A stretch of DNA of 64,000 bases from Trachythela sp. YZ-2020 (lineage: Eukaryota; Cnidaria; Anthozoa; Malacalcyonacea; Clavulariidae): NCBI GenBank assembly GCA_016169945.1, contig JADLSH010000236.1, forward strand, positions 2,652,001 through 2,716,000, in the 5' to 3' direction. Shown piece after piece: positions 1 through 64,000 of this stretch (its first letter is position 1; each line of letters starts with the position of its first letter). The translations under genes were made by a program, and so were the position numbers. The notes under the pieces are model-generated. The model did no database searches. It was not told where the DNA came from and worked only from the letters and a program-made list of their open reading frames with translations.

Positions 1-500
1 CCGTAAACATCCCTTGTCCATGTTTTCTAACACCGTATCTGTGAGTTGGGCTAGTGCTATGCCAGTGGAAAGTTTGGATCTAAAGCCAAATTGCTTCGAG
101 GTTAAGAGATTCTGTTGCATAAGAAACTTATTTAGCTGACAATATACAGCTTTCTTCAGTAATTTACTATATAACAACGGGCAAAATGGTTATCGGGCGG
201 TAGTTATTCGCGTCACAACGGTTCCCAGACTTGAACATGGCTTTTACCTTTCCAAGTTTCCATACCGATGGAAATGTGGATGTGGTCAATGAAAGATTGG
301 AGATCCTCGTGAGGCTAATTGTGATGACGTCAGCCGAATTTATCCACTCCTGTGCTATCTTCATTATTCAGGAGAAATGGCAAAATGTGAATGCAGTTTT
401 TCACAATAACCATGAGAATCCCTTTGCGCAGATGCATGTACATTTATCGTACCTGATTTTTCTTATATTTCCTGAAATTGTCTGCTGGTAAAGGATTTAT
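1..500 (-). pseudogene. Non-LTR retrotransposon reverse transcriptase fragment
   Basis: Minus-strand translation of 167-364 gives a reverse transcriptase stretch with the NNYRPITILP motif. After a stop near 167, bases 1-150 continue as the next conserved block (QFGFRSKLST, then a TALA-like helix). The same motifs in the same order occur in the longer copy at 26181-27143, so this is the same CR1/L2-like family. The reading frame is broken and the copy runs off the left edge. It is a dead fragment. The upstream limit near 500 is approximate. Confidence 0.75.
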
Positions 501-639
501 TTCTGGTATGCTGGTTGAAAACAGGTTAATTGGGACACTTGGGGAGAATTAGGACAATTGTTCTCCTCAGGTGTTACATTTAACCCCTTTTTTCATGATT
601 GTTTTATCCCGGTCTGTCTTGGCCCACTGGTATTCACCC

Positions 640-715
640 TGACTGACTGCTACTGACTGACTGACCGACCGACCGAAATTGTCACTGACTGACGAACACC
701 AACTAACTGACTGAG
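640..715. repeat. Degenerate TGAC simple repeat
   Basis: A run of imperfect TGAC/CGAC tetranucleotides (actgactgactg, then gaccgaccgaccg) lies just before the 22-bp minisatellite. No gene is seen here. Confidence 0.6.
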
Positions 716-747
716 CGATCCAAATACTTGGAAGTATTGATCCAAAT

Positions 748-1915
748 ACTTGGTGGCTGTGGAAGTTACCCATCGTGGCTGTGGAAGTTACCCTTGGTGG
801 CTGTGGAAGTTACCCATGGTGGCTGTGGAAGTTACCCATAGTGGCTGTGGAAGTTACCCATAGTGGCTGTGGAAGTTACCCATGGTGGCTGTGGAAGTTA
901 CCCTTGGTGGCTGTGGAAGTTACCCTTGGTGGCTGTGGAAGTTACCCTTGGTGGCTGTGGAAGTTACCCATGGTGGCTGTGGAAGTTACCCATGGTGGCT
1001 GTGGAAGTTACCCATAGTGGCTCCATGGTGGCTGTGGAAGTTACCCATAGTGGCTGTGGAAGTTACCCATAGTGGCTGTGGAAGTTACCCTTGGTGGCTG
1101 TGGAAGTTACCCACCCTTGGTGGCTGTGGAAGTTACCCATGGTGGCTGTGGAAGTTACCCATGGTGGCTGTGGAAGTTACCCTTGGTGGCTGTGGAAGTT
1201 ACCCATGGTGGCTGTGGAAGTTACCCATAGTGGCTGTGGAAGTTACCCATAGTGGCTCCATGGTGGCTGTGGAAGTTACCCATAGTGGCTCCATGGTGGC
1301 TGTGGAAGTTACCCATAGTGGCTCCATGGTGGCTGTGGAAGTTACCCATAGTGGCTCCATGGTGGCTGTGGAAGTTACCCATGGTGGCTGTGGAAGTTAC
1401 CCTTGGTGGCTGTGGAAGTTACCCATGGTGGCTGTGGAAGTTACCCATGGTGGCTGTGGAAGTTACCCATGGTGGCTGTGGAAGTTACCCATAGTGGCTG
1501 TGGAAGTTACCCATGGTGGCTGTGGAAGTTACCCTACCCTTGGTGACTGTGGAAGTTACCCATGGTGGCTGTGGAAGTTACCCATGGTGGCTGTGGAAGT
1601 TACCCTTGGTGGCTGTGGAAGTTACCCATAGTGGCTCCATAGTGGCTGTGGAAGTTACCCATAGTGGCTCCATAGTGGCTGTGGAAGTTACCCATAGTGG
1701 CTGTGGAAGTTACCCATAGTGGCTCCATGGTGGCTGTGGAAGTTACCCATAGTGGCTGTGGAAGTTACCCATAGTGGCTGTGGAAGTTACCCATAGTGGC
1801 TCCATGGTGGCTGTGGAAGTTACCCATAGTGGCTGTGGAAGTTACCCATAGTGGCTCCATGGTGGCTGTGGAAGTTACCCATGGTGGCTGTGGAAGTTAC
1901 CCATAGTGGCTGTGG
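748..1915. repeat. 22-bp minisatellite, about 50 units
   Basis: Head-to-tail copies of GTGGCTGTGGAAGTTACCCA plus two variable bases (TG, TA or TT) fill about 1.17 kb. Some units are interrupted by an 11-bp half-unit (GTGGCTCCATG), which makes a higher-order pattern mainly from 1250 to 1870. Because 22 is not a multiple of 3, each frame cycles through the same 22-residue pattern and stays open, giving long plus-strand open frames that are artefacts. The array lies downstream of TNF gene A. Confidence 0.97.
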
Positions 1916-2455
1916 TGCACCGTAGATAATAGGAGGACAAAAGATTGTCAATTTCTACAATATCTTTATTAAAAATAGAAATTTTACAACCATATTACTT
2001 TTAACATCTAAATATAAGATCATTTGTTCAATCATTTAATACTTACATTTATTTACAATTTAAAGTGTGTTTGCATGCATGCTATCTATATATTATATTA
2101 CAAAAATGAAAGAACCCATACATAATAAAAACCCTTGATATATGAACATGAAAAATTACCATTATGACAGATATTCAGACCATAAATCATATTTTACAGT
2201 AAATTGATGTATGTACAATTTTATATATTTACAAACTATGACATCGCAAATAACATGAGCACCGCAGGCGTATAATAATAGACTAGTGGAATTAAGCAAT
2301 CACTATGGAATTATTTTTAATAAACAGTACTTAATTTGTTTTATTTTCCGGAATTTTGGATAATTTTGTGTGATTTCATAGCGTTGGTGTTTGGCAAACT
2401 ACCCCAATGAAGCACATGTAAAAAGTTACTTCCAGGTCTTATAAAGTTCAATGTT
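1916..2455. other. 3' flank of TNF gene A, no other gene seen
   Basis: AT-rich sequence between the minisatellite and the stop codon of TNF gene A. It probably includes the 3' UTR of that minus-strand gene. Several minus-strand AATAAA-like hexamers are possible (for example the complement of tttatt near 1964), but none can be assigned from sequence alone. Confidence 0.4.
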
Positions 2456-5400
2456 TCATGCATGAAGTAAGAATGCGCCAAAATATGACTCATGGCTGTT
2501 GAAGTAGTACATTTTAGTGAACGGAGCTGACACAGAGATACGTTGTCCTTTCGTAAGACGGAAGACTCCTCCAACATAGTTTGTATTGAATTTATTATTT
2601 GAACTAGCACTACTGTGCCCAGTTAACTTTACTACATCATCAATTTTCATCCTGTGCGCCATCACTGCCGTATCACCAGCGTAATAATACATCTGAGAGT
2701 ATATATAGTAATAGCCATCATGAGCTACGTATAGATAACCATTACTGTATAACATCCCTCCTGATGTATGACCTTCAAGCCACTTGGTGATTCTGTTGAA
2801 TGCTGAAGAAACGTAAAAATAATCAGTTAGAAATATGCTCTACACTTGCTACTAACTTTGAGAAAAATTATGTCCGTATATAAATACCGTAAATCCTCTA
2901 TTAAGCCCCCCTCTAACAGGTCTTTCCTTTGAGAGGAAGAATTGTATTAGGTCCCCTCCTCTTCACAACAAAGAAACACGTGTGTATATATTGATATAAC
3001 ATTTATTAAATGTCGTAAAAGTTTGTTTTGTTCATGTCACCATGCTTTCGCTTTGTCGTTTTCAATAATGTTAAATCGTACTTGTTGATCAGAATGTGAA
3101 CAAAGCTATCATATCATATACCTATTATTGGGTAAAACTTGATGCCTATTGCCTAAATGAATAAGCCCCCTTCTTTATGTAAAGGTACGTTCACACACAG
3201 CGATTTGTCGGGCCGATTTCAGATGCACGTTAATGATATTTGAAAAGTACGTGGCAAACGTCATCTGACAACATCACCAACTGAAAATATTCGTCATTAA
3301 CATTCCGAGAAACCTACCTAAACATGCCTGAAATAAGTAAGCCCCATGCATGGGTATTATAGTGTTCTATCAACATAACACAACGATGATAAAGAAATCC
3401 CTGCTACTAACTTACATAAGTCTGGTCTTCGTGCACGACCATATCCTACGAGATGAGCAGATTCAGCATACTGTAAACGAGAAATAACACCACGGAATAA
3501 CTACGAATTCTCAGTTATTGTAAAATAGATTTGAGAAAATGTGAGGTCAACTGTAGATTGATCATCAACAAATGTGCAGGGTAGCTCAGGGTTAACAAAG
3601 ATGTACCTAAATTTCCAAGATTATCCACACAAAACAATTTCTAATAACGTCACGTTCTTGCAAGTGGACAATGCTAGCCTTTTCAGGCCCAATGCACGAG
3701 ATGCATCAGTATAGGACAAATAATATTTCACGGTAACCGAAGGTGTCTCACGTTTGTTATAAGATGTGGTACTACACGTAGAAATGTGTAAATTCGAAGC
3801 TCCAGAAGTGTACTTCAGCTATGTTACAAATTTTTTTGTTAAGATATTTGTGAACTTGTCAAAATGTTCTACCCACGTTTCTAACCTCTTATGTGTAGAT
3901 AGTTTTCTGGTAGTAGTAGACATAAACCACGGCAGCTTATTATAAAAATGTTGCATGATTTGATAATCTAACTCAAAATTTAGAGGTTTACCACCTCATC
4001 CCTACCGTTACCATGTATATAATACTCACTGTTGGTGTAGGTTTAACAGTGGGTGATATTCCTGGGGGTCCCTGTGCACCCGGTGCTCCAGTGTTACCTA
4101 GAGAAACAAAACATGTGATGTATTGAGGCTCGGAATTGTAATCGGGGGGGGGGGGGGGTTAACTTTTTGGCCACTTTTCATTTGGGAAAGTTGGTCATAA
4201 ATATTGCTTAGCCTGAATAAGATTCGCTTATCTTAGCACACGTACATTATACAAACAAATAGATCACGAAATAAGTCGTAATCAGTGATTAAAAGCCAAG
4301 GTAGTCATGAAAATTGCACGATCTTACTGGTCTTCACACGAACATGTTTACACCTTACAATCTTGGGATTATAATCGAGTCATATTTTAGTTTCTGAGTA
4401 TATAACTGGTTTATATTTTACTCAACACCACAAATTGGGGATTATAACTCTGAGATGGACGGCAAGTCTACACGTGCTTGCCCAAACAGACAACAAAAAA
4501 GAGACTCCTATACTTGACAAAATTAGATTTGGCTGGGCAAGCAGACAAGTTTTGAGTTACTTGGCTTGCCACACTTGAACATGGAACAACCAGTACGTAT
4601 AACATTCTTACGAATTGAACTGTGTAGTATTTGTGCCAAGGGGCTGAGTAAACCAACAAGATTTTCAGCGACATATAATCGTTAACACAAGAAAGGTTAA
4701 GCTAGTCAAGAAAATTCTCGAACAGCATTTAAACAAAAATTATATCTGTAAATCACAGGGGTTTCTACAAGAGTGACGATTTTAAAACGATAACTTGCAC
4801 ACGTCAGGGAGGAGCATGCCCAGTAAATCTGCATATTCATTTCTAATCCAAATTTCCGTCATTGAAAGAGAAAAACTGAGCGACGCAGAAACATTACCTT
4901 TATCACCGCGGTCACCGTTTTCACCAGTTGCTCCTAAATGGAAATTTAATGATATAGATTGTGATAACTTACAATGATTATGTGAATTATTGGAGACAAT
5001 AATACAATATAGAGTGTATTACAGTACCATGCATAATACAGTACTTGTTGGTGCAAATGGGAGGGTACATCAGCCTGTCTTTACCATCTGAATGCATGTA
5101 GTTTAAAATACACCTCTCTTAAAGCCTTTCATCTTATAACTGACTACATTATATATTATAACCATGTAAATTCGTTAAGATGAAAGACCTCTATAGACAA
5201 AGTCAAAGATTAAATTTGCTGTACCGTTAATCACCATAAAATGTATAAATATTTTCTTTCATTTTGCAGATGTGGATTTCAAAGATGTGCATTACTTTTT
5301 AACACACTGACGACATGTGTGGTGGTTAACTCGGGATAATAAAGGATAAAATGAGGTAAGAGTTACCTTTGGCTCCTTTTGGTCCTCTTTGTCCTTTAGG

Positions 5401-8400
5401 TCCTTTGGGTCCTCGAGGTCCTAGGATTAAAACATTGAGGGGTTGAATGGGAATACTTATTGATTTTGCTGTTCCTCCCCAAGGCGTTATCCGAAATTTT
5501 ACTGGAGTCCTTAGTATTAAATGATATCAATCTTGATTGAATTGGAATATTTCTGAATTTTTCAAAACATGAGTATAAGACGCTTCGCTGCTAACTGGAT
5601 ATGATCTAGTTGTTTATAGCCATTCTCGGTATAAGTCAGTGGTATAACTTTACTTGGCATCTTTGCTCTACGAAATGCAGTTTTGTATTCGCGCGTTTTC
5701 ATTACGTGTGTACGCACGGAAAAGCTTAACTCCATTTAAAGTGTACTTATGGGAAGTTATGGAACAACCATGCGCATGTAGTTGAATAAATATACAGGAT
5801 TTAATGATTCTTATGATTTACAGATTTAGTGTAGATTTCTTAAGGAGTTGAGGTGATCTCATGTGTAAACTTTAAAGGGAAGTTCTCTTGAACGTTTCAG
5901 TACGTATTATAACGTATAAACAACGCATTACTTGAATGCAATCTACTTGTAAAAATTCAACAAGAACTTCGACTTTACGAGCGAAGGCACTTCGTCTGGA
6001 AGTTAGTAGGAAGTGTAGGAATCCTGGAGTAGGAAGTTAGGAAGTAGGAATCCTGGAGTAGGAAGTATTGGAGGGCGAAGGCCCTTCGTCTGGAAGTTAG
6101 TAAGAAGAGGTTAGTAGGAGGTTAGGAAGTCTAGAAGTTAGTAAGAAGAAGTTAGTAGGAGGTTAGGAAGTCTGGAAGTTAGTGAGAAGAAGTTAGTAGG
6201 AAGTCTGGAAGTTAGTAAGAAGAAGTTAGTAGGAAGTTAGGAAGTCTGGAAGTTAGTAGGAAGAGTCTGGAAGAAAGAATTCCTACTAACTTCCAGACGA
6301 AAGAAGGCCTTCGCTCGCAACGTCGTAAGTTCTTGTTGAATTTTTCAGGTAGATTGATCCTAAAAACCCGAAGCTTATGGTGTGGACGCTACCTACCCTG
6401 GCACGGGCGGCACCACACGCTACCTACCCTGGCACGGGTCGCACCACACGTTCGAGATGCTAGGGATTTAAACCCATATACAAATCTTTGTCAATGATAA
6501 TTCTCATGAACATTTTGTAAACCTAGATGCTTTGAAATGAAAAATATTTTATCAAAAGTGCGCAAAATTATTTCGCATTGTTGAAGCCAGCTCTGGTTGA
6601 GGGTTCTCGACCTTAATACTTCGTGAATGGACTTGTTTTTGCTGGAGATATTTTCGCGTTCGGCGTTCATCCGGGTTTTTGCCAGAAAGGGGCAAACCAA
6701 ATATTTAGATATCTTGATTTATTCGTGAACATAATGATAAAGGCATTTTCGGATGGCCTTGGACGCGAATCAACTACACTCGCAACCTAATTTTAACCAA
6801 GTAGCAAAGTTTAATTGTTCAGTTCATTAATGTGTTCCGTTCCCAAAATAGCACAATCAATCTGCAGTTGGTAAATAGATTAAGACAGTGAAAATGTATT
6901 TTCTGGCAGTATTCCACATCTTTTGGCACTTCATGCGTAACACGTGCGTTGCATCATGAACGTATGTCGTCAGAAGCGTTCAAAATATGAGACCTATATT
7001 AAGTATCGTCAAAACACTGGTAGCTGGTCCTAGACTATAGATAATAGATACTGAGACAAGTAAAACATTTTGTGGGTAAATACCACCCTAAAATCGAGCC
7101 TAAAATGAAAATGTTTTGTGACAAAACACAAGCTTAAACAAAAGTGACCAGTGTTTGTGACTCGTTCTTTTGACTTTTGTTTTTCAGTTTTACTATATTT
7201 CATTGTTACAGCCAACCAATCACAAAACTTTTTCTTTTTTATCTATACACAAATCCTTTTTCTATTAGCGAATTTTATCGTACGAACTGATCAATTCTTT
7301 TGTCTTATGAGCTTTTGGTTTGAGCTCATTAGAGATCTAATCAGCTCTTAACAATAGAAATGTCATTTTCCCAATGAAATTTCTGATAGTGAAAAATCCG
7401 TTCAAGGTTTAAGACTGGTAGCCGAAAGCTTGGGAATTGTTTAAAAAATGCAATGCTATGAAATATTTATTGTATCTATTTAAAAAATTTGTTTCAATTC
7501 CCGCCCTGCAGTAAATCCATGGCCTTTGGCCATAAATATGCCTTCGAATAGCTTTTTCTTATGTTGTCAAGGTTTTTATGTTTCATTAAAACGAAACTAT
7601 TATATCTCATTGTTTTGGGCGCGTCAATCAACACTTCCACTGTTCTTACATTCCTTGTCCATTGTTCTTACATTCCTTGTTAGAAGATATGTTTCTTACT
7701 GTTATAATATGTTTACAATAATTTGGTTCATTCCAGATTTGTTGTTTTAACATGTTTCCTTGTTAGCACAATAAAATAGTTTTCTATTGTTTTAAGAATT
7801 TTGTGTAGTTTCTATAGTAACTGGACAACATTTTCCATTCTAGAATCTTTTTACTTAGATAACCTTGACGTAATACAGTTGTAGTCTGGACAAAGAGTTT
7901 AAAGTTATTGACGTAACACGGAATTACTTGAGTTGTAGTCTGGACAAAGAAAGTGAAGCTCTAACGTAATATTAAACAACAGTGTCAGTACTTGATAGTG
8001 GAAGCAGATTAGATAGGCTACCTTGGCAACTTGTACCACTCCTCTCACTTGCAGCCAACTAATACACTTGTACCTTAGGTTAATGGAGTTGTTTCTGAAG
8101 GAATTTTCCATGTTTGCAAAATCTCTAACCTGCACATTTCGTAGTACTTGTTAGATTATTGGGTACATACCAACACAAAATGAACATTATTCTTTAGTTT
8201 TATTGTGTTTTATTGTTATAATCAACCAATCACAAAATCTGTTTATATATAGGTTAGTGGCGACCCAGAATATTCAACATTTTTTCACACGGCTATTTAC
8301 TTTAGTTACCATAACACTATTAGCACAACACTATTAACACACGTGTGTCGTTTGATTTGTTATTTTCATAATTGTTACATACCTACGTGCATGGTTGTTG

Positions 8401-11400
8401 ATTTTACTGAAAGTATTTTATTGTTTGAACTCTTTCTTTTGTTTTTACTTGTGCCTTATTTTCCCACATTTTATTTCCATTACGATTCTTCCGCAGTTCA
8501 TGTTTCACTGCACCAACGACAGAGAGTGGGTCTGGAACACTTGATACGCGGGGAGCTGAACCCCTGAAGACGTTATGAAAGTATTTTGAAAATGAAATTA
8601 AAGACTGACTTCGTGCATTTCATTTCTCAAGCATTCATTATATTTATGTACTGTTTAATAAACGAACAGGAGTGTTTTATTACGTTAAAACCACGAGCAC
8701 GCAACGCGAGACGGAGTGTATTATAACTAATAAAACACGTACTGCGAGTTTATTAAACGGCTTCAAAAATAGTATTCTCTATATAAAGAATACGCCTAAC
8801 TAGGATGAGCTGTATATAAAGAATACGCCTGACTAGGATGAGCTTTATATAAAGAATACGCCTGACTAGGATGAGCTTTATATAAAGAATACGCCTAACT
8901 AGGATGAGCTTTATATAAAGAATACGCCTAACTAGGATGAGCTGTATATAAAGAATACGCCTAACTAGGATGAGCTGTATATAAAGAATACGCCTAACTA
9001 GGATGAGCTGTATATAAAGAATACGCCTAACTAGGATGAGCTGTATATAAAGAATACGCCTAACTAGGATGAGCTTTATATAAAGAATACTAATGAAGAC
9101 GAGTTTTATTAGGTACATGATTTGCCAAAAAGCTTATGAATAATTAATGAGTGTTTGAATAATAAGTTTGAAACTGATAACTTTAGGTGAAATTTTTGAT
9201 ATAGAAGTAATAAAGATACAACAATGTCGTGTAAGCAATTTTAATGCTAACCCAACAATTGTTCCGCACCACTGCTATCACTGTGATTCTAGTACTTTTG
9301 GTTGAACCGACTAAACTCGAACTGTATTTAAGTAAGGTCCGTTTAAGCACAGTTAATAAGTCAAGATAACTGGTTAGGTTTGTATACAGACAAATTTTTG
9401 CATAAATTCCAATTCACATTTTTTATGATGACCTGATGCACAAAGCTATTGTTTTGTGTTACCCCCTGTTGAGAATTGAAAATATCCGGAAGTAGACCTG
9501 CATGAAAGTTAAAAGCAGCTTTGTTACAGTACTCAAGTGTCTGTCGTTCAATTAAGACAAAATCAGAACAAACATTCAAGACAAATGTCAAATTGATGAA
9601 ACCTTGATTTGGATTTTTACTCCTTCGAATAAACGACAAATAAACGAGCACATTGTAAGAACCAAAGTCTATATAGTTCCTTTTGTTAATTTGTTATATA
9701 TTCGTTATATTCCTTAGTCAAATATGAAAAGTAGAAAGTGAAAAGTAGAAAAGGGAAATAAATACTAAGTAAGCTTAGTTACCAGTCCCCTGTGGCATAT
9801 TTATATAGACGGTATGTCTAATTCATTCCATGTTAATTAAATCATTAATATTCTATTTATAATTGTGTTCCTGCTCCCACGTGGGGTTCATTTCCACATG
9901 TTTACATCTTGACCATCCAGTCCAAAGTTCACATTCTTGTATAGTCACGTGACCATACACTCGACCATCCTGCGCGCGCAATAGTTGTTAAGTTTTCTCA
10001 CATTTTAAATGTGATTAAAAGGCACATCCTGTATGTATTCCAAATATTTTTTATCTTAAATGTGTTATATATAGATAGTCTCGGTTCTGTGGGCACGCCT
10101 TACCCTTCTGGGTAAAATGTAACAAATAAATAAGTTTTGTCAGAACCAAAAGGCTCTAATGGCATAACGTCAATCGCCACTGATAAACATTTTGTCACAA
10201 AAACGACTGATTCCATTTACTGATTCCTTTTTTAACAAAAGAAAGAGAGGAGACTTTATATAGAATTAAGAATGAATGACTAAATTATCAAGTGTCATCG
10301 TATTTAGCTAGAGTACAGATATTAAATTAGCTCACATAAGGCATGTAAAGGCATGTTCATTTAGAGCGCGCACATTTGTAGTAGCTGATCTCCCGAACAT
10401 CCGTAGTCAAACAGTGAAACTTGATTACAACATTTGCTTTAAGACCATGACATGAATATAATAGGTACATTTTCAGACAGTTGAATGTAAAATACCATAT
10501 GTGAATTGGTATAGTGCATTAGTGGTCCATGAGTGAGGCAGTTGAAATTGATAATGCGTAACAATGCGTGGGGGTTAATAGATCTAGTTGGTGGATGTTC
10601 AAACATTTATTTGAATTCAAAATTATGAGACATTACGGATGTGGTACTGAAATCGTTACTAGTATTGACAGTAACATTTTAAGATATTATCTCATTTTTA
10701 CGAATCATGTTCAGACAAACCTCAACAGTGGTCAAAGATAAATGTCTTTTGATTGCATCCGGAGGAAACTGATGTTATTTAATACAGAGGAAATTGTATT
10801 TTTCTCACGAATAATAGTTTGATGGTTTCCCTATTTCTACAAACTCGCAGCTTGTGTGCCGGGTTTTGGCAACGTCTCAATATATTCCGTAAATACCAAC
10901 CATAGTGCCTTTGGGCAATATTTAATGACTTTTTGACGGGAGCAAGTCTGTATAGTTAACAACGGAATCATAAAACAAATAAACACAATAACTTTGTTAG
11001 GGCTATGTAAAGTAAATTGAATTTAAATACAAACTCATGTCGTATATCAGTTTGCAATTTTACGTAAATACATGAACTTTGTAAACGTTCAAATGGACCA
11101 ATCCGAAAAAACAGATATATCATGATGTATTGACCTTGAAAATATTGACACTGTTCTGTTTATTTCGAGCTTAAGTATGTGGGACGGTAATGTAGCCAAA
11201 AACCTAGTGAAAAAACTAATTGTTCTCTGTTTATACATATGTTATCAATTTAATTCAGTCTTGGTTTAGGCAGTACTCGCCTTTAGTTTTGCGAGACTGC
11301 AAGTTCGCGACGTAGTTGCAGACTGTTTAGCGCATGTACGCAGCTGGTTCTGACTATACCATTTGTGAAGACATGGTTTGCGGCTTTTGTCACCAAATCA

Positions 11401-12524
11401 TGGTTACTGACGTGAAATTACTGAAATAGTCTGGATCTATCAGGTCTTTTGTGTACTGTATGTAAATTAATCGACATTGTATTACATCGTTCACCTTGAC
11501 ATGGTCGCGACTGACGACCAAATCATGGAAAGCAAGTTTTAGCTCTACCCAAGTACAACAGGTAAATGTGAACGATATATACCTGTATCCCCTTTCCTTC
11601 CTCGTCGTTTTTTGCCTGAAATAAATCAAATAGAGTGTTAACCACAAAGTCACGATAGACGGCCTATTTATAGCCGTGGTCAAATATCACAACACTGCAT
11701 TATTGTTAAATATATATAGGACACCAAATAAATTTCCGCTGTATAGAACTGTAGCGTCCTTTAAAAATGTTCTTTTATTTTTGTCTGGGGCTAGTTCATT
11801 TCATGAATTAAAGTTATCTTGGATAAATTAAAGGAGATATATTAAAGAACGAGGCAGTCCAATACAGCGCTAAATTATTGAGGGGTCATATTATCATATA
11901 TACTTCAATTGAACCATATATACCACAACATCTTGAATTTGCATCTCTTATTACGCGCGTAGTGTACTGTGTCTTGTTTAACTCTTCATTTTCATCACTA
12001 GCTGTCTCTGTACCTTTTCCCTATGAATATAGAACATATTCTGCTCAAATGCCGGTAGACATGAATATTTCACCATCACATAACAAATGAAATAGAGCTT
12101 GGTTTTCATTTGCATGTGATGGTCACGGCCAGGCTAGGTCATTACCATGTCAAGTTAACCAATGCAATAAAGTGTCGATATATCTCCACAATTTGCATAC
12201 AATACACAAAAGACAAGATAGATCCAGACCACATAGGTGACCATGACACAAGATCACAACAGCCAAGACTAATTGTAAACCATGCTTAAATATTACCTGT
12301 AGTGAAGTTACTCCGCCTTCGGATTTGACTTGCTCTCGGTTAGTGATGTTCGAAGTTGACTCTATTTCATCCGCTTTGTTCTGAGTATTTTCGTTAACCA
12401 TTTGTCTCAGATTTGCAATCTCAATTTGTTGATGTGCGACGAATATTATTAACAATAATGTAAACGACGCATTTAATACGACAGCCACCATAAGCGGACT
12501 ATATTTATTACTTTTATCAGACAT
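2456..12524 (-). CDS. TNF gene A: type II membrane collagen-TNF ligand (EDA-like)
   Basis: Exons seen on the minus strand: 12297-12524 (start, short cytoplasmic tail, membrane segment near residues 11-29), 11583-11615, 5367-5420, 4898-4933 and 4030-4097 (Gly-X-Y collagen repeats), 3416-3470 (SAHLVGYG, first TNF strand) and 2456-2802 (rest of the TNF domain with YSNGYLYV and GYYYIYSQM, ending FGAFLLHA). All junctions from 5367 down to the stop have AG/GT borders and matching phases. The first exon ends in phase 0 while the 33-nt exon needs phase 1, so at least one linker exon, probably the furin-site exon, was not located. Collagen-TNF ligands trimerise through the stalk and TNF domain and signal to TNF receptors after shedding. 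Paralog of the genes at 38868-43977 and 61483-63732. Confidence 0.8.
5949..6347. mobile_element. Fold-back element with purine-rich core (intron of TNF gene A)
   Basis: The ends are inverted copies: left 5949-6015 reads aaaaattcaacaagaactt, then gcgaaggc and gtctggaagttagtagg. The right end, 6278-6347, is the reverse complement of the same blocks. Between them is a degenerate tandem of GAAGTTAGTAGGAAG/GAGGTTAGGAAGTCTG units. No open frame or transposase is visible, so it is non-autonomous. The exact limits and any target duplication are unclear. Confidence 0.7.
6348..8750. other. Intronic/intergenic sequence of gene A, no gene seen
   Basis: AT-rich sequence inside the large intron of TNF gene A. 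A short block around 7195-7240 (aaccaatcacaaaa) recurs near 8205-8245, and gtctggacaaagag recurs near 7887 and 7942. These are ancient or dispersed repeats rather than genes. No reading frame with recognisable domains was found. Confidence 0.4.
8775..9100. repeat. 33-bp minisatellite, about 10 units
   Basis: Tandem copies of a 33-bp unit, AAAGAATACGCCTAACTAGG plus ATGAGCTGTATAT, with small variants (CCTGACTAGG, GAGCTTTATAT). The unit is a multiple of three, so the minus strand stays open as a repeated 11-residue pattern (ILYIQLILVRR). Nothing suggests translation. It lies in the long intron of TNF gene A. Confidence 0.95.
9101..11582. other. Long intron of TNF gene A, no gene seen
   Basis: Low-complexity AT-rich sequence between the collagen exons at 5420 and 11583. 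No further Gly-X-Y exon, tRNA or transposon frame could be supported by eye, although an overlooked short collagen exon is possible. Confidence 0.35.
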
Positions 12525-14119
12525 AATGGTGGGTGTATTTCATACAACTCTGCTTCCTTGCTGTTTTAAGAATGAGATTTCTACCAGGAAAACAAACTTC
12601 GACGACTGTTTGAGACGAACTGATTCCCTCCAAAGGTCACCATGGCATTTTGTATCCACGCCACAGGATATCCTACATTCTTAGAAGAAAAATATTAATT
12701 CCGGTTTCCGCTCATATTAATTATAAGGAAAACAGAGCAAATCTAACGAACAATAGGACGATGAGGGAGCAGCAAGTTGGAAATTGAGCTATTTGCCACT
12801 CCCTTGGTTTACGTGAGACATTTTTAAACAATTCATGTGTTGTTGCCATGTTTTAACTTTTAACGTACTCCGGCTATCTTAATATATTAAACAGATTTAG
12901 TTTCATTTTCTGGACTAGCCGCGTGGGCTATATGTCAAACTTCATGAATAATAAACTACCATGGATAATAAAGTTCCTGTAGTGTAGTGGAAACTTGGTG
13001 TCATGTGTGCAGAAAAAGATTATGTCTTAATTAATGATCAACTCGATACAGATTAGGGCATTAGGAGTAGAATATACTTCGAGAGTTTTGTTTTGTTAGT
13101 AAAAAGTGAGGTATCGTCAAATGAAACAAATCTGTAACCTTCTGAAAAAGGACGGGATATACTTTAAATAAGCAGATGTGCAGAACTGCAAAACGTCTGA
13201 TCATTACTTGGTATGCAAGAATGAGTTGCTATGTCTCCGATTTGAATGACATAAATAATCGGTGAGAGCATTGTTACATCAACAACGTATTTGTGGTTTC
13301 ACACTTCATTTAGGATCGGAGAAATATCTCCCGCGCTTCAAATTCAGTTAAATTTTTGCCTGCACGCGCTTCAATTTCTCAACCCCTCTAACAAAACTGT
13401 TGTCGGGTGACTCTGTGGAGAACAGTTTCAAGTTTCTAATCTTAACCCGCCTTTCTCTTGTATACAGGCGTCCAGGTCCTTACCAACGGGTTTCGTAATA
13501 TGCGATGAGTTCCAGCCAAAAACAAATCAACAGCAATTTGTTGTGGAAATATTTTGTTATGTGTAAAGGTGGGAAAAACAGCTAAAGCCTAAAGGGTGTG
13601 AGAAGTGAATAGTCCGTCGTCTGTTTAACAGGCTGGCTTCGTCTGCGGTGTGTTTGGAATGTTCGCCTCCCCTTAACTCTTCTCACTTGCTGTCCACAAA
13701 TCAACCCAACCCACAGGCTGACAGGCATCATTAGCAGGCACATTTTGAATTTATGCAGGCTCACTCTTTAGTTTCTATTGATGTCACAAAATTCTAAAAT
13801 TAAAGCTACAAAGCTACCTGTTTTATATGTTCACAAAATTTATTGAGTCGATACAATTATTTCTGCTTGAGTTACTGAGTTTAAACCATGTTATACACAC
13901 AATTTAGTTTAATAATGCTTGGTTAATCTTAAAAGTGACTTCTAATATGATCTGCAAAAGAATATCGCTGTTATTTTAGCATTTAATTTTTGGCTTCCAT
14001 GTTGGATGACAATATTGGCACAATTCTGTGAAAAGAAAAATATCAGGCATGATTTATATTGTTTTCAGAACCAGCACCGATCACGTGTGTGTACATTATT
14101 AGCCTGAGTAGTTATTAAA
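12525..14119. other. Intergenic, upstream of TNF gene A
   Basis: Contains the 5' flank and presumably the promoter of the minus-strand TNF gene A. No TATA box or other element can be assigned with confidence, and no coding exon with recognisable domains was seen. Confidence 0.3.
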
Positions 14120-14670
14120 TGTGTTTATAAGCGTCTGTAGTATGTGCTCAACGCGGCTGCTAGGATTATATTCTTGTCGCGAAAAATCGACCACATTACG
14201 CCTTTGCTTGTTGACCTGCACTGGCTTCCAGTGGAGCAGCGCATTAATTTTATAATTTTAATGTTTACGTACAAGATAGTCAATGGTTTGGCACCATCTT
14301 ATCTCTGTGATTTGCTGACACCTTATGTTCCAAAAAGAGCTCTTAGAACTGGAGACAAGCTGCTTCTCTGTCAGCCATCATACCGCCTCAAGTCCTATGG
14401 ATTCAGAGCATTTTCGGTTTGTGCACCAGCTCTATGGAACAATCTTCCAATTGAAATTAGGCGTAGTTGTACCGTGGCTATTTTTAAACAGAAACTGAAG
14501 ACGCATCTTTTTAGACTTGCGTACTATTAATTTTATAACATTTCATAGTATTAGTATTAGGTTTTTAGATTGTATATAATTGTATATAATTAATTTAACT
14601 ATATATGTAAAGCGCATTTGGGCATTTTTGGAGAGTGCGCTATATAAAATTGGAAATATTATTATTATAA
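14120..14670 (+). pseudogene. 5'-truncated CR1/L2-like retrotransposon, C-terminal RT tail
   Basis: The open frame to 14530 encodes only the C-terminal tail typical of CR1/L2-like reverse transcriptases: LNAAARIIF, HWLPVEQRI, then FSVCAPALWNNLP and a closing FKQKLKTHLF. The polymerase core is missing, as expected for a 5'-truncated insertion. After the stop, a short 3' region ends near 14652-14663 in an ATTATTATTA tail. A tail with the same repeat type ends the minus-strand copies at 25302 and 29938. Confidence 0.85.
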
Positions 14671-17600
14671 AAATAATTATAAACTTGTTATTTCTATAAA
14701 ACAAAATACATGCTAATTGTGAATAAGATCTATAATGCGCTTACATTCAGACGGATGATCCGTCAAATGGATGAGAGATGATACACCGTCAAAATCAAGC
14801 CATTTAGGCCACTCGACTATGACAATAAGGGGTGACAAAATATTTAAGACAACTTAGTAACACAGAATGTAATTTTGAAAACCAATGCTGCAGGTCATTA
14901 TTTCTGCTCGTGTTCCCCGCAGGCGGCTCTTGGGCTATTACTGAGGGATGGGATAGACTGAACTCTCCGTTCACCTAACTCCCTTCGCCTCGAGGGCCTG
15001 CTTGCGAACGCAGGGGTTTGGGTAGGAGTAGTTGTACATTATGAGTTATATTATTCCCTGTTAAGCCGGTTTTCCACTTGCGAATTTTTTCGCGCGAAGC
15101 GGTTTTTTTCGCCTTTACGCATGCGTGTTTTGTCAATTACGTAATTGTCATATGGCGATAAAATTCGCAAACTGTTCTTGACGAAAAAAAATAGGAGTTC
15201 ATGAGATTTCTACTTTTTATTCAAGAAGTCGCTAGCCAATCTCGAGATTCAATTTTTTTCTCGCCTTTCACATCTCACAAAATGGCGGCGGATATTCAAC
15301 AATATTAGGTCATCCGGTTGTACATGATGAATTGATAAATCGTCACGTTCAATTTGTTTGCTTTGATAAAGAGGTCTCTATCATAGAATATTAAGAAAAT
15401 ATAGATGTTCTGGGACGTAAACAGCGATAACGCATTTTGATAAACAGCGTAAACTCTGATTTTCAATCATTCATTTTTGTTTTGAATTTTATATTTTATG
15501 CTTGTTTTCGACTCGCTCGTCGCAACAACAGATCGTGCGAAATTAAACGCACGAAATAAAAAAAAACGCGCGCGAAAAAAAAAAATAAGGAAAAAAAACC
15601 GGCGGAATGAGATTCGCCGAGTGTGTCACTGGTAAAAAGCGAAGCCTAGCACAGAAAAAAACATTACCATGCAGCTGACAGTTAAGTAGACAAAAATAGA
15701 GCGCACCGAATAGAGCATCTTGTAGAACTCAAAATAGGAGTTGATAAAAGCAAGATTAATTTTACAAGGTAATAATATTTCTCTTCAGACATCATCCGCG
15801 GACCAGTGATGAGTGTAATTGATCAGATGATATCTTTGTAATAAAGACGAAATATTATAATATCTTGTAAAGCATTCTTTAAACTAACCAATTGTTCAAG
15901 TCACGGATGGATAACTAAGCCAAATATTGCTATTCGTTAGTTGGCCAAAAATACAATACACACGTGACGAACAAGGACCAAATTGATAATGTAGATTATA
16001 TTCGAATATTGCGTGGGTGCGCTAGCTGTCATCTGGCAATTAGTATTGCTAGGTTCAGCAAGGAAGTGGTCATAATAAGAACTGATTTTTATTAATCAAC
16101 TTCCTAGATATATAATTAATACTATAGTCCCAAGTCCCAACAAAATGCCTCCTAGTAATTGTGGTTTGCGAGTAATACATGAGTGGGAGTTATAAGCATT
16201 TTGTTCGTGCATTTTATGCCGTGACCTTTACCGAGGCCAGTGATGAAATGTTTGTATATGGTTTTGTGGAAAGGTCAGACTGATTAAGATTTAATCATAA
16301 GTGGTCACTACAAAATGAGATATTGATTTGCCTCATGCTTAAAATGCACGTTTAGTTTTTCTCAAGTCTTTCATACGGTTCGAAACACGCAAATGTTCTA
16401 CCTGTTCTATAGGACTTTCTTGGTTTTTTGGAGCAACCGAGGAACTGCGGTGTTACGTCAAATGACTTCAAAATATGTATCAGTAACTCGACCCATCCAA
16501 AGACGCTTCTTAAGTACGTTTTCCTAATACGTATATTGTGGAACAGCGATGAAAATATTCTATTCTTCATGTGCAAGTTACGTCAATTTCTATAATTTGA
16601 CAAAGGATTTTCCATATTTGGCATTACAATACAAATTTAATCCAACATGGCAAAATCTCTTCGTTCATTGAAGCCAGGGAATGGTTGCACACCACCTATT
16701 GTTTAATCAAAATTTAACTGCTAGTATTAAACAAGGCAAAATAGGGTTTGGCAAGGGTATATTAAAAAAGAATGGATTGAGTACCATATATAAATACGAT
16801 ACATGCATAGTTGCATACAATATGTTGTACTGTCGTGCTGTAGTTGTTGACTTACCAGTAAAAACCGAAATCAGAAAAAATAACATCTGTAGAAAACGTT
16901 ATATCTGTAATTATTACCTAATTCATCAGTTTTTCCCCTGCACAGAACAATGTAGCATATTCTTATAAATATTGATCCATGTCAAAAACTCTCTGCTCTG
17001 ATTCTCGTCACAGCTGAGAATTGTATATACAATTGTACGTATACTACTAGTATTGTAAATTAATTCATATACGTACGAAACGTTGTACTTGGTAAAATGG
17101 AGGCATAATGTCAAATCCTAATACAGTAAATTCTAAAAGTTTGGTAAGTTGAGTTCGTCAAGGACATAATGTATTCTATTATTAATGACAGCCTGAATAA
17201 ATAGAAAAAAAAATGAAATCCCTGTGGCATGTTGGCTTCCGTCCAGCGGAAACCTTATAGTAATGCTGTATGCCAAAATACCAGTGAGATTACTGTCTGA
17301 AATGAATGATGCTGGCGCCAAACTATATTTAGACCAATATTTAGACCATGTTTATACAAGAAGCAATTTTACTGCAACTTGCAACGTAATTTGACTAACT
17401 TCTGACACAGAGTTATGTTATATAAAACTGAATGATAATGAGGAATAATTTCAGTTGGTGAAATCGACGTTTGATACGTATTTTTCATTCACGTGCATTC
17501 ACGTATTTTTCATACGTTTTGTGTTTTCTTTTTATTAACTTAACAATCGTATATATGACTGATGGTAAGGACAACAGAACTATTAGTTCCTCATGTCCCA

Positions 17601-17799
17601 CCAAAAATGTGCAAATATATTACACTAAACATATAACAATGCATAAAATTACAATATATCACGAACTATGCATTCCTACATATTTACGAACAACAGTTTG
17701 TTTGTAACGAACGACACTTGCTACACAGAGTTTTCCAAGTTCTAGGTCTGTCTATATCGAAGAAAGTGTTCCAATCAGTTTATTGGTATAATATATATA
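14671..17799. other. Intergenic, no gene seen
   Basis: About 3 kb with no supportable gene. Around 15060-15660 there is a GC-richer tract with recurring tcgcgcgaa/ttcgcgcg blocks and runs of A that may be a degraded fold-back element, but its ends could not be matched. The remainder is AT-rich, and scattered open frames under 100 codons show no family resemblance. Confidence 0.35.
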
Positions 17800-18960
17800 T
17801 ATATATAGTTTAGTCTTAAGGATAGCAACTGAAGAGGACGATGTTATATCAGAAGGTAAATTATTCCATAAAAACACAATTCTATTGAAGTATGAGTTTC
17901 TAAAGAGAGAAGTTTTACACAGCGGATTTGGACGAAGATTAAATCACCAGAATTGGAACGGGTTGAATGATGGAGAGGCTGGTTGATAAATTGATCAATG
18001 TCAAGTTCGTACAACCCGGTAAGATAGAGGAATTAGATTGAGTTTTTCAAACGATTCATAATCTTGGAGAATGAATTTCGTAGCTCGACGTTGAATACCC
18101 TCGAGACGAAGCAGATCAGCAGAAGGTCCTTGAGGTGCCCAGATTTCACATCCAAATGACAAATGAGAACGAACCAGAGACAGATACAGAAGGCGACGAG
18201 CGTTCACGTCAGTGATGTGGAAACAATTTCGTCGTAGAAACCCAAGCATTCTGTTAGCTTTAGCGACCATATTGATAACATGCGGCGACCATTTCAAATT
18301 GTTGCTAACCAAGATATCCAAATCATTCTGAGTCGTGGAAAACTTAATTGGTTTTTGATTTAGGACATATTCTTGAGGTGGAGCCGAAGATTTTTTCCGT
18401 GAAAATCGGAGAGCGACACATTTTTCAGTATTAAAATTTAAATCCCATGTAGATGACCAATGATGGAGGGAGTCCAGGTCGGATTGAAGTAGATTTCTAT
18501 CACGTGGCTGCGTTATCTGACGGTAACATTTACTGTCATCAGCAAACATAGGAACCGTGCTGTGCTTAGCTGCGTTCGGAAGATCATTTGCAAATATCAA
18601 GAATAGAAGAGGGCCAAGTTTACTCCCTTGTGGAACCCCTGACGTTGCGTTGAGGAAGGAGGATGCTACACCGTCAACCACTACAGCCACCACTCGTTGA
18701 CGTCTTTCGTTCAAGTAATCCGTGAACCACTTCAACAATGTACCCGAGATGCCGTGTTGTTCGGTTTAAAAATAAGCTTTGGATGGGAAACGGAGTCAAA
18801 GGCTTTCGAGAAGTCTAAATAGATCATGTCAGCTTCTTTTCCGTGATGACGTCATGCGTAAGCGAAGAATAGAGCATCATTGTGCGGATTAGTAGTAAAA
18901 TCGAGCACTTTGTGAAAAGATAAAATTTGGCAAAGTCTTTTATGTGATAAAAGATTAAAC
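17800..18960 (-). pseudogene. Non-LTR retrotransposon reverse transcriptase, partial
   Basis: The main open stretch, 18001-18738, encodes the middle and C-terminal parts of a jockey/CR1-type reverse transcriptase. It has SGVPQGSKLGPLLF, the catalytic FADDSK box (FADD), then the thumb and C-terminal tail (GFLRRNCF, FGCEIWAPQ). The preceding block with DFSKAFDSV lies in another frame at about 18760-18840, so there is a frameshift near 18740-18760. The endonuclease domain is absent. It is a dead, 5'-truncated copy from a different family than the 26-27 kb element. Confidence 0.85.
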
Positions 18961-19744
18961 TCAGAGATCTCAAGGATAGTGCAAAGTTTATGAGGCTAAA
19001 CTAGTCAGTATATAGATAAATGAATACGATATGGATTTGGAAATATGCACATTTAACACGACTGGTCAGAAGGTCTGGTCAGAGCCATCATCACACTAAA
19101 CAATTTTTTCGAATTCAAATGCATAATAAAGTTATGAGATAATAGAGCTGTAATTTCTTGTAATTTTTAAGTATTCGAATGACTGAATTATTCGTACTAA
19201 TAATGCATTCTTCAATGCACTGTGTAGTCTGTGTATAAACTTTCTTCCAAAACTTCAATTTCTTGATTTTTTCAAAATTTCATTCGAAAGGAGCGGAAGC
19301 CACTGGAAAGGAACTGAAGCTTTGGTCCTTTGCCTGGTCTTTTGCTTTTCTATAAATAGCATTGCTTACTTCTATAATATTTTATTCCGATTCATAATAC
19401 AAATGCAATTCTTTTCGTGCCGCACGTAGTCTGTGAATGACGGTACTCTCGACTCTTAAGTATATTTTTCAGTACATGAGCTAGCGCTTTACTATTTATT
19501 ATTTTATTCATGGAGCTTATTCTGGGCTTAAATCAACTGCCTCCTGCGATTGAGAGCGGCGTCTGTTCACATACAGGCTATACTGCACGCAAATTATATT
19601 TGTATATGCTTTTATAGCGGATCAATTTTCACGAAGTTTGTCTTTTCTATGTATACTCAGAGTTGAAATAAATCTAATTTATCCTTGTGCTTGACCATGA
19701 AGTTGAACTGGTTGGCTAGCGGGCTAATACAGTAATAGACATAT

Positions 19745-20180
19745 ATAGCCACATCAAGATTTTTCTCGGCATCTCGTTCGATTGGATTAAAATAATAGAA
19801 GGTGTTAGTTGATGGAATATTCGAACGGAAAATTATATACATTTTTTAGACCTAGCCAGGAGTAGTTGCGAAAAATGCAACTTAGGCCCTCTGGCAGGAA
19901 TTGAATCTGCGGCCCTGGGATTAACGGTGCAGTGCTCTAACCAACTGAGCTACAGAGTCCAGTTGCTGAGCATTAACCGCAAGTTCGGTATATAAGATGG
20001 GTAAATATCAAGATTTTTCTCGGCATTTCGTTCGATTGGATTAAAATAATAGAAGGTGTTAGTAGATGGAATACTCGAACGGTCCGGGTAGATGGAATAC
20101 TGACCTAGCCAGGAGCAGTTGCGAAAAATGCAACTTAGGCCAACAAATTGAACCTGCGGCCTAATCGCGCAGGGCCTTTT
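19745..20180. repeat. tRNA-derived SINE-like repeat, two diverged copies
   Basis: On the minus strand, 19884-19960 reads like a tRNA head: GTAGCTCAGTTGGTTAGAGC (A box) and later GATTCAATTCC (B box-like). The anticodon stem does not pair properly, so it is not a functional tRNA. A degraded copy follows at about 20100-20178. The flanking block tttttctcggcatctcgttc occurs at 19757 and again at 20012, so the unit looks duplicated. Best read as remnants of a tRNA-derived SINE. Confidence 0.6.
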
Positions 20181-20734
20181 TCTATATATAGCCATATATA
20201 GTTAAGTTACATGTTATTATGTAACGTGTCTGACTATAGATCATTACATAATTTATAGCTACATGATTCAAGGAAAATACCTCTAAAGAAAAATAGAATA
20301 ACTAAATCAACTTCAGATAATTGACGGGTTTACTTTATAAGTGCGGTTCATGCGAATAAACTTGCATATGAAGCGAATGCACTTCAGGGCATTTTAAAAG
20401 AATGTATCAAACAAGTTCTTATTGTAAACAAGGAAGTGTATTAAATCTTAGTTCCTATCGGATTCGTATGAACAGATATGTGTCAGAGTTTCATAAACTG
20501 CCAGTTTCCCAATTACTACAACAATCTGTCTTTGCCCAAACAAGCAACCTTTGTAGCGAAGCAAATGAAACACAGTTTATAGCGGCTTATTTGGGTAGGC
20601 AAATATTCATGTATTTCATCACATTGTACAACTTACCAAGTCTAACATCACCGACAAAATCACACACAACATTTTCGACAATGAAGACCTTTGTCTTGTA
20701 TATTTTGAACGAAATCGTCAACATAAATTAATAA

Positions 20735-21790
20735 TAATCATAATATTTATTCAGGAAGTTCCGCTCACCAAGGTGTTTTTCAGGGAGGTCCTGCAATATA
20801 CCGGGTGGGGCAATAAAAAGTACGACTGTTTGATTTAGCATAACTTAAAAACTAGCATTTTACGCAAGTATTCGTTTCAATGAAGTGAAGTTGAAGTCAG
20901 AAGGCCAAATGTTAGAATAAAAGAGCATATCTATTCAAGAAACATTTCTAGCTTCAACTTCACTTCATTTAAATAATACTTACGATAAAATGGTAACGGT
21001 TATCAAATTAGTTTAATAGGTCGTTTTTAGCTAATTCTCGACAGTTCCAAAAGTGTTTTGTCAAGTTTAAACGCAGCTATCTCAGTTAATATTGCATGAA
21101 AATACACATGGCATATATCAAAATTTACGTTAGACATCGCTGAATGCACAGAAACTTGTTTAAGTGTAATAGCTCTTTTCGTTTTTAAGTTATACTAAAT
21201 CAAACAGTCGTACTTTTTTTTGCCCCACCCGGTATATATCCATGATTACTACTCTATAATTATATTAGATACAAATATAGTTAAAATAGATACAAATAAG
21301 ATTAACTCAATCAGATAAAATGTTTTAGTTTGGTCTTAAACAGTTGAAAACTAGTGGATTGTTTTAGTTCAAAAGGTAACGAGTTCCATTCCGACACAGA
21401 GTGATATATAAATTGTTGTTTGCCCCAATTTGTACGTGGGCGTGTGAGGTAGTAGTTGTTATTCTGGCGGGTTTTACAGTTATATCTCTGGGAGTTCTTT
21501 ATAATATTAAAATCAAAGTCAACCAGAGAGTTAATACATGATTTAAAGATAGAGGTACAACGGTGGTAATTTCGGCGAAGGCAAAGGGGTTTCCACTCAA
21601 GAGTGTGAAGAGCATCAGTGGCAGAAGAATGGCGAGGAAGATCTAGTATAAGTCTGGCAGCATTATGTTGTAGAATTTGAAGGTGGTTCATTTGTGTAGA
21701 GTTATTTTTGTCTCCCCATACGATATCGCTGTTGTCAAATAGAGGAAGGACAAGGATGTTGTAGAGGGTGAGTCTGGCTGGTAGAGGTAG
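20735..21790 (-). pseudogene. 5'-truncated non-LTR retrotransposon, C-terminal RT tail (split by a MITE)
   Basis: The frame 21311-21691 encodes a C-terminal reverse transcriptase tail (LQILQHNAARLIL, LEWKPLCLRR, then EWNSLPFELK and a closing FKTKLKHF). Its 3' end at 20735-20760 is a degenerate ATT-rich tail. Between them, at 20801-21232, lies an unrelated element with inverted ends, inserted in the 3' untranslated part. The upstream limit near 21790 is approximate and the catalytic core is missing. Confidence 0.75.
20801..21232. mobile_element. MITE with 52-bp terminal inverted repeats, TA-flanked
   Basis: The first 52 bases (ccgggtggggcaataaaaag, then tacgactgtttgatttagca) are repeated as the reverse complement at 21181-21232, and both ends abut TA (within TATA). 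A subterminal pair, aatgaagtgaagttgaag and its complement, lies near 20880 and 20955. There is no coding capacity. The TA flanks suggest Tc1/mariner-type mobilisation. It has inserted in the retrotransposon remnant at 20735-21790. Confidence 0.85.
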
Positions 21791-24700
21791 TAATGCCTAT
21801 AGTTCATTTCGACGGATGATTTGACGGAAGAAGTGAAGAACTATCAGGAAACCGAGAAAAGGTGTCTAGGCGTAGCAAGGCACAATACCAAATAAAAGCA
21901 TGATAAGTGATTCCGTCTTATTTCTGTTGTTTAACCGGACGTAGATATATTGTATTATATAGAGAATAATACATGGTATTTCCAAGCATTATATAAAGGA
22001 CAGTCTTTTCAAACAAAATAAAATAAAATATCCATTATCATAAACTTCAAAAGCGATCATTTTCACATGTGAGATTATCATAAATAATCTCACATGTGAT
22101 ATTATCAGTTTTATCAGTGCTCGAAATCTCTATAAAGCACTATACTTTATATAATAAATGTGTTTAAATATTAGAGAGAATCTTCAACGTTTTTGCCATT
22201 TGGCAGATAGAAACAGTATAGGTTCCCAAAGTGGGATTTCTAAAACTTAAAGAGCATTGAAAATATTATTGCTAAACGTATCGAAAGAGTCTAAATACTC
22301 CACTGTATATACTAATTACAGTTTAGTATAAGTGCCTATTTTTTAAGTCAGTGTGGTAAATATTTCTTATTTACATTCAATATAGAGCTTCTGATATGAA
22401 ATATATTTTGTATTATAATTGAGGTAACATTAGTAGTTTATATTCAGGATCTCCTACCCTGAAAGTGCATGTGTTATTAAGTACAGGAAAGTCAACAAAT
22501 TACCGTCAATTAGTCACCCAAATTCTAATTAATTGGTAATTAGAATTTAATCATTGGGTCAGTGGATCAGTGTTACGTTTGCCCTTTTAACTTATCTTTT
22601 CCTGAGGAAATTGTCTCGCGTTAAATAATTATGATGATATAGTAATCGGAAATTAATCATTCTTTATCAGCTGATGCTAGTGTATGTTGTGACTGATCAT
22701 GTTGCACATTCTTAATAGACCTTGGTCGATGTTTAATATGCAAATCTTTGAAAAATTTTTTATATGTAATTTAGAGTTGACTTTGACAACAATTTGTAAG
22801 TCAGTATTGCCTATATTGGTTTTTATACTACATGAAATATTTCAGAAGCTATATACATATTTGTTAATGCATGGATTCCATGGAGAGAAGGTAGCTTCAT
22901 CTGAAAAATGGTCATTATTTAGGGGTGGGCCACTGGGAAAAGTTCAGTATGAAGTGGTGGGCCATGCTAATAATTTGAGAGGGCACATTAAATTCCACCC
23001 CCACCTGAACGGTCCCTCCCAGATAAAAAGTGAACGGAGTTATTTCTGCTCCAAAAGAGTTGTTCTGTCATTATTTTGGAGTTGAACTTGCTCCTTCAAA
23101 TTTACAGACTACAGTGCAATTTTCTGTTGTTCTTGATATGAAACTTAACATCGCTTCTTTTATACGAGGTTACAGAGTAACCAAGGTTAATATCATAGGA
23201 ACCGCGCGCAGCCTGTGCACGACGCATGCTCTCAAGGCGTTCGATATAGAGAGTGATAGACAGGCTCATTGTTTGACATATAGCCAACTGGGAGTATTAC
23301 TCTGCTTAGAGAATATAAGCCAAAGTAAACATTTTTTGTTGACAATGTCGGTTTTCTAATTTCCGCCGAACACTTTGTTCGGTGTGATAACGTGCAGACG
23401 TTCGGTGATCAAGTCCTGACTGGACATGCTCACGTGATTCGGACCTGAGTCCACGTCTGCACCTAACCAATTCGTTTTGGAAAAAAACTAAAACAATAGA
23501 CAAATTTGGCTAACGCTTGTTTATACCCAATTCACAACTGTTGTTCTAATTTGCGAAAACATTGAATAGAACAAAGGTAACTAAGCATTAGAATGATCTA
23601 CATGAGTGAATAGCTCTTATACATAATTCTAATGCTTAGTTATCTTTGTTATATTTTATGTTTTCGCAAAGTAGAACAATAGTAACTAGGCATGTGAGTT
23701 ATCCAAAGTTGTGAATTGGGTAGCAAAGATGTAAATAGCGTTAGCCAGATTTGTCTATTTGGCCAAACCCAAGCAAGGAAATTAGATTAATTACGTTGAC
23801 GTCTTACCGGTAAACCAAGAAGTTTCACGTAAATTTAAAAAAATTGAATGAACTTAAAGGATTATTTTGTTTTCTGAGCTCATTGTTTTTGATGACATGC
23901 GGAAGGTAACGTTTGAAGTTGATTAAAAACTCTAAAAATTTCCATATTTTTATGAGAATAAAACAATGTAAATATAATCATGTACCTTGCAGAGCCGAAA
24001 GGCTTTTTAAGAACAGTGAATTTAATGCTCCGTTGCGCAACCAAACAAAGTTTTTGGAGGAAATTAGAAAACCGACAGTTGGCAACAAGAAAAAATTCTT
24101 ACTTTGGCTTATATTCGCTAAGCAGAGTACTACCCCAGTTGGCTATATGTCAAACAATGAGCAATGAGCTTGCTTATCACTCTCTATATCCAACGCGTTG
24201 AGGGCATGCGTCGTGCCCAGGCTGCGCGCGGTTCCTATGATATTAACCTTGGTTACTATGTAACGTCATATAAAATAAGCGATGTTAAGTATTATATCAA
24301 GAACGGCGGGAGATTGCACTGTAAATTTGAAGGAGTAAGTTTAACTTCAAAATAAAGGCAGAACAACTCTTTTGGAGCAGAAATAACTCCGTAAAATTTA
24401 CAGTGTGGTTTGATTGGGGCACATAAGAGACCGTCATTTTTTATCTGGGGGGGGGGGTGAGATCAAGTGGAATTTCGTGTGCCCTCTTAAATCTTTCGCA
24501 TGGCTCACTCCTTCATACTCAACTTGTTTCTAGTGGCCCACCACTAAATATTGACATTTTTCCAGATGAAGCCCCCACCTCTCCTAAAAATTTCAAAGTA
24601 CATGTAACCTTAAAAGTCGTTTTTGTGAGCGAATAGGCTTTGTAATTATTGGCTGACTTTTAATTCTGTTTAACAGATAGAACAAGTTGTAACTATGTGT

Positions 24701-25301
24701 GTCAGGATATATTTAAGCAGCAGTTGCAAGACTGAGCCCAATTGCATATTCATTCTCTTGCATAAGTAGGAGGTCCGGGGGCATGCTCCCCTCTTTTTAA
24801 TTTTAGTAGCCCAGAATGACCATTCCGCGCTTTTATCTATACATTCCTAAAAACAACCCAGCATACAGCTTCGTTACCCCAAGTGCAGTAGGCAGCGTTT
24901 CACCCAGAGTTTCTATGGAATCAATGCATCAACAAATATATAATGGCTTCTGAGATATTTCATGCAGTATAAAAACCTATATAGCCAATACTGACTTACA
25001 CACTGTTGTCGAAGTCAACTCTAAATGACATATAAAAACAATTTGTTTGCATATTAAACATCGACCAAGGCCGCTATTATGAATGTGCAACATGATCATG
25101 CAGTCATAACATACACTAGCATCAGCTGATAAAGAATTATTAATTTCCGATTACTATATCATAATTATTTAACGTGCGACAATTTCCTCAGGAAAAAATA
25201 AGTTACAACGTAACACTGATCCAATGATAAAACTCTAATTACCAATTATTTACAATTTGACTTACTAATTGACGGTAATTTGTTGACTTTCCTGTACTTA
25301 A

Positions 25302-28300
25302 TAATAATAATAATAATAGTCTTTATTGAATACTCAAAACACACGTCTGAGTTTACATGTAGTTATTTACATCATTAATTTAATAAAACAAGTAAAATTC
25401 TATATAATATTATTAGAAAGTGTTGAGATATATTATATACTATAGATAAAATTGAAAAGACATCTATTTACAAATGAATTTTTAAATCTTTCAGTTCTTA
25501 CTAGAGGCAGCTCAAAGTCATGCCCCCTTTGTCTTAAAGTTCGATATTAAACTCTGAAAGAGAAGTTCTAACTGCTTAGCTGAGAATTGAGAAACCATAA
25601 TATTTGCACACTCGTAAAATGTACATTCTTCCACTCGCTTTTTTGAGCACAACTTCAAAGTGTCTGCCTGTCCCATTTATCTGGTATTTCCTCAAGGGTA
25701 ACTCCAAGTATCTTGAGCCATGTTTTTCGTTTGATGGAGGGAATGCAACTAGGTGGAGGTGTCGAGGTTTTCCCACGAACAATAATTTCATATGTTTTGT
25801 TTAATGGGATGAAGACTTTGACTCTTCTAAGCAATCCAATACGTTGGTTGATTTTTATCGTTACGTTACTTAAGTGATCGGACCAAGTGAGATTCTCTGA
25901 AAAGGTGATTCCTAGATATTTAAAAGTTTGTTCTCGAGCAAGTTGTTGGTCGTTAACGTATATGGAGATATTGGTGAATGTTTTTAGGCGACGGTTACCG
26001 CCAAAAAGGAGGAACTTGGATTTTGTGTTAGCAGATTTTCATCAAGCCATTTACAGATTGAATGAAGATCTTCATTAACGCATTGCTCAATGTTTTTGAC
26101 CGAATTAGAGGAATAATATAGGAGAGTATCATCAGCGTAGAGTATTATTTTGCAGTGTTTCACAATGTTGGGCATGTAATTTATGTAGATAATGAAAAGT
26201 AAGGGACCCAATATGGTCCTTGCGGAACACCAACTGACACAGGTAATGAACTGGATAACGTATTGTTAATTGACGTTTTCTGTTGAAGATTGGTAAGGTA
26301 TGACTCAAACCAATTTAACGACTTATTATCCAGGCCAAATGATTTCAATTTGCGCAACAAAATAACGTGATCAACCGTGTCGAATGCCTTGCTAAAATCC
26401 AGAAAAACAGAAGCTGTGACAAGACCGTTATCAGCATTTTCAAGAATAGTATCGGTGAAGAATGCCAATGCGGTACTGGTAGATAACTTAGGTCTAAAGC
26501 CAAATTGAGATTGTGAGAGGATTTTGTTTTCAGATAAATAGCTGTAAATCTGCGTGTGAACGAAACGTTCCAAAATTTTGCTCAGGTTTGGCAGAACAGT
26601 TATGGGTCTGTAGTTTGACATATTAGAGCGATCGCCAGACTTGAATATTGGTGTTACTTTTCCGTCTTTCCAGATCTTGGGGAAGATAGAAGATTTCAGT
26701 GATTGTTTAAATATGTCAGTTAGGGTTGGGGCGATAATTGCTGCAGCATCTTTCAGTAGTCTGGCGCTGATACCATCGAGGCCAGTAGATTTATTAGTTT
26801 TAAGAGTTGATAGTTGTTTGAAAACAGACGCAACCTCAATCTCTTTGAATTCAAATGTGGAATTAAATTGTGGTAGTTGATTAGAGGAGAATATGTTTGA
26901 TGAAGATCTTTGTTTGATTGTGTTTGCCAAAGTCTTTCCGATACTAGTGAAGAAAGTATTGAAAAGAGATGATATAGATTGTGGGTTCTTGGTTTCAACG
27001 CCGTCCGATATGATAGATGTTGGTGCTGAAGAATGTGTGTTGTGCGATGTTAATTCATTGAGAGTTTTCCACAGGCCAGATGGATTATTTTTGTTTCCTT
27101 TTATCAAGGACTCGTAATATTTGGATTTGCATTCACGTACCAATCATCATTTGTCGTCATACCGTAAGCTTCGCTGTTTTGTGACTGTGTTTTTTGTGCC
27201 TTCTTTAGATGATAGTCTCGATCTTGCATCGCTCGACTTAATTCAGCCGTCATCCATGGAATGCTAATTCCCTTAACTTTCATTTTCTTCACTGGCGCAT
27301 GCATGTCTGCTAAGTCAATAAACAGTCAATAAACCATTGGCACCAGCTGTTGACGATAGCGTCAACATCGTTTTCGTCTACAACGGACCAGTTGACGTTT
27401 TTAATATCTAGAAGGAAGGACTGTTTATTGTAATGTTTATAAGATCTGTATTCAATTGTGCGTGGTGGAGCTTTAGTGATACCAGCTTTAACTGACACGC
27501 AAAACACAAGAGAGTGGTCACTCAGCGAGCATGGAATCACATCACTTCGGACAATTCTCTGACTATTGTCAACAAAGATCAGGTCAATCATGGTGTTTGA
27601 TGTTTCAGTGATTCTTGTTGGCTTCGTGATTAGTTCGTCTAAGTGAAACTGGCGAGAGAAATTATGGAGTAGTTGTTTCGAGGGAGAACGGTTGTTCTTG
27701 CTAAGGTTAATATTAAAGTCACCTAACAAAATGAACTCGCTGTTATTTGGAAGTTTGAGAATAATATTGCTCAACATGGTTAAGTAGTTTTCAAGAGGAT
27801 TATTCGGTGGATTATTCGATACAGTTTCTTAGATTTAACTCGTAAAACTTCAATCATACAGTTTTCGAGATCTTTATTCATCAAGTCCGAATGGGTTTTA
27901 AAAGGTATACCATCACGAACGTAGATGGCAGTACCACCACCGAAATGAATAACCAGGTAAAGCTACTTCGGAATCTGAGATATCGGGTTTAAGCCACGTT
28001 TCGGATGCTGAGAAAATGTCGAATGGTTTATCCTTCATTTCTAATCGTAGTGTATCAATTTTAGGTAAGATGCTTCGGGTATTTAGATGTGAGATTTTTA
28101 ATCCACGTACATTAGGTGAAGGTATGGAGAAGTTACATGGTGGACCAGGATTATAGTTGCGATATCATTTGATAGAGATATAAGGATGATAGAAATGGAG
28201 AAATTCATGGCGATGTGAAGTCCGTGCATTAATTTCCTACTTGGCGAGACAGGGCTGAGATAAGTAGAGGTTGCAGAGCGTCGGGGATTGTGTAAATGAG

Positions 28301-28420
28301 AGCATTCCGTCATGTTAGGGATTGATAATAACTGAAACACGTACAATGTTTTATAGTTGTAGGCGTCAGGTGTGGTTACGGTCATTCTGTTTGCGATCTT
28401 TTATAAAATCAATCATTCAC
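25302..28420 (-). pseudogene. CR1/L2-like non-LTR retrotransposon, endonuclease plus RT, decayed
   Basis: Read on the minus strand. The apurinic-type endonuclease begins about 28090 (SASETWLKPDI) and continues through 27310-27777 (LLGDFNINL, SDHSLVF). The reverse transcriptase occupies 26181-27143 (NYRPITVLP, QFGFRPKLST, FLDFSKAFDTVDH, VGVPQG) and continues in another frame at 25984-26211 with the catalytic YADDTLL box. Stops and frame changes separate the blocks. The 3' end at 25302-25320 carries AATAAAGACTATTATTATTA, a CR1/L2-type short-repeat tail. The element lies inside the right arm of the large inverted repeat. It is the same family as the fragment at 1-500. Confidence 0.9.
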
Positions 28421-29007
28421 TCTTAATATGTTGTGTGGAACACTGTCAAAAGCCTTGCTAAAGTCAAATGATAGCACTCTTACATATTTAGCACCATTAT
28501 CCAGCCTTTTTAACCACGTATGTTGTCATTTAACCATCGTTGAGTTATGTCCTACTTTGTATGCGTATTGGTCAGAATCGATTGAATCACATATAACATC
28601 TGCAATCTCATTTTTGTATATACATCTCTCAAATAGCCTCATGATGTCTGTTAGTGAAATAGGCCTTAGTTGGGAACTCGAGTTGATAACATTTTGGTGT
28701 TGGAACATTTTGGTGTTGGAACTATATTTGCTCTCTTCCATACTTCAGGGACTTTCCAACTTTCAGAGATACGTTAAATATTTTTGTTACAGCTGGGGCT
28801 AATTCAGCTGCGTACGTCTTCCAGAACCAATATGGTAGATCGTCCGGACCAGATGATGAACACTTCTGTTTTCTTAAGAAGTTATGGACTATGTCGATAG
28901 AAAGAGAAGCGATTCTAGTTCGTTCAGGAATTTCTAGTAACTGAGGTGCTGAATAATTAGGGTCAGTATTAATACTTTGAAAGTAAGCATTTATAGCATT
29001 CGGATCA
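28421..29007 (-). pseudogene. Second non-LTR RT fragment of another family
   Basis: Minus-strand translation from about 29000 to 28430, across several frames, gives a jockey/CR1-like reverse transcriptase start: SSSGPDDLPYWFWK, a fingers region around LRPISLTDI, IDSDQYAYK, then VLSFDFSKAFDSVPH. The motifs differ from the adjacent element at 25302-28420, so this is a separate, older fragment into or beside which the other inserted. It has no catalytic YADD box and no 3' end. Confidence 0.75.
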
Positions 29008-29068
29008 AGCTTCAGGTAGGAGATCCTGAATACAAACTACTAATGTTACCTCAATTAATACAAATGTA

Positions 29069-29560
29069 GATACCCAAATGTAGACACTCTCTAGCCAAAT
29101 ACTTAGGGGATGAATTGGAACGAGTTCAAAAACGGTCTCTTGCTATCATCTTCAGGGGAAAACCTTACAATGAATGTCTGCAGGAATCTGGTCTCACTAC
29201 CTTACGCGAACGAAGACAAGCTATGTGTAAAAAACGTTTTAATCAAATAACTTCAGATAACAACCATAAACTTTACAATCTACTACCCCCAAAGAACAAA
29301 TCTAGATACTCGCTCAGACTCCCACGTACATAAGAACTTCCTATTATTCATACCAACCGTTTCAAAAACTCTTTCGTTCCATCAATGTTATTTGATTCCA
29401 GTTAATTCTCTGCTTTCGTTTGTAAATATATATAAATAGGTCATAGTACTGTACAATTTATACTGTTTAGAAATTTGGCATTGTAAAATCCTACGTAATT
29501 CAGCCAATTGACTGCCAAGTAGCATTTAATAAACTATCTATCTATATCTATCTAATAATT
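29069..29560 (+). pseudogene. 5'-truncated non-LTR retrotransposon end
   Basis: The frame to 29331 encodes only a C-terminal RT tail (ELERVQKRSLAIIF, LQESGLTTLRERRQA, LLPPKNKSRYSLR). A 3' untranslated part then ends in a TATC-type microsatellite (ctatctatctatatctatct). Its borders are set by the large inverted repeat, which resumes at 29560. It is a younger insertion than the repeat it interrupts. Confidence 0.8.
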
Positions 29561-29870
29561 AAGAATATATTTTATATCAGAAGCTCTATATTGAATGTAA
29601 ATATAAGAAATATTTACCACAATGTCTTCAAAAATAGGCACTCATAGTAAACTGTAATTAGTATACAGTGGAGTATTTAGACTCTTTCGATACGTTTAGC
29701 AATAATTTGTTCAATGTTCTTTAAGTTTTAGAAATCCCACCTTGGGAACATATATCTGTCTCCATCTGCCAAAAACGTTCAAATCACACAATTCTCTCTA
29801 ATATTTAAATATCTGTAATACGAGATATCTACGCCAGGCTAAACAACAGAGAGAAGACAGCCTATTATTC

Positions 29871-30282
29871 AATAAACAACAACAGGGCCGCCGAGACGGG
29901 GGGAGGGACAAAAGGGCAATTTGCCCCGGACCTTCAACTATAATAATAATAATAATAATAATAATAGTCTTTAATGAAGAAATAACCCTTAACAGACGTA
30001 AGAGTTTCTAAAGATCTGTCAAATAGTCTCTCTCCATTCCTGCATGAGAGCCTAGATTTCAAAAGTTCTCCTCTGAAGACCCCCAAAAGTATTTTAGTAC
30101 TGAATGCAGATTGAAAATGTTATTTAAAACGTTAAAGACGTAATTCAGAAGTTCAAGGGTATGTAAATCAGTTTAGGTTTGTAAATAAGTTCTGAATCGC
30201 TGTTTCAAAATCTATATCTGTAGTATAGGCATTTCGAGGAAATTGTATAAAACAGTTAGTTTAATGAGAACAAAAGGACTTG
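29871..30282. repeat. TAA-tailed retrotransposon 3' end fragment
   Basis: A (TAA)n run at 29938-29966 is followed by tagtctttaatgaagaaata, which resembles the minus-strand 3' terminus at 25302-25340. It is read as the 3' end of another CR1/L2-like copy on the minus strand. Beyond about 30100 nothing coding is recognisable. Confidence 0.5.
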
Positions 30283-30540
30283 AAAACGTACTGAAAATGA
30301 CCACTTCGTGATGCTCTTTGCTGCTCGGTGCTTTGTCATTTTATCTTTGCCTTCGGCTCATGCTAACAGAAATTCTTGAGAAAGATTCAGTCTTTTGCGA
30401 TTTACTGTACATTTTAGCTGTATATTTTAGCGATTACATTAAGAGAAAGTTCATCAACACTTTTCTACTACTAGGGATAAATTTAAAAACATCTCCCGAA
30501 AACAAAAAATTTATGATACATTTACAAATACAGTTAGTTT

Positions 30541-30735
30541 CTTTTTCCTTTCCTTTCCTTTCCTTTCCATTCCTTTCTTTTCCTTTCTTTTCTTTTCCTT
30601 TCCTTTCCTTTCCTTTCCTTTCCTTTCCTTTCCTTTCCTTTCCTTTCCTTTCTTTTCCTTTCTTTTCCTTTTCTTTTCTTTTCTTTTCTTTCCTTTCCTT
30701 TCTTTTCCTTTCTTTTCCTTTCCTTTCATTTAATT
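30541..30735. repeat. (TTTCC)n pentanucleotide microsatellite
   Basis: About 195 bp of TTTCC with TTTTC variants, strictly pyrimidine-rich on the plus strand. It lies exactly at the junction where the duplicated TNF copy lost its internal part, between sequence matching 38330-38560 and sequence matching 42600 onward. The long frames across it are artefacts. Confidence 0.97.
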
Positions 30736-30739
30736 TAAT

Positions 30740-33222
30740 TTCCTTTCAATTCAATGCAATTTCGGACACAGAGCGGTGTTAGGTAAAAAGTATGTTCGCA
30801 GAGAAATTGTGAGCATTAATCTCGTTTTACTTTGCCGATATTTTTCTTGCTGAACGTGGCCAGAAGCCGACAAAGAAATGAATGAGCATGATAATATTGG
30901 TATAGTGAAATGCGGACTATGTTGACAGCTTTTCTGTACGTACATTTGTATATACATTACATGGCTCTGTGTAGAAATTGCGTTGCAAGAAGCAGCCAAA
31001 ACTACTTTAAATTACACTTTAAAAGAAGCTAGACATCACCTCTATCTCCTTTCGCTCCGAGGGTTCCTATAGTTCACCTTTTTGTTCTATAGAGAAAATC
31101 CGAGATCAGAAACAATTAACTGGCACAAAATAAACCCCTCCAGATTCTGTTAGTATTCTTTTGCGCTATGATTGCAGTTTTATTGCCATTTAAACGTACC
31201 TTTTCGTCCTGGTATACCTTGAGAACCTAAATTAATTGAAATAGACCGTCTGAAGAGAACTTATATTATGTTTTACTAACAAAAAAAATGTAATTTGAAA
31301 TTCTTGCCTTTTGGTCCTTTTTTCCCTTTCTGACCTCTGCCTGTAATAAAATGGTTATATAATTGTACTATTGGTATAGCTAAGTATATGATAGTAAGTA
31401 CAAGGCGAGGTTTTATATTTCTCATTTAATTTAGTAAATTTAGCGTTTAAAATTACTTTAATTTGATTTGGGTTTGTTGATTCAATTTCTTTGACTGGTT
31501 CCTGGGCCAAAACAACTATAGGTTTCAGGTAAAAAATTATACATATTAAAACGTCTTTGTAAGTGTATTCTCAAATTGTTCGTCTAATCATGCTCTTGCT
31601 TTTGATAGTTTTTTAAACGAAATCCATCCACAATTCACTAAGTTATCGCAAAGTTTCTCTATCCAGGAGCGATTTTATACAAGTGGATTTTATATTTTAC
31701 GCATATTTGCTCTCGAGTGTCTTGTTACTATGTTAGCCGTGAAATTACTCGTTAACAGCATTCAGAATCGCCATTTTAAGCATTCAGAATCGCCATTTTA
31801 AGCATTCAGAATCGCCATTTTAAGCATTCAGAAGTCGCCCTTTTAAGCATTCAGAATCGCCATTTTAAGCATTCAGAAGTCGCCCTTTTAAGCATTCAGA
31901 ATCTCCATTTTAAGCATTCAGAATCTCAAAACCAGGGACGCCAGAGAGGGGGCGCGCTGGGAGGGATGAGGGGCGCGCTGGGTCCCTTCTGTCCTTTCCT
32001 AAGGGGGGCAAGGGATGCGAAAGTGCCCTTATATATATAAATGAAACAATAAAAAGATAATGCAACTGTACACTAGACGATCAGTTCATATTGTTTCTAT
32101 TGTTTTTGTTCTGCATTTCTTTATATCTATCTTTATATCACATGAGTTGAAATTTTGAAATCATCGAAATCCCACCGAAAGGGCGTGGCGGCGAAAATTG
32201 CTCTCGACTGCCCCTATGTTTGCATTGTCATTTGCCACTCTTTATTCTAGAAATCTGCGTTTATTGATCTAATATATATTCGACAATGTGATATGCAAGT
32301 CATTTGTAAATATTTTTTTTGCTCACAAAGCTTGTGCAGGTAGTCTGTAGACACGTTCAAAATTTCTGTACTCGTGTAGAAGCGAACAGATGCGAGATAT
32401 TGCGCAAGTGATTTTGAAGAACGAGGCAGTTATAAATGACATAATATATTGAGGAAATTGTTCGTGTTTACAAGTGATTATTAGGTGCAAGGTTGGACGT
32501 CGGGGTATTTTATATTTTATGCATAATAACAATACCCGTCAACTTTTCCTTGTTCGTTTAAAGACAGAAAAAAGCACATGAATTTTGAAGAACGAGGCAG
32601 TTATATAAAGTGACCTAGTTTGCGCTAATTGTTAAATGTGTCAAATCTACGCCAGTTATTGTACAATTTAGCGTATTTAAAAACAAATGCCAATTTCCAT
32701 AGCCCCAGCAACTTAACGCTCAATAGAGCGTCTTGACGGTCTTGTTACAAATACAATCTCCTTAAAATAGAGTATATCTCACCACAACAACTTGGTTTGG
32801 CATTTCTTTTATTTCGCAAAATTTGTGGTATTCCATCGTTGCCGTTTTCTTCTTTAGTGCCCTCTTCATATTCATCCATTTCCTAAATATTAAATCAGTT
32901 CTATTTGAAATTTATTTTCGAAGGTAGCTTCTCTATTGTTTATAAGCCTACAGTTTCGTTCCTGTGTCTCCAAGTCGTTGTTTTGCTCTTCAGTCTCTCC
33001 TTCATTTTCTGACTTGATATATCCATGGTCTCTTAACATTTCCCTGACGTCTTTATTTTCTTGTTCTTGCTGAGCAATGTGGTTGCTCAATTGTATTTGA
33101 ACATGCGTCATTGCCACGAACAATACTATTGTAAATATGACGTGAACAGTCGTGAAAAATATCATTGAACGTCCTTTAAACATCTGAACCGATTCCTTTT
33201 TTTCTAATTCACTCTTAGTCAT
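30740..33222 (-). pseudogene. TNF pseudogene: 5' half of a duplicated copy of TNF gene B
   Basis: Exons homologous to gene B lie at 33222 down to about 32940 (MTKSELEKKESVQ start and membrane segment), 32783-32882 (RNKR furin-type site), 31308-31340, 31200-31226 and about 31036-31076 (collagen). The last of these has an in-frame TAG at 31067-31069. Relative to gene B, about 31 bp containing the exon 1 splice donor are missing next to 32960. No TNF-domain exon follows. Instead the similarity jumps across a TTTCC microsatellite to sequence matching the region beyond gene B's 3' end. This is a segmental duplicate with an internal deletion and no expected ligand product. Confidence 0.85.
31756..31925. 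repeat. 22-bp minisatellite, about 8 units
   Basis: Tandem AAGCATTCAGAATCGCCATT TT units, with GAAGTCGCCCTT and GAATCTCCATT variants. It lies in an intron position of the TNF pseudogene and is absent from the equivalent part of gene B. It is followed by a GC-rich tract (31930-32010, ggggcgcgctggg repeated) with no gene. Confidence 0.9.
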
Positions 33223-33272
33223 CTTTAAAACTTGATGTGTGAAGTTGCGTATGGTGGGTGCAAGGACAATAG

Positions 33273-33468
33273 TAGACTTGCTACAAGTCGACTCGCATAA
33301 TGACTGGGTTAATACGGACTGAGTTTACTGGGTTAATACGGACTAAGGCGAGTAAGGGCGAGCTTGAAATCAACTGCCCAATTTCCGACTCGCGCTTTCG
33401 TTGAATTGGGCTTAACTGCGCGTCTGGGCTTTACTGCGCGTCAATGGAGTCGACTTGTAGCAAGTCTA
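33273..33468. mobile_element. 196-bp MITE with 22-bp TIRs and 9-bp target duplication
   Basis: The ends are perfect inverted copies of TAGACTTGCTACAAGTCGAC TC. The flanks 33264-33272 and 33469-33477 are both GGACAATAG, a 9-bp target duplication. Gene B's paralogous site near 44013-44030 has one copy only (gcaatagatgaacttgag) and no insertion, so the empty site is visible. It is non-coding. The target-duplication length suggests a Mutator-like or similar transposase, by inference. Confidence 0.9.
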
Positions 33469-33479
33469 GGACAATAGAT

Positions 33480-36400
33480 AAACTTGAGATACTTGAGATA
33501 ATACAAGAAAATTCAGTGTGTTGTTCTTGGAATCAACACTCAACACGCATCAACACTGAGCAGCTGAAATATAATTTTACTTATTTTACTTTATTGGTTA
33601 CTTTAGGCTAATATCAAGTTACATGTGCGATGAACATGCAGCGAATAAATTCTAAATTTTTCAAATCGAACATTGTGATTAAATTTAATTAATCCTTGGA
33701 TTTTTCTCTCAACTACCGTTGTGCTGCTGTTGCAAGATCATTTAACATTAGTGAACATTTTTTCCTGACTATTGCTGTTTTGCTAATTTTTGCGGCAAGA
33801 CTAAGAGTCATGTAATTGATGAGTAAAATATACGTGCTTTAGGGCAAACATTTGGAGTCAATATCCGCAGAGTCGCAAACGTTTTCAACCTTCCTCCGGG
33901 TAGATTTTGGGTTTTCCCAACCTTCCTCAAAATAACTGAATAAATTTTCCGACATGCAGGCTTTTGACTGGGTAGATTTGCCAGTTGGCCATTGGAGTAC
34001 TGCTAGTCTGACTGACTACTGACTGGTGATACTAATACTAGCCTGACTAGTCTAGTACTTGCTGCTTGGCAATGTTTTATTCAGTGTTTCAATTTCAACC
34101 TTCCTCAACGTCAGTAAACCTTCCTCACGGGTGGTACCCGCATACCCGCAGCATTTTTGCAACTCTGTATTCCCACTGCTTTCTATTTTCAGGGGAGCAT
34201 GCCCCCGGACTCCTCTACTTATACTTGACCCAAATGCCACGATTTCAGGCTTGATCCGCCCCTGAAACGTGCCCGTAAAAAGCTAAAATTAAAGCTATTT
34301 TATTGGGATTAAAGTCTCAGGTTGCATATGCCGTTAGTATACTGTTAGTTAGGCCCTGCGCAATCCTATAATCAAGCTTTGAAATCTAGGCAAGTACAGG
34401 CAAAGCACTACCGGTTAAAGCGCTGTGTCGTCAAAAAATCAGGTAAATCAATTTGGGGGGGTGTGGGGGGTCCCTTCTTGCCCAGGCCCCTCTGAGGTAA
34501 CTAGTCCACCCCTGTACGTAAGTGTCTTTCACCTCTGCGACCATCCTTGTTCCCAGGGCTTCTCGGCTGCCTAATTTCACGTCGTACGCATGAGAAGAGT
34601 GTTTTCATTTTGACTCTACCAAACACCGTAGGTTTTCTCCCGTAGGTTTTCTCCGGGTATTCCGGTTTCTTCACGTTATAATATTGTAAGCCTACATCCG
34701 GGCCTCTTATGAATAGATTATAATATTTAAATAATAGGCGTCTCGATCCTACAAATATTATAAATAGGTTATAAAGGACAAGGAAGGAAGAACACTGTAA
34801 CAGGCTTAGCCCCTGTTTATGCGAGTCCCAAATAAAGGGTCGGCTCTCCTAGGCGAGATCCCGCGTGCTGTTATAAATCCTTATTAAAAATTGTTTTTGT
34901 TTATATGAGAGCAGGGCTCGCTATTGACTACCCGAGATCTCGCCTAGTTGGGCTGGAAATTTCCCATATAAACACAACAGGGAGGGCTAGCTCTCCTGTT
35001 GGGCTGAGTAAAAAACTTGCCGTATGACAGAAGGCAAGAATTTCCATACTTTTTGAGGTTACTGATACAAATTGTAAATAATCATGAACTGAGCCTGCAT
35101 GTGAACATTAAAATGTACATTTGCAGTGCCCTTGCATAGTGATACAGAACACTGCAGTCAGTGAGCGAATTTTCTGATACAGGACGTCAAGAAGCCTCAG
35201 CTGATAATTAAAACTTATATCACGGCTTTTCGCTGCCTTAATTAGCCACGAACTTTGTGACCGCTTTCTCACCTATATCTAGACAGCGCCAGTCAAAGTC
35301 GTTCACATATGAACGATACTTTTGTAAACCTATAACGTATATATCCTTTGTTTAGCAACTTTGGAATCGCTGTTTGAACCTCTGTAGGCATTTACAGTTG
35401 ATTTCAGCAAACCTTGAACGCTTGAGTTCCGAACTATCTTTCGAAATTGACAAGTGGGCGGGGAAATTGTTAATTACGTTGCGAAGTTCGGAACGAAGAT
35501 TTTTTATTTATTATTTGAATTTTTCGTTCAATTCGTTTGCACAAACATCACAAAGTGATTTTTGTGTAAAAAAACAAAGCCAAGCAGTTGCAACAACACA
35601 AAAAAAGAAAAGTTATAATAAATCTGAATGATCATGAAGGACTGACAATGTCTGCGATTGCAATGATTACAAAAACGATTTTGCTTATCAGAAAGCCACA
35701 ATTTCAAGATGGTAAATAGATTCATAATGAAAATCGTTGGCGCCAAACACGAGTGGAAACAACGTTCGAAACAAACAGAATAAACAAATATAACTTATAT
35801 AGAATATTGCAAGGCTCAAAAAAGCCTAGTGTTTTCAAGAAAAATTTAAAGATTTAATAAAATTCTTTGTACGCTTCCTTCTCGCGCAACCTTCTCAGCA
35901 CCTCGAGGCTATATCTCGAGCACTAAGGAGGTCTGGGTTATTCTTATACACGGCTACACACAAAGAATCACTGACCCCACCCCCGGCAAAAAAAATTGAA
36001 TAAATTGGTGGCAGCATGTGTGGACAAGGATCACACCACGAACAATTTTTTTTTTGATGAAGCATCAGTCACTAAAACGACAGGAAAATATAGTAACCAG
36101 GCTGACTCGAGGAGCGAGGGAATTGAAATTCAACGATAAATTCAAATGCACGCGTCGTCAATTTATTTACACAGCAGTATAGTTGGAGTACACGCATTAA
36201 CACATTTTAGCTGGTGCTTCAAATGGTATAAACTGCTTAACTTTTTTTAGCAAGCCTAAATGTAGTAGATATTATTTCGTAACTTACTTATTCCTTAAAA
36301 CAGACAGGTTACACAGTTATAATGGACAACTCATGATTACCATGCAGACAAGAGCCAGCCAAGAATGCTAAATAATGAACACGTTGATCTGACGATTCAC

Positions 36401-38867
36401 CACCACCCACCAGTGTATAACACATGTGAGAGTATGGATTCTGTCTTCGCCACGGTGAAGGCTGGCTTCCTTCGCAATGCATTGGCAGAAGAAGCATAAA
36501 CTGAAATTACTGATCTGGATGAAAATAGAAAAAGAAAGAAAATAAAATTACGTTAAATAAATAAAATTGCCAGTATATATAAAATGTATTGAAAAAATAC
36601 TGTAATATGTATAAAAATATAATTATATAACATGCGGTTCGTTCAAATTTCACTAAAGCACAATAATATATTAGCACATTTCCGCGTGGTTTTACGTTTT
36701 ACTGCGGAAATATCGTCCCTTGTTAATCAAAATTTTTTTGTTTATTTTATGGATATGGGTATTGTAGAATGTATTGTAATTGTAAGTATATGTTTGAAAA
36801 TGAGAATGAACTGTTCGTGCGTTTTTTATATTACGACTTGCTACTTGCAACACTATGTCTATACCAGGTTGTTATTGGATTTGTGCGAAGCGACATATGG
36901 TACATACTTGACTTGTGCTAAATGCAAATTGAAACAGATATTCAGTTCGCGCGGCATAATTATAACTTAATTTGTTTTTGTAAACTAATTCCAGATATAT
37001 ATAATTGATTATATAATATATAGAACGCATAGTCCCTCTTTATAAATTTTTTTTAATAGTTTCATTCTTTTTTCTCTACTGTAATAATATAGGTAAAAGG
37101 TTAAGTTTTATTTTAAAGCAAGGCTATGGCCCATGCGGTGCTGCTTTAGTAATAGTTTTTTCCCACGTTTAGAGAGAAACAGGAAGTTATATACTTTATA
37201 TATTTTAAGAGTACTTTTTAACAAAAAACAAAACAAAACAATACAAATAATATAAAAATATTCATCAATTATTAAACACAAGCAATAAATGTATTTTGCG
37301 CGCAACGCAACATGTATACACGTATATCACAAAAAACATATCAACTATCAACCTGTTTACGAGGTTGTTGTATTATGTTATGTGGGCCTTACAATCATGA
37401 ACTTTTAATCATGAACTTTCACTGTCACTGTTGTGATGTTGAAAACGCTCTGACGTTTGGCTTGTTTTCGTTGTTTTTCTGCAAGTATATTTATGACTCA
37501 TTCATATTTATTTTTATAGAAAATAAAATTTTATATATATCTGGCGAAGAGAGCATTTTATTTAGAAATAAGTAACAACGTTATTTTGTTTAGTACGCGT
37601 TACGAATCCCAGAACGAGAAGAAAACTATTTCTAAAATTGTTAATGCAATGCATAAAAAAAAAAAAACATTGACATTTTCAAAAAAAAAGTTTACTGTAA
37701 CTGTAAATCAAAGGAAAATCGAACTAAACTAACATAATAAAAAGGTCAATGCTAAACCCCAGTCAAAGCAAGTGGAACTACCCGCAATTCTGTATTCTGT
37801 AAAATCTATTCACCATTACCTACATTTTGTTTGATGAATTTTACCGTTAACACAAAATCGTCAAAATCGGGAAGTAAGGAAGTGGCGACTGGTCGTTCAA
37901 CAAGTTTATTTGACAACAGTGCAACAATGCACGAAGACCTGAGAACAGCGCTGATTCGCCTTTGAACATGATGTCAATTCGTTCCAAGATTCATCAACTC
38001 ACTTCATTATTCGTTTTTTTAAATTTTTTTTTTGTTAGTTTCTTCAAATCTGTCTTGCTGGAACAACATCAGTTTCGCCCGAAGAATCGGCCGTGTCGAC
38101 AAGACACTTCAGTTTCACGCTTTTTCGTAGTTTTATTTTTCGTAGTTTTATATTTAGATTTGGACATGCCTGCTGCGGTGAAACGCCCAACGATCGAACG
38201 AAATTGAAATCGTGTAAATTAAATCGTTTCCGAACTTCGCAACCCTTTACTTGCAACTTCCCCCTTATAGCCGCCCACAAATATAGTTCGGAACTCAAGT
38301 TCAACTGTAAATGAAATGAAAGTTACAAAAACTTTGAAAACGTACTGATTTGTGGTGCTCTTTTTTTCTCGACTTATTCTTTATCTTTGCAGTCTTAGAT
38401 AAAGTATCAACACTTCATACTACAATTATTACAAGTTTTAATTTTATTTACAACAATTACAAGCTAGTAATTTAGGGATAAATTTAAAAACATTTCCCAA
38501 AGACAACAATTTTGATTTTGCATTTACATAGTTTATGATACATTTACGAATACAGCGAGTTAAGCCTGCGTATATGAATATATTTACAATATATGCACTA
38601 TAATTATTGTGTTAATAGTTCTTTTATGCAACGTGTTTCTTTCTATATTAATACCTATCATGTACTATTGTCATCAGTTTTTTGTTGTCCAATACTATTT
38701 ATAACATTAAAAATGGTTATACAGTTTCCTAAAGTGTGTTCTTGACTCAGTACAGTTATCTCTTCCCATGCATGTACTATATATAGCTACAACCGATGCG
38801 TTCCACTATATAATTCCGATATATAGGCTGTACAATTTCACCATTAACAATGCGGTATGAAATGACA
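33480..38867. other. Intergenic between TNF pseudogene and gene B, no gene seen
   Basis: About 5.4 kb without a supportable gene. It contains an inverted pair (35391-35500 and 38205-38315, both with gagttccgaacta and gttgcgaagttcgga), AT-rich tracts (36500-37600), poly-A runs near 37650, and at 38330-38560 sequence duplicated at 30281-30540. A line such as aggggagcatgcccccggac near 34190 resembles a dispersed repeat also seen near 24770. Confidence 0.4.
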
Positions 38868-41800
38868 TTAAGGATGAATCATGAATGCGCCAAAGAATGA
38901 TTCAGTCTTACTATACATGAACAGATTCTTGTATTGTGTACGAACACTAATTCTCTGACCAGCCCGAATCTCAAACACTCCTCCAATATAATTGGTGTTG
39001 TACTTTCTTGTAGAACTTATGATTGACTTAACTGCCTTAAGCTCTGGTTTATTGTCAATGTAGAGGGAAAAACTATATAATGATGGAGCACCGTCTCTTG
39101 AGTATAATTGACAATAAATGTAGTAATATCCTGTTTGACCAATATTTAGATAACCATTTGAGTAAGTCATTTGTCCCTTCACATGACGAGCACTCCACGA
39201 TTTCAGTAGGTACGCTGTAATTAAGCAAAGTCAAAACACGAATATGTGAAACTATGTAAACATTGTAACGAACTATATATAGTTCTGGAATGGCTGGTCT
39301 TTGATGTCATGATCGTAAAGTTTGAAGCAAAGGCAATGGATTGTCAAGACGAGCTACTGGAAGACGTATATGCATCTTGACAAAATAGCGCTCGATACAG
39401 TTTTTCCAAAAATGGAAAATTAACGATTTACGTCCGACTTTTTGGACAATTATTACTTGTTGGAAAACAAAGAGTGTATGACTTTTATAAAGTGGTATCG
39501 AAAGAGTTTGAATTTTTTAACAAAGGTCACAGAATTTTATGAAATAAATATTGGGGGTCACCGAATTAGCTACAGTGGAACCCCGTTAATACGGTCACTA
39601 ACGGGCCGAAATAATATCGCCGTATTAACGGGGTGGCCGTATTAACGGGGTAAGATCAAATGTATTAGTGTTTTGCTGGGACAAAAAAAAGTGACCGTAT
39701 TATCGAGGTGGCCGTATTAACGGGGTGGCCCTAAGGCGGGGTTCCACTGTACTTTAATTGAAACGTCATTGTTGCCATAGCAACGGCAGTCACGTGACCT
39801 TTGTTAAAAAATTCTCTTTCGATCTTACTTTATAAAAGTCATACACTCTTTTTTTTCCAACAAGTAATAATTGTACAAATCGTTAATCGTTAATTTTCCA
39901 TTTTTGAAAAATCGGTATCGAGTCACCGTGTCTGTAATCGTTTTCCGGCATTGTTGCCAAAATCATTTGAGAGCCATAAGGACAAATGTAACTAGTTTTT
40001 TTATATCGTCCACGTATGGAAACCGCAATTTAAAAATGGCCAAGGTTTCGTGCTAAAGGTTATGGTGCAGCTTTGAATTTTTTTTTACCTGGTTGACGTT
40101 TCTTTTCAGTTAAAGATGGCTCGATACAGTTTTAAAAAATTCAGGTGTCCAACACTTTGAAATTTTTAAACTCCGTATTTTTAGGTATTTTTAGGTATCG
40201 GGGTTTTCATATATTTTGATCTTACTAGTTTCAAATTATGTTAGTTTTAGTAACACATAGTTCGTTGCTATGGCAACATACGCGTACGAAATTCACTCCA
40301 ATATAGCCTATCGCCTCGTGTAGTTGGAAAAGAAGCATGGTGACCCCCAATTTTTTTTCGTGCATTATTTTATTTGCAAGACGGACTAACAATAAGCAAA
40401 ATATACAAAAATTCTGTAATGTCAATTTTTGGAAAAAGGCAAAAATGTCGTTTTCTTCAATAATTTTTTTTTAGCATTACAGAATTTTTTTATTTTTGGT
40501 ATAAAGAAAGATTTTTGCGGTGTAATATACACAGCATGCAAAATTTGAACATAAGTCACCGGAAAAAATAATGAGATATAGCGCATTGTTTTTCAAAAAT
40601 GGAATTTTTTAATGACGTCAGCAATTGACATGAAAACGATATATAACACGCGCAATGACGCGAGATGGCGCGAGCAACTGCTCATGTCAGGTCATTTTGG
40701 AAGTTCTTTCGTTAATATTCCCGCTCGCACAAATGGTCACGCGGGATTGTTCATATAGTATGAAGTTTTGTTTTCTCGATTCTTCAATTGTGATTACTAT
40801 ATCGAGCCACCTTAACACAAATATATGATAAGTTTAATGTTTACCTCCTCTTACAATGTCTGCCTTTGTTGGTTTTTGTTCCCCACCATGTCCAACAATA
40901 TGAGCTGACTGAGAAAACTACACAAGTATTTGTGAAGCAGAAATAATGTTGGCCAGAATGTATGAAAATACTTCAGGGACCCGATGCAAAGCAGTATTTT
41001 TCCAGGTTTATTGCTCGTTGCAATGATGTGGTTACCGATGATTGTGGTTGGGGGTAGAAAGGTATGGATATTTGGGGGTAGAAAGGTATGGATATTTGGG
41101 GATAGAAAGGTATGGATATTTGGGGATAGAAAGGTATGGATATTTGGGGATAGAAAGGTATGGATATTTGGGGATAGAAAGGTATGGATATTTGGGGATA
41201 GAAAGGTATGGATATTTGGGGGTAGAAAGGTATGGATATTTGGGGATAGAAAGGTATGGATATTTGATCAGTAAAATTGGTTGTCAAATGAAATGTTTCA
41301 AAGTAACGAAATATCATGCAGTACCCTAAGTTGTGATACTAAAGAGTTTTTTCATGCAGTAGTGTTGTTACACGTCATTGAGTGTTTGCAAAAGTGAATT
41401 GTTTGTGATTCAGTCATTCGATGAACAAGAGCAAGTTTAACAGCAAACTACACGTCTATAAGACTGTATCTATACATAGAAAAGACAGGAAAGACCTACC
41501 GTAATTTCTAGTTCACCTTTATCACCTATAATATATAAACATCAATGGTTAGCTTCCGTAAAATGTGTTTGTGTTTCGATCTATACATATGCATTTATAT
41601 ATATTTGTACCAGAAGACAATATAGGATCGTTAATACGAGAGTTTTACGAATGACCTTTACTTCCTTTATCCCCATTATTCCCCGTTGATCCTGGGCGTC
41701 CTGACTGTCCTGGTATTCCAGGTGTTCCGTTGTAGCCATTTCGTCCCATTGACCCTAACAAAAGTTGCAAACATTTAATATGTGACAAGTTAAAAAACAC

Positions 41801-43977
41801 GGATTTTGCAGCCTTTACACCCGGGGAAGAGATCATGAATTGCGGTAATTGATAACACCGATAACGATTCTACCTTTAGGGTTAATATATAGCACACTAG
41901 GCTCATTAGTAATTTTTAAAAACGTAATATTTTATGTCTCACATATCGAAAGCTTTACGAAATGAACAAATCATGCTTTTCCATGAAACAGAACAATTAT
42001 AATAATGTATTTAATCTACTAAGGTCCTGATGTTTAGGATATTTTTAATATATGTTAAGCATATACGTTTTGGATCTTCAAAATGGAGAGGGACTCACAG
42101 GGACGTGAAATATAAATTTGGCCCGTCTTACCTGGAAAACTGTATCGTCCAAAATATCATTAAGACCGTTTGAATATTTCAAAATCATGGTTATTTTTCT
42201 TAGTATAGGACCGACTATTTGCTTGGAAATATTATTTGGATAAATTTGGAGGTAAATGTCCAATTTTTTGTTATATAAATATTTATGTGAAGATTTTTTT
42301 GTAAATTTAGGCTTTTCCACCACAGCAAAATATATAATTAAAAAATCGCTATAATAAAATCCATTGTTATATAATTATGATATTTCCGTTATGAAATATA
42401 TATAACAACGTTATTATACAGCCCTCAAACTAAACAACTCGCAGTTCGTGCGTGGGATGGAAAACGGTCTTAAAACGGTTTTTTAACCTTTACCGCTCAA
42501 CTGACTCAAGTCATTGCTCCAGTTATATATGAAGCTCAGTGCAAGTACATATATAACTCGATAAGGAGGGAACTTAACTTTTGGCAATTTTTGCCGCAAA
42601 TTGCAATGCAATTTCGGACACAGCGCGATGTTAAGTAAAAAGTATATTCGCAGAGATTTTGAGCATGAATCTCGTTTTACTTTGCCCATATTTGTCTTGT
42701 CAAATATGCCCAGAAGGCAACAAACAAAGAAATGGATGAGCATGATACTATCGGTGGAGTGAAACGCGGGCCATGTTCGTTGTTTTTCTGTACGTACATT
42801 TCTAGATAACATGGCTCTGTGCAGAAATTGCATTGCAAGTAGCAGCAAAAATTGCCCCCTGTGGCCATTACTCAAGTATCTAAATTCCTGTGTAAAGTTC
42901 CGTTAAATTACACTTTAAAAGAAGATAAACATCACCTCTATCCCCTTTATCTCCTTTCGCTCCGAGGATTCCTGGTTCACCATTTTGTCCTAGGAAAAGC
43001 CGAGATCAGAAACAATTATAAATTGGCAGAAAATACCTCCAGATTCTGTTAGGCCATTCTTTTGCTTCATTATTGCAGTTTCATTGTCGTTTAAACATAC
43101 CCTTTCGTCCTCGTTTGCCTCGAGAGCCTAAATTATTGGAAATAAACCGTCTGAAGAGAACATATATTATGTTTTACTGACAAAAAATATGTAAGTTGAT
43201 ATTCTTGCCTTTTTGTCCTTTTCCCCCTCTTTGACCTCTGCCTGTAATAAAATGGTTATATTGTAGTATTGTACTATTGGTATAGCTAAGAATATGATAG
43301 TAAGTACAATGTTTCACAGTACAAGTGATATTTGAAAATTTTACCAAAGTCATGACTCATATTTCGCTTTCTTACGATAGATAAGGCAGTAAATGTAGCG
43401 TTTAAAATTATTTAAAACAAAATAATTATTTCGGTTTATTGATTCAATTTATTTGATTTTAAATAGTTTCATATTACAGTATTATGCATCTCCTTAAAAT
43501 ATCTCACCACAACAACTTGGTTTGGCATTTCTTTTATTTCGCAAAATTTGTGGTATTCCATCATTGCCGTTTTCTTCTTCAGTGCCCTCTTCATATTCAT
43601 CCATTTCCTAAAGATGAAGTCAGTTCTATTTAAATCTATTTTCGAAGGTGGCTTCTCTATTGTTTATAAGCCTACAGTGTTCTGACCTTTGACATGTATT
43701 GAAATCTATTTCGTTCTTGTGTCTCCAAATCGTTGTTTTGCTCTTCAATCTCTCCTTCATTTCCTGACTTGATATATCCATGGTTTCTTAACATGTCCCT
43801 GAGCTCTTTATTTTCTTGTTCTTGCTGAGCAATGTGGTTGCTCAATTGTATTTGAACATGCGTCATTGCCACAAACAATAATATTGTGAATATGGCGTGA
43901 ACAGTCGTGAAAAATATCATTGAACGTCCTTTAAACACCTGAACCGATTCCTTTTTTTCTAATTCACTCTTAGTCAT
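38868..43977 (-). CDS. TNF gene B: type II membrane collagen-TNF ligand (EDA-like), complete
   Basis: Nine minus-strand exons fit with consistent phases: 43687-43977, 43508-43607, 43209-43241, 43101-43127, 42936-42989, 41656-41754, 41500-41525, 40845-40908 and 38868-39214, totalling 346 codons plus stop. Order: about 20 cytoplasmic residues, membrane segment (IFFTTVHAIFTILLFVAM), coiled and acidic linker, RNKR furin-type site followed by SCC, about 24 Gly-X-Y triplets with a few breaks, then a TNF domain (SAHIVGHGG, YSNGYLNIGQ, GYYYIYCQL, ending FGAFMIHP). This architecture matches ectodysplasin-type ligands, which are cleaved at the furin site and act as soluble trimers on TNF receptors. The intron after 43209 uses a GC donor, conserved in the pseudogene copy. 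The orthologous vertebrate gene cannot be assigned from sequence alone. Confidence 0.88.
39400..39925. mobile_element. Fold-back element in a gene B intron, with a nested MITE
   Basis: Left 39402-39545 (ccaaaaatggaaaattaacg, acttgttggaaaacaaagag, gtatgacttttataaagt, aacaaaggtcac) is matched in reverse complement by 39795-39920. A separate MITE sits between the arms. There is no coding capacity. Outer limits may extend further, since the gctcgatacagttt block recurs at 39394 and 40119 and in inverted form near 40800. Confidence 0.75.
39573..39749. mobile_element. 177-bp pogo/Tigger-like MITE
   Basis: The ends are inverted copies, CAGTGGAACCCCG and CGGGGTTCCACTG, flanked by TA on both sides. 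The interior repeats ggccgtattaacggggtgg several times. Elements with CAGTGGAACC-type ends and TA target sites belong to the pogo/Tigger side of Tc1/mariner. This copy is non-coding and is nested in a larger fold-back element. Confidence 0.85.
39926..40840. other. Intron of TNF gene B, no further feature
   Basis: AT-rich intron sequence between the last two coding exons of gene B. No exon or transposon frame is seen beyond the fold-back remnants noted nearby. Confidence 0.4.
41054..41268. repeat. 24-bp minisatellite in a gene B intron
   Basis: About nine tandem copies of GGGGATAGAAAGGTATGGAT ATTT, some with GGGGGTAG. The unit is a multiple of three and lacks stops, which gives matching open patterns on both strands (DRKVWIFG on plus, ISIPFYPQ on minus). 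It lies between the coding exons 40845-40908 and 41500-41525 and is spliced out. Confidence 0.95.
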
Positions 43978-45091
43978 CTTTAAAACTTGATGTGTGTAGT
44001 CGCGTATGGTGGGTGCAAAAGCAATAGATGAACTTGAGACACAACGAAATTGAGTGTGTTGTTCCTGGAATTAAATCTCGCATCGACACTGAGCACTGAG
44101 ATATAATTTCTAATCACAATTTTCTATTGGCTCCTCTAGGCTAATATCAAGTTACATGTGCGATGAACGTGCAGCGAATACATTTTTCAATTCGAACATT
44201 GTGGTTAAACTCAATCAATCCATGGACCTATCATCTATTATTCAGTACATTTATCAACACACATCCCATTTCTGAATTTTCACCTTTTTGCATGAAGTGG
44301 TAACGCTAAAAAGAGGGGGAGGGGGTGGGGGGAGTTTGTTGGTGTTGGTGGTTTAATGGTTAGTGTATGGTGATTCCTTCCACCCCTGCGACCAGGATTC
44401 AATTCCTGTAATATGCAGTTGTCAGATTATAATTTTAAACACCGCAGGTTTCCTCCTGTTCTAACACTGTAAAAATAAAGGTAGCCCATTACCAGACCTC
44501 CAGAGAGAACAGTTTAGAACATTCTAATAGTGGGGGAGGGAATTCAATCCCAGTTACTGATTTGGCAAATCCTGTTTCCAACAGCAAAATTGCTGGCGCA
44601 AATTCCATTCCCAATGGTCCAAATCCCTGTGGAAAACTAGGCAAAACCCAGCTTCCAATTTTCCTTTCAGGAGCCTCAAATATAGTTTGTGGTTGTTTAG
44701 TTTTGATGGTGTGCAAAATACTCGCAAATAATTGGTGAAAGTTTAATGAGAAATGGAGAAAGGTGATTTATCGCTTTCTACGACTCTTGGCTATCGCATT
44801 AGATCCCATTGCGTTATGTGTGAAGTGTTATATAACATTGCTGAGAGTGACTTCCCGGGACTATGTTTCGTATATATTTTGTTTATACTTGCCACAAGAT
44901 AATGTTTCATAACTTTCTCTACATCTGACTCTTACAATATTTCTATTGTTTCCTCAATTGTATAAGGACTCAAACTAACAACGTTTACTAATTCCAAAAC
45001 TCGTCAAAGTAATTCTTTTCAGTTCAGAAAAATGAACCATTCTGTTTGGGTAGGAAAACAGCAATGTACTACCCTGTACTTACTACGCTAT
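43978..45091. other. Intergenic between TNF gene B and the Polinton
   Basis: 5' flank of gene B, similar to 33223-33640 upstream of the pseudogene, followed by unique AT-rich sequence. A G-rich tract (44315-44335) is present. No gene is seen. Confidence 0.4.
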
Positions 45092-45097
45092 AATACC
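45092..45097. repeat. Left 6-bp target-site duplication AATACC
   Basis: AATACC directly abuts the outer end of the left terminal repeat. The identical hexamer abuts the right end at 60167-60172. Confidence 0.95.
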
Positions 45098-45469
45098 AGT
45101 AGTAGTGTACCGGGCTTAATGGACCCCCTTTCATGCACATAATTAGCACACGAACTAATTTATTCATGAACCAATGGTACGAACTAATTTATTCATAAAC
45201 CAAATTAAGTATTAGCTAATTTATTCGTCATTGATTGAGTTAATTTATTCCTGTCGCAAAACAAGACGAGCTATATTTTTCGAGATAATTTATGCTATAT
45301 TTTCTGAGATAATTTTTTCGTAAAACAACGCGAGCTATTTTCAGATTATTCCTGGTCGCAAAACAACGCGAGCTATTTTCAGAGTGTCATTTTGTTTCAA
45401 AATGTCAGAGCAAGCAGAGCAGATAATGTTAGATGTTTTAAGGGAAAATAATATAGAAATAAGTACGGA
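45098..45469 (+). repeat. Left terminal inverted repeat (372 bp)
   Basis: By eye this matches the reverse complement of 59795-60166 throughout. It holds short internal repeats (gaactaatttattcat twice; acaacgcgagctattttcag twice) and ends within what, on the right side, are the first codons of the Bcl-2-like gene. The left copy therefore carries a start codon at 45402 followed by only about 22 matching codons before sequence diverges at 45470. Confidence 0.95.
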
Positions 45470-45527
45470 GAGTTTATGTTCAAGGCATGACTTTTAAATC
45501 CTATCTTATTTCCTTAAGAGTCATCCT

Positions 45528-45611
45528 GCCCGGATGGCCGAGTTGGTAAAGGCGTTAGACTTAAGATCTAATGTGCGTTGCACTTCGTGGGTTCGAGCCC
45601 CACTCCTGGCA
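45528..45611 (+). tRNA. tRNA-Leu (anticodon TAA)
   Basis: The sequence folds as a class II tRNA. Acceptor GCCCGGA pairs with TCCTGGC except for one C-T mismatch at the fourth pair. The D arm contains GGCCGAGTTGGTAAAGGC. The anticodon arm is TTAGA-CTTAAGA-TCTAA with anticodon TAA. The long variable arm has the stem GTGC/GCAC, and the T arm is GTGGG-TTCGAGC-CCCAC. Discriminator base A follows. A and B box promoter sequences are intact and a T5 run lies at about 45619. It lies inside the Polinton between the left terminal repeat and the ATPase gene, which is unusual. It could be functional or a captured host copy; the mismatch leaves some doubt. Confidence 0.85.
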
Positions 45612-45697
45612 AAATACTTTTTCTCTCTTTGAACTCCATAATTCGATTTAAATTGCTTAAGCAGGGCAGATGTGTATTCATTTTGTGTTAGACTACC

Positions 45698-46332
45698 ATG
45701 GACCCCAGACTTAAGGCTTGTTTTTGCTTGCAGATTTCTGGACCGTCTGGTTCTGGCAAAACTGTTTGGGTTAAGAAGTTTCTTGAAAATATAGATAAAA
45801 TGATTGACCGAAAAGTTGATCAAATCATATATTGCTATGGAGAATACCAGCCTATTTTTGATGAAATCCGACAAAAAATACCAAAGATACAATTTTACGA
45901 AGGCTTCCCAGATGTCAAAAGTATGACTGATCCATCGTTTCATACCGTAATGATAATTGACGACCTTCAAAATGAGTTACTTGATAACTTAGAATTAGCA
46001 AACTTATTTACAAAAGGCAGTCATCATAGATCAATATCCGTGATATTTTTGCAGCAAGCTTTGTATAATAAAGGCAAATTTTCTCGCTTATGTTCGCTCA
46101 ATTGCCACTATATGGTGGTGTTCAAAAGTCCCAGGATCAAACAGTTATTTCTACACTTGCTCGACAAATGTATCCGGGCTGCGGTCAGTACTTAACTGAG
46201 GCTTATAAAGACGCCACGGAAAGGCCTTATTCGTACTTGTTTATAGATTTACATCCACAAACAGAAGATAAATTTAGACTTCGTTCAAAAATATTTCCCG
46301 ATGATTGGCAGATTGTTTATGTACGAAAATGA
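45698..46332 (+). CDS. Polinton packaging ATPase (FtsK/HerA, A32-like), frameshifted
   Basis: This enzyme pumps DNA into capsids in Polintons and related viruses. Walker A (GPSGSGKT, residues 15-22) and Walker B (VMIIDDLQN) are clear in the first frame. Near 46128-46136 the homologous sequence moves to another frame and continues to the stop at 46332 with the C-terminal part (STLARQMYPG, YLFIDLHP, FPDDWQIVYV). As written, the first frame would end at 46195. The start is uncertain: the residues before the Walker A look unlike the family, and tttttgcttgcag just before ISGPSG resembles a splice acceptor, so an upstream exon may exist. It is first of three plus-strand genes in tight order. Confidence 0.88.
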
Positions 46333-46372
46333 TAAAAAAAGCAGAGTTTTCACAAACGCGAGTCATTTCACC

Positions 46373-46699
46373 ATGTCCGTTCACATGAGAAGGAACCTTC
46401 ATTTGCTAAAGGCTTTACAAAAAGGAAAGCCACAGTTACGCAAGGCGATTTTAAAACACGTAGAACCAAGTTGTATAAAAGCAATTTGTGATTGTGTGTT
46501 GAATATTTTAACAAGCGTGGTTAAAATATCGTCACCTCAAAAGAGGAAGCTGTCAAAACATAAAAATCATTTAAGGTTGTTAGCCGACAAAAGAGCATCT
46601 CTGAAAAGGAAGCGAAAAACATTAACGCAAAAAGGGGAAGGATTCCTAAATTTAATACTTGAACCCGTTTTGAAAGAGCTCGTGTCGTTAATTGAGTGA
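46373..46699 (+). CDS. Small basic Polinton protein ending in a GEGFL motif
   Basis: About 108 residues from ATG 46373, rich in Lys and Arg, mostly helical in appearance. It has RRNLHLLKAL near the start, a SSPQKRKLSKHK segment, and a C-terminal QKGEGFLNLILEPVL hydrophobic end. Small proteins with this layout (helical, basic, QKGGFL-like C-terminus) are a recurrent Polinton/adintovirus component. They are often compared with adenovirus core or minor capsid proteins, but the function is not established. It follows the ATPase by 40 bp and is followed after 4 bp by the next plus-strand gene. The frame is open upstream to 46301, but that part overlaps the ATPase end. Confidence 0.7.
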   Translation: MSVHMRRNLHLLKALQKGKPQLRKAILKHVEPSCIKAICDCVLNILTSVVKISSPQKRKLSKHKNHLRLLADKRASLKRKRKTLTQKGEGFLNLILEPVLKELVSLIE

Positions 46700-46703
46700 G
46701 ATT

Positions 46704-47438
46704 ATGAAGCATTCAAATAAAATGATTATGATTCCGCAAAACACCTTTGATAATTATATGAGGCAACAAAATCAAATAATCCCACCGACTGTTAAAAAAA
46801 TGGCCCAGTTAGACGATGAGATGAAATTGATTTTGGAAAGTACTGATACTACACAAGAGGAAAAAGCGAAGCTTTACAGTCAAACGTTAGAGAACTACCT
46901 TCATTTCAAGGCAAAACAGACAGATGAAAGGACCGTACCCATTTCGGTTACGCTCTCAGAAGTACCAAAGAGAGCGGCAGTCATTAATTCAACCGACCCA
47001 ATTAACAGTGCTATTAACAAAGACAAAATGACAGTGGGCGAAATTGTTGAAGTTTTACCAAAAACATTACAACCTAAAGCAAAAATGATTTTGCGACGAA
47101 TTCAGGATAATCCTGATGTTTTAAGTTGGACCAATCGGGGCGAAGTGAAATATAACGGAGAAACTTTGTCAAATACAAATATTACTAATCTTTTAGGCGA
47201 TTCGCTTAAATACCGAAAAAACAATAAGCCTAAAGGATACGAAATTTTTACAAAAGCATTGAGTGAAATTAATCTTCCAGAAGATTTAATACGCAACCCT
47301 GAACGACTTCAGCTTTTCAAAACTCATGTGTACGAAAAAACACCGGACAAGGAGAAAGACTCACCCCAAAAAGACAAAGAAGAATATTCGCCGGTGAAGA
47401 AAAGGGCTAGAAAACTACAGTGGAAAACTAACTTTTAA
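46704..47438 (+). CDS. Conserved Polinton protein of unknown function
   Basis: 244 residues from ATG 46704. The N-terminal third is a charged helical region (PPTVKKMAQLDDEM and on). The middle, about residues 105-190, contains a recurrent module: VLPKTLQPKAKMILRRI, then a segment with SWTNRGEVKYNGE and TNITNLLGD. The tail is basic with Pro (SPVKKRARKLQWK), possibly a nuclear localisation signal. Proteins with this central module are common beside capsid genes in Polinton-type elements, but I know no assigned role. The gene is the last of the left plus-strand block and converges on the RING gene. Confidence 0.65.
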   Translation: MKHSNKMIMIPQNTFDNYMRQQNQIIPPTVKKMAQLDDEMKLILESTDTTQEEKAKLYSQTLENYLHFKAKQTDERTVPISVTLSEVPKRAAVINSTDPINSAINKDKMTVGEIVEVLPKTLQPKAKMILRRIQDNPDVLSWTNRGEVKYNGETLSNTNITNLLGDSLKYRKNNKPKGYEIFTKALSEINLPEDLIRNPERLQLFKTHVYEKTPDKEKDSPQKDKEEYSPVKKRARKLQWKTNF

Positions 47439-47571
47439 GATATTTTATATATATATAGCTATGTTTAACAATTAAGTGAATAGTTTTAAATAAATTTTGA
47501 ATGAAATAATCGAGCTGAGTGGAGTAATTTTTATTATTTTCTCACACACAAAAAGTGACATTTGTTTCCCC

Positions 47572-48195
47572 TTATGGATGATAACGGCGCCAATGGCAAG
47601 TTTCTGCCGTTGTGTGCATTATATCACATGTGGAACATAGTTGGGTACTGTCCCACTGCTGACGACAGTGCGCGCATGTTTCCGGGTTTCCATTCCTCCG
47701 TTGTTCTCGCCTCCATCTTCGAACGCATCGTTTATGCACGAAATGGTCACAGCACGCGGTTGAAATTGCACCTTTTTCCTTGCGCTGGATTTCTTCCAGA
47801 CAAATGTAACAACCCTCTTTCAATCTGAAACCTCTACAGTTGTCCAGATCATTCTCAATCGCGTGAAATAAGCCATAGGGAGGTGATTCCAGTTCTCGTC
47901 TTATGTTACGTTGTCTGCATACTTCATGCAAAGGAACTGCGCCACGGCGAAACTTTTTCGGTCGAAGTACAGGCATCTTGCAATATTGTACTTCAGAAAT
48001 ATACTCGTAGAAATGCTTGTGTTGATTTCGGTTTGAAAAGTTTGTATAATAATAATTGACTATAGCATTTTCGGTTCTTGCTATTAAGTATTGAATATCA
48101 AGAATCATTAATTCACTAATGACTGAACATATTGTTACTTTACGACATTGCCCAGTACCACAAAGGAACCTTTTCGGTTGTTTAATAGGCTGCAT
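47572..48195 (-). CDS. RING-H2 finger protein (putative E3 ubiquitin ligase)
   Basis: 207 residues. A C3H2C3 RING is visible: C129 and C132 (CYICLEE), C149, H151, H154, C157 (CCDHFVHKRC), C174 and C177 (CAHC). A basic stretch RRWRREQRRNG lies inside the finger and a further Cys/His cluster (CSTCDIMH) follows. RING-H2 domains recruit ubiquitin-conjugating enzymes, so the protein may redirect host ubiquitination, as many viral RING proteins do; that part is inference. The N-terminal 60 residues have no recognised domain. Its first codons overlap the end of a small membrane-protein frame (48135-48335). A 49-bp piece around codons 15-30 is repeated in inverted orientation at 59404. Confidence 0.8.
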   Translation of the reverse strand: MQPIKQPKRFLCGTGQCRKVTICSVISELMILDIQYLIARTENAIVNYYYTNFSNRNQHKHFYEYISEVQYCKMPVLRPKKFRRGAVPLHEVCRQRNIRRELESPPYGLFHAIENDLDNCRGFRLKEGCYICLEEIQRKEKGAISTACCDHFVHKRCVRRWRREQRRNGNPETCAHCRQQWDSTQLCSTCDIMHTTAETCHWRRYHP

Positions 48196-48335
48196 CTTTC
48201 AGTGTTCATCTTTTCGGTAGCCTTATAGACAGCGAACACCACGCCGATTATAATGAATGATGTGACGCTCATTATAAGTTTGCCTAAACGTGTTTGGGCC
48301 AGCCGTATATAAGAAATCGTTGTGTGTCTGTTCAT
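48135..48335 (-). CDS. Small single-pass membrane protein (66 aa)
   Basis: A 66-residue frame with one strongly hydrophobic segment (residues about 20-37, LIMSVTSFIIIGVVFAVY), a short basic N-terminus and a polar tail. It overlaps the RING gene start by 61 bp in another frame and begins 17 bp from the opposite-strand polymerase exon. It could be a separate small membrane protein or a 5' exon spliced to the RING gene. No family is recognised. Confidence 0.45.
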   Translation of the reverse strand: MNRHTTISYIRLAQTRLGKLIMSVTSFIIIGVVFAVYKATEKMNTERCSLLNNRKGSFVVLGNVVK

Positions 48336-48352
48336 CGTAACCTAAGAAAACA

Positions 48353-49017
48353 ATGGAAAACGATTCTCCTGGATGGGCGAGTATTCTCGACACTCTAACG
48401 TCAGACGAGTTGGGAAACCTAGAGACGGAGGCAATTTTGGAAAGTATTATTCAAGGTAAATACAGACGACTCCATTTCAATTATCAACAGACGAAATTGT
48501 GAGGGTTTTAATAACGATATTTCACCTTCCAGATGATCCATTTGAAAACTTCACGCAAGCTGATTGGCAAAAAATTGATGCTGCGATTGAGGAAAATGTT
48601 GGTCGACAGTCGAATGCTGCGATTGAAGAAAATATTGGTATGAAGTTGTATTGCTTTATAGGATTCAATTATCAACAGACGAAATTGTGAGGGTTTTAAT
48701 AACGATATTTCACCTTCCAGATGATCCATTTGAAAACTTCATGCAAGCTGATTGGCAAAAAATTGATGCTGCGATTGAGGAAAATGTTGGTCGACAGTCG
48801 AATGCTGCGATTGAAGAAAATATTGGTATGAAGTTGTATTGCTTTATAGGATTGTATTTCATCATATTACTGGAAGGTCTCTAACGCATTATCTTTTGCT
48901 TGTAGAGTACCGCTGCAATGTGTGGGAATTTATACCAACACAGTTCCAGTTTGGGGAGGCACAAACGCCAGAAACACGGGTCGGCATCTGCAGAGAGCCT
49001 GACTAAGAGAGAAAATG
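48353..49017 (+). CDS. 5' exons of the Polinton DNA polymerase gene, with a duplicated exon
   Basis: Four putative exons with GT/AG borders: 48353-48455 (acidic start, MENDSPGW), 48533-48637, 48721-48825 and 48906-49017. Exons 2 and 3 are 105 nt, phase 1 at both ends, and differ at one base; they belong to a 188-bp tandem duplication (about 48475-48662 and 48663-48850). Exon 4, in the frame that joins the polymerase exon at 49111, is basic (GRHKRQKHG) but is not in phase with exon 3, whose frame would reach a stop at about 49002. So either another acceptor is used, translation starts at ATG 48918, or a frame change lies in exon 4. Confidence 0.55.
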
Positions 49018-49110
49018 GTAAGTCCGTTTCTTTTTTCCGCCAGGCATGTGATTTCAGTTGAAATTGTTATTCGAAAGATGATTTCAACCTATACTTTCCT
49101 ATTTACCTAG

Positions 49111-52100
49111 AATCAAGCGAAACTGAGACGACAAACAAACGTCCCCGAACGGACCAGGCCGGGGCTGGTCCTTCAGGCGAACCAGCTGTAGAAGAAGAAC
49201 CGAATGAACCAGCTGCAGAAGAAGAACCGAATGAACCAGCTGCAGAAGAAGAACCGAATGAACCAGCTGCAGAAGAAGAGGAAGAACCGAATGAGCAGCT
49301 TGAAGCAATACTTCAGCAGCACCGTGACATAATCAACGCCGGACATCGCTTACATCACAGGCAAGACGTTTTTAATATTAGAGTAGACGATTCGTTTACG
49401 ATAGAAACGTTAGTCAATCGTTTAAGGGGTATATATAGACAACAACGCAGGGCATTTAAAATTAATTTAAGTTTCAGCTTTATTTTAAGAAACGTAGAGA
49501 CAGGTGAATTAAGGTTTTTCTACGGTTCCCACAACACCAATTTTCTAGATACACCTATGATGATACATGACGATGCCACATTTAGACATTTTGTAGATGT
49601 GTTGCGAACCTTAGATGTGCTAGAATGGGTCAGATTGCAGCGCCCAAATAGTAAATGGGTATTTTTACAATTGGTCCAATGCTTGGTTACAGTAACTAGA
49701 CTTAATGTTCCTATTGGAGCACCTATTCAGTTGCCGGAATATATAATCCATAATCACGCGATTATTTCATTAGCTAAGGATCGCAAAACGGGGCGGGCTT
49801 TCGACGATAATCTCTGCTTGTTTCGTTGCCTCGCCTTGCACGAAGGGGCGGGTGAGAGGTATTTTGATCGGGCGACAAATGCTTTATATGATCGTTATCT
49901 CCAGGAAACCAGTCTGGATCGGGAGGATTTCGGTGGGGTTGACCTAAGTGAACTCGATATAGTCGAGAATTTGTTCGAGGTTGCCATTCACATATACTCG
50001 ATTGACGAAGAAGGTTTGGCATTTTCAGTAAGGAGGTCTGTTGCGGAATTTCGACCTATGTATGTAAATCTACACAACGACCATTTTAGTTTCATCACAG
50101 ATGTAAGTAAATTTTGCCTATCGTTCGCCTGTTCTAAATGCGATAAGATATTTTCAAAACCATATCGCCTAACTCGACATGAACAAACTTGTGATGTGAA
50201 TGTTAAACATAAATTTCCAGGCCATACGTATAAAGTAGAGAAAACCATTTTTGAGGAGCTTGAAAATTTAACTTTGGACTTTGAACCGCCGGACAAATTT
50301 TTTCCATATTTCCTGACGTGGGACATGGAATCTTTCCAGTACGACACGCAAAACGAAACCGAAGCTAGGCTCCAGTGGACAGCCGAACACGTCCCCGCCT
50401 CAATCTCCGTAGCTAGTAACGTTCCAGGTTATGAGTCTGCAAAATGTTTTGTTACGGATGGTAACGCAGAACAGCTTGTCAGCGATTTTGTAGAATATAT
50501 ACATGAAGTAAGCGACATGGGTTACCGACTTTTGTCCGAAAAATTCGAAAATGTTTTCACCCAGTTGGACGTTATGGTTAGTAATTTGCCTGAAATCGAT
50601 GAAAACGGGAAAGAACAAATTTTAAAATTGAAGAAAAAGTTTGACCTTTTTTTAAAAGAAATGCCAATAGTCGGTTTCAACTCCTCTCGCTACGACATTA
50701 ACGTTATAAAGAGATTTTTATTCCACAAATTGGATACAACTGAAGAGGATGGGGTAGGTTTTGTCGTAAAGCGAAATAATGCGTATATGTGTATTAAAAC
50801 TGAAAGACTTAAATTTCTCGATATACTGAATTATTTAGCCCCTGGGTGTAATTACGACCAGTTTCTTAAAGCATATGAGTGTAGTGCACAGAAAGGGTAT
50901 TTCCCTTATGAATGGTTTGACGACATAGCAAAGCTCGATTACGAAAGCCTCCCAGACCACGATGATTTTTTTAGCGCTCTCCGAAACACAAACATTAGCG
51001 AGAGTGAGTACAGTCACTGCTTGTCTATTTGGCGAAATGAAGGAATGGTTACTTTTAAGGACTATTTGGTATGGTACAACAACCGTGATGTAGAACCATT
51101 TGTCGAGGCAGTGGAAAAAATGTTTGAGTTTTACCAACCGAGAAATTTAGATATTTTTAAAGATGGGATATCCGTTCCCGGTTTAGTAATGAAAAATCTC
51201 TTTTCCGACCTAGATCATAACACGTTCTTTAGCTTGTTTCAGGAGAGAGACAAAGATTTGTACTATACTTTTAAGGACAATATCGTTGGGGGACCTTCAA
51301 TTATTTTCCATAGATATCACGAGAAAGACAAAACTAACATTCGGGGTGGGAAACCATGTAAGCGAATTTGGGGAGCTGATGCAAACGCATTGTACCTGTG
51401 GGCTTTATCCCAGCAAATGCCGTCCGGATATTATGTAAGGCGAAAGAAAGAAAACGATTTCAAAAAAGAGGAATATTTTAATAAGATAAGCACAGAATGG
51501 CTTGATTATGTTGCCCATCGTGACAACGTATCTATATTGCATGCACATAACCACGGGGAACAACGCATTGGCAGTTTTCTTGTAGACGGGTTTGATTCTG
51601 CAAATAACACAATTTACGAATTTAATGGGTGCTATTTCCACGGACATAGCTGCGACCTAAACAACAAAGATTTTAACGAAAAGTGTAACTTACCTATGTG
51701 CGTACTATATGATCGCACGATGAATAGACAACGATACCTCGAAGATCGGGGGTACAAAGTGGTTTCTATTTGGGAATGTGAATACAAACATATGCGTAAA
51801 AATGATGACGATTTGAAAGATTTTCGTAGTTCGTACAAGCAAGAATTAGAATGTAAGTCTGGTATGTCTGTTGCACAAATAATTGCTTCAATCAAATCAA
51901 ATAAGCTGTTTGGCGTTGTCCGTTGCGACATTCGAGTACCAGATGACAAAAAAGAAAAATTTTCCGAAATGTGCCCCATTTTCAAAAACGCGGACATTCC
52001 TTTTGATTGCATTGGGGAACATATGCAACAATTTGTAAATGAAAACAATTTAAACAAAAAGCCAAGGCGCGGGTTGATAGGTAGTATGTTTGGAGATAAT

Positions 52101-53039
52101 ATTTTATTAACTACCCCACTTTTGAAATGGTATATCGATCACGGACTTGAAGTTACTGACGTGCACGAAGTGGTAGAGTTTACGCCAAAAACTTGTTTTC
52201 AAAACTTTGCAGATAATGTTAGTAATGCTCGGCGGGAAGGGGATTCTGACCCCTCGAAAAAGATCATTGCGGATACGTGCAAATTGCACGGGAATTCAGC
52301 TTACGGTAGAACGCTCACAAATAAGGAAAAACATCTGAATATAAGTTACTGCGACGAATCAGCAGTTGGGTTAGCTGTCAACGATCCACATTTTAGAAAG
52401 CTGGATATTCTTGACGAAAATTATTATGAAATTTCGAAAACAAAGAAATCGATAAGCCTAAATTTACCAATTCAAATCGGGTTTTTTGTCTATCAATACG
52501 CCAAACTTCGTATGCTTGAATTTTATTATGACTTTATGGATAAATTTCTTGACCGTTCGGATTTCGAATACTGCGAGATGGACACAGACTCAGCATACGT
52601 TTCACTATCTGGTGAGAGCATCGAGGCTCTCGTTAAGCCTGAGCTTAAAGCGGAATACGAACGTGAAAAATTTAGTTGGTTTCCGAGGGATTATAACGCC
52701 GAAGTTAAGGCTTATGATACACGCACGCCTGGTTTGTTTAAAACAGAATTTTTGGGCGATGGGATAATAAGCCTAAACAGTAAAATGTATTTCTGCTTCA
52801 ATGAATCACAGGAAAAATTTTCTTGTAAGGGAGTGAATAAATACACCAATGCGATAGTCAAAGACACATATTTGAACGTCATTCGAAACAAAACCACGGG
52901 CCAAGCAACAAACCGGGGATTTCGTGTTAGAGGGAACAGGATTTTCACATACACACAGGTCAAAAACGCGTTTACTTATTTTTATGGCAAAAGAAAGGTT
53001 TTAGCAGATGGTGTAAGTACGACCTATTTGGATCTGTGA
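49111..53039 (+). CDS. PolB: Protein-primed family B DNA polymerase (Polinton PolB) with OTU-like N-terminus
   Basis: The main exon follows acceptor tttacctag and stays open for about 1,308 codons. It starts with an acidic 9-residue repeat (EPAAEEEPN, four imperfect copies). Counting from Met 49557: an OTU-like cysteine protease signature (DDNLCLFRCLAL, C87; NDHFSF, H176), a C2HC/C2H2 finger (C192, C195, H208, C212), 3'-5' exonuclease motifs (D256-M-E258; FNSSRYD near 375-381; YNNRD 508-512), PolA (DANALY 609-614), PolB (KLHGNSAYG 910-918), PolC (DTDS 1010-1013). An inserted nuclease-like block (VDGFD ... YEFNGCYFHGH, 677-698) resembles Vsr/PD-(D/E)XK folds. All catalytic residues are present. 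It replicates the element by protein priming. Confidence 0.95.
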
Positions 53040-53548
53040 TTAAAAAATAACCATTTTATTAAGATGTCTCGCTCCGATATCGAATAATGTGAACAGGGCT
53101 TCCGGACTCGGCTATATACTTTTACGGAAAAATTCGACGTTCCAGTCATACCCCACTATACACTCCGATTTGAGTGAGTCATAAATGATATGGTTTCCAC
53201 GAGATATATCGATCAAAGATTTCATATCTGTAAAAATGGTTTCCATAAAATAGGAATGCATGCGAATCTCCAAAGGTTATATCTATGTAGGCACAATTTT
53301 GATCGTTAAAAGTCTAATGCATGTGATGTTATTCGTAGCATGGTGACAGATGCGCGCGACAAGCAGAGATTTACGTAGGAATGACTAGAAATTGACTTAT
53401 ATTTATCTCGATGATAAAATGCCCCCAGGCAACTATGAATTTAACTATCCAGATATTAATCCTGTGTGATTCATTAAATGTAAATATAGTGTGAAAACAA
53501 GCAATCAATGTATTAAAATTTTCTTTATTACTAAATAAATATTAACTG
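53040..53548. other. Gap between polymerase and protease genes
   Basis: Convergent spacer of about 500 bp, AT-rich. It holds only a 44-codon minus-strand frame (53112-53246; METIFTDMKS start, VGYDWNVEFF near the end), which could be a remnant or a small gene. No other feature is visible. Confidence 0.4.
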
Positions 53549-54064
53549 TTACATGGTTTTTGAGTACTTTGCTATAGCCTTCTGACCAAATTTGTTGCGT
53601 GATTTTGCATGAAATATCTCTCTTACAAAAGCCGCAACAAGTACATCGTTTTGTACGAGGTTCCGAGTAAACTTGTGTTCTATTGTACTCGTAGCTATAT
53701 GTCTACAACGATAGTATATAAAATAAATACAGAAATGTCCACAGACGCTTGAAAAAGGCGATTGAAGAGTCCGACGATTGCGTGTCCATTTCGAACAGTT
53801 TTTTGCCAGGAATGATACAAATGACAATGTGTACGCTTCGGGATCTTGGCCAAGAGAGTCAAAAAATTCACCATGTGTAGGACTAGCAAACCAAAACGCG
53901 ACCCAATGTGAGCCAGGCATGTTACTTCGATCGACATTTGCCACATAGGCTTTGGGGTAACTATCCACTGTGTCAGGCAGTTTATCCGATGCGTAGACGC
54001 CACCAAACACATGTTTAGTGCAATTATCGGAGCGTAGAATTTTCTCTATCGTGGTGGAGTTCAT
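53549..54064 (-). CDS. PRO: Adenain-like cysteine protease (maturation protease)
   Basis: 171 residues, C5/Ulp1-like fold family. The triad and oxyanion residues are in the expected order and spacing: H53 (GSHWVAFWF), D69 (EFFDSLG), Q101 (LQSPF) and C108 (SSVCGHFC). Such proteases cut precursor capsid and core proteins during particle assembly. Its ATG overlaps the stop of the upstream capsid gene by ATGA (54061-54064), the tight packing typical of a viral late block. The frame is intact. Confidence 0.93.
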   Translation of the reverse strand: MNSTTIEKILRSDNCTKHVFGGVYASDKLPDTVDSYPKAYVANVDRSNMPGSHWVAFWFASPTHGEFFDSLGQDPEAYTLSFVSFLAKNCSKWTRNRRTLQSPFSSVCGHFCIYFIYYRCRHIATSTIEHKFTRNLVQNDVLVAAFVREIFHAKSRNKFGQKAIAKYSKTM

Positions 54065-55379
54065 GTGCTGAAGTCAAATATAATGTTTCGGCTCTTGTCT
54101 ATTTCGATAAGGCTCTCAAACTCGGCGTAAACTAAACAGGTGACTGTATTTGGCAGAGCTCGCGCAAACTGAATACTTAAGCGAACGTTTCCAGTTTTTA
54201 CAGGATTAAAATGTTCTGAGCTGGTAAGATCCGGAGTGAGATCTATAGCATACAGTGTATATCCTTTGCCGTAATCTTCGCGACTGATAAGATTTCCAGA
54301 GTCGGCAAACATTTTATCCATGCCAGAAAAGAGAGTTTCATAACCACGTATATACAAGCCATCGCCTCCATCACCAAATTGAACTTGAATAGGTTTGTGC
54401 GAATCCCCGTTGACAGACAACCCAACTTGCGTGACGTTGTAGTGATGAAAGTTGAAGGCATTTTTGCCATAACTGCCGTGAAAAGCCTCGCTATGAACTA
54501 AAGCTATTACAACACGTTTCGGTAATACACCTAGGAACACATTTTCCCGATCTAAAGACAGCAGACCTTGCGGAATTGCTATAGATTTCACCTCCACTCT
54601 TGAAATGGGATATTTTGCCGTTGTTTTGTCCAAAAACTTTTCGTGATCTAAGCGAAGGGTTGGACTTACACTCACGCGACGCATGCGCAGCACGGCTTCT
54701 TCAATCAGAACTTTATATGCCGGATTTTCACCACCTGCCATTAAGCAAAAACTGTTCGCAGATCTAACCAATTTAACTTTAATGTCGACTCCTGGAATAA
54801 TCAGGCGTTCTTGAAAGCATATGTCCGCATGTAAAGGACCGGACATATCACAACTTCTGCTTGTCGCTTTTTTAAACCCATGTTTGCGTTAGCATCGAGC
54901 GCTCCTGGGTTATGTACATCCATTTTACCAGCAGTATCCATAAAGAATAAACTAGTTTGCATACGCGATCTCATGGCTGCCGGACCGAAATTAAGTAATG
55001 TCTCGATCATGGCGCGGTAAGAATAAGTTGTTGCGCTTGGCGTGACCAATTTATCGTTGAGTGAAACATTCACTTGACTAAACAGCGACTGCAAGAATAG
55101 ATTCTGCGGACCCACTTGATCATCACCTCCGATGTTCTCTCCATCAGCAGCTTTTACTTTAACTTTTACGTACAGTTGCATGCGACTAGGGTCTAAATAA
55201 TCTTCTCCATTGCCCGGAACAAAAAATTCGATAGGCGCTGAATCTTCACCAAGTGTTGACACCGGGTAATAATCCACAAATTTACTTTTCTCGACCGCCA
55301 CTTGCGTGGGCGGGACGCTAAATAGACTTAATTCATCTTTACTACAGGCTTCGGAATCGTAATGGATAGGCTTCAGCAT
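54061..55379 (-). CDS. MCP: Major capsid protein (double jelly-roll), one frameshift
   Basis: The N-terminal part is read from 55379 (FFVPGNGEDYLDPSRM, the Polinton capsid strand; SATTYSYRAMIETLLNFGP; SSLFFMD-like block). The C-terminal part, 54846 to the stop at 54061, lies in another frame (SGPLHADICFQERLIIPG onward, GSYGKNAFNFHHYN, QFARALPNTV). The frame changes near 54846-54852, so the written sequence would stop early at 54801. Total length is about 438 codons. In Polintons this protein forms hexagonal capsomers like the adenovirus hexon. It is followed directly by the protease and preceded by the pVI/pX-like gene, all on the minus strand. Confidence 0.9.
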
Positions 55380-55382
55380 CGT

Positions 55383-55829
55383 TTAGTTACCAAATATATC
55401 GCTGTATGCCAACTTTTTCTTGGTCTTTGACTTAGGTGTGTTCGCCTTGCGAGGTTTTTTCGACTGACTGACAGTTTTAACTTTGCCTTTCCTTTTAATC
55501 CCCCTGCCATTACCACTTTGCATGTTTGATTGAGTGTGACTAATTGCTTTTTGTTTCATATTTCCAGCTGCCTCGCGTAAACGACTCGCGGTTGCCGTTT
55601 TTATATTTTTCCCACTAAGTAAATCTTCTCCAATGGCGACACCTGTCTTTAGGGCCTCTCGACCTACTTCTTTACCTCCCCGAATTAAATACGGAACTGC
55701 ACTGCGAAATAATCTTCTAAAAATTCCTCCTAAACCATTCCCTGTTTGTGTTCGAAATCTACCAAATCCTCTTTGTCTTCTTGCTCCTGAAAAGACTGGC
55801 AGAGCGCCTCCGGTTTGCCACTGTTGCAT
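55383..55829 (-). CDS. Small basic pVI/pX-like capsid-associated protein
   Basis: 148 residues from ATG 55829, 1 bp after the penton-like stop. Features: WQTGGALPVFSGARR near the start, a Gly-rich patch (GNGLGGIFRRLF), an amphipathic segment (SAVPYLIRGGKEVGREAL), then a very basic tail (RKGKVKTVSQSKKPRKA, ending SDIFGN). Adenovirus pVI and pX and their Polinton counterparts are basic, amphipathic and cut by the adenain-type protease. That match is by layout and position, not by a strong motif. It sits between the minor and major capsid genes. Confidence 0.75.
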   Translation of the reverse strand: MQQWQTGGALPVFSGARRQRGFGRFRTQTGNGLGGIFRRLFRSAVPYLIRGGKEVGREALKTGVAIGEDLLSGKNIKTATASRLREAAGNMKQKAISHTQSNMQSGNGRGIKRKGKVKTVSQSKKPRKANTPKSKTKKKLAYSDIFGN

Positions 55830-55830
55830 A

Positions 55831-56583
55831 TTAAAAGTATATTGAATGGTTTGGTCGAAGGTGAAGTGTACAGATTGACCGACCGTACTCAAATGGCACT
55901 CGTCTCCCTGACTCGTCCGTTATATGCACTTCCAATGTTTCAAATCGCTTCGTACCGATTGGAATATATAACGGATTCTGGTACGTTTTTGTAATTGTAT
56001 CACCGTAGTTTCCCTTAATTTGAACTGCACGCAGCAACGGCACTTTTTTGTCACCAACAATTTGATCGCTCACAATGTCGCAATACACAAACATGGATGA
56101 GAATCCTGCATTAATATCTGCTGCATAGGGGGATGTTGTTTTCTTTGTGACATAACAGTCTTGATCAAAACCTAACACTGCAGCAATATCACCTGTGAAC
56201 CAGACGCTCGCTTGCTTTTTCACATCTATCGTTACTTTACGTGTGCGCCGATTATAGGTAAACTTAATTTTGTCTTGAACATCTTTCGACAGGCTTCCGT
56301 TTAAATTTTTGACAAAATCAAGTATGCTCTCGTAATGCCCGCTTTCGATTACCGGTGCATGTCGTTCACTCCCCACCATATAGATAAATGTTTGTTGTGT
56401 ACCATGTCGTATTGTACTCCATGTATTCGAGTATTGAATTTCAACAAGAGCTACCTCCCAATCGCCTGTTAGGGAAATCGTTTCTGGAAGTTTCACTTTG
56501 AAATTCGCCACTGTGTTTGAAGGAAATATGTTCATACAGCTATTGCTAGGTAAAGTTAAGAAAAAGGGTTTCGACCTTTCCAT
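55831..56583 (-). CDS. Penton-like minor capsid protein (single jelly-roll)
   Basis: 250 residues from ATG 56583. The N-terminal block is characteristic of Polinton minor capsid proteins: LTLPSNSCMNIFPSNTVANF, then LPETISLTGDWEVALVEI. Later there is a segment with VLGFDQDCYV and a C-terminal strand set near YIPIGTKRFETLEVHI. The homologous proteins form the five-fold vertices of the particle. The frame is intact. It lies head to tail with the pVI/pX-like and major capsid genes. Confidence 0.9.
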   Translation of the reverse strand: MERSKPFFLTLPSNSCMNIFPSNTVANFKVKLPETISLTGDWEVALVEIQYSNTWSTIRHGTQQTFIYMVGSERHAPVIESGHYESILDFVKNLNGSLSKDVQDKIKFTYNRRTRKVTIDVKKQASVWFTGDIAAVLGFDQDCYVTKKTTSPYAADINAGFSSMFVYCDIVSDQIVGDKKVPLLRAVQIKGNYGDTITKTYQNPLYIPIGTKRFETLEVHITDESGRRVPFEYGRSICTLHLRPNHSIYF

Positions 56584-56608
56584 CACGGCTGTTGACGTGT
56601 CACTAAAC

Positions 56609-57693
56609 TTATTTTATCAGTGTAATGTCTTTTTCATCTACCCAACTATTGAATTTTGCTGGGTAATTTTTCCAGCTTACGAGATATTGTTTGTGTCCGT
56701 TTCTTGTTCGTGAGCGAAGAATGCTGTCCACTGTGTACAGGTCGTCTTTTTTAATCACTTTCTGGAGTTCATGCTGGTAAAATATACCATCGAGTATTTC
56801 GTTTTCATAATCCTTGATTTTGTACACTGGGGGATCTCGCGCAATTTGTTCAGCTATGGTGAAGTTTTCCCCTGTCCATCCCTGATTGTAAGCCTTCTCA
56901 AATTGTTTTCTCGTCTTACTAATTTTGACTAAATCACCTATGTTAAATTTGAACTTGACTTTAGGTTGTTTCTTTCCATAGAGTATTTGTCTGACTTTGA
57001 ATTCATTTTCCCTTGTAACATTAGCTGGCATTTCCTTGATCGAGCGATGAACAGTATGGTTGTACGCGTGTACTAACTGTTGTAGCGTATCGATATAACG
57101 GACAGTATTATTCGCCGTGAAATAACGATATATTTTCTGCTTCAATGTTCGTATAAACCTTTCGGCTATGCTGGCTTTGGTCTCACTGTTCGTGGTGAAA
57201 AAGTGAATGCCGTATTGCCGCATGAGATTTCGAAATTGCAAATTCAAAAACTCTGTGCCTTGATCTGTATGAAGATAGTTAGGCACGCGACCTTCTTTCA
57301 AAACTTCACGAAAAGCGCGAGTAACAACTGGAGCAGTTTTATTTTTAGGGGTCTGACCCAAGCATATTTACTAAAACAGTCGATACAAACAAGTAGGAAC
57401 CTATAGTTGTCGTTTTGTGCGCTTAAAGATTGAAAGTCCGCTAAATCCGCTTCAAATTGATCATCGATGCCGGCAACAAAAACTCTAGTGCGAGGGTAAT
57501 TTTTACGAACAGGTTTGTGTAAAGTATACGTTTCTTGCGAGCGCAACCATTCACGCACGTCATTTCGACTTATATTCAGATTGTTCTTTGTCGCTCTTGC
57601 TGCGCGGTAAAGTTTCTCTAAACCACCAAAACTAGCTTCGTGTTTGGGGTTGTAGTAAATTTTGCTGAGAAGCGTTTCCTTCCTCTTTGCCAT
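56609..57693 (-). CDS. INT: Retroviral-type integrase with C-terminal chromodomain, one frameshift
   Basis: It starts at ATG 57693. The N-terminal frame holds a helical DNA-binding part (LLSKIYYNPKHEASFGGLEK) and the first catalytic Asp (FEADLADFQ, D83). Near 57342-57346, at a run of five A on the coding strand, the homologous sequence shifts frame and continues to the stop at 56609, with the second Asp (LHTDQGTEF), the Glu (ETKASIAERF), an SH3-like region (NIGDLVKISKTR) and a chromodomain (YTVDSILRSR, YLVSWKNYP). The D,D-E set is complete across the two frames. It inserts the element into host DNA; the 6-bp target duplication fits. Confidence 0.93.
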
Positions 57694-57814
57694 CGAGCTC
57701 TGATTTGTATATCAAAACACGTCCACTACAGCAAGTACACAGACAGCGAATGCGTTTGAGAAACTCACGCAGTTCTATGCTAGGTGTTTGCGGCTGTCCA
57801 AAACAATTTCCCAT
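57632..57814 (-). CDS. Putative N-myristoylated microprotein (60 aa)
   Basis: The frame begins MGNCFGQPQ, a good N-myristoylation start (Gly2) with a palmitoylatable Cys4, followed by a basic helix and a Cys cluster (RIRCLCTCCSG), then a polar tail. It overlaps the integrase start by 62 bp in another frame. Its start is 82 bp from the divergent LRR gene. Membrane anchoring at the cytoplasmic face is predicted; the function is unknown and no family is recognised. Confidence 0.5.
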   Translation of the reverse strand: MGNCFGQPQTPSIELREFLKRIRCLCTCCSGRVLIYKSELDGKEEGNASQQNLLQPQTRS

Positions 57815-57896
57815 GTTGACATGACAAGCTTCACAGGAGAAATGAGCACTGTGTCGTATTACAACGCGTTTTTAAGACATTCAGTCACTGGTCGAA

Positions 57897-58529
57897 ATGT
57901 TGTGCTTTGTGGTACTCGTTGTTTTATTGAATTTATCGGCCGTTTTGACGTGCCCAAGGTCTTGCACGTGCTCGACGAGTATAAAAATGATTAATTGTGC
58001 GAACGGTGGTTTCACGCACCTTCCACGTGGACTAAAAGGTGATGGACGGTATCTGACTTTGATAATGATACACAACCAAATTAATACACTAACGGAGAAG
58101 GACATGGACGCATTACACAGGTTTAAAGAAGTGGATATGAGGGACAATCCCTTAAACTGTACATTGCTACATGCTTTAGATTATAAAATGATTATATTGA
58201 GTGACTGTATTTCCAAGTTTCTCAGTACGAAACCTACGGTTACAAAGTTTAACCACAGTACCGCAAAACACGATTCGGGTCGCTTGAACCGAACTGAACC
58301 TCCACGAACAAAACATGGAAAAAGGAAGGAGAAAATGCTATGGCTGATCGCGATTTTACCGCTGGTGATTGTCCTAGCAGTGATAGCAGCGTGTTTGTTC
58401 CTGATACGGCGCAGGTTTCTACTACAAAGGCAACGCGTCATCCGTTGCAATCCTATAGAACTTTACCCTCTTAGGCATGAAGAAGACGACGAAGTAATTA
58501 TATTTGAACTGAAAGAAAAACGATTATGA
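57897..58529 (+). CDS. LRR type I membrane protein carried by the Polinton
   Basis: 210 residues. Signal peptide 1-18 (MLCFVVLVVLLNLSAVLT), LRRNT cap with four cysteines (C19, C23, C25, C34; CPRSCTCSTS), about two leucine-rich repeats, then a truncated LRRCT-like cap (DNPLNCT, C88 and C104). A stalk carries N-glycosylation sites (N87, N119, N131). The membrane segment is at 147-170 (MLWLIAILPLVIVLAVIAAC) and the cytoplasmic tail is basic then acidic (HEEDDEVIIFELKEK). The architecture resembles short Slit/GPIb-beta-like host receptors, so host capture is likely. The role could be receptor binding, a decoy or an envelope-like function; all are inference. It is the only plus-strand gene in the right half. 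Confidence 0.8.
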   Translation: MLCFVVLVVLLNLSAVLTCPRSCTCSTSIKMINCANGGFTHLPRGLKGDGRYLTLIMIHNQINTLTEKDMDALHRFKEVDMRDNPLNCTLLHALDYKMIILSDCISKFLSTKPTVTKFNHSTAKHDSGRLNRTEPPRTKHGKRKEKMLWLIAILPLVIVLAVIAACLFLIRRRFLLQRQRVIRCNPIELYPLRHEEDDEVIIFELKEKRL

Positions 58530-58610
58530 TTTTTATTTATAGTATATAGTTACAACATTTCACTCTGCACTAAGTTATACGTTATATATTAAATGTTCTG
58601 TCCGGGATGG

Positions 58611-59264
58611 TTAATAATCCGTAAGTGCATTCATAAATGAGGTTATTGGCAATTCCCCCATGTATTCGGCGTACGCATCGTGTGGATTCTCCTGTGCACT
58701 GGTAAAGGTAAGGCCTGTCTCGGACACCATGTACGTGTATAGTGCTGGATTGCTCTGTAGTAGACCAACTCTCTGGATGTGGGGAAAGTGGTCTTGGTTG
58801 AACGGGTTCTCTGGCGCGATTTTCCATTCGAAAAAGCCGCACGATTTTTCCCTTTCGTTTGGGCAACAGAAGAACAGACGGCCTTGATTTTCTCCATCCT
58901 TTTTTACTTTCCTTACGCAACAGTTTAATCCATGCTCGCACTTTGGTTTAGGTAGCTCGAATCTGTCAGCCCATTGCCAGAAGTTACACGGAGTTTGGCG
59001 ATCGCAGCAAACGAAGAACGGCCTTCCAAAGTTGCGTTTGTTCACGTCTTTCACGACTTTCATCTTCGCCAACCTTTGGTGAGTATCACACTGTGGATGG
59101 ATCGCGCCGTTTGCCCTCCACATCATCACAGCCGTCTCAAACAGCGAACGGTCTTGTTCAGGGCAAAAGAATTCACAACATTTAGGGTTGTTCTTGTTAC
59201 AAACCCAAAACTTTCCATTCTTCGTAGAGATTGCAGACGCGGGCATTCCGTGTAAGCACTCCAT
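58611..59264 (-). CDS. Triple GRF zinc-finger protein
   Basis: 217 residues from ATG 59264. Three GRF-type zinc ribbons follow each other: residues about 3-34 (CLHG ... KFWVCNK ... CCEFF), 59-99 (CDTH ... FGRPFFVCCDR ... CNFWQWAD) and 109-147 (CEHGLNC ... GRLFFCCPN ... CGFFEW). GRF fingers bind single-stranded DNA or RNA in topoisomerase III, APE2 and NEIL3. Here the protein probably binds nucleic acid during replication or repair of the element. The C-terminal 70 residues have no recognised domain. It lies between the LRR and Bcl-2-like genes. Confidence 0.85.
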   Translation of the reverse strand: MECLHGMPASAISTKNGKFWVCNKNNPKCCEFFCPEQDRSLFETAVMMWRANGAIHPQCDTHQRLAKMKVVKDVNKRNFGRPFFVCCDRQTPCNFWQWADRFELPKPKCEHGLNCCVRKVKKDGENQGRLFFCCPNEREKSCGFFEWKIAPENPFNQDHFPHIQRVGLLQSNPALYTYMVSETGLTFTSAQENPHDAYAEYMGELPITSFMNALTDY

Positions 59265-59403
59265 TGCTGTGTTTATGTCAATTTCTGTTTGATGTGCGAT
59301 ATTTATGTGCAAGCCCTCCTTTGTTTAGAGGCGTAGAAGTTCAGGTTTGCCCTGTCATAGTGTCATTAAAACCCGTTACTAGCAATCTCAGCATAAACTC
59401 GTT

Positions 59404-59452
59404 TGGGCAATGTCGTAAAATAACAATATGTTCAGTCATTAGTGAATTAATG
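59404..59452. repeat. Inverted 49-bp copy of a RING-gene segment
   Basis: The sequence is nearly the reverse complement of 48106-48154 (one mismatch) and similarity continues weakly beyond. It sits in the short gap between the GRF and Bcl-2-like genes. It includes the end of the small membrane frame and codons about 15-30 of the RING gene. Confidence 0.85.
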
Positions 59453-59484
59453 ACCTGTTAATGATTATCGATATTCAAATTGTA

Positions 59485-59862
59485 TCATCCCATTAGCCAT
59501 GATAGTGCTCGTTGAAACCAGGAACGTTTTATTTCATAACTTGCTAAATCAACGTGTCTAAAATCCTCAACAGTTATTCGAACTGCTTGATGAAATGTTT
59601 CAGGGTCACAATAATCGCTAACTTTATAAACTAAAGTCAAATAGGCCATAATTCTACAAAAATGTAAAGGTCTCGACTCTTCATATACTTCACATAAATT
59701 TTCAAACACATTCTCTCTACCAATTTTATACGTCATATCCTTATATGATTTTTCATGCTTTTCCAAAAGCACTTTTATATAAAAATGCAAAGTTTCCGTA
59801 CTTATTTCTATATTATTCTCCCTTAAAACATCTAACATTATCTGCTCTGCTTGCTCTGACAT
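59485..59862 (-). CDS. Bcl-2-like protein (putative apoptosis inhibitor), start inside the TIR
   Basis: 125 residues, all helical in appearance, no C-terminal membrane anchor. A BH1-like block (LHFCRIMAYLTLVYKV, compare the NWGRIVAF consensus) and a BH2-like block (SWFQRALSW, two Trp seven residues apart as in WIQxNGGW) occur in the right order and spacing. Bcl-2 proteins control mitochondrial apoptosis by binding BH3 proteins, and Bcl-2 homologues are reported in adintoviruses and other DNA viruses. BH3 and a helix-9 anchor are not clear, so the identity needs structural support. ATG 59862 and the first 22 codons lie in the right terminal repeat. Confidence 0.6.
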   Translation of the reverse strand: MSEQAEQIMLDVLRENNIEISTETLHFYIKVLLEKHEKSYKDMTYKIGRENVFENLCEVYEESRPLHFCRIMAYLTLVYKVSDYCDPETFHQAVRITVEDFRHVDLASYEIKRSWFQRALSWLMG

Positions 59863-60166
59863 TTTGAAACAAAATGACACTCTGAAAATAGCTCGCGTTG
59901 TTTTGCGACCAGGAATAATCTGAAAATAGCTCGCGTTGTTTTACGAAAAAATTATCTCAGAAAATATAGCATAAATTATCTCGAAAAATATAGCTCGTCT
60001 TGTTTTGCGACAGGAATAAATTAACTCAATCAATGACGAATAAATTAGCTAATACTTAATTTGGTTTATGAATAAATTAGTTCGTACCATTGGTTCATGA
60101 ATAAATTAGTTCGTGTGCTAATTATGTGCATGAAAGGGGGTCCATTAAGCCCGGTACACTACTACT
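59795..60166 (-). repeat. Right terminal inverted repeat (372 bp)
   Basis: Reverse complement of 45098-45469, ending in ...CCCGGTACACTACTACT. It contains the promoter-side region and first codons of the Bcl-2-like gene. It is followed directly by the AATACC target duplication. Confidence 0.95.
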
Positions 60167-60172
60167 AATACC
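60167..60172. repeat. Right 6-bp target-site duplication AATACC
   Basis: Identical to 45092-45097 and directly adjacent to the right terminal repeat. Confidence 0.95.
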
Positions 60173-61482
60173 GAAGATTTGCAATAAAAGCATGCATGCA
60201 CATCATAATTTTCGTAAGATTTCGTTTGCACTAATTTATTTAAACTTAATTGACATTACACTACTCAAAAAGTAAATTATACATGACATAGAAAAATAAT
60301 GTAGCTACAATAGTGTTATAGCAAGTTTTTCGATAGTAGGGCAAAACGTGTTATAGAATTACGTTTAAGAATACCATAATCCAAGTGAAAAACATTTCTG
60401 TTTTCAAAGGAATTCGCCATTGTTGTGCTTGCCTTACTTACAAAATGGCGTCTATTATCATAACACCTTCTATTGTATATTAGTATTGGTGCTACATATA
60501 CTTTTTACATTACAATGGGTATAGTTAACAGTAAACACAATTCATCTGTATAATAGCCCGTTTCCGAATCCAATCTAGTGGTCGTGCTAAAGAACCTGAG
60601 AACGAGCCATTTAGCACGACGCTTCGACCTGGCGTAATTTTTCTTGATATATCTTTTGTGTAATTCGGAAATGGCGTTTTGTTAACATGCTTTGGTGAGA
60701 GTTCGTGATAAAATTCAAACTAGAAATTAAAGTAAATTTACTGTTTCTATATTAATTCATTTTCTAAATACAGTGTGTACGGTCAAGCTCAGATGCAATT
60801 TTTTTATCACTTTCTAGCAGTATATCTTTACATATTACATTATTCTCGTCGAATTATGACGGTTTTTCAACTAATAGAATCACTCTGGGGAAAACTGGGG
60901 TGACTAAGTTCACCTGAGTTGACCCCTGTGTGCATTGCTGAATGATAGCATGTTCGAAATTGTATGCCGGAACATGTTGGGAATGCCGTTCCTGTGTTTT
61001 ATCTTTCCAAATTTCCATACATACATCAATAGCGGAGCTGAAAAGTACCCAATGTAATCAGCCCCTTACATGCAAGGAGCAAGTACACGATTTGTGCATA
61101 TACAATTCTACTTTTACTACAATTATTTACAAATAAGGTGCTATTAATTACTAGCAGTGGAAAACATTGACGGATACAATATACTACACTTCAGGCTAAT
61201 CATGTTTATAAAATAAATGACGAAATAGACTCTGAATTTTATAAGGTTTCATCCTAACCGTAAGTTTGCCTGATGATGACTTTGCGAAACACTACTTTGA
61301 AATTTTTGTCTCTTGTTTTGCTCAAATAATGAGTTTCAATGTGGAAGTTTTATCAGTTTGTTTCGTAGTTGAAACTGATAAAATATGTGGACCTGGTAAG
61401 ATTTTACCTCAGTGTCATGAGAACTATATGATATACAAATATTCAGTATGCTTTGCATACATCTTTACACTGAAGAAAGCTC
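60173..61482. other. Intergenic between Polinton and TNF gene C, no gene seen
   Basis: AT-rich host sequence and the presumed 3' flank of TNF gene C. No further open frame with recognisable content. Confidence 0.4.
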
Positions 61483-63732
61483 TCAGTTGCGAACGAGAAA
61501 AGCGCCAAAGTAAGCTTCCTCTCGAGAAAAACAGTATACCAGATTTGTTACAAGAGGACTCACAGTAATTTTGTCGCCTTTTTTGAGTTTAAAAATGCTT
61601 CCTACGTTGTGTGTTCCTTCGTCTTTGGCAGCAAGTGTTGATTCAAGAACTGTGTTGCTGTTAATGGACATGGTGTGTCCAACTTGACGTTCTTTTTTCC
61701 CACAATAAGCCATTTGACTATAGATGTAGTAAAATCCTTCGACATTGATCGTGAGATATCCATTGCTGTATGTTATATCTCCTGCCGTCTCCGTCACGTT
61801 CCAGAAAGCCACGGCTGAAGCTGCAAGGAATAAAATAAATATTCGCTTGATATACAATTTCCACTTACCGGTGAATAAGATATGACTGCCTTTATTTACC
61901 AAAATCACATCATGTAAGTTTTAAAGCTCCAAAATAGTATGTCATATAATGAGGAGAAACTGGAACAGTAACTAATATTGAATGACGGACTGAAGAGTAA
62001 GGTGGATGAATGAACTGGCTAACTGTTTAAGTAAGTCAATTGAGAATTCGGAAGAGCACAAGTGGTCCAACAAGCTTAATCTCTATCTATTTCTTGCAGA
62101 ACCAACTACAATCAACTCATCTGTAATAGTTTGTCGTTTCTTTCACCGGCATCGTGTATATATATATATATATATAAAGGAACAAAACTATAATTCACCT
62201 AATTCACTGACGTTTGTCATTATATACGGGGCACATATTGTTTCTAACCTTGGGGATGAGGTTGTAAAAAGTTAAAAAGTGTGTTAAAAATCTTGAATTC
62301 TTAGGTTTTAGAAACTTCAAAATTTTTATTAAAAATCCTCTCAGGAAGCACGGAAAATGCACTTCTGAGGCTTCAACAATGCAAAATGCAAATTCTTTGC
62401 AAAGCATAGTCGAGCGTGGGGGTGATGCTTGGCTCTCTCGTGTAAACCATGCAAGCTTAAATATTTGAATACATGCATGTGTGGTGAGAAGGATTGCTTG
62501 TTAATAAGATACAGTAATGGATATAGCAGGTCTTACCTTCCAAGTTGTTTATTCTCTTATCTTGTTTTCCATCGCCTGTCATGTGTAGTAATGGAGTGTC
62601 CTGAGAATATCATCATTTCAGTTAGAATCTTGAAAATGCTGTCTACCAGTTATGATTTGCAGTTAAATTATTTAAACAATTACGCACTTTTGTAAGATGC
62701 TTTCATGTTTTCGACTAGAACAAGCTGTAAAAACTCGATGTTAGAGTCTTTAGATAACCTAGTTTTTGAACGTTCTACCAGTTGAGCTAATGAACTCAAT
62801 GACAAGCTGACGTAAATTCGGGTGTTTAAACTGTGACCTGGGGAGCGTATTAGGCGTATATCTGATGTTAGTGTTGCATGTCGCTATATCAGGAGTTCAC
62901 TTCCAAAATATACGGTTCTAATAAATAATACAAATCTCGAAAACGAAGCTCTATAACAAAATAAGGTACTTTCCTGAAGGGTGTATTATTGGCAGAGCTT
63001 CTAAGGGACTTGGAATTTTTTTTAGTTTTCATAGCTTGTAATAGCCATCAAGCTGCAAACAAAACAAAACAAAACAACTACAACTCTACGTACTTTCTTG
63101 TTTGCCATCAAATTTTGTCCACAAGAGCCACTGCAGATTCCTTGGTCACCTAAAAATTTAAACAGCTACGTTTTGAACATGGGATTCTTCCAGGTGGAAT
63201 ATGTAAAAATTCGGTTGCATTTAATTGCATCACATTTGGTTACAATGTTAAACGGGACGATTTGTAACGATACTTCGCAGTAGTGATAAATGAAAGACTA
63301 CCTTACCTTTTACGCCAGGAGAACCAGCGCTTCCTGCAATAAATAGAAGCAAATATAGGTCAATTCATTGTACGGCGAGTGTTACGATTATGTGGATATT
63401 GTTTAAGTTCTACAATCTTACATAACTCGTTGAAACCAGGAAGGGGTGCTTCTAGATGGTCAATTGGTCTAACCCATCTCTGCTTAGAACAATAGGATCA
63501 TGTTATGGTACAATTGTTAAGGATCTTATCATGGTTCTACTGTTAGAGTTACTAATGTGGAACAGCAGAGGATGGGAGGGGGAGGGAGGGGGGGGGTTGC
63601 TTAGAGATAGATAATTGATCTAACCTTTCTCTCCCTTCATTCCATCTTTTCCAGGTTGTCCAGGCACACCGATAGGACCATATCTACCCTCTCTCCCAGG
63701 ATCGCCTTTCTCACCTCGATCACCTTTAACAC
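61483..63732 (-). CDS. TNF gene C: collagen-TNF ligand, 3' part (5' end outside window)
   Basis: Five minus-strand exons fit in phase: 63625-63732 and 63307-63333 (Gly-X-Y collagen repeats, for example GDRGEKGDPGREG and GSAGSPGVKG), 63094-63149 (GDQGICSGSCG, end of the collagen part), 62537-62600 (LLHMTGDGKQ, first TNF strand) and 61483-61820 (TNF body: YSNGYLTINVEGFYYIYSQM, which fits the TNF family signature, ending FGAFLVRN). Exon sizes and phases mirror gene B (64-nt first TNF exon, about 340-nt last exon). The membrane anchor and furin-site exons must lie beyond 64000. The two extra cysteines in the linker exon are not seen in genes A and B. Confidence 0.85.
63545..63597. repeat. G-rich tract in an intron of TNF gene C
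   Basis: Runs of G (ggaggggggggg) with potential to form quadruplex on the plus strand. Similar homopolymer-G tracts occur at 4145-4158 and 24449-24460. Length in the assembly may be unreliable. Confidence 0.5.
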
Positions 63733-64000
63733 CTGCAGAGGTAAGTCGAGTGACTATATTTTATACACGACCAGCATTATGAAGAAAACGCGGTTGTTTA
63801 ATGATATATATAATAAATGTAATAAGACAGCCTTTCCATCAAACGTTTTGTGTGAATAAGTGAATAGCATGACTAAAAATGTAACAACAAGTTTTCTTCG
63901 ATAAAAATGGATTTTGTACAAATTTAAATTGGTACCGAATAACTTTGGCACTGCATGTATTACAACAAAATTGCACTGCTTTCAGCCAATCAGAATTAAG

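What the first reader, a model, noticed from the sequence alone, without database searches (positions are those of the whole stretch)
45092..60172. Complete Polinton/adintovirus-like provirus with intact ends and 6-bp target duplication
Both terminal repeats (372 bp), the AATACC duplication and all hallmark genes are in place, and accessory genes occupy much of the element. Near-identical terminal repeats suggest a recent insertion or gene conversion. The full layout, with RING, LRR, GRF, Bcl-2-like and tRNA cargo, is unlike a minimal Polinton.
Basis: partly seen in the sequence, partly recalled or inferred. Interest (0 to 1): 0.85.

Follow-up and report, generated by a model that had tools for sequence, protein, structure and literature searches.

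The report
Young, partly broken Polinton-type provirus
A virus-like mobile element of the Polinton (adintovirus) kind sits with clean ends in what looks like coral DNA and carries cargo genes, one of which may block cell suicide; it is a well-equipped member of a known family, and three of its core genes are split in this assembly.

Summary
The ends are real. Inverted repeats 45098-45475 and 59789-60166 (378 bp) differ at three inner positions, begin with the AGT repeats of Maverick ends and are flanked by AATACC. Between them lie, in two convergent modules, a packaging ATPase, PolB, an adenain-type protease, an integrase with chromodomain, and candidate capsid and penton genes named by position only. 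This is a Polinton/Maverick of the adintovirus (Eupolintoviridae) kind. "Complete" is too strong: the ATPase, capsid and integrase genes are each split between two frames. Repeat identity and high CpG suggest a recent insertion. Cargo fills 15.8% of the element: a RING protein, GRF fingers like those of NEIL3, an LRRNT membrane protein with an 88%-identical relative in the octocoral Paramuricea clavata, tRNA-Leu(UAA), and a 125-aa protein with a Bcl-2-like predicted fold whose start lies inside the right repeat. Accessory genes, anti-apoptotic genes and tRNAs are already reported in this group or its kin, so this is a new member of a known kind. Other copies and the empty site could not be examined (genome search did not complete).

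The parts
45092..45097 (.). left copy of target-site duplication AATACC
45098..45475 (+). left terminal inverted repeat, 378 bp, begins with three AGT; its inner 74 bp (45402-45475) are a stub of the Bcl-2-like gene
45527..45612 (+). tRNA-Leu, anticodon UAA
   Evidence: ARAGORN; Rfam RF00005 58 bits
45698..46332 (+). packaging ATPase (A32-like), split: frame passes to the -1 frame within 46072-46195
   Evidence: Pox_A32 29.2 bits, cut-off 22.8; the generic RNA_helicase P-loop profile also passes its cut-off
46301..46699 (+). small ORF in the place of PM
   Evidence: position only; no Pfam match above cut-off
46704..47438 (+). ORF in the place of PZ
   Evidence: position only; no Pfam match
47572..48195 (-). 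RING-finger protein (true start uncertain)
   Evidence: zf-RING_2 26.3 bits, cut-off 27.3
48105..48154 (-). left copy of a 50-bp inverted repeat (98%)
48476..48851 (+). 188-bp tandem duplication, 99% identical, each copy holding a candidate 105-bp exon
49062..53039 (+). PolB open frame (1325 codons); first ATG at 49557 lies inside the conserved region; 5' part probably spliced
53549..54064 (-). adenain-type cysteine protease
   Evidence: Peptidase_C5 27.1 bits, cut-off 21.3
54061..55379 (-). candidate major capsid gene, split: frame passes to the -1 frame within 54801-54888
   Evidence: position between PW-place and protease; no profile or fold support
55383..55829 (-). ORF in the place of PW
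   Evidence: position only
55831..56583 (-). candidate penton (minor capsid) gene, unbroken
   Evidence: position only
56609..57693 (-). integrase with C-terminal chromodomain, split: frame passes to the -1 frame within 57298-57367
   Evidence: Chromo 40.1 bits, cut-off 25.1; rve 24.9 bits, under cut-off 32.6
57897..58529 (+). LRRNT membrane protein (210 aa)
   Evidence: LRRNT 20.8 bits, under cut-off 25.8; PDB LRRC4 E 2.9e-6; relatives
58611..59264 (-). GRF zinc-finger protein, two profile matches
   Evidence: Zn_ribbon_GRF 82.1 bits; NEIL3 chain E 3.2e-19
59404..59453 (+). right copy of the 50-bp inverted repeat
59485..59862 (-). Bcl-2-fold protein (125 aa); its first 74 bp lie in the right terminal repeat
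59789..60166 (-). right terminal inverted repeat, 378 bp
60167..60172 (.). right copy of target-site duplication AATACC

Best explanation
An integrated Polinton/Maverick of the adintovirus kind (family now named Eupolintoviridae) in an anthozoan, probably octocoral, genome. It most likely arrived as linear DNA copied by protein-primed PolB and was joined by its own integrase with a 6-bp target duplication (ends shown; enzyme action inferred from the family). Capsid-module genes make it a provirus and not a bare transposon (inferred; capsid identity is positional). The insertion is recent (supported). By decay since then, or by assembly error, the ATPase, capsid and integrase genes are split, so this copy as read cannot give those proteins from one frame. 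The cargo most likely manages the infected cell: the Bcl-2-fold protein holds back apoptosis, the RING protein acts in ubiquitin transfer, the GRF protein binds single-stranded or forked DNA, the LRRNT protein sits in the membrane as a decoy or receptor, and the tRNA reads UUA, the commonest leucine codon of the element. All cargo roles are inferred from domain or predicted fold.
Against: Capsid and penton have no support beyond position. The window's own PolB matches no polymerase profile in Pfam, and rve is under its cut-off. PolB lies last in its module, unlike the first-named place in the vertebrate description. Bcl-2 has no sequence support: no Pfam match for the window protein, 1 of 10 family members at E 0.14, none in PDB by profile. 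No relative in IMG/VR. The host is named by no call.
Confidence: 0.88

Rival explanations
1. The three gene splits are sequencing or assembly errors and the resident provirus is coding-intact.
For: All three shift the same way, beside runs of A; the repeats are almost identical and PolB is open for 1325 codons.
Against: Three same-way shifts have a chance of one in four; true small deletions favour the same places; 96% of vertebrate Maverick loci are reported eroded. No reads were available.
Confidence: 0.35
2. The splits are programmed -1 frameshifts that let one gene give two products.
For: Shift direction is -1 in all three; a preprint suggests possible slippery sites in some adintovirus penton genes and a similar relation for hexon-adenain (PMC11071296, section 16 read).
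Against: Three genes in one element, including ATPase and integrase, for which no such case was seen in what I read; no reporter or conservation test.
Confidence: 0.04
3. An old fossil whose repeats were kept alike by gene conversion.
For: Conversion between terminal repeats cannot be excluded; three core genes are split.
Against: High CpG, perfect target duplication, long open PolB and other open ORFs.
Confidence: 0.08
4. The 125-aa protein is not a Bcl-2 protein but another small helical protein.
Against: All 50 listed second-look entries are Bcl-2 family structures or complexes; the most conserved stretch of the family resembles the BH1 motif as I recall it; viral Bcl-2 proteins often have very different sequences (PMC7022251, passages).
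Confidence: 0.15

Closest known systems
Vertebrate Mavericks (PMC8097293; sections 6 and 7 read, passages elsewhere)
   Same: AGT end motif, 6-bp target duplication, repeat length and size in range, two convergent modules, integrase-minor capsid-PW-capsid-protease order, accessory regions
   Different: anthozoan setting; PolB last in its module; three core genes split; cargo of LRRNT, GRF, RING, Bcl-2-fold and tRNA, none of which the searched terms leucine, RING, tRNA and zinc finger found in that text
Adintoviruses / Eupolintoviridae (PMC11071296, section 16 read and passages; PMC12451622, passages)
   Same: integrase with C-terminal chromodomain; PolB with conserved N-terminal part; [quoted passage not shown]
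   Different: hexon recognisability by BLASTp not shown here; cargo protein is a Bcl-2 fold without sequence match
Stylophora coral polinton (PMC11071308, passages)
   Same: coral polinton with PolB carrying a vOTU region
   Different: there the terminal protein is a separate gene; here homology continues upstream of the first ATG in the same open frame
Polinton-like viruses with tRNA genes (PMC12220804, passages)
   Same: tRNA genes, including one leucine tRNA in a cryptophyte element
   Different: protist hosts; different virus group
Deerpox virus DPV022
   Different: unrelated virus; BH3 binding of the present protein untested

Membership tests
Polinton/Maverick | terminal inverted repeats with AGT-type end motif and 6-bp target duplication | tested here: met
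[quoted passage not shown]
   by homology: 1277 relatives, two scanned relatives match DNA_pol_B_2; the window protein alone does not match that profile
Polinton/Maverick | retrovirus-like (rve) integrase | tested here: met
   rve E 2.5e-5, 24.9 bits, under cut-off 32.6; chromodomain 40.1 bits, above 25.1; gene split
Polinton/Maverick | A32-like packaging ATPase and adenain-type protease | tested here: met
   ATPase split
Polinton/Maverick | double jelly-roll major capsid and penton | tested here: inconclusive
   position fits; sequence searches empty, model failed at pLDDT 31
Adintovirus (definition in PMC11071296) | PolB with N-terminal OTU-like domain | tested here: inconclusive
   N-terminal region conserved with relatives, Cys at position 87 invariant in 15 sequences; no OTU profile match
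Adintovirus (definition in PMC11071296) | integrase with C-terminal chromodomain | tested here: met
Adintovirus (definition in PMC11071296) | hexon recognisable by BLASTp among adintoviruses | not tested
'Intact' Maverick (PMC8097293) | eight conserved intronless ORFs open | tested here: not met
   3 of 8 split; PolB 5' part probably spliced
Bcl-2 family (59485-59862) | Bcl-2 fold | tested here: met
Bcl-2 family (59485-59862) | match to the Bcl-2 sequence profile | tested here: not met
   none for the window protein; 1 of 10 members at E 0.14; PDB by profile none
Bcl-2 family (59485-59862) | BH1 motif and BH3-binding groove | tested here: inconclusive
   family consensus NFGRIMAYL resembles BH1 as recalled; the window protein deviates at two of these positions; groove not tested
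zf-GRF proteins (58611-59264) | GRF zinc finger | tested here: met
   82.1 bits, cut-off 25.9, two stretches; NEIL3
Extracellular LRR proteins (57897-58529) | LRRNT cap above the Pfam cut-off | tested here: inconclusive
   20.8 bits against 25.8; PDB LRRC4 E 2.9e-6; 1 of 8 relatives carries PF01462

The most novel reading that the evidence does not exclude
The LRRNT membrane protein is a dedicated surface-protein family of anthozoan polintons: all seven relatives aligned keep the NCANGGFTHLP core, and the six that reach the C-terminus keep an acidic tail with an E-x-x-(L/I)FE(L/M)K motif. Together with the Bcl-2-fold gene, whose upstream region and start lie in the terminal repeat and so stand at both ends, it would let an integrated copy keep its cell alive and alter surface signalling while its capsid genes are silent. 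That the relatives lie in polintons is a guess: no call gave their genomic context.
Probability: 0.15. Interest if true: 0.6.

Novelty: new member of a known kind. Interest (0 to 1): 0.38.

Why it matters
It gives a well-delimited adintovirus-type provirus from what appears to be an octocoral, with cargo that bears on how such viruses meet the defences of an early-branching animal. Apoptosis is reported as a response to a viral RNA mimic in the sea anemone Nematostella (PMC11251625, abstract and passages), so a Bcl-2-fold gene in a cnidarian provirus is a testable sign of an old contest. The element also lies between TNF-like genes, about 1 kb upstream of a presumed first exon.

Tried and rejected
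Relatives in IMG/VR: eight of eight scans, none with a confirmed relative. Other polinton traces in the rest of the window: five tblastn rows, all at E 0.56 or worse. Capsid identity by PDB sequence, PHROGs and NCBIfam: nothing; by single-sequence model of one piece: failed, pLDDT 31. PolB by PDB sequence: nothing. Bcl-2 by sequence: nothing. tRNA as codon supplement: only a weak excess of UUA (p 0.057), and the flank control is mostly retroelement and TNF pieces. RNA fold of the tRNA alone is no more stable than shuffles (z -0.93) and the minimum-energy structure is not a full cloverleaf; ARAGORN and Rfam support it. tRNA as a recently inserted repeat: no repeats around it; the other Rfam tRNA match, 19889-19957, is weak (32.4 bits) and looks different by eye.

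Literature (listings only unless said): adintovirus (28 of 29 listed), polinton with coral (20 of 34), Maverick/Polinton/cnidarian, polinton with Bcl-2, tRNA gene (12 of 17), Maverick with octocoral, polinton with leucine-rich repeat, Bcl-2 homolog with cnidarian and virus (12 of 18), zf-GRF with virus, polinton with Nematostella. No title or abstract start shown describes this element or an LRRNT cargo. Starrett et al. 2021, the adintovirus description, was not held, so novelty of single cargo genes is not established. The BH1 motif, the Polinton look of the capsid, PM, PZ and PW ORFs, and box A/B of the tRNA are from recall.
Full report
What was checked. The finding claims a complete Polinton/adintovirus-like provirus at 45092-60172 with 372-bp terminal repeats, an AATACC duplication, all hallmark genes and unusual cargo.

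Ends. The inverted repeats run 45098-45475 and 59789-60166, 378 bp each, and differ at three positions, all in the innermost 30 bp. They begin with three AGT repeats; two AGT repeats are the commonest end motif of vertebrate Mavericks. AATACC flanks both ends directly; six matching bases at fixed places are expected about once in 2,760 trials. Elsewhere in the window the repeat matches only short stretches, apart from its own internal repeats.

Core genes. On the plus strand: packaging ATPase (Pox_A32 29.2 bits, cut-off 22.8), two ORFs in the places of PM and PZ, then PolB. On the minus strand: integrase (chromodomain 40.1 bits, above its cut-off; rve 24.9 bits, below its cut-off 32.6), candidate penton, an ORF in the place of PW, candidate capsid, and adenain-type protease (27.1 bits, cut-off 21.3). 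The two modules meet at about 53.3 kb. The minus-strand module has the gene order reported for vertebrate Mavericks; in the plus-strand module PolB stands last, whereas the paper names it first. PolB has 1277 database relatives at E 1e-20 or better; the 120 listed share 41-65% identity. Capsid and penton rest on position only: Pfam, PDB sequence search, PHROGs, NCBIfam and IMG/VR gave nothing, and a single-sequence model of one capsid piece failed (pLDDT 31).

Breaks. The ATPase, capsid and integrase genes each pass from one frame to another within overlapping ORFs (46072-46195; 54801-54888; 57298-57367). A codon-bias score trained on the other ORFs changes frame at each place. The change is sharp for the capsid and integrase; for the ATPase the three frames score alike over about 60 bp at the break, and the integrase score is weak for about 150 bp further on. 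All three shift the same way, beside runs of A. That fits assembly error, recent decay or, less likely, frameshifting; three shifts of one direction have a chance of one in four. By the published definition of an intact Maverick this copy fails. PolB is open for 1325 codons, but its first ATG, 49557, lies inside the conserved region: in 112 of 120 relatives the match begins before that ATG, in 31 of 120 before 49350. Upstream are splice-like borders, stretches with coding bias and a 188-bp tandem duplication holding a candidate 105-bp exon. A spliced 5' part is likely but not shown.

Age. No difference in the outer 348 bp gives an upper 95% bound of 0.86% divergence. CpG observed/expected is 1.15, above each of 31 overlapping 15-kb windows of the left flank (0.71-0.98). 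Dinucleotide distance to the flank is 0.064, against 0.032-0.056 for seven host windows. These point to a recent arrival. Gene conversion of the repeats remains possible.

Surroundings. Of nine flank ORFs scanned, three match the TNF family and two reverse transcriptase above cut-off. Two presumed N-terminal exons, 32890-33324 and 43672-44070, are 82% identical over 119 residues. The element lies 1028 bp from the nearer of these and 1317 bp from the TNF exon at 61483-61920. TNF-like genes and the Paramuricea match of a cargo gene suggest an octocoral host, but no call names it.

What it is. A member of the Polinton/Maverick group, most likely of the adintovirus kind (Adintoviridae was renamed Eupolintoviridae). 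[quoted passage not shown] Hence a new member of a known kind, of moderate interest. The LRRNT family is the part least covered by what I could read; Starrett et al. 2021 was not held.

Limits. The window's own genome could not be searched (eleven unanswered calls, last 109), so copy number, empty site and polymorphism are open.

Noticed in passing
2456-2839, 38868-39230, 61483-61920; 32890-33324, 43672-44070: TNF-family exons (Pfam TNF above cut-off in three ORFs) and two 82%-identical presumed N-terminal exons, all on the minus strand: a likely tandem cluster of TNF-like genes around the element.
   Followed up: partly
48105-48154 and 59404-59453: A 50-bp inverted repeat, 98% identical, inside the element, both copies pointing to the nearer end; absent elsewhere in the window. 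Role unknown; perhaps a regulatory module.
   Followed up: partly
48476-48851: 188-bp tandem duplication with one difference at protein level, each copy holding a candidate 105-bp exon with splice-like borders upstream of PolB.
   Followed up: partly
58611-59264: GRF gene has GC3 0.54, above 95 PolB windows of equal length (0.35-0.43); the Bcl-like gene has the lowest, 0.24.
   Followed up: partly
751-1915: Long 22-bp tandem array in the host flank, open in one frame for 255 codons.
   Followed up: no
8780-9090, 30544-30747, 41048-41266: Other tandem arrays in the host flank with units of 33, 5 and 24 bp.
   Followed up: no
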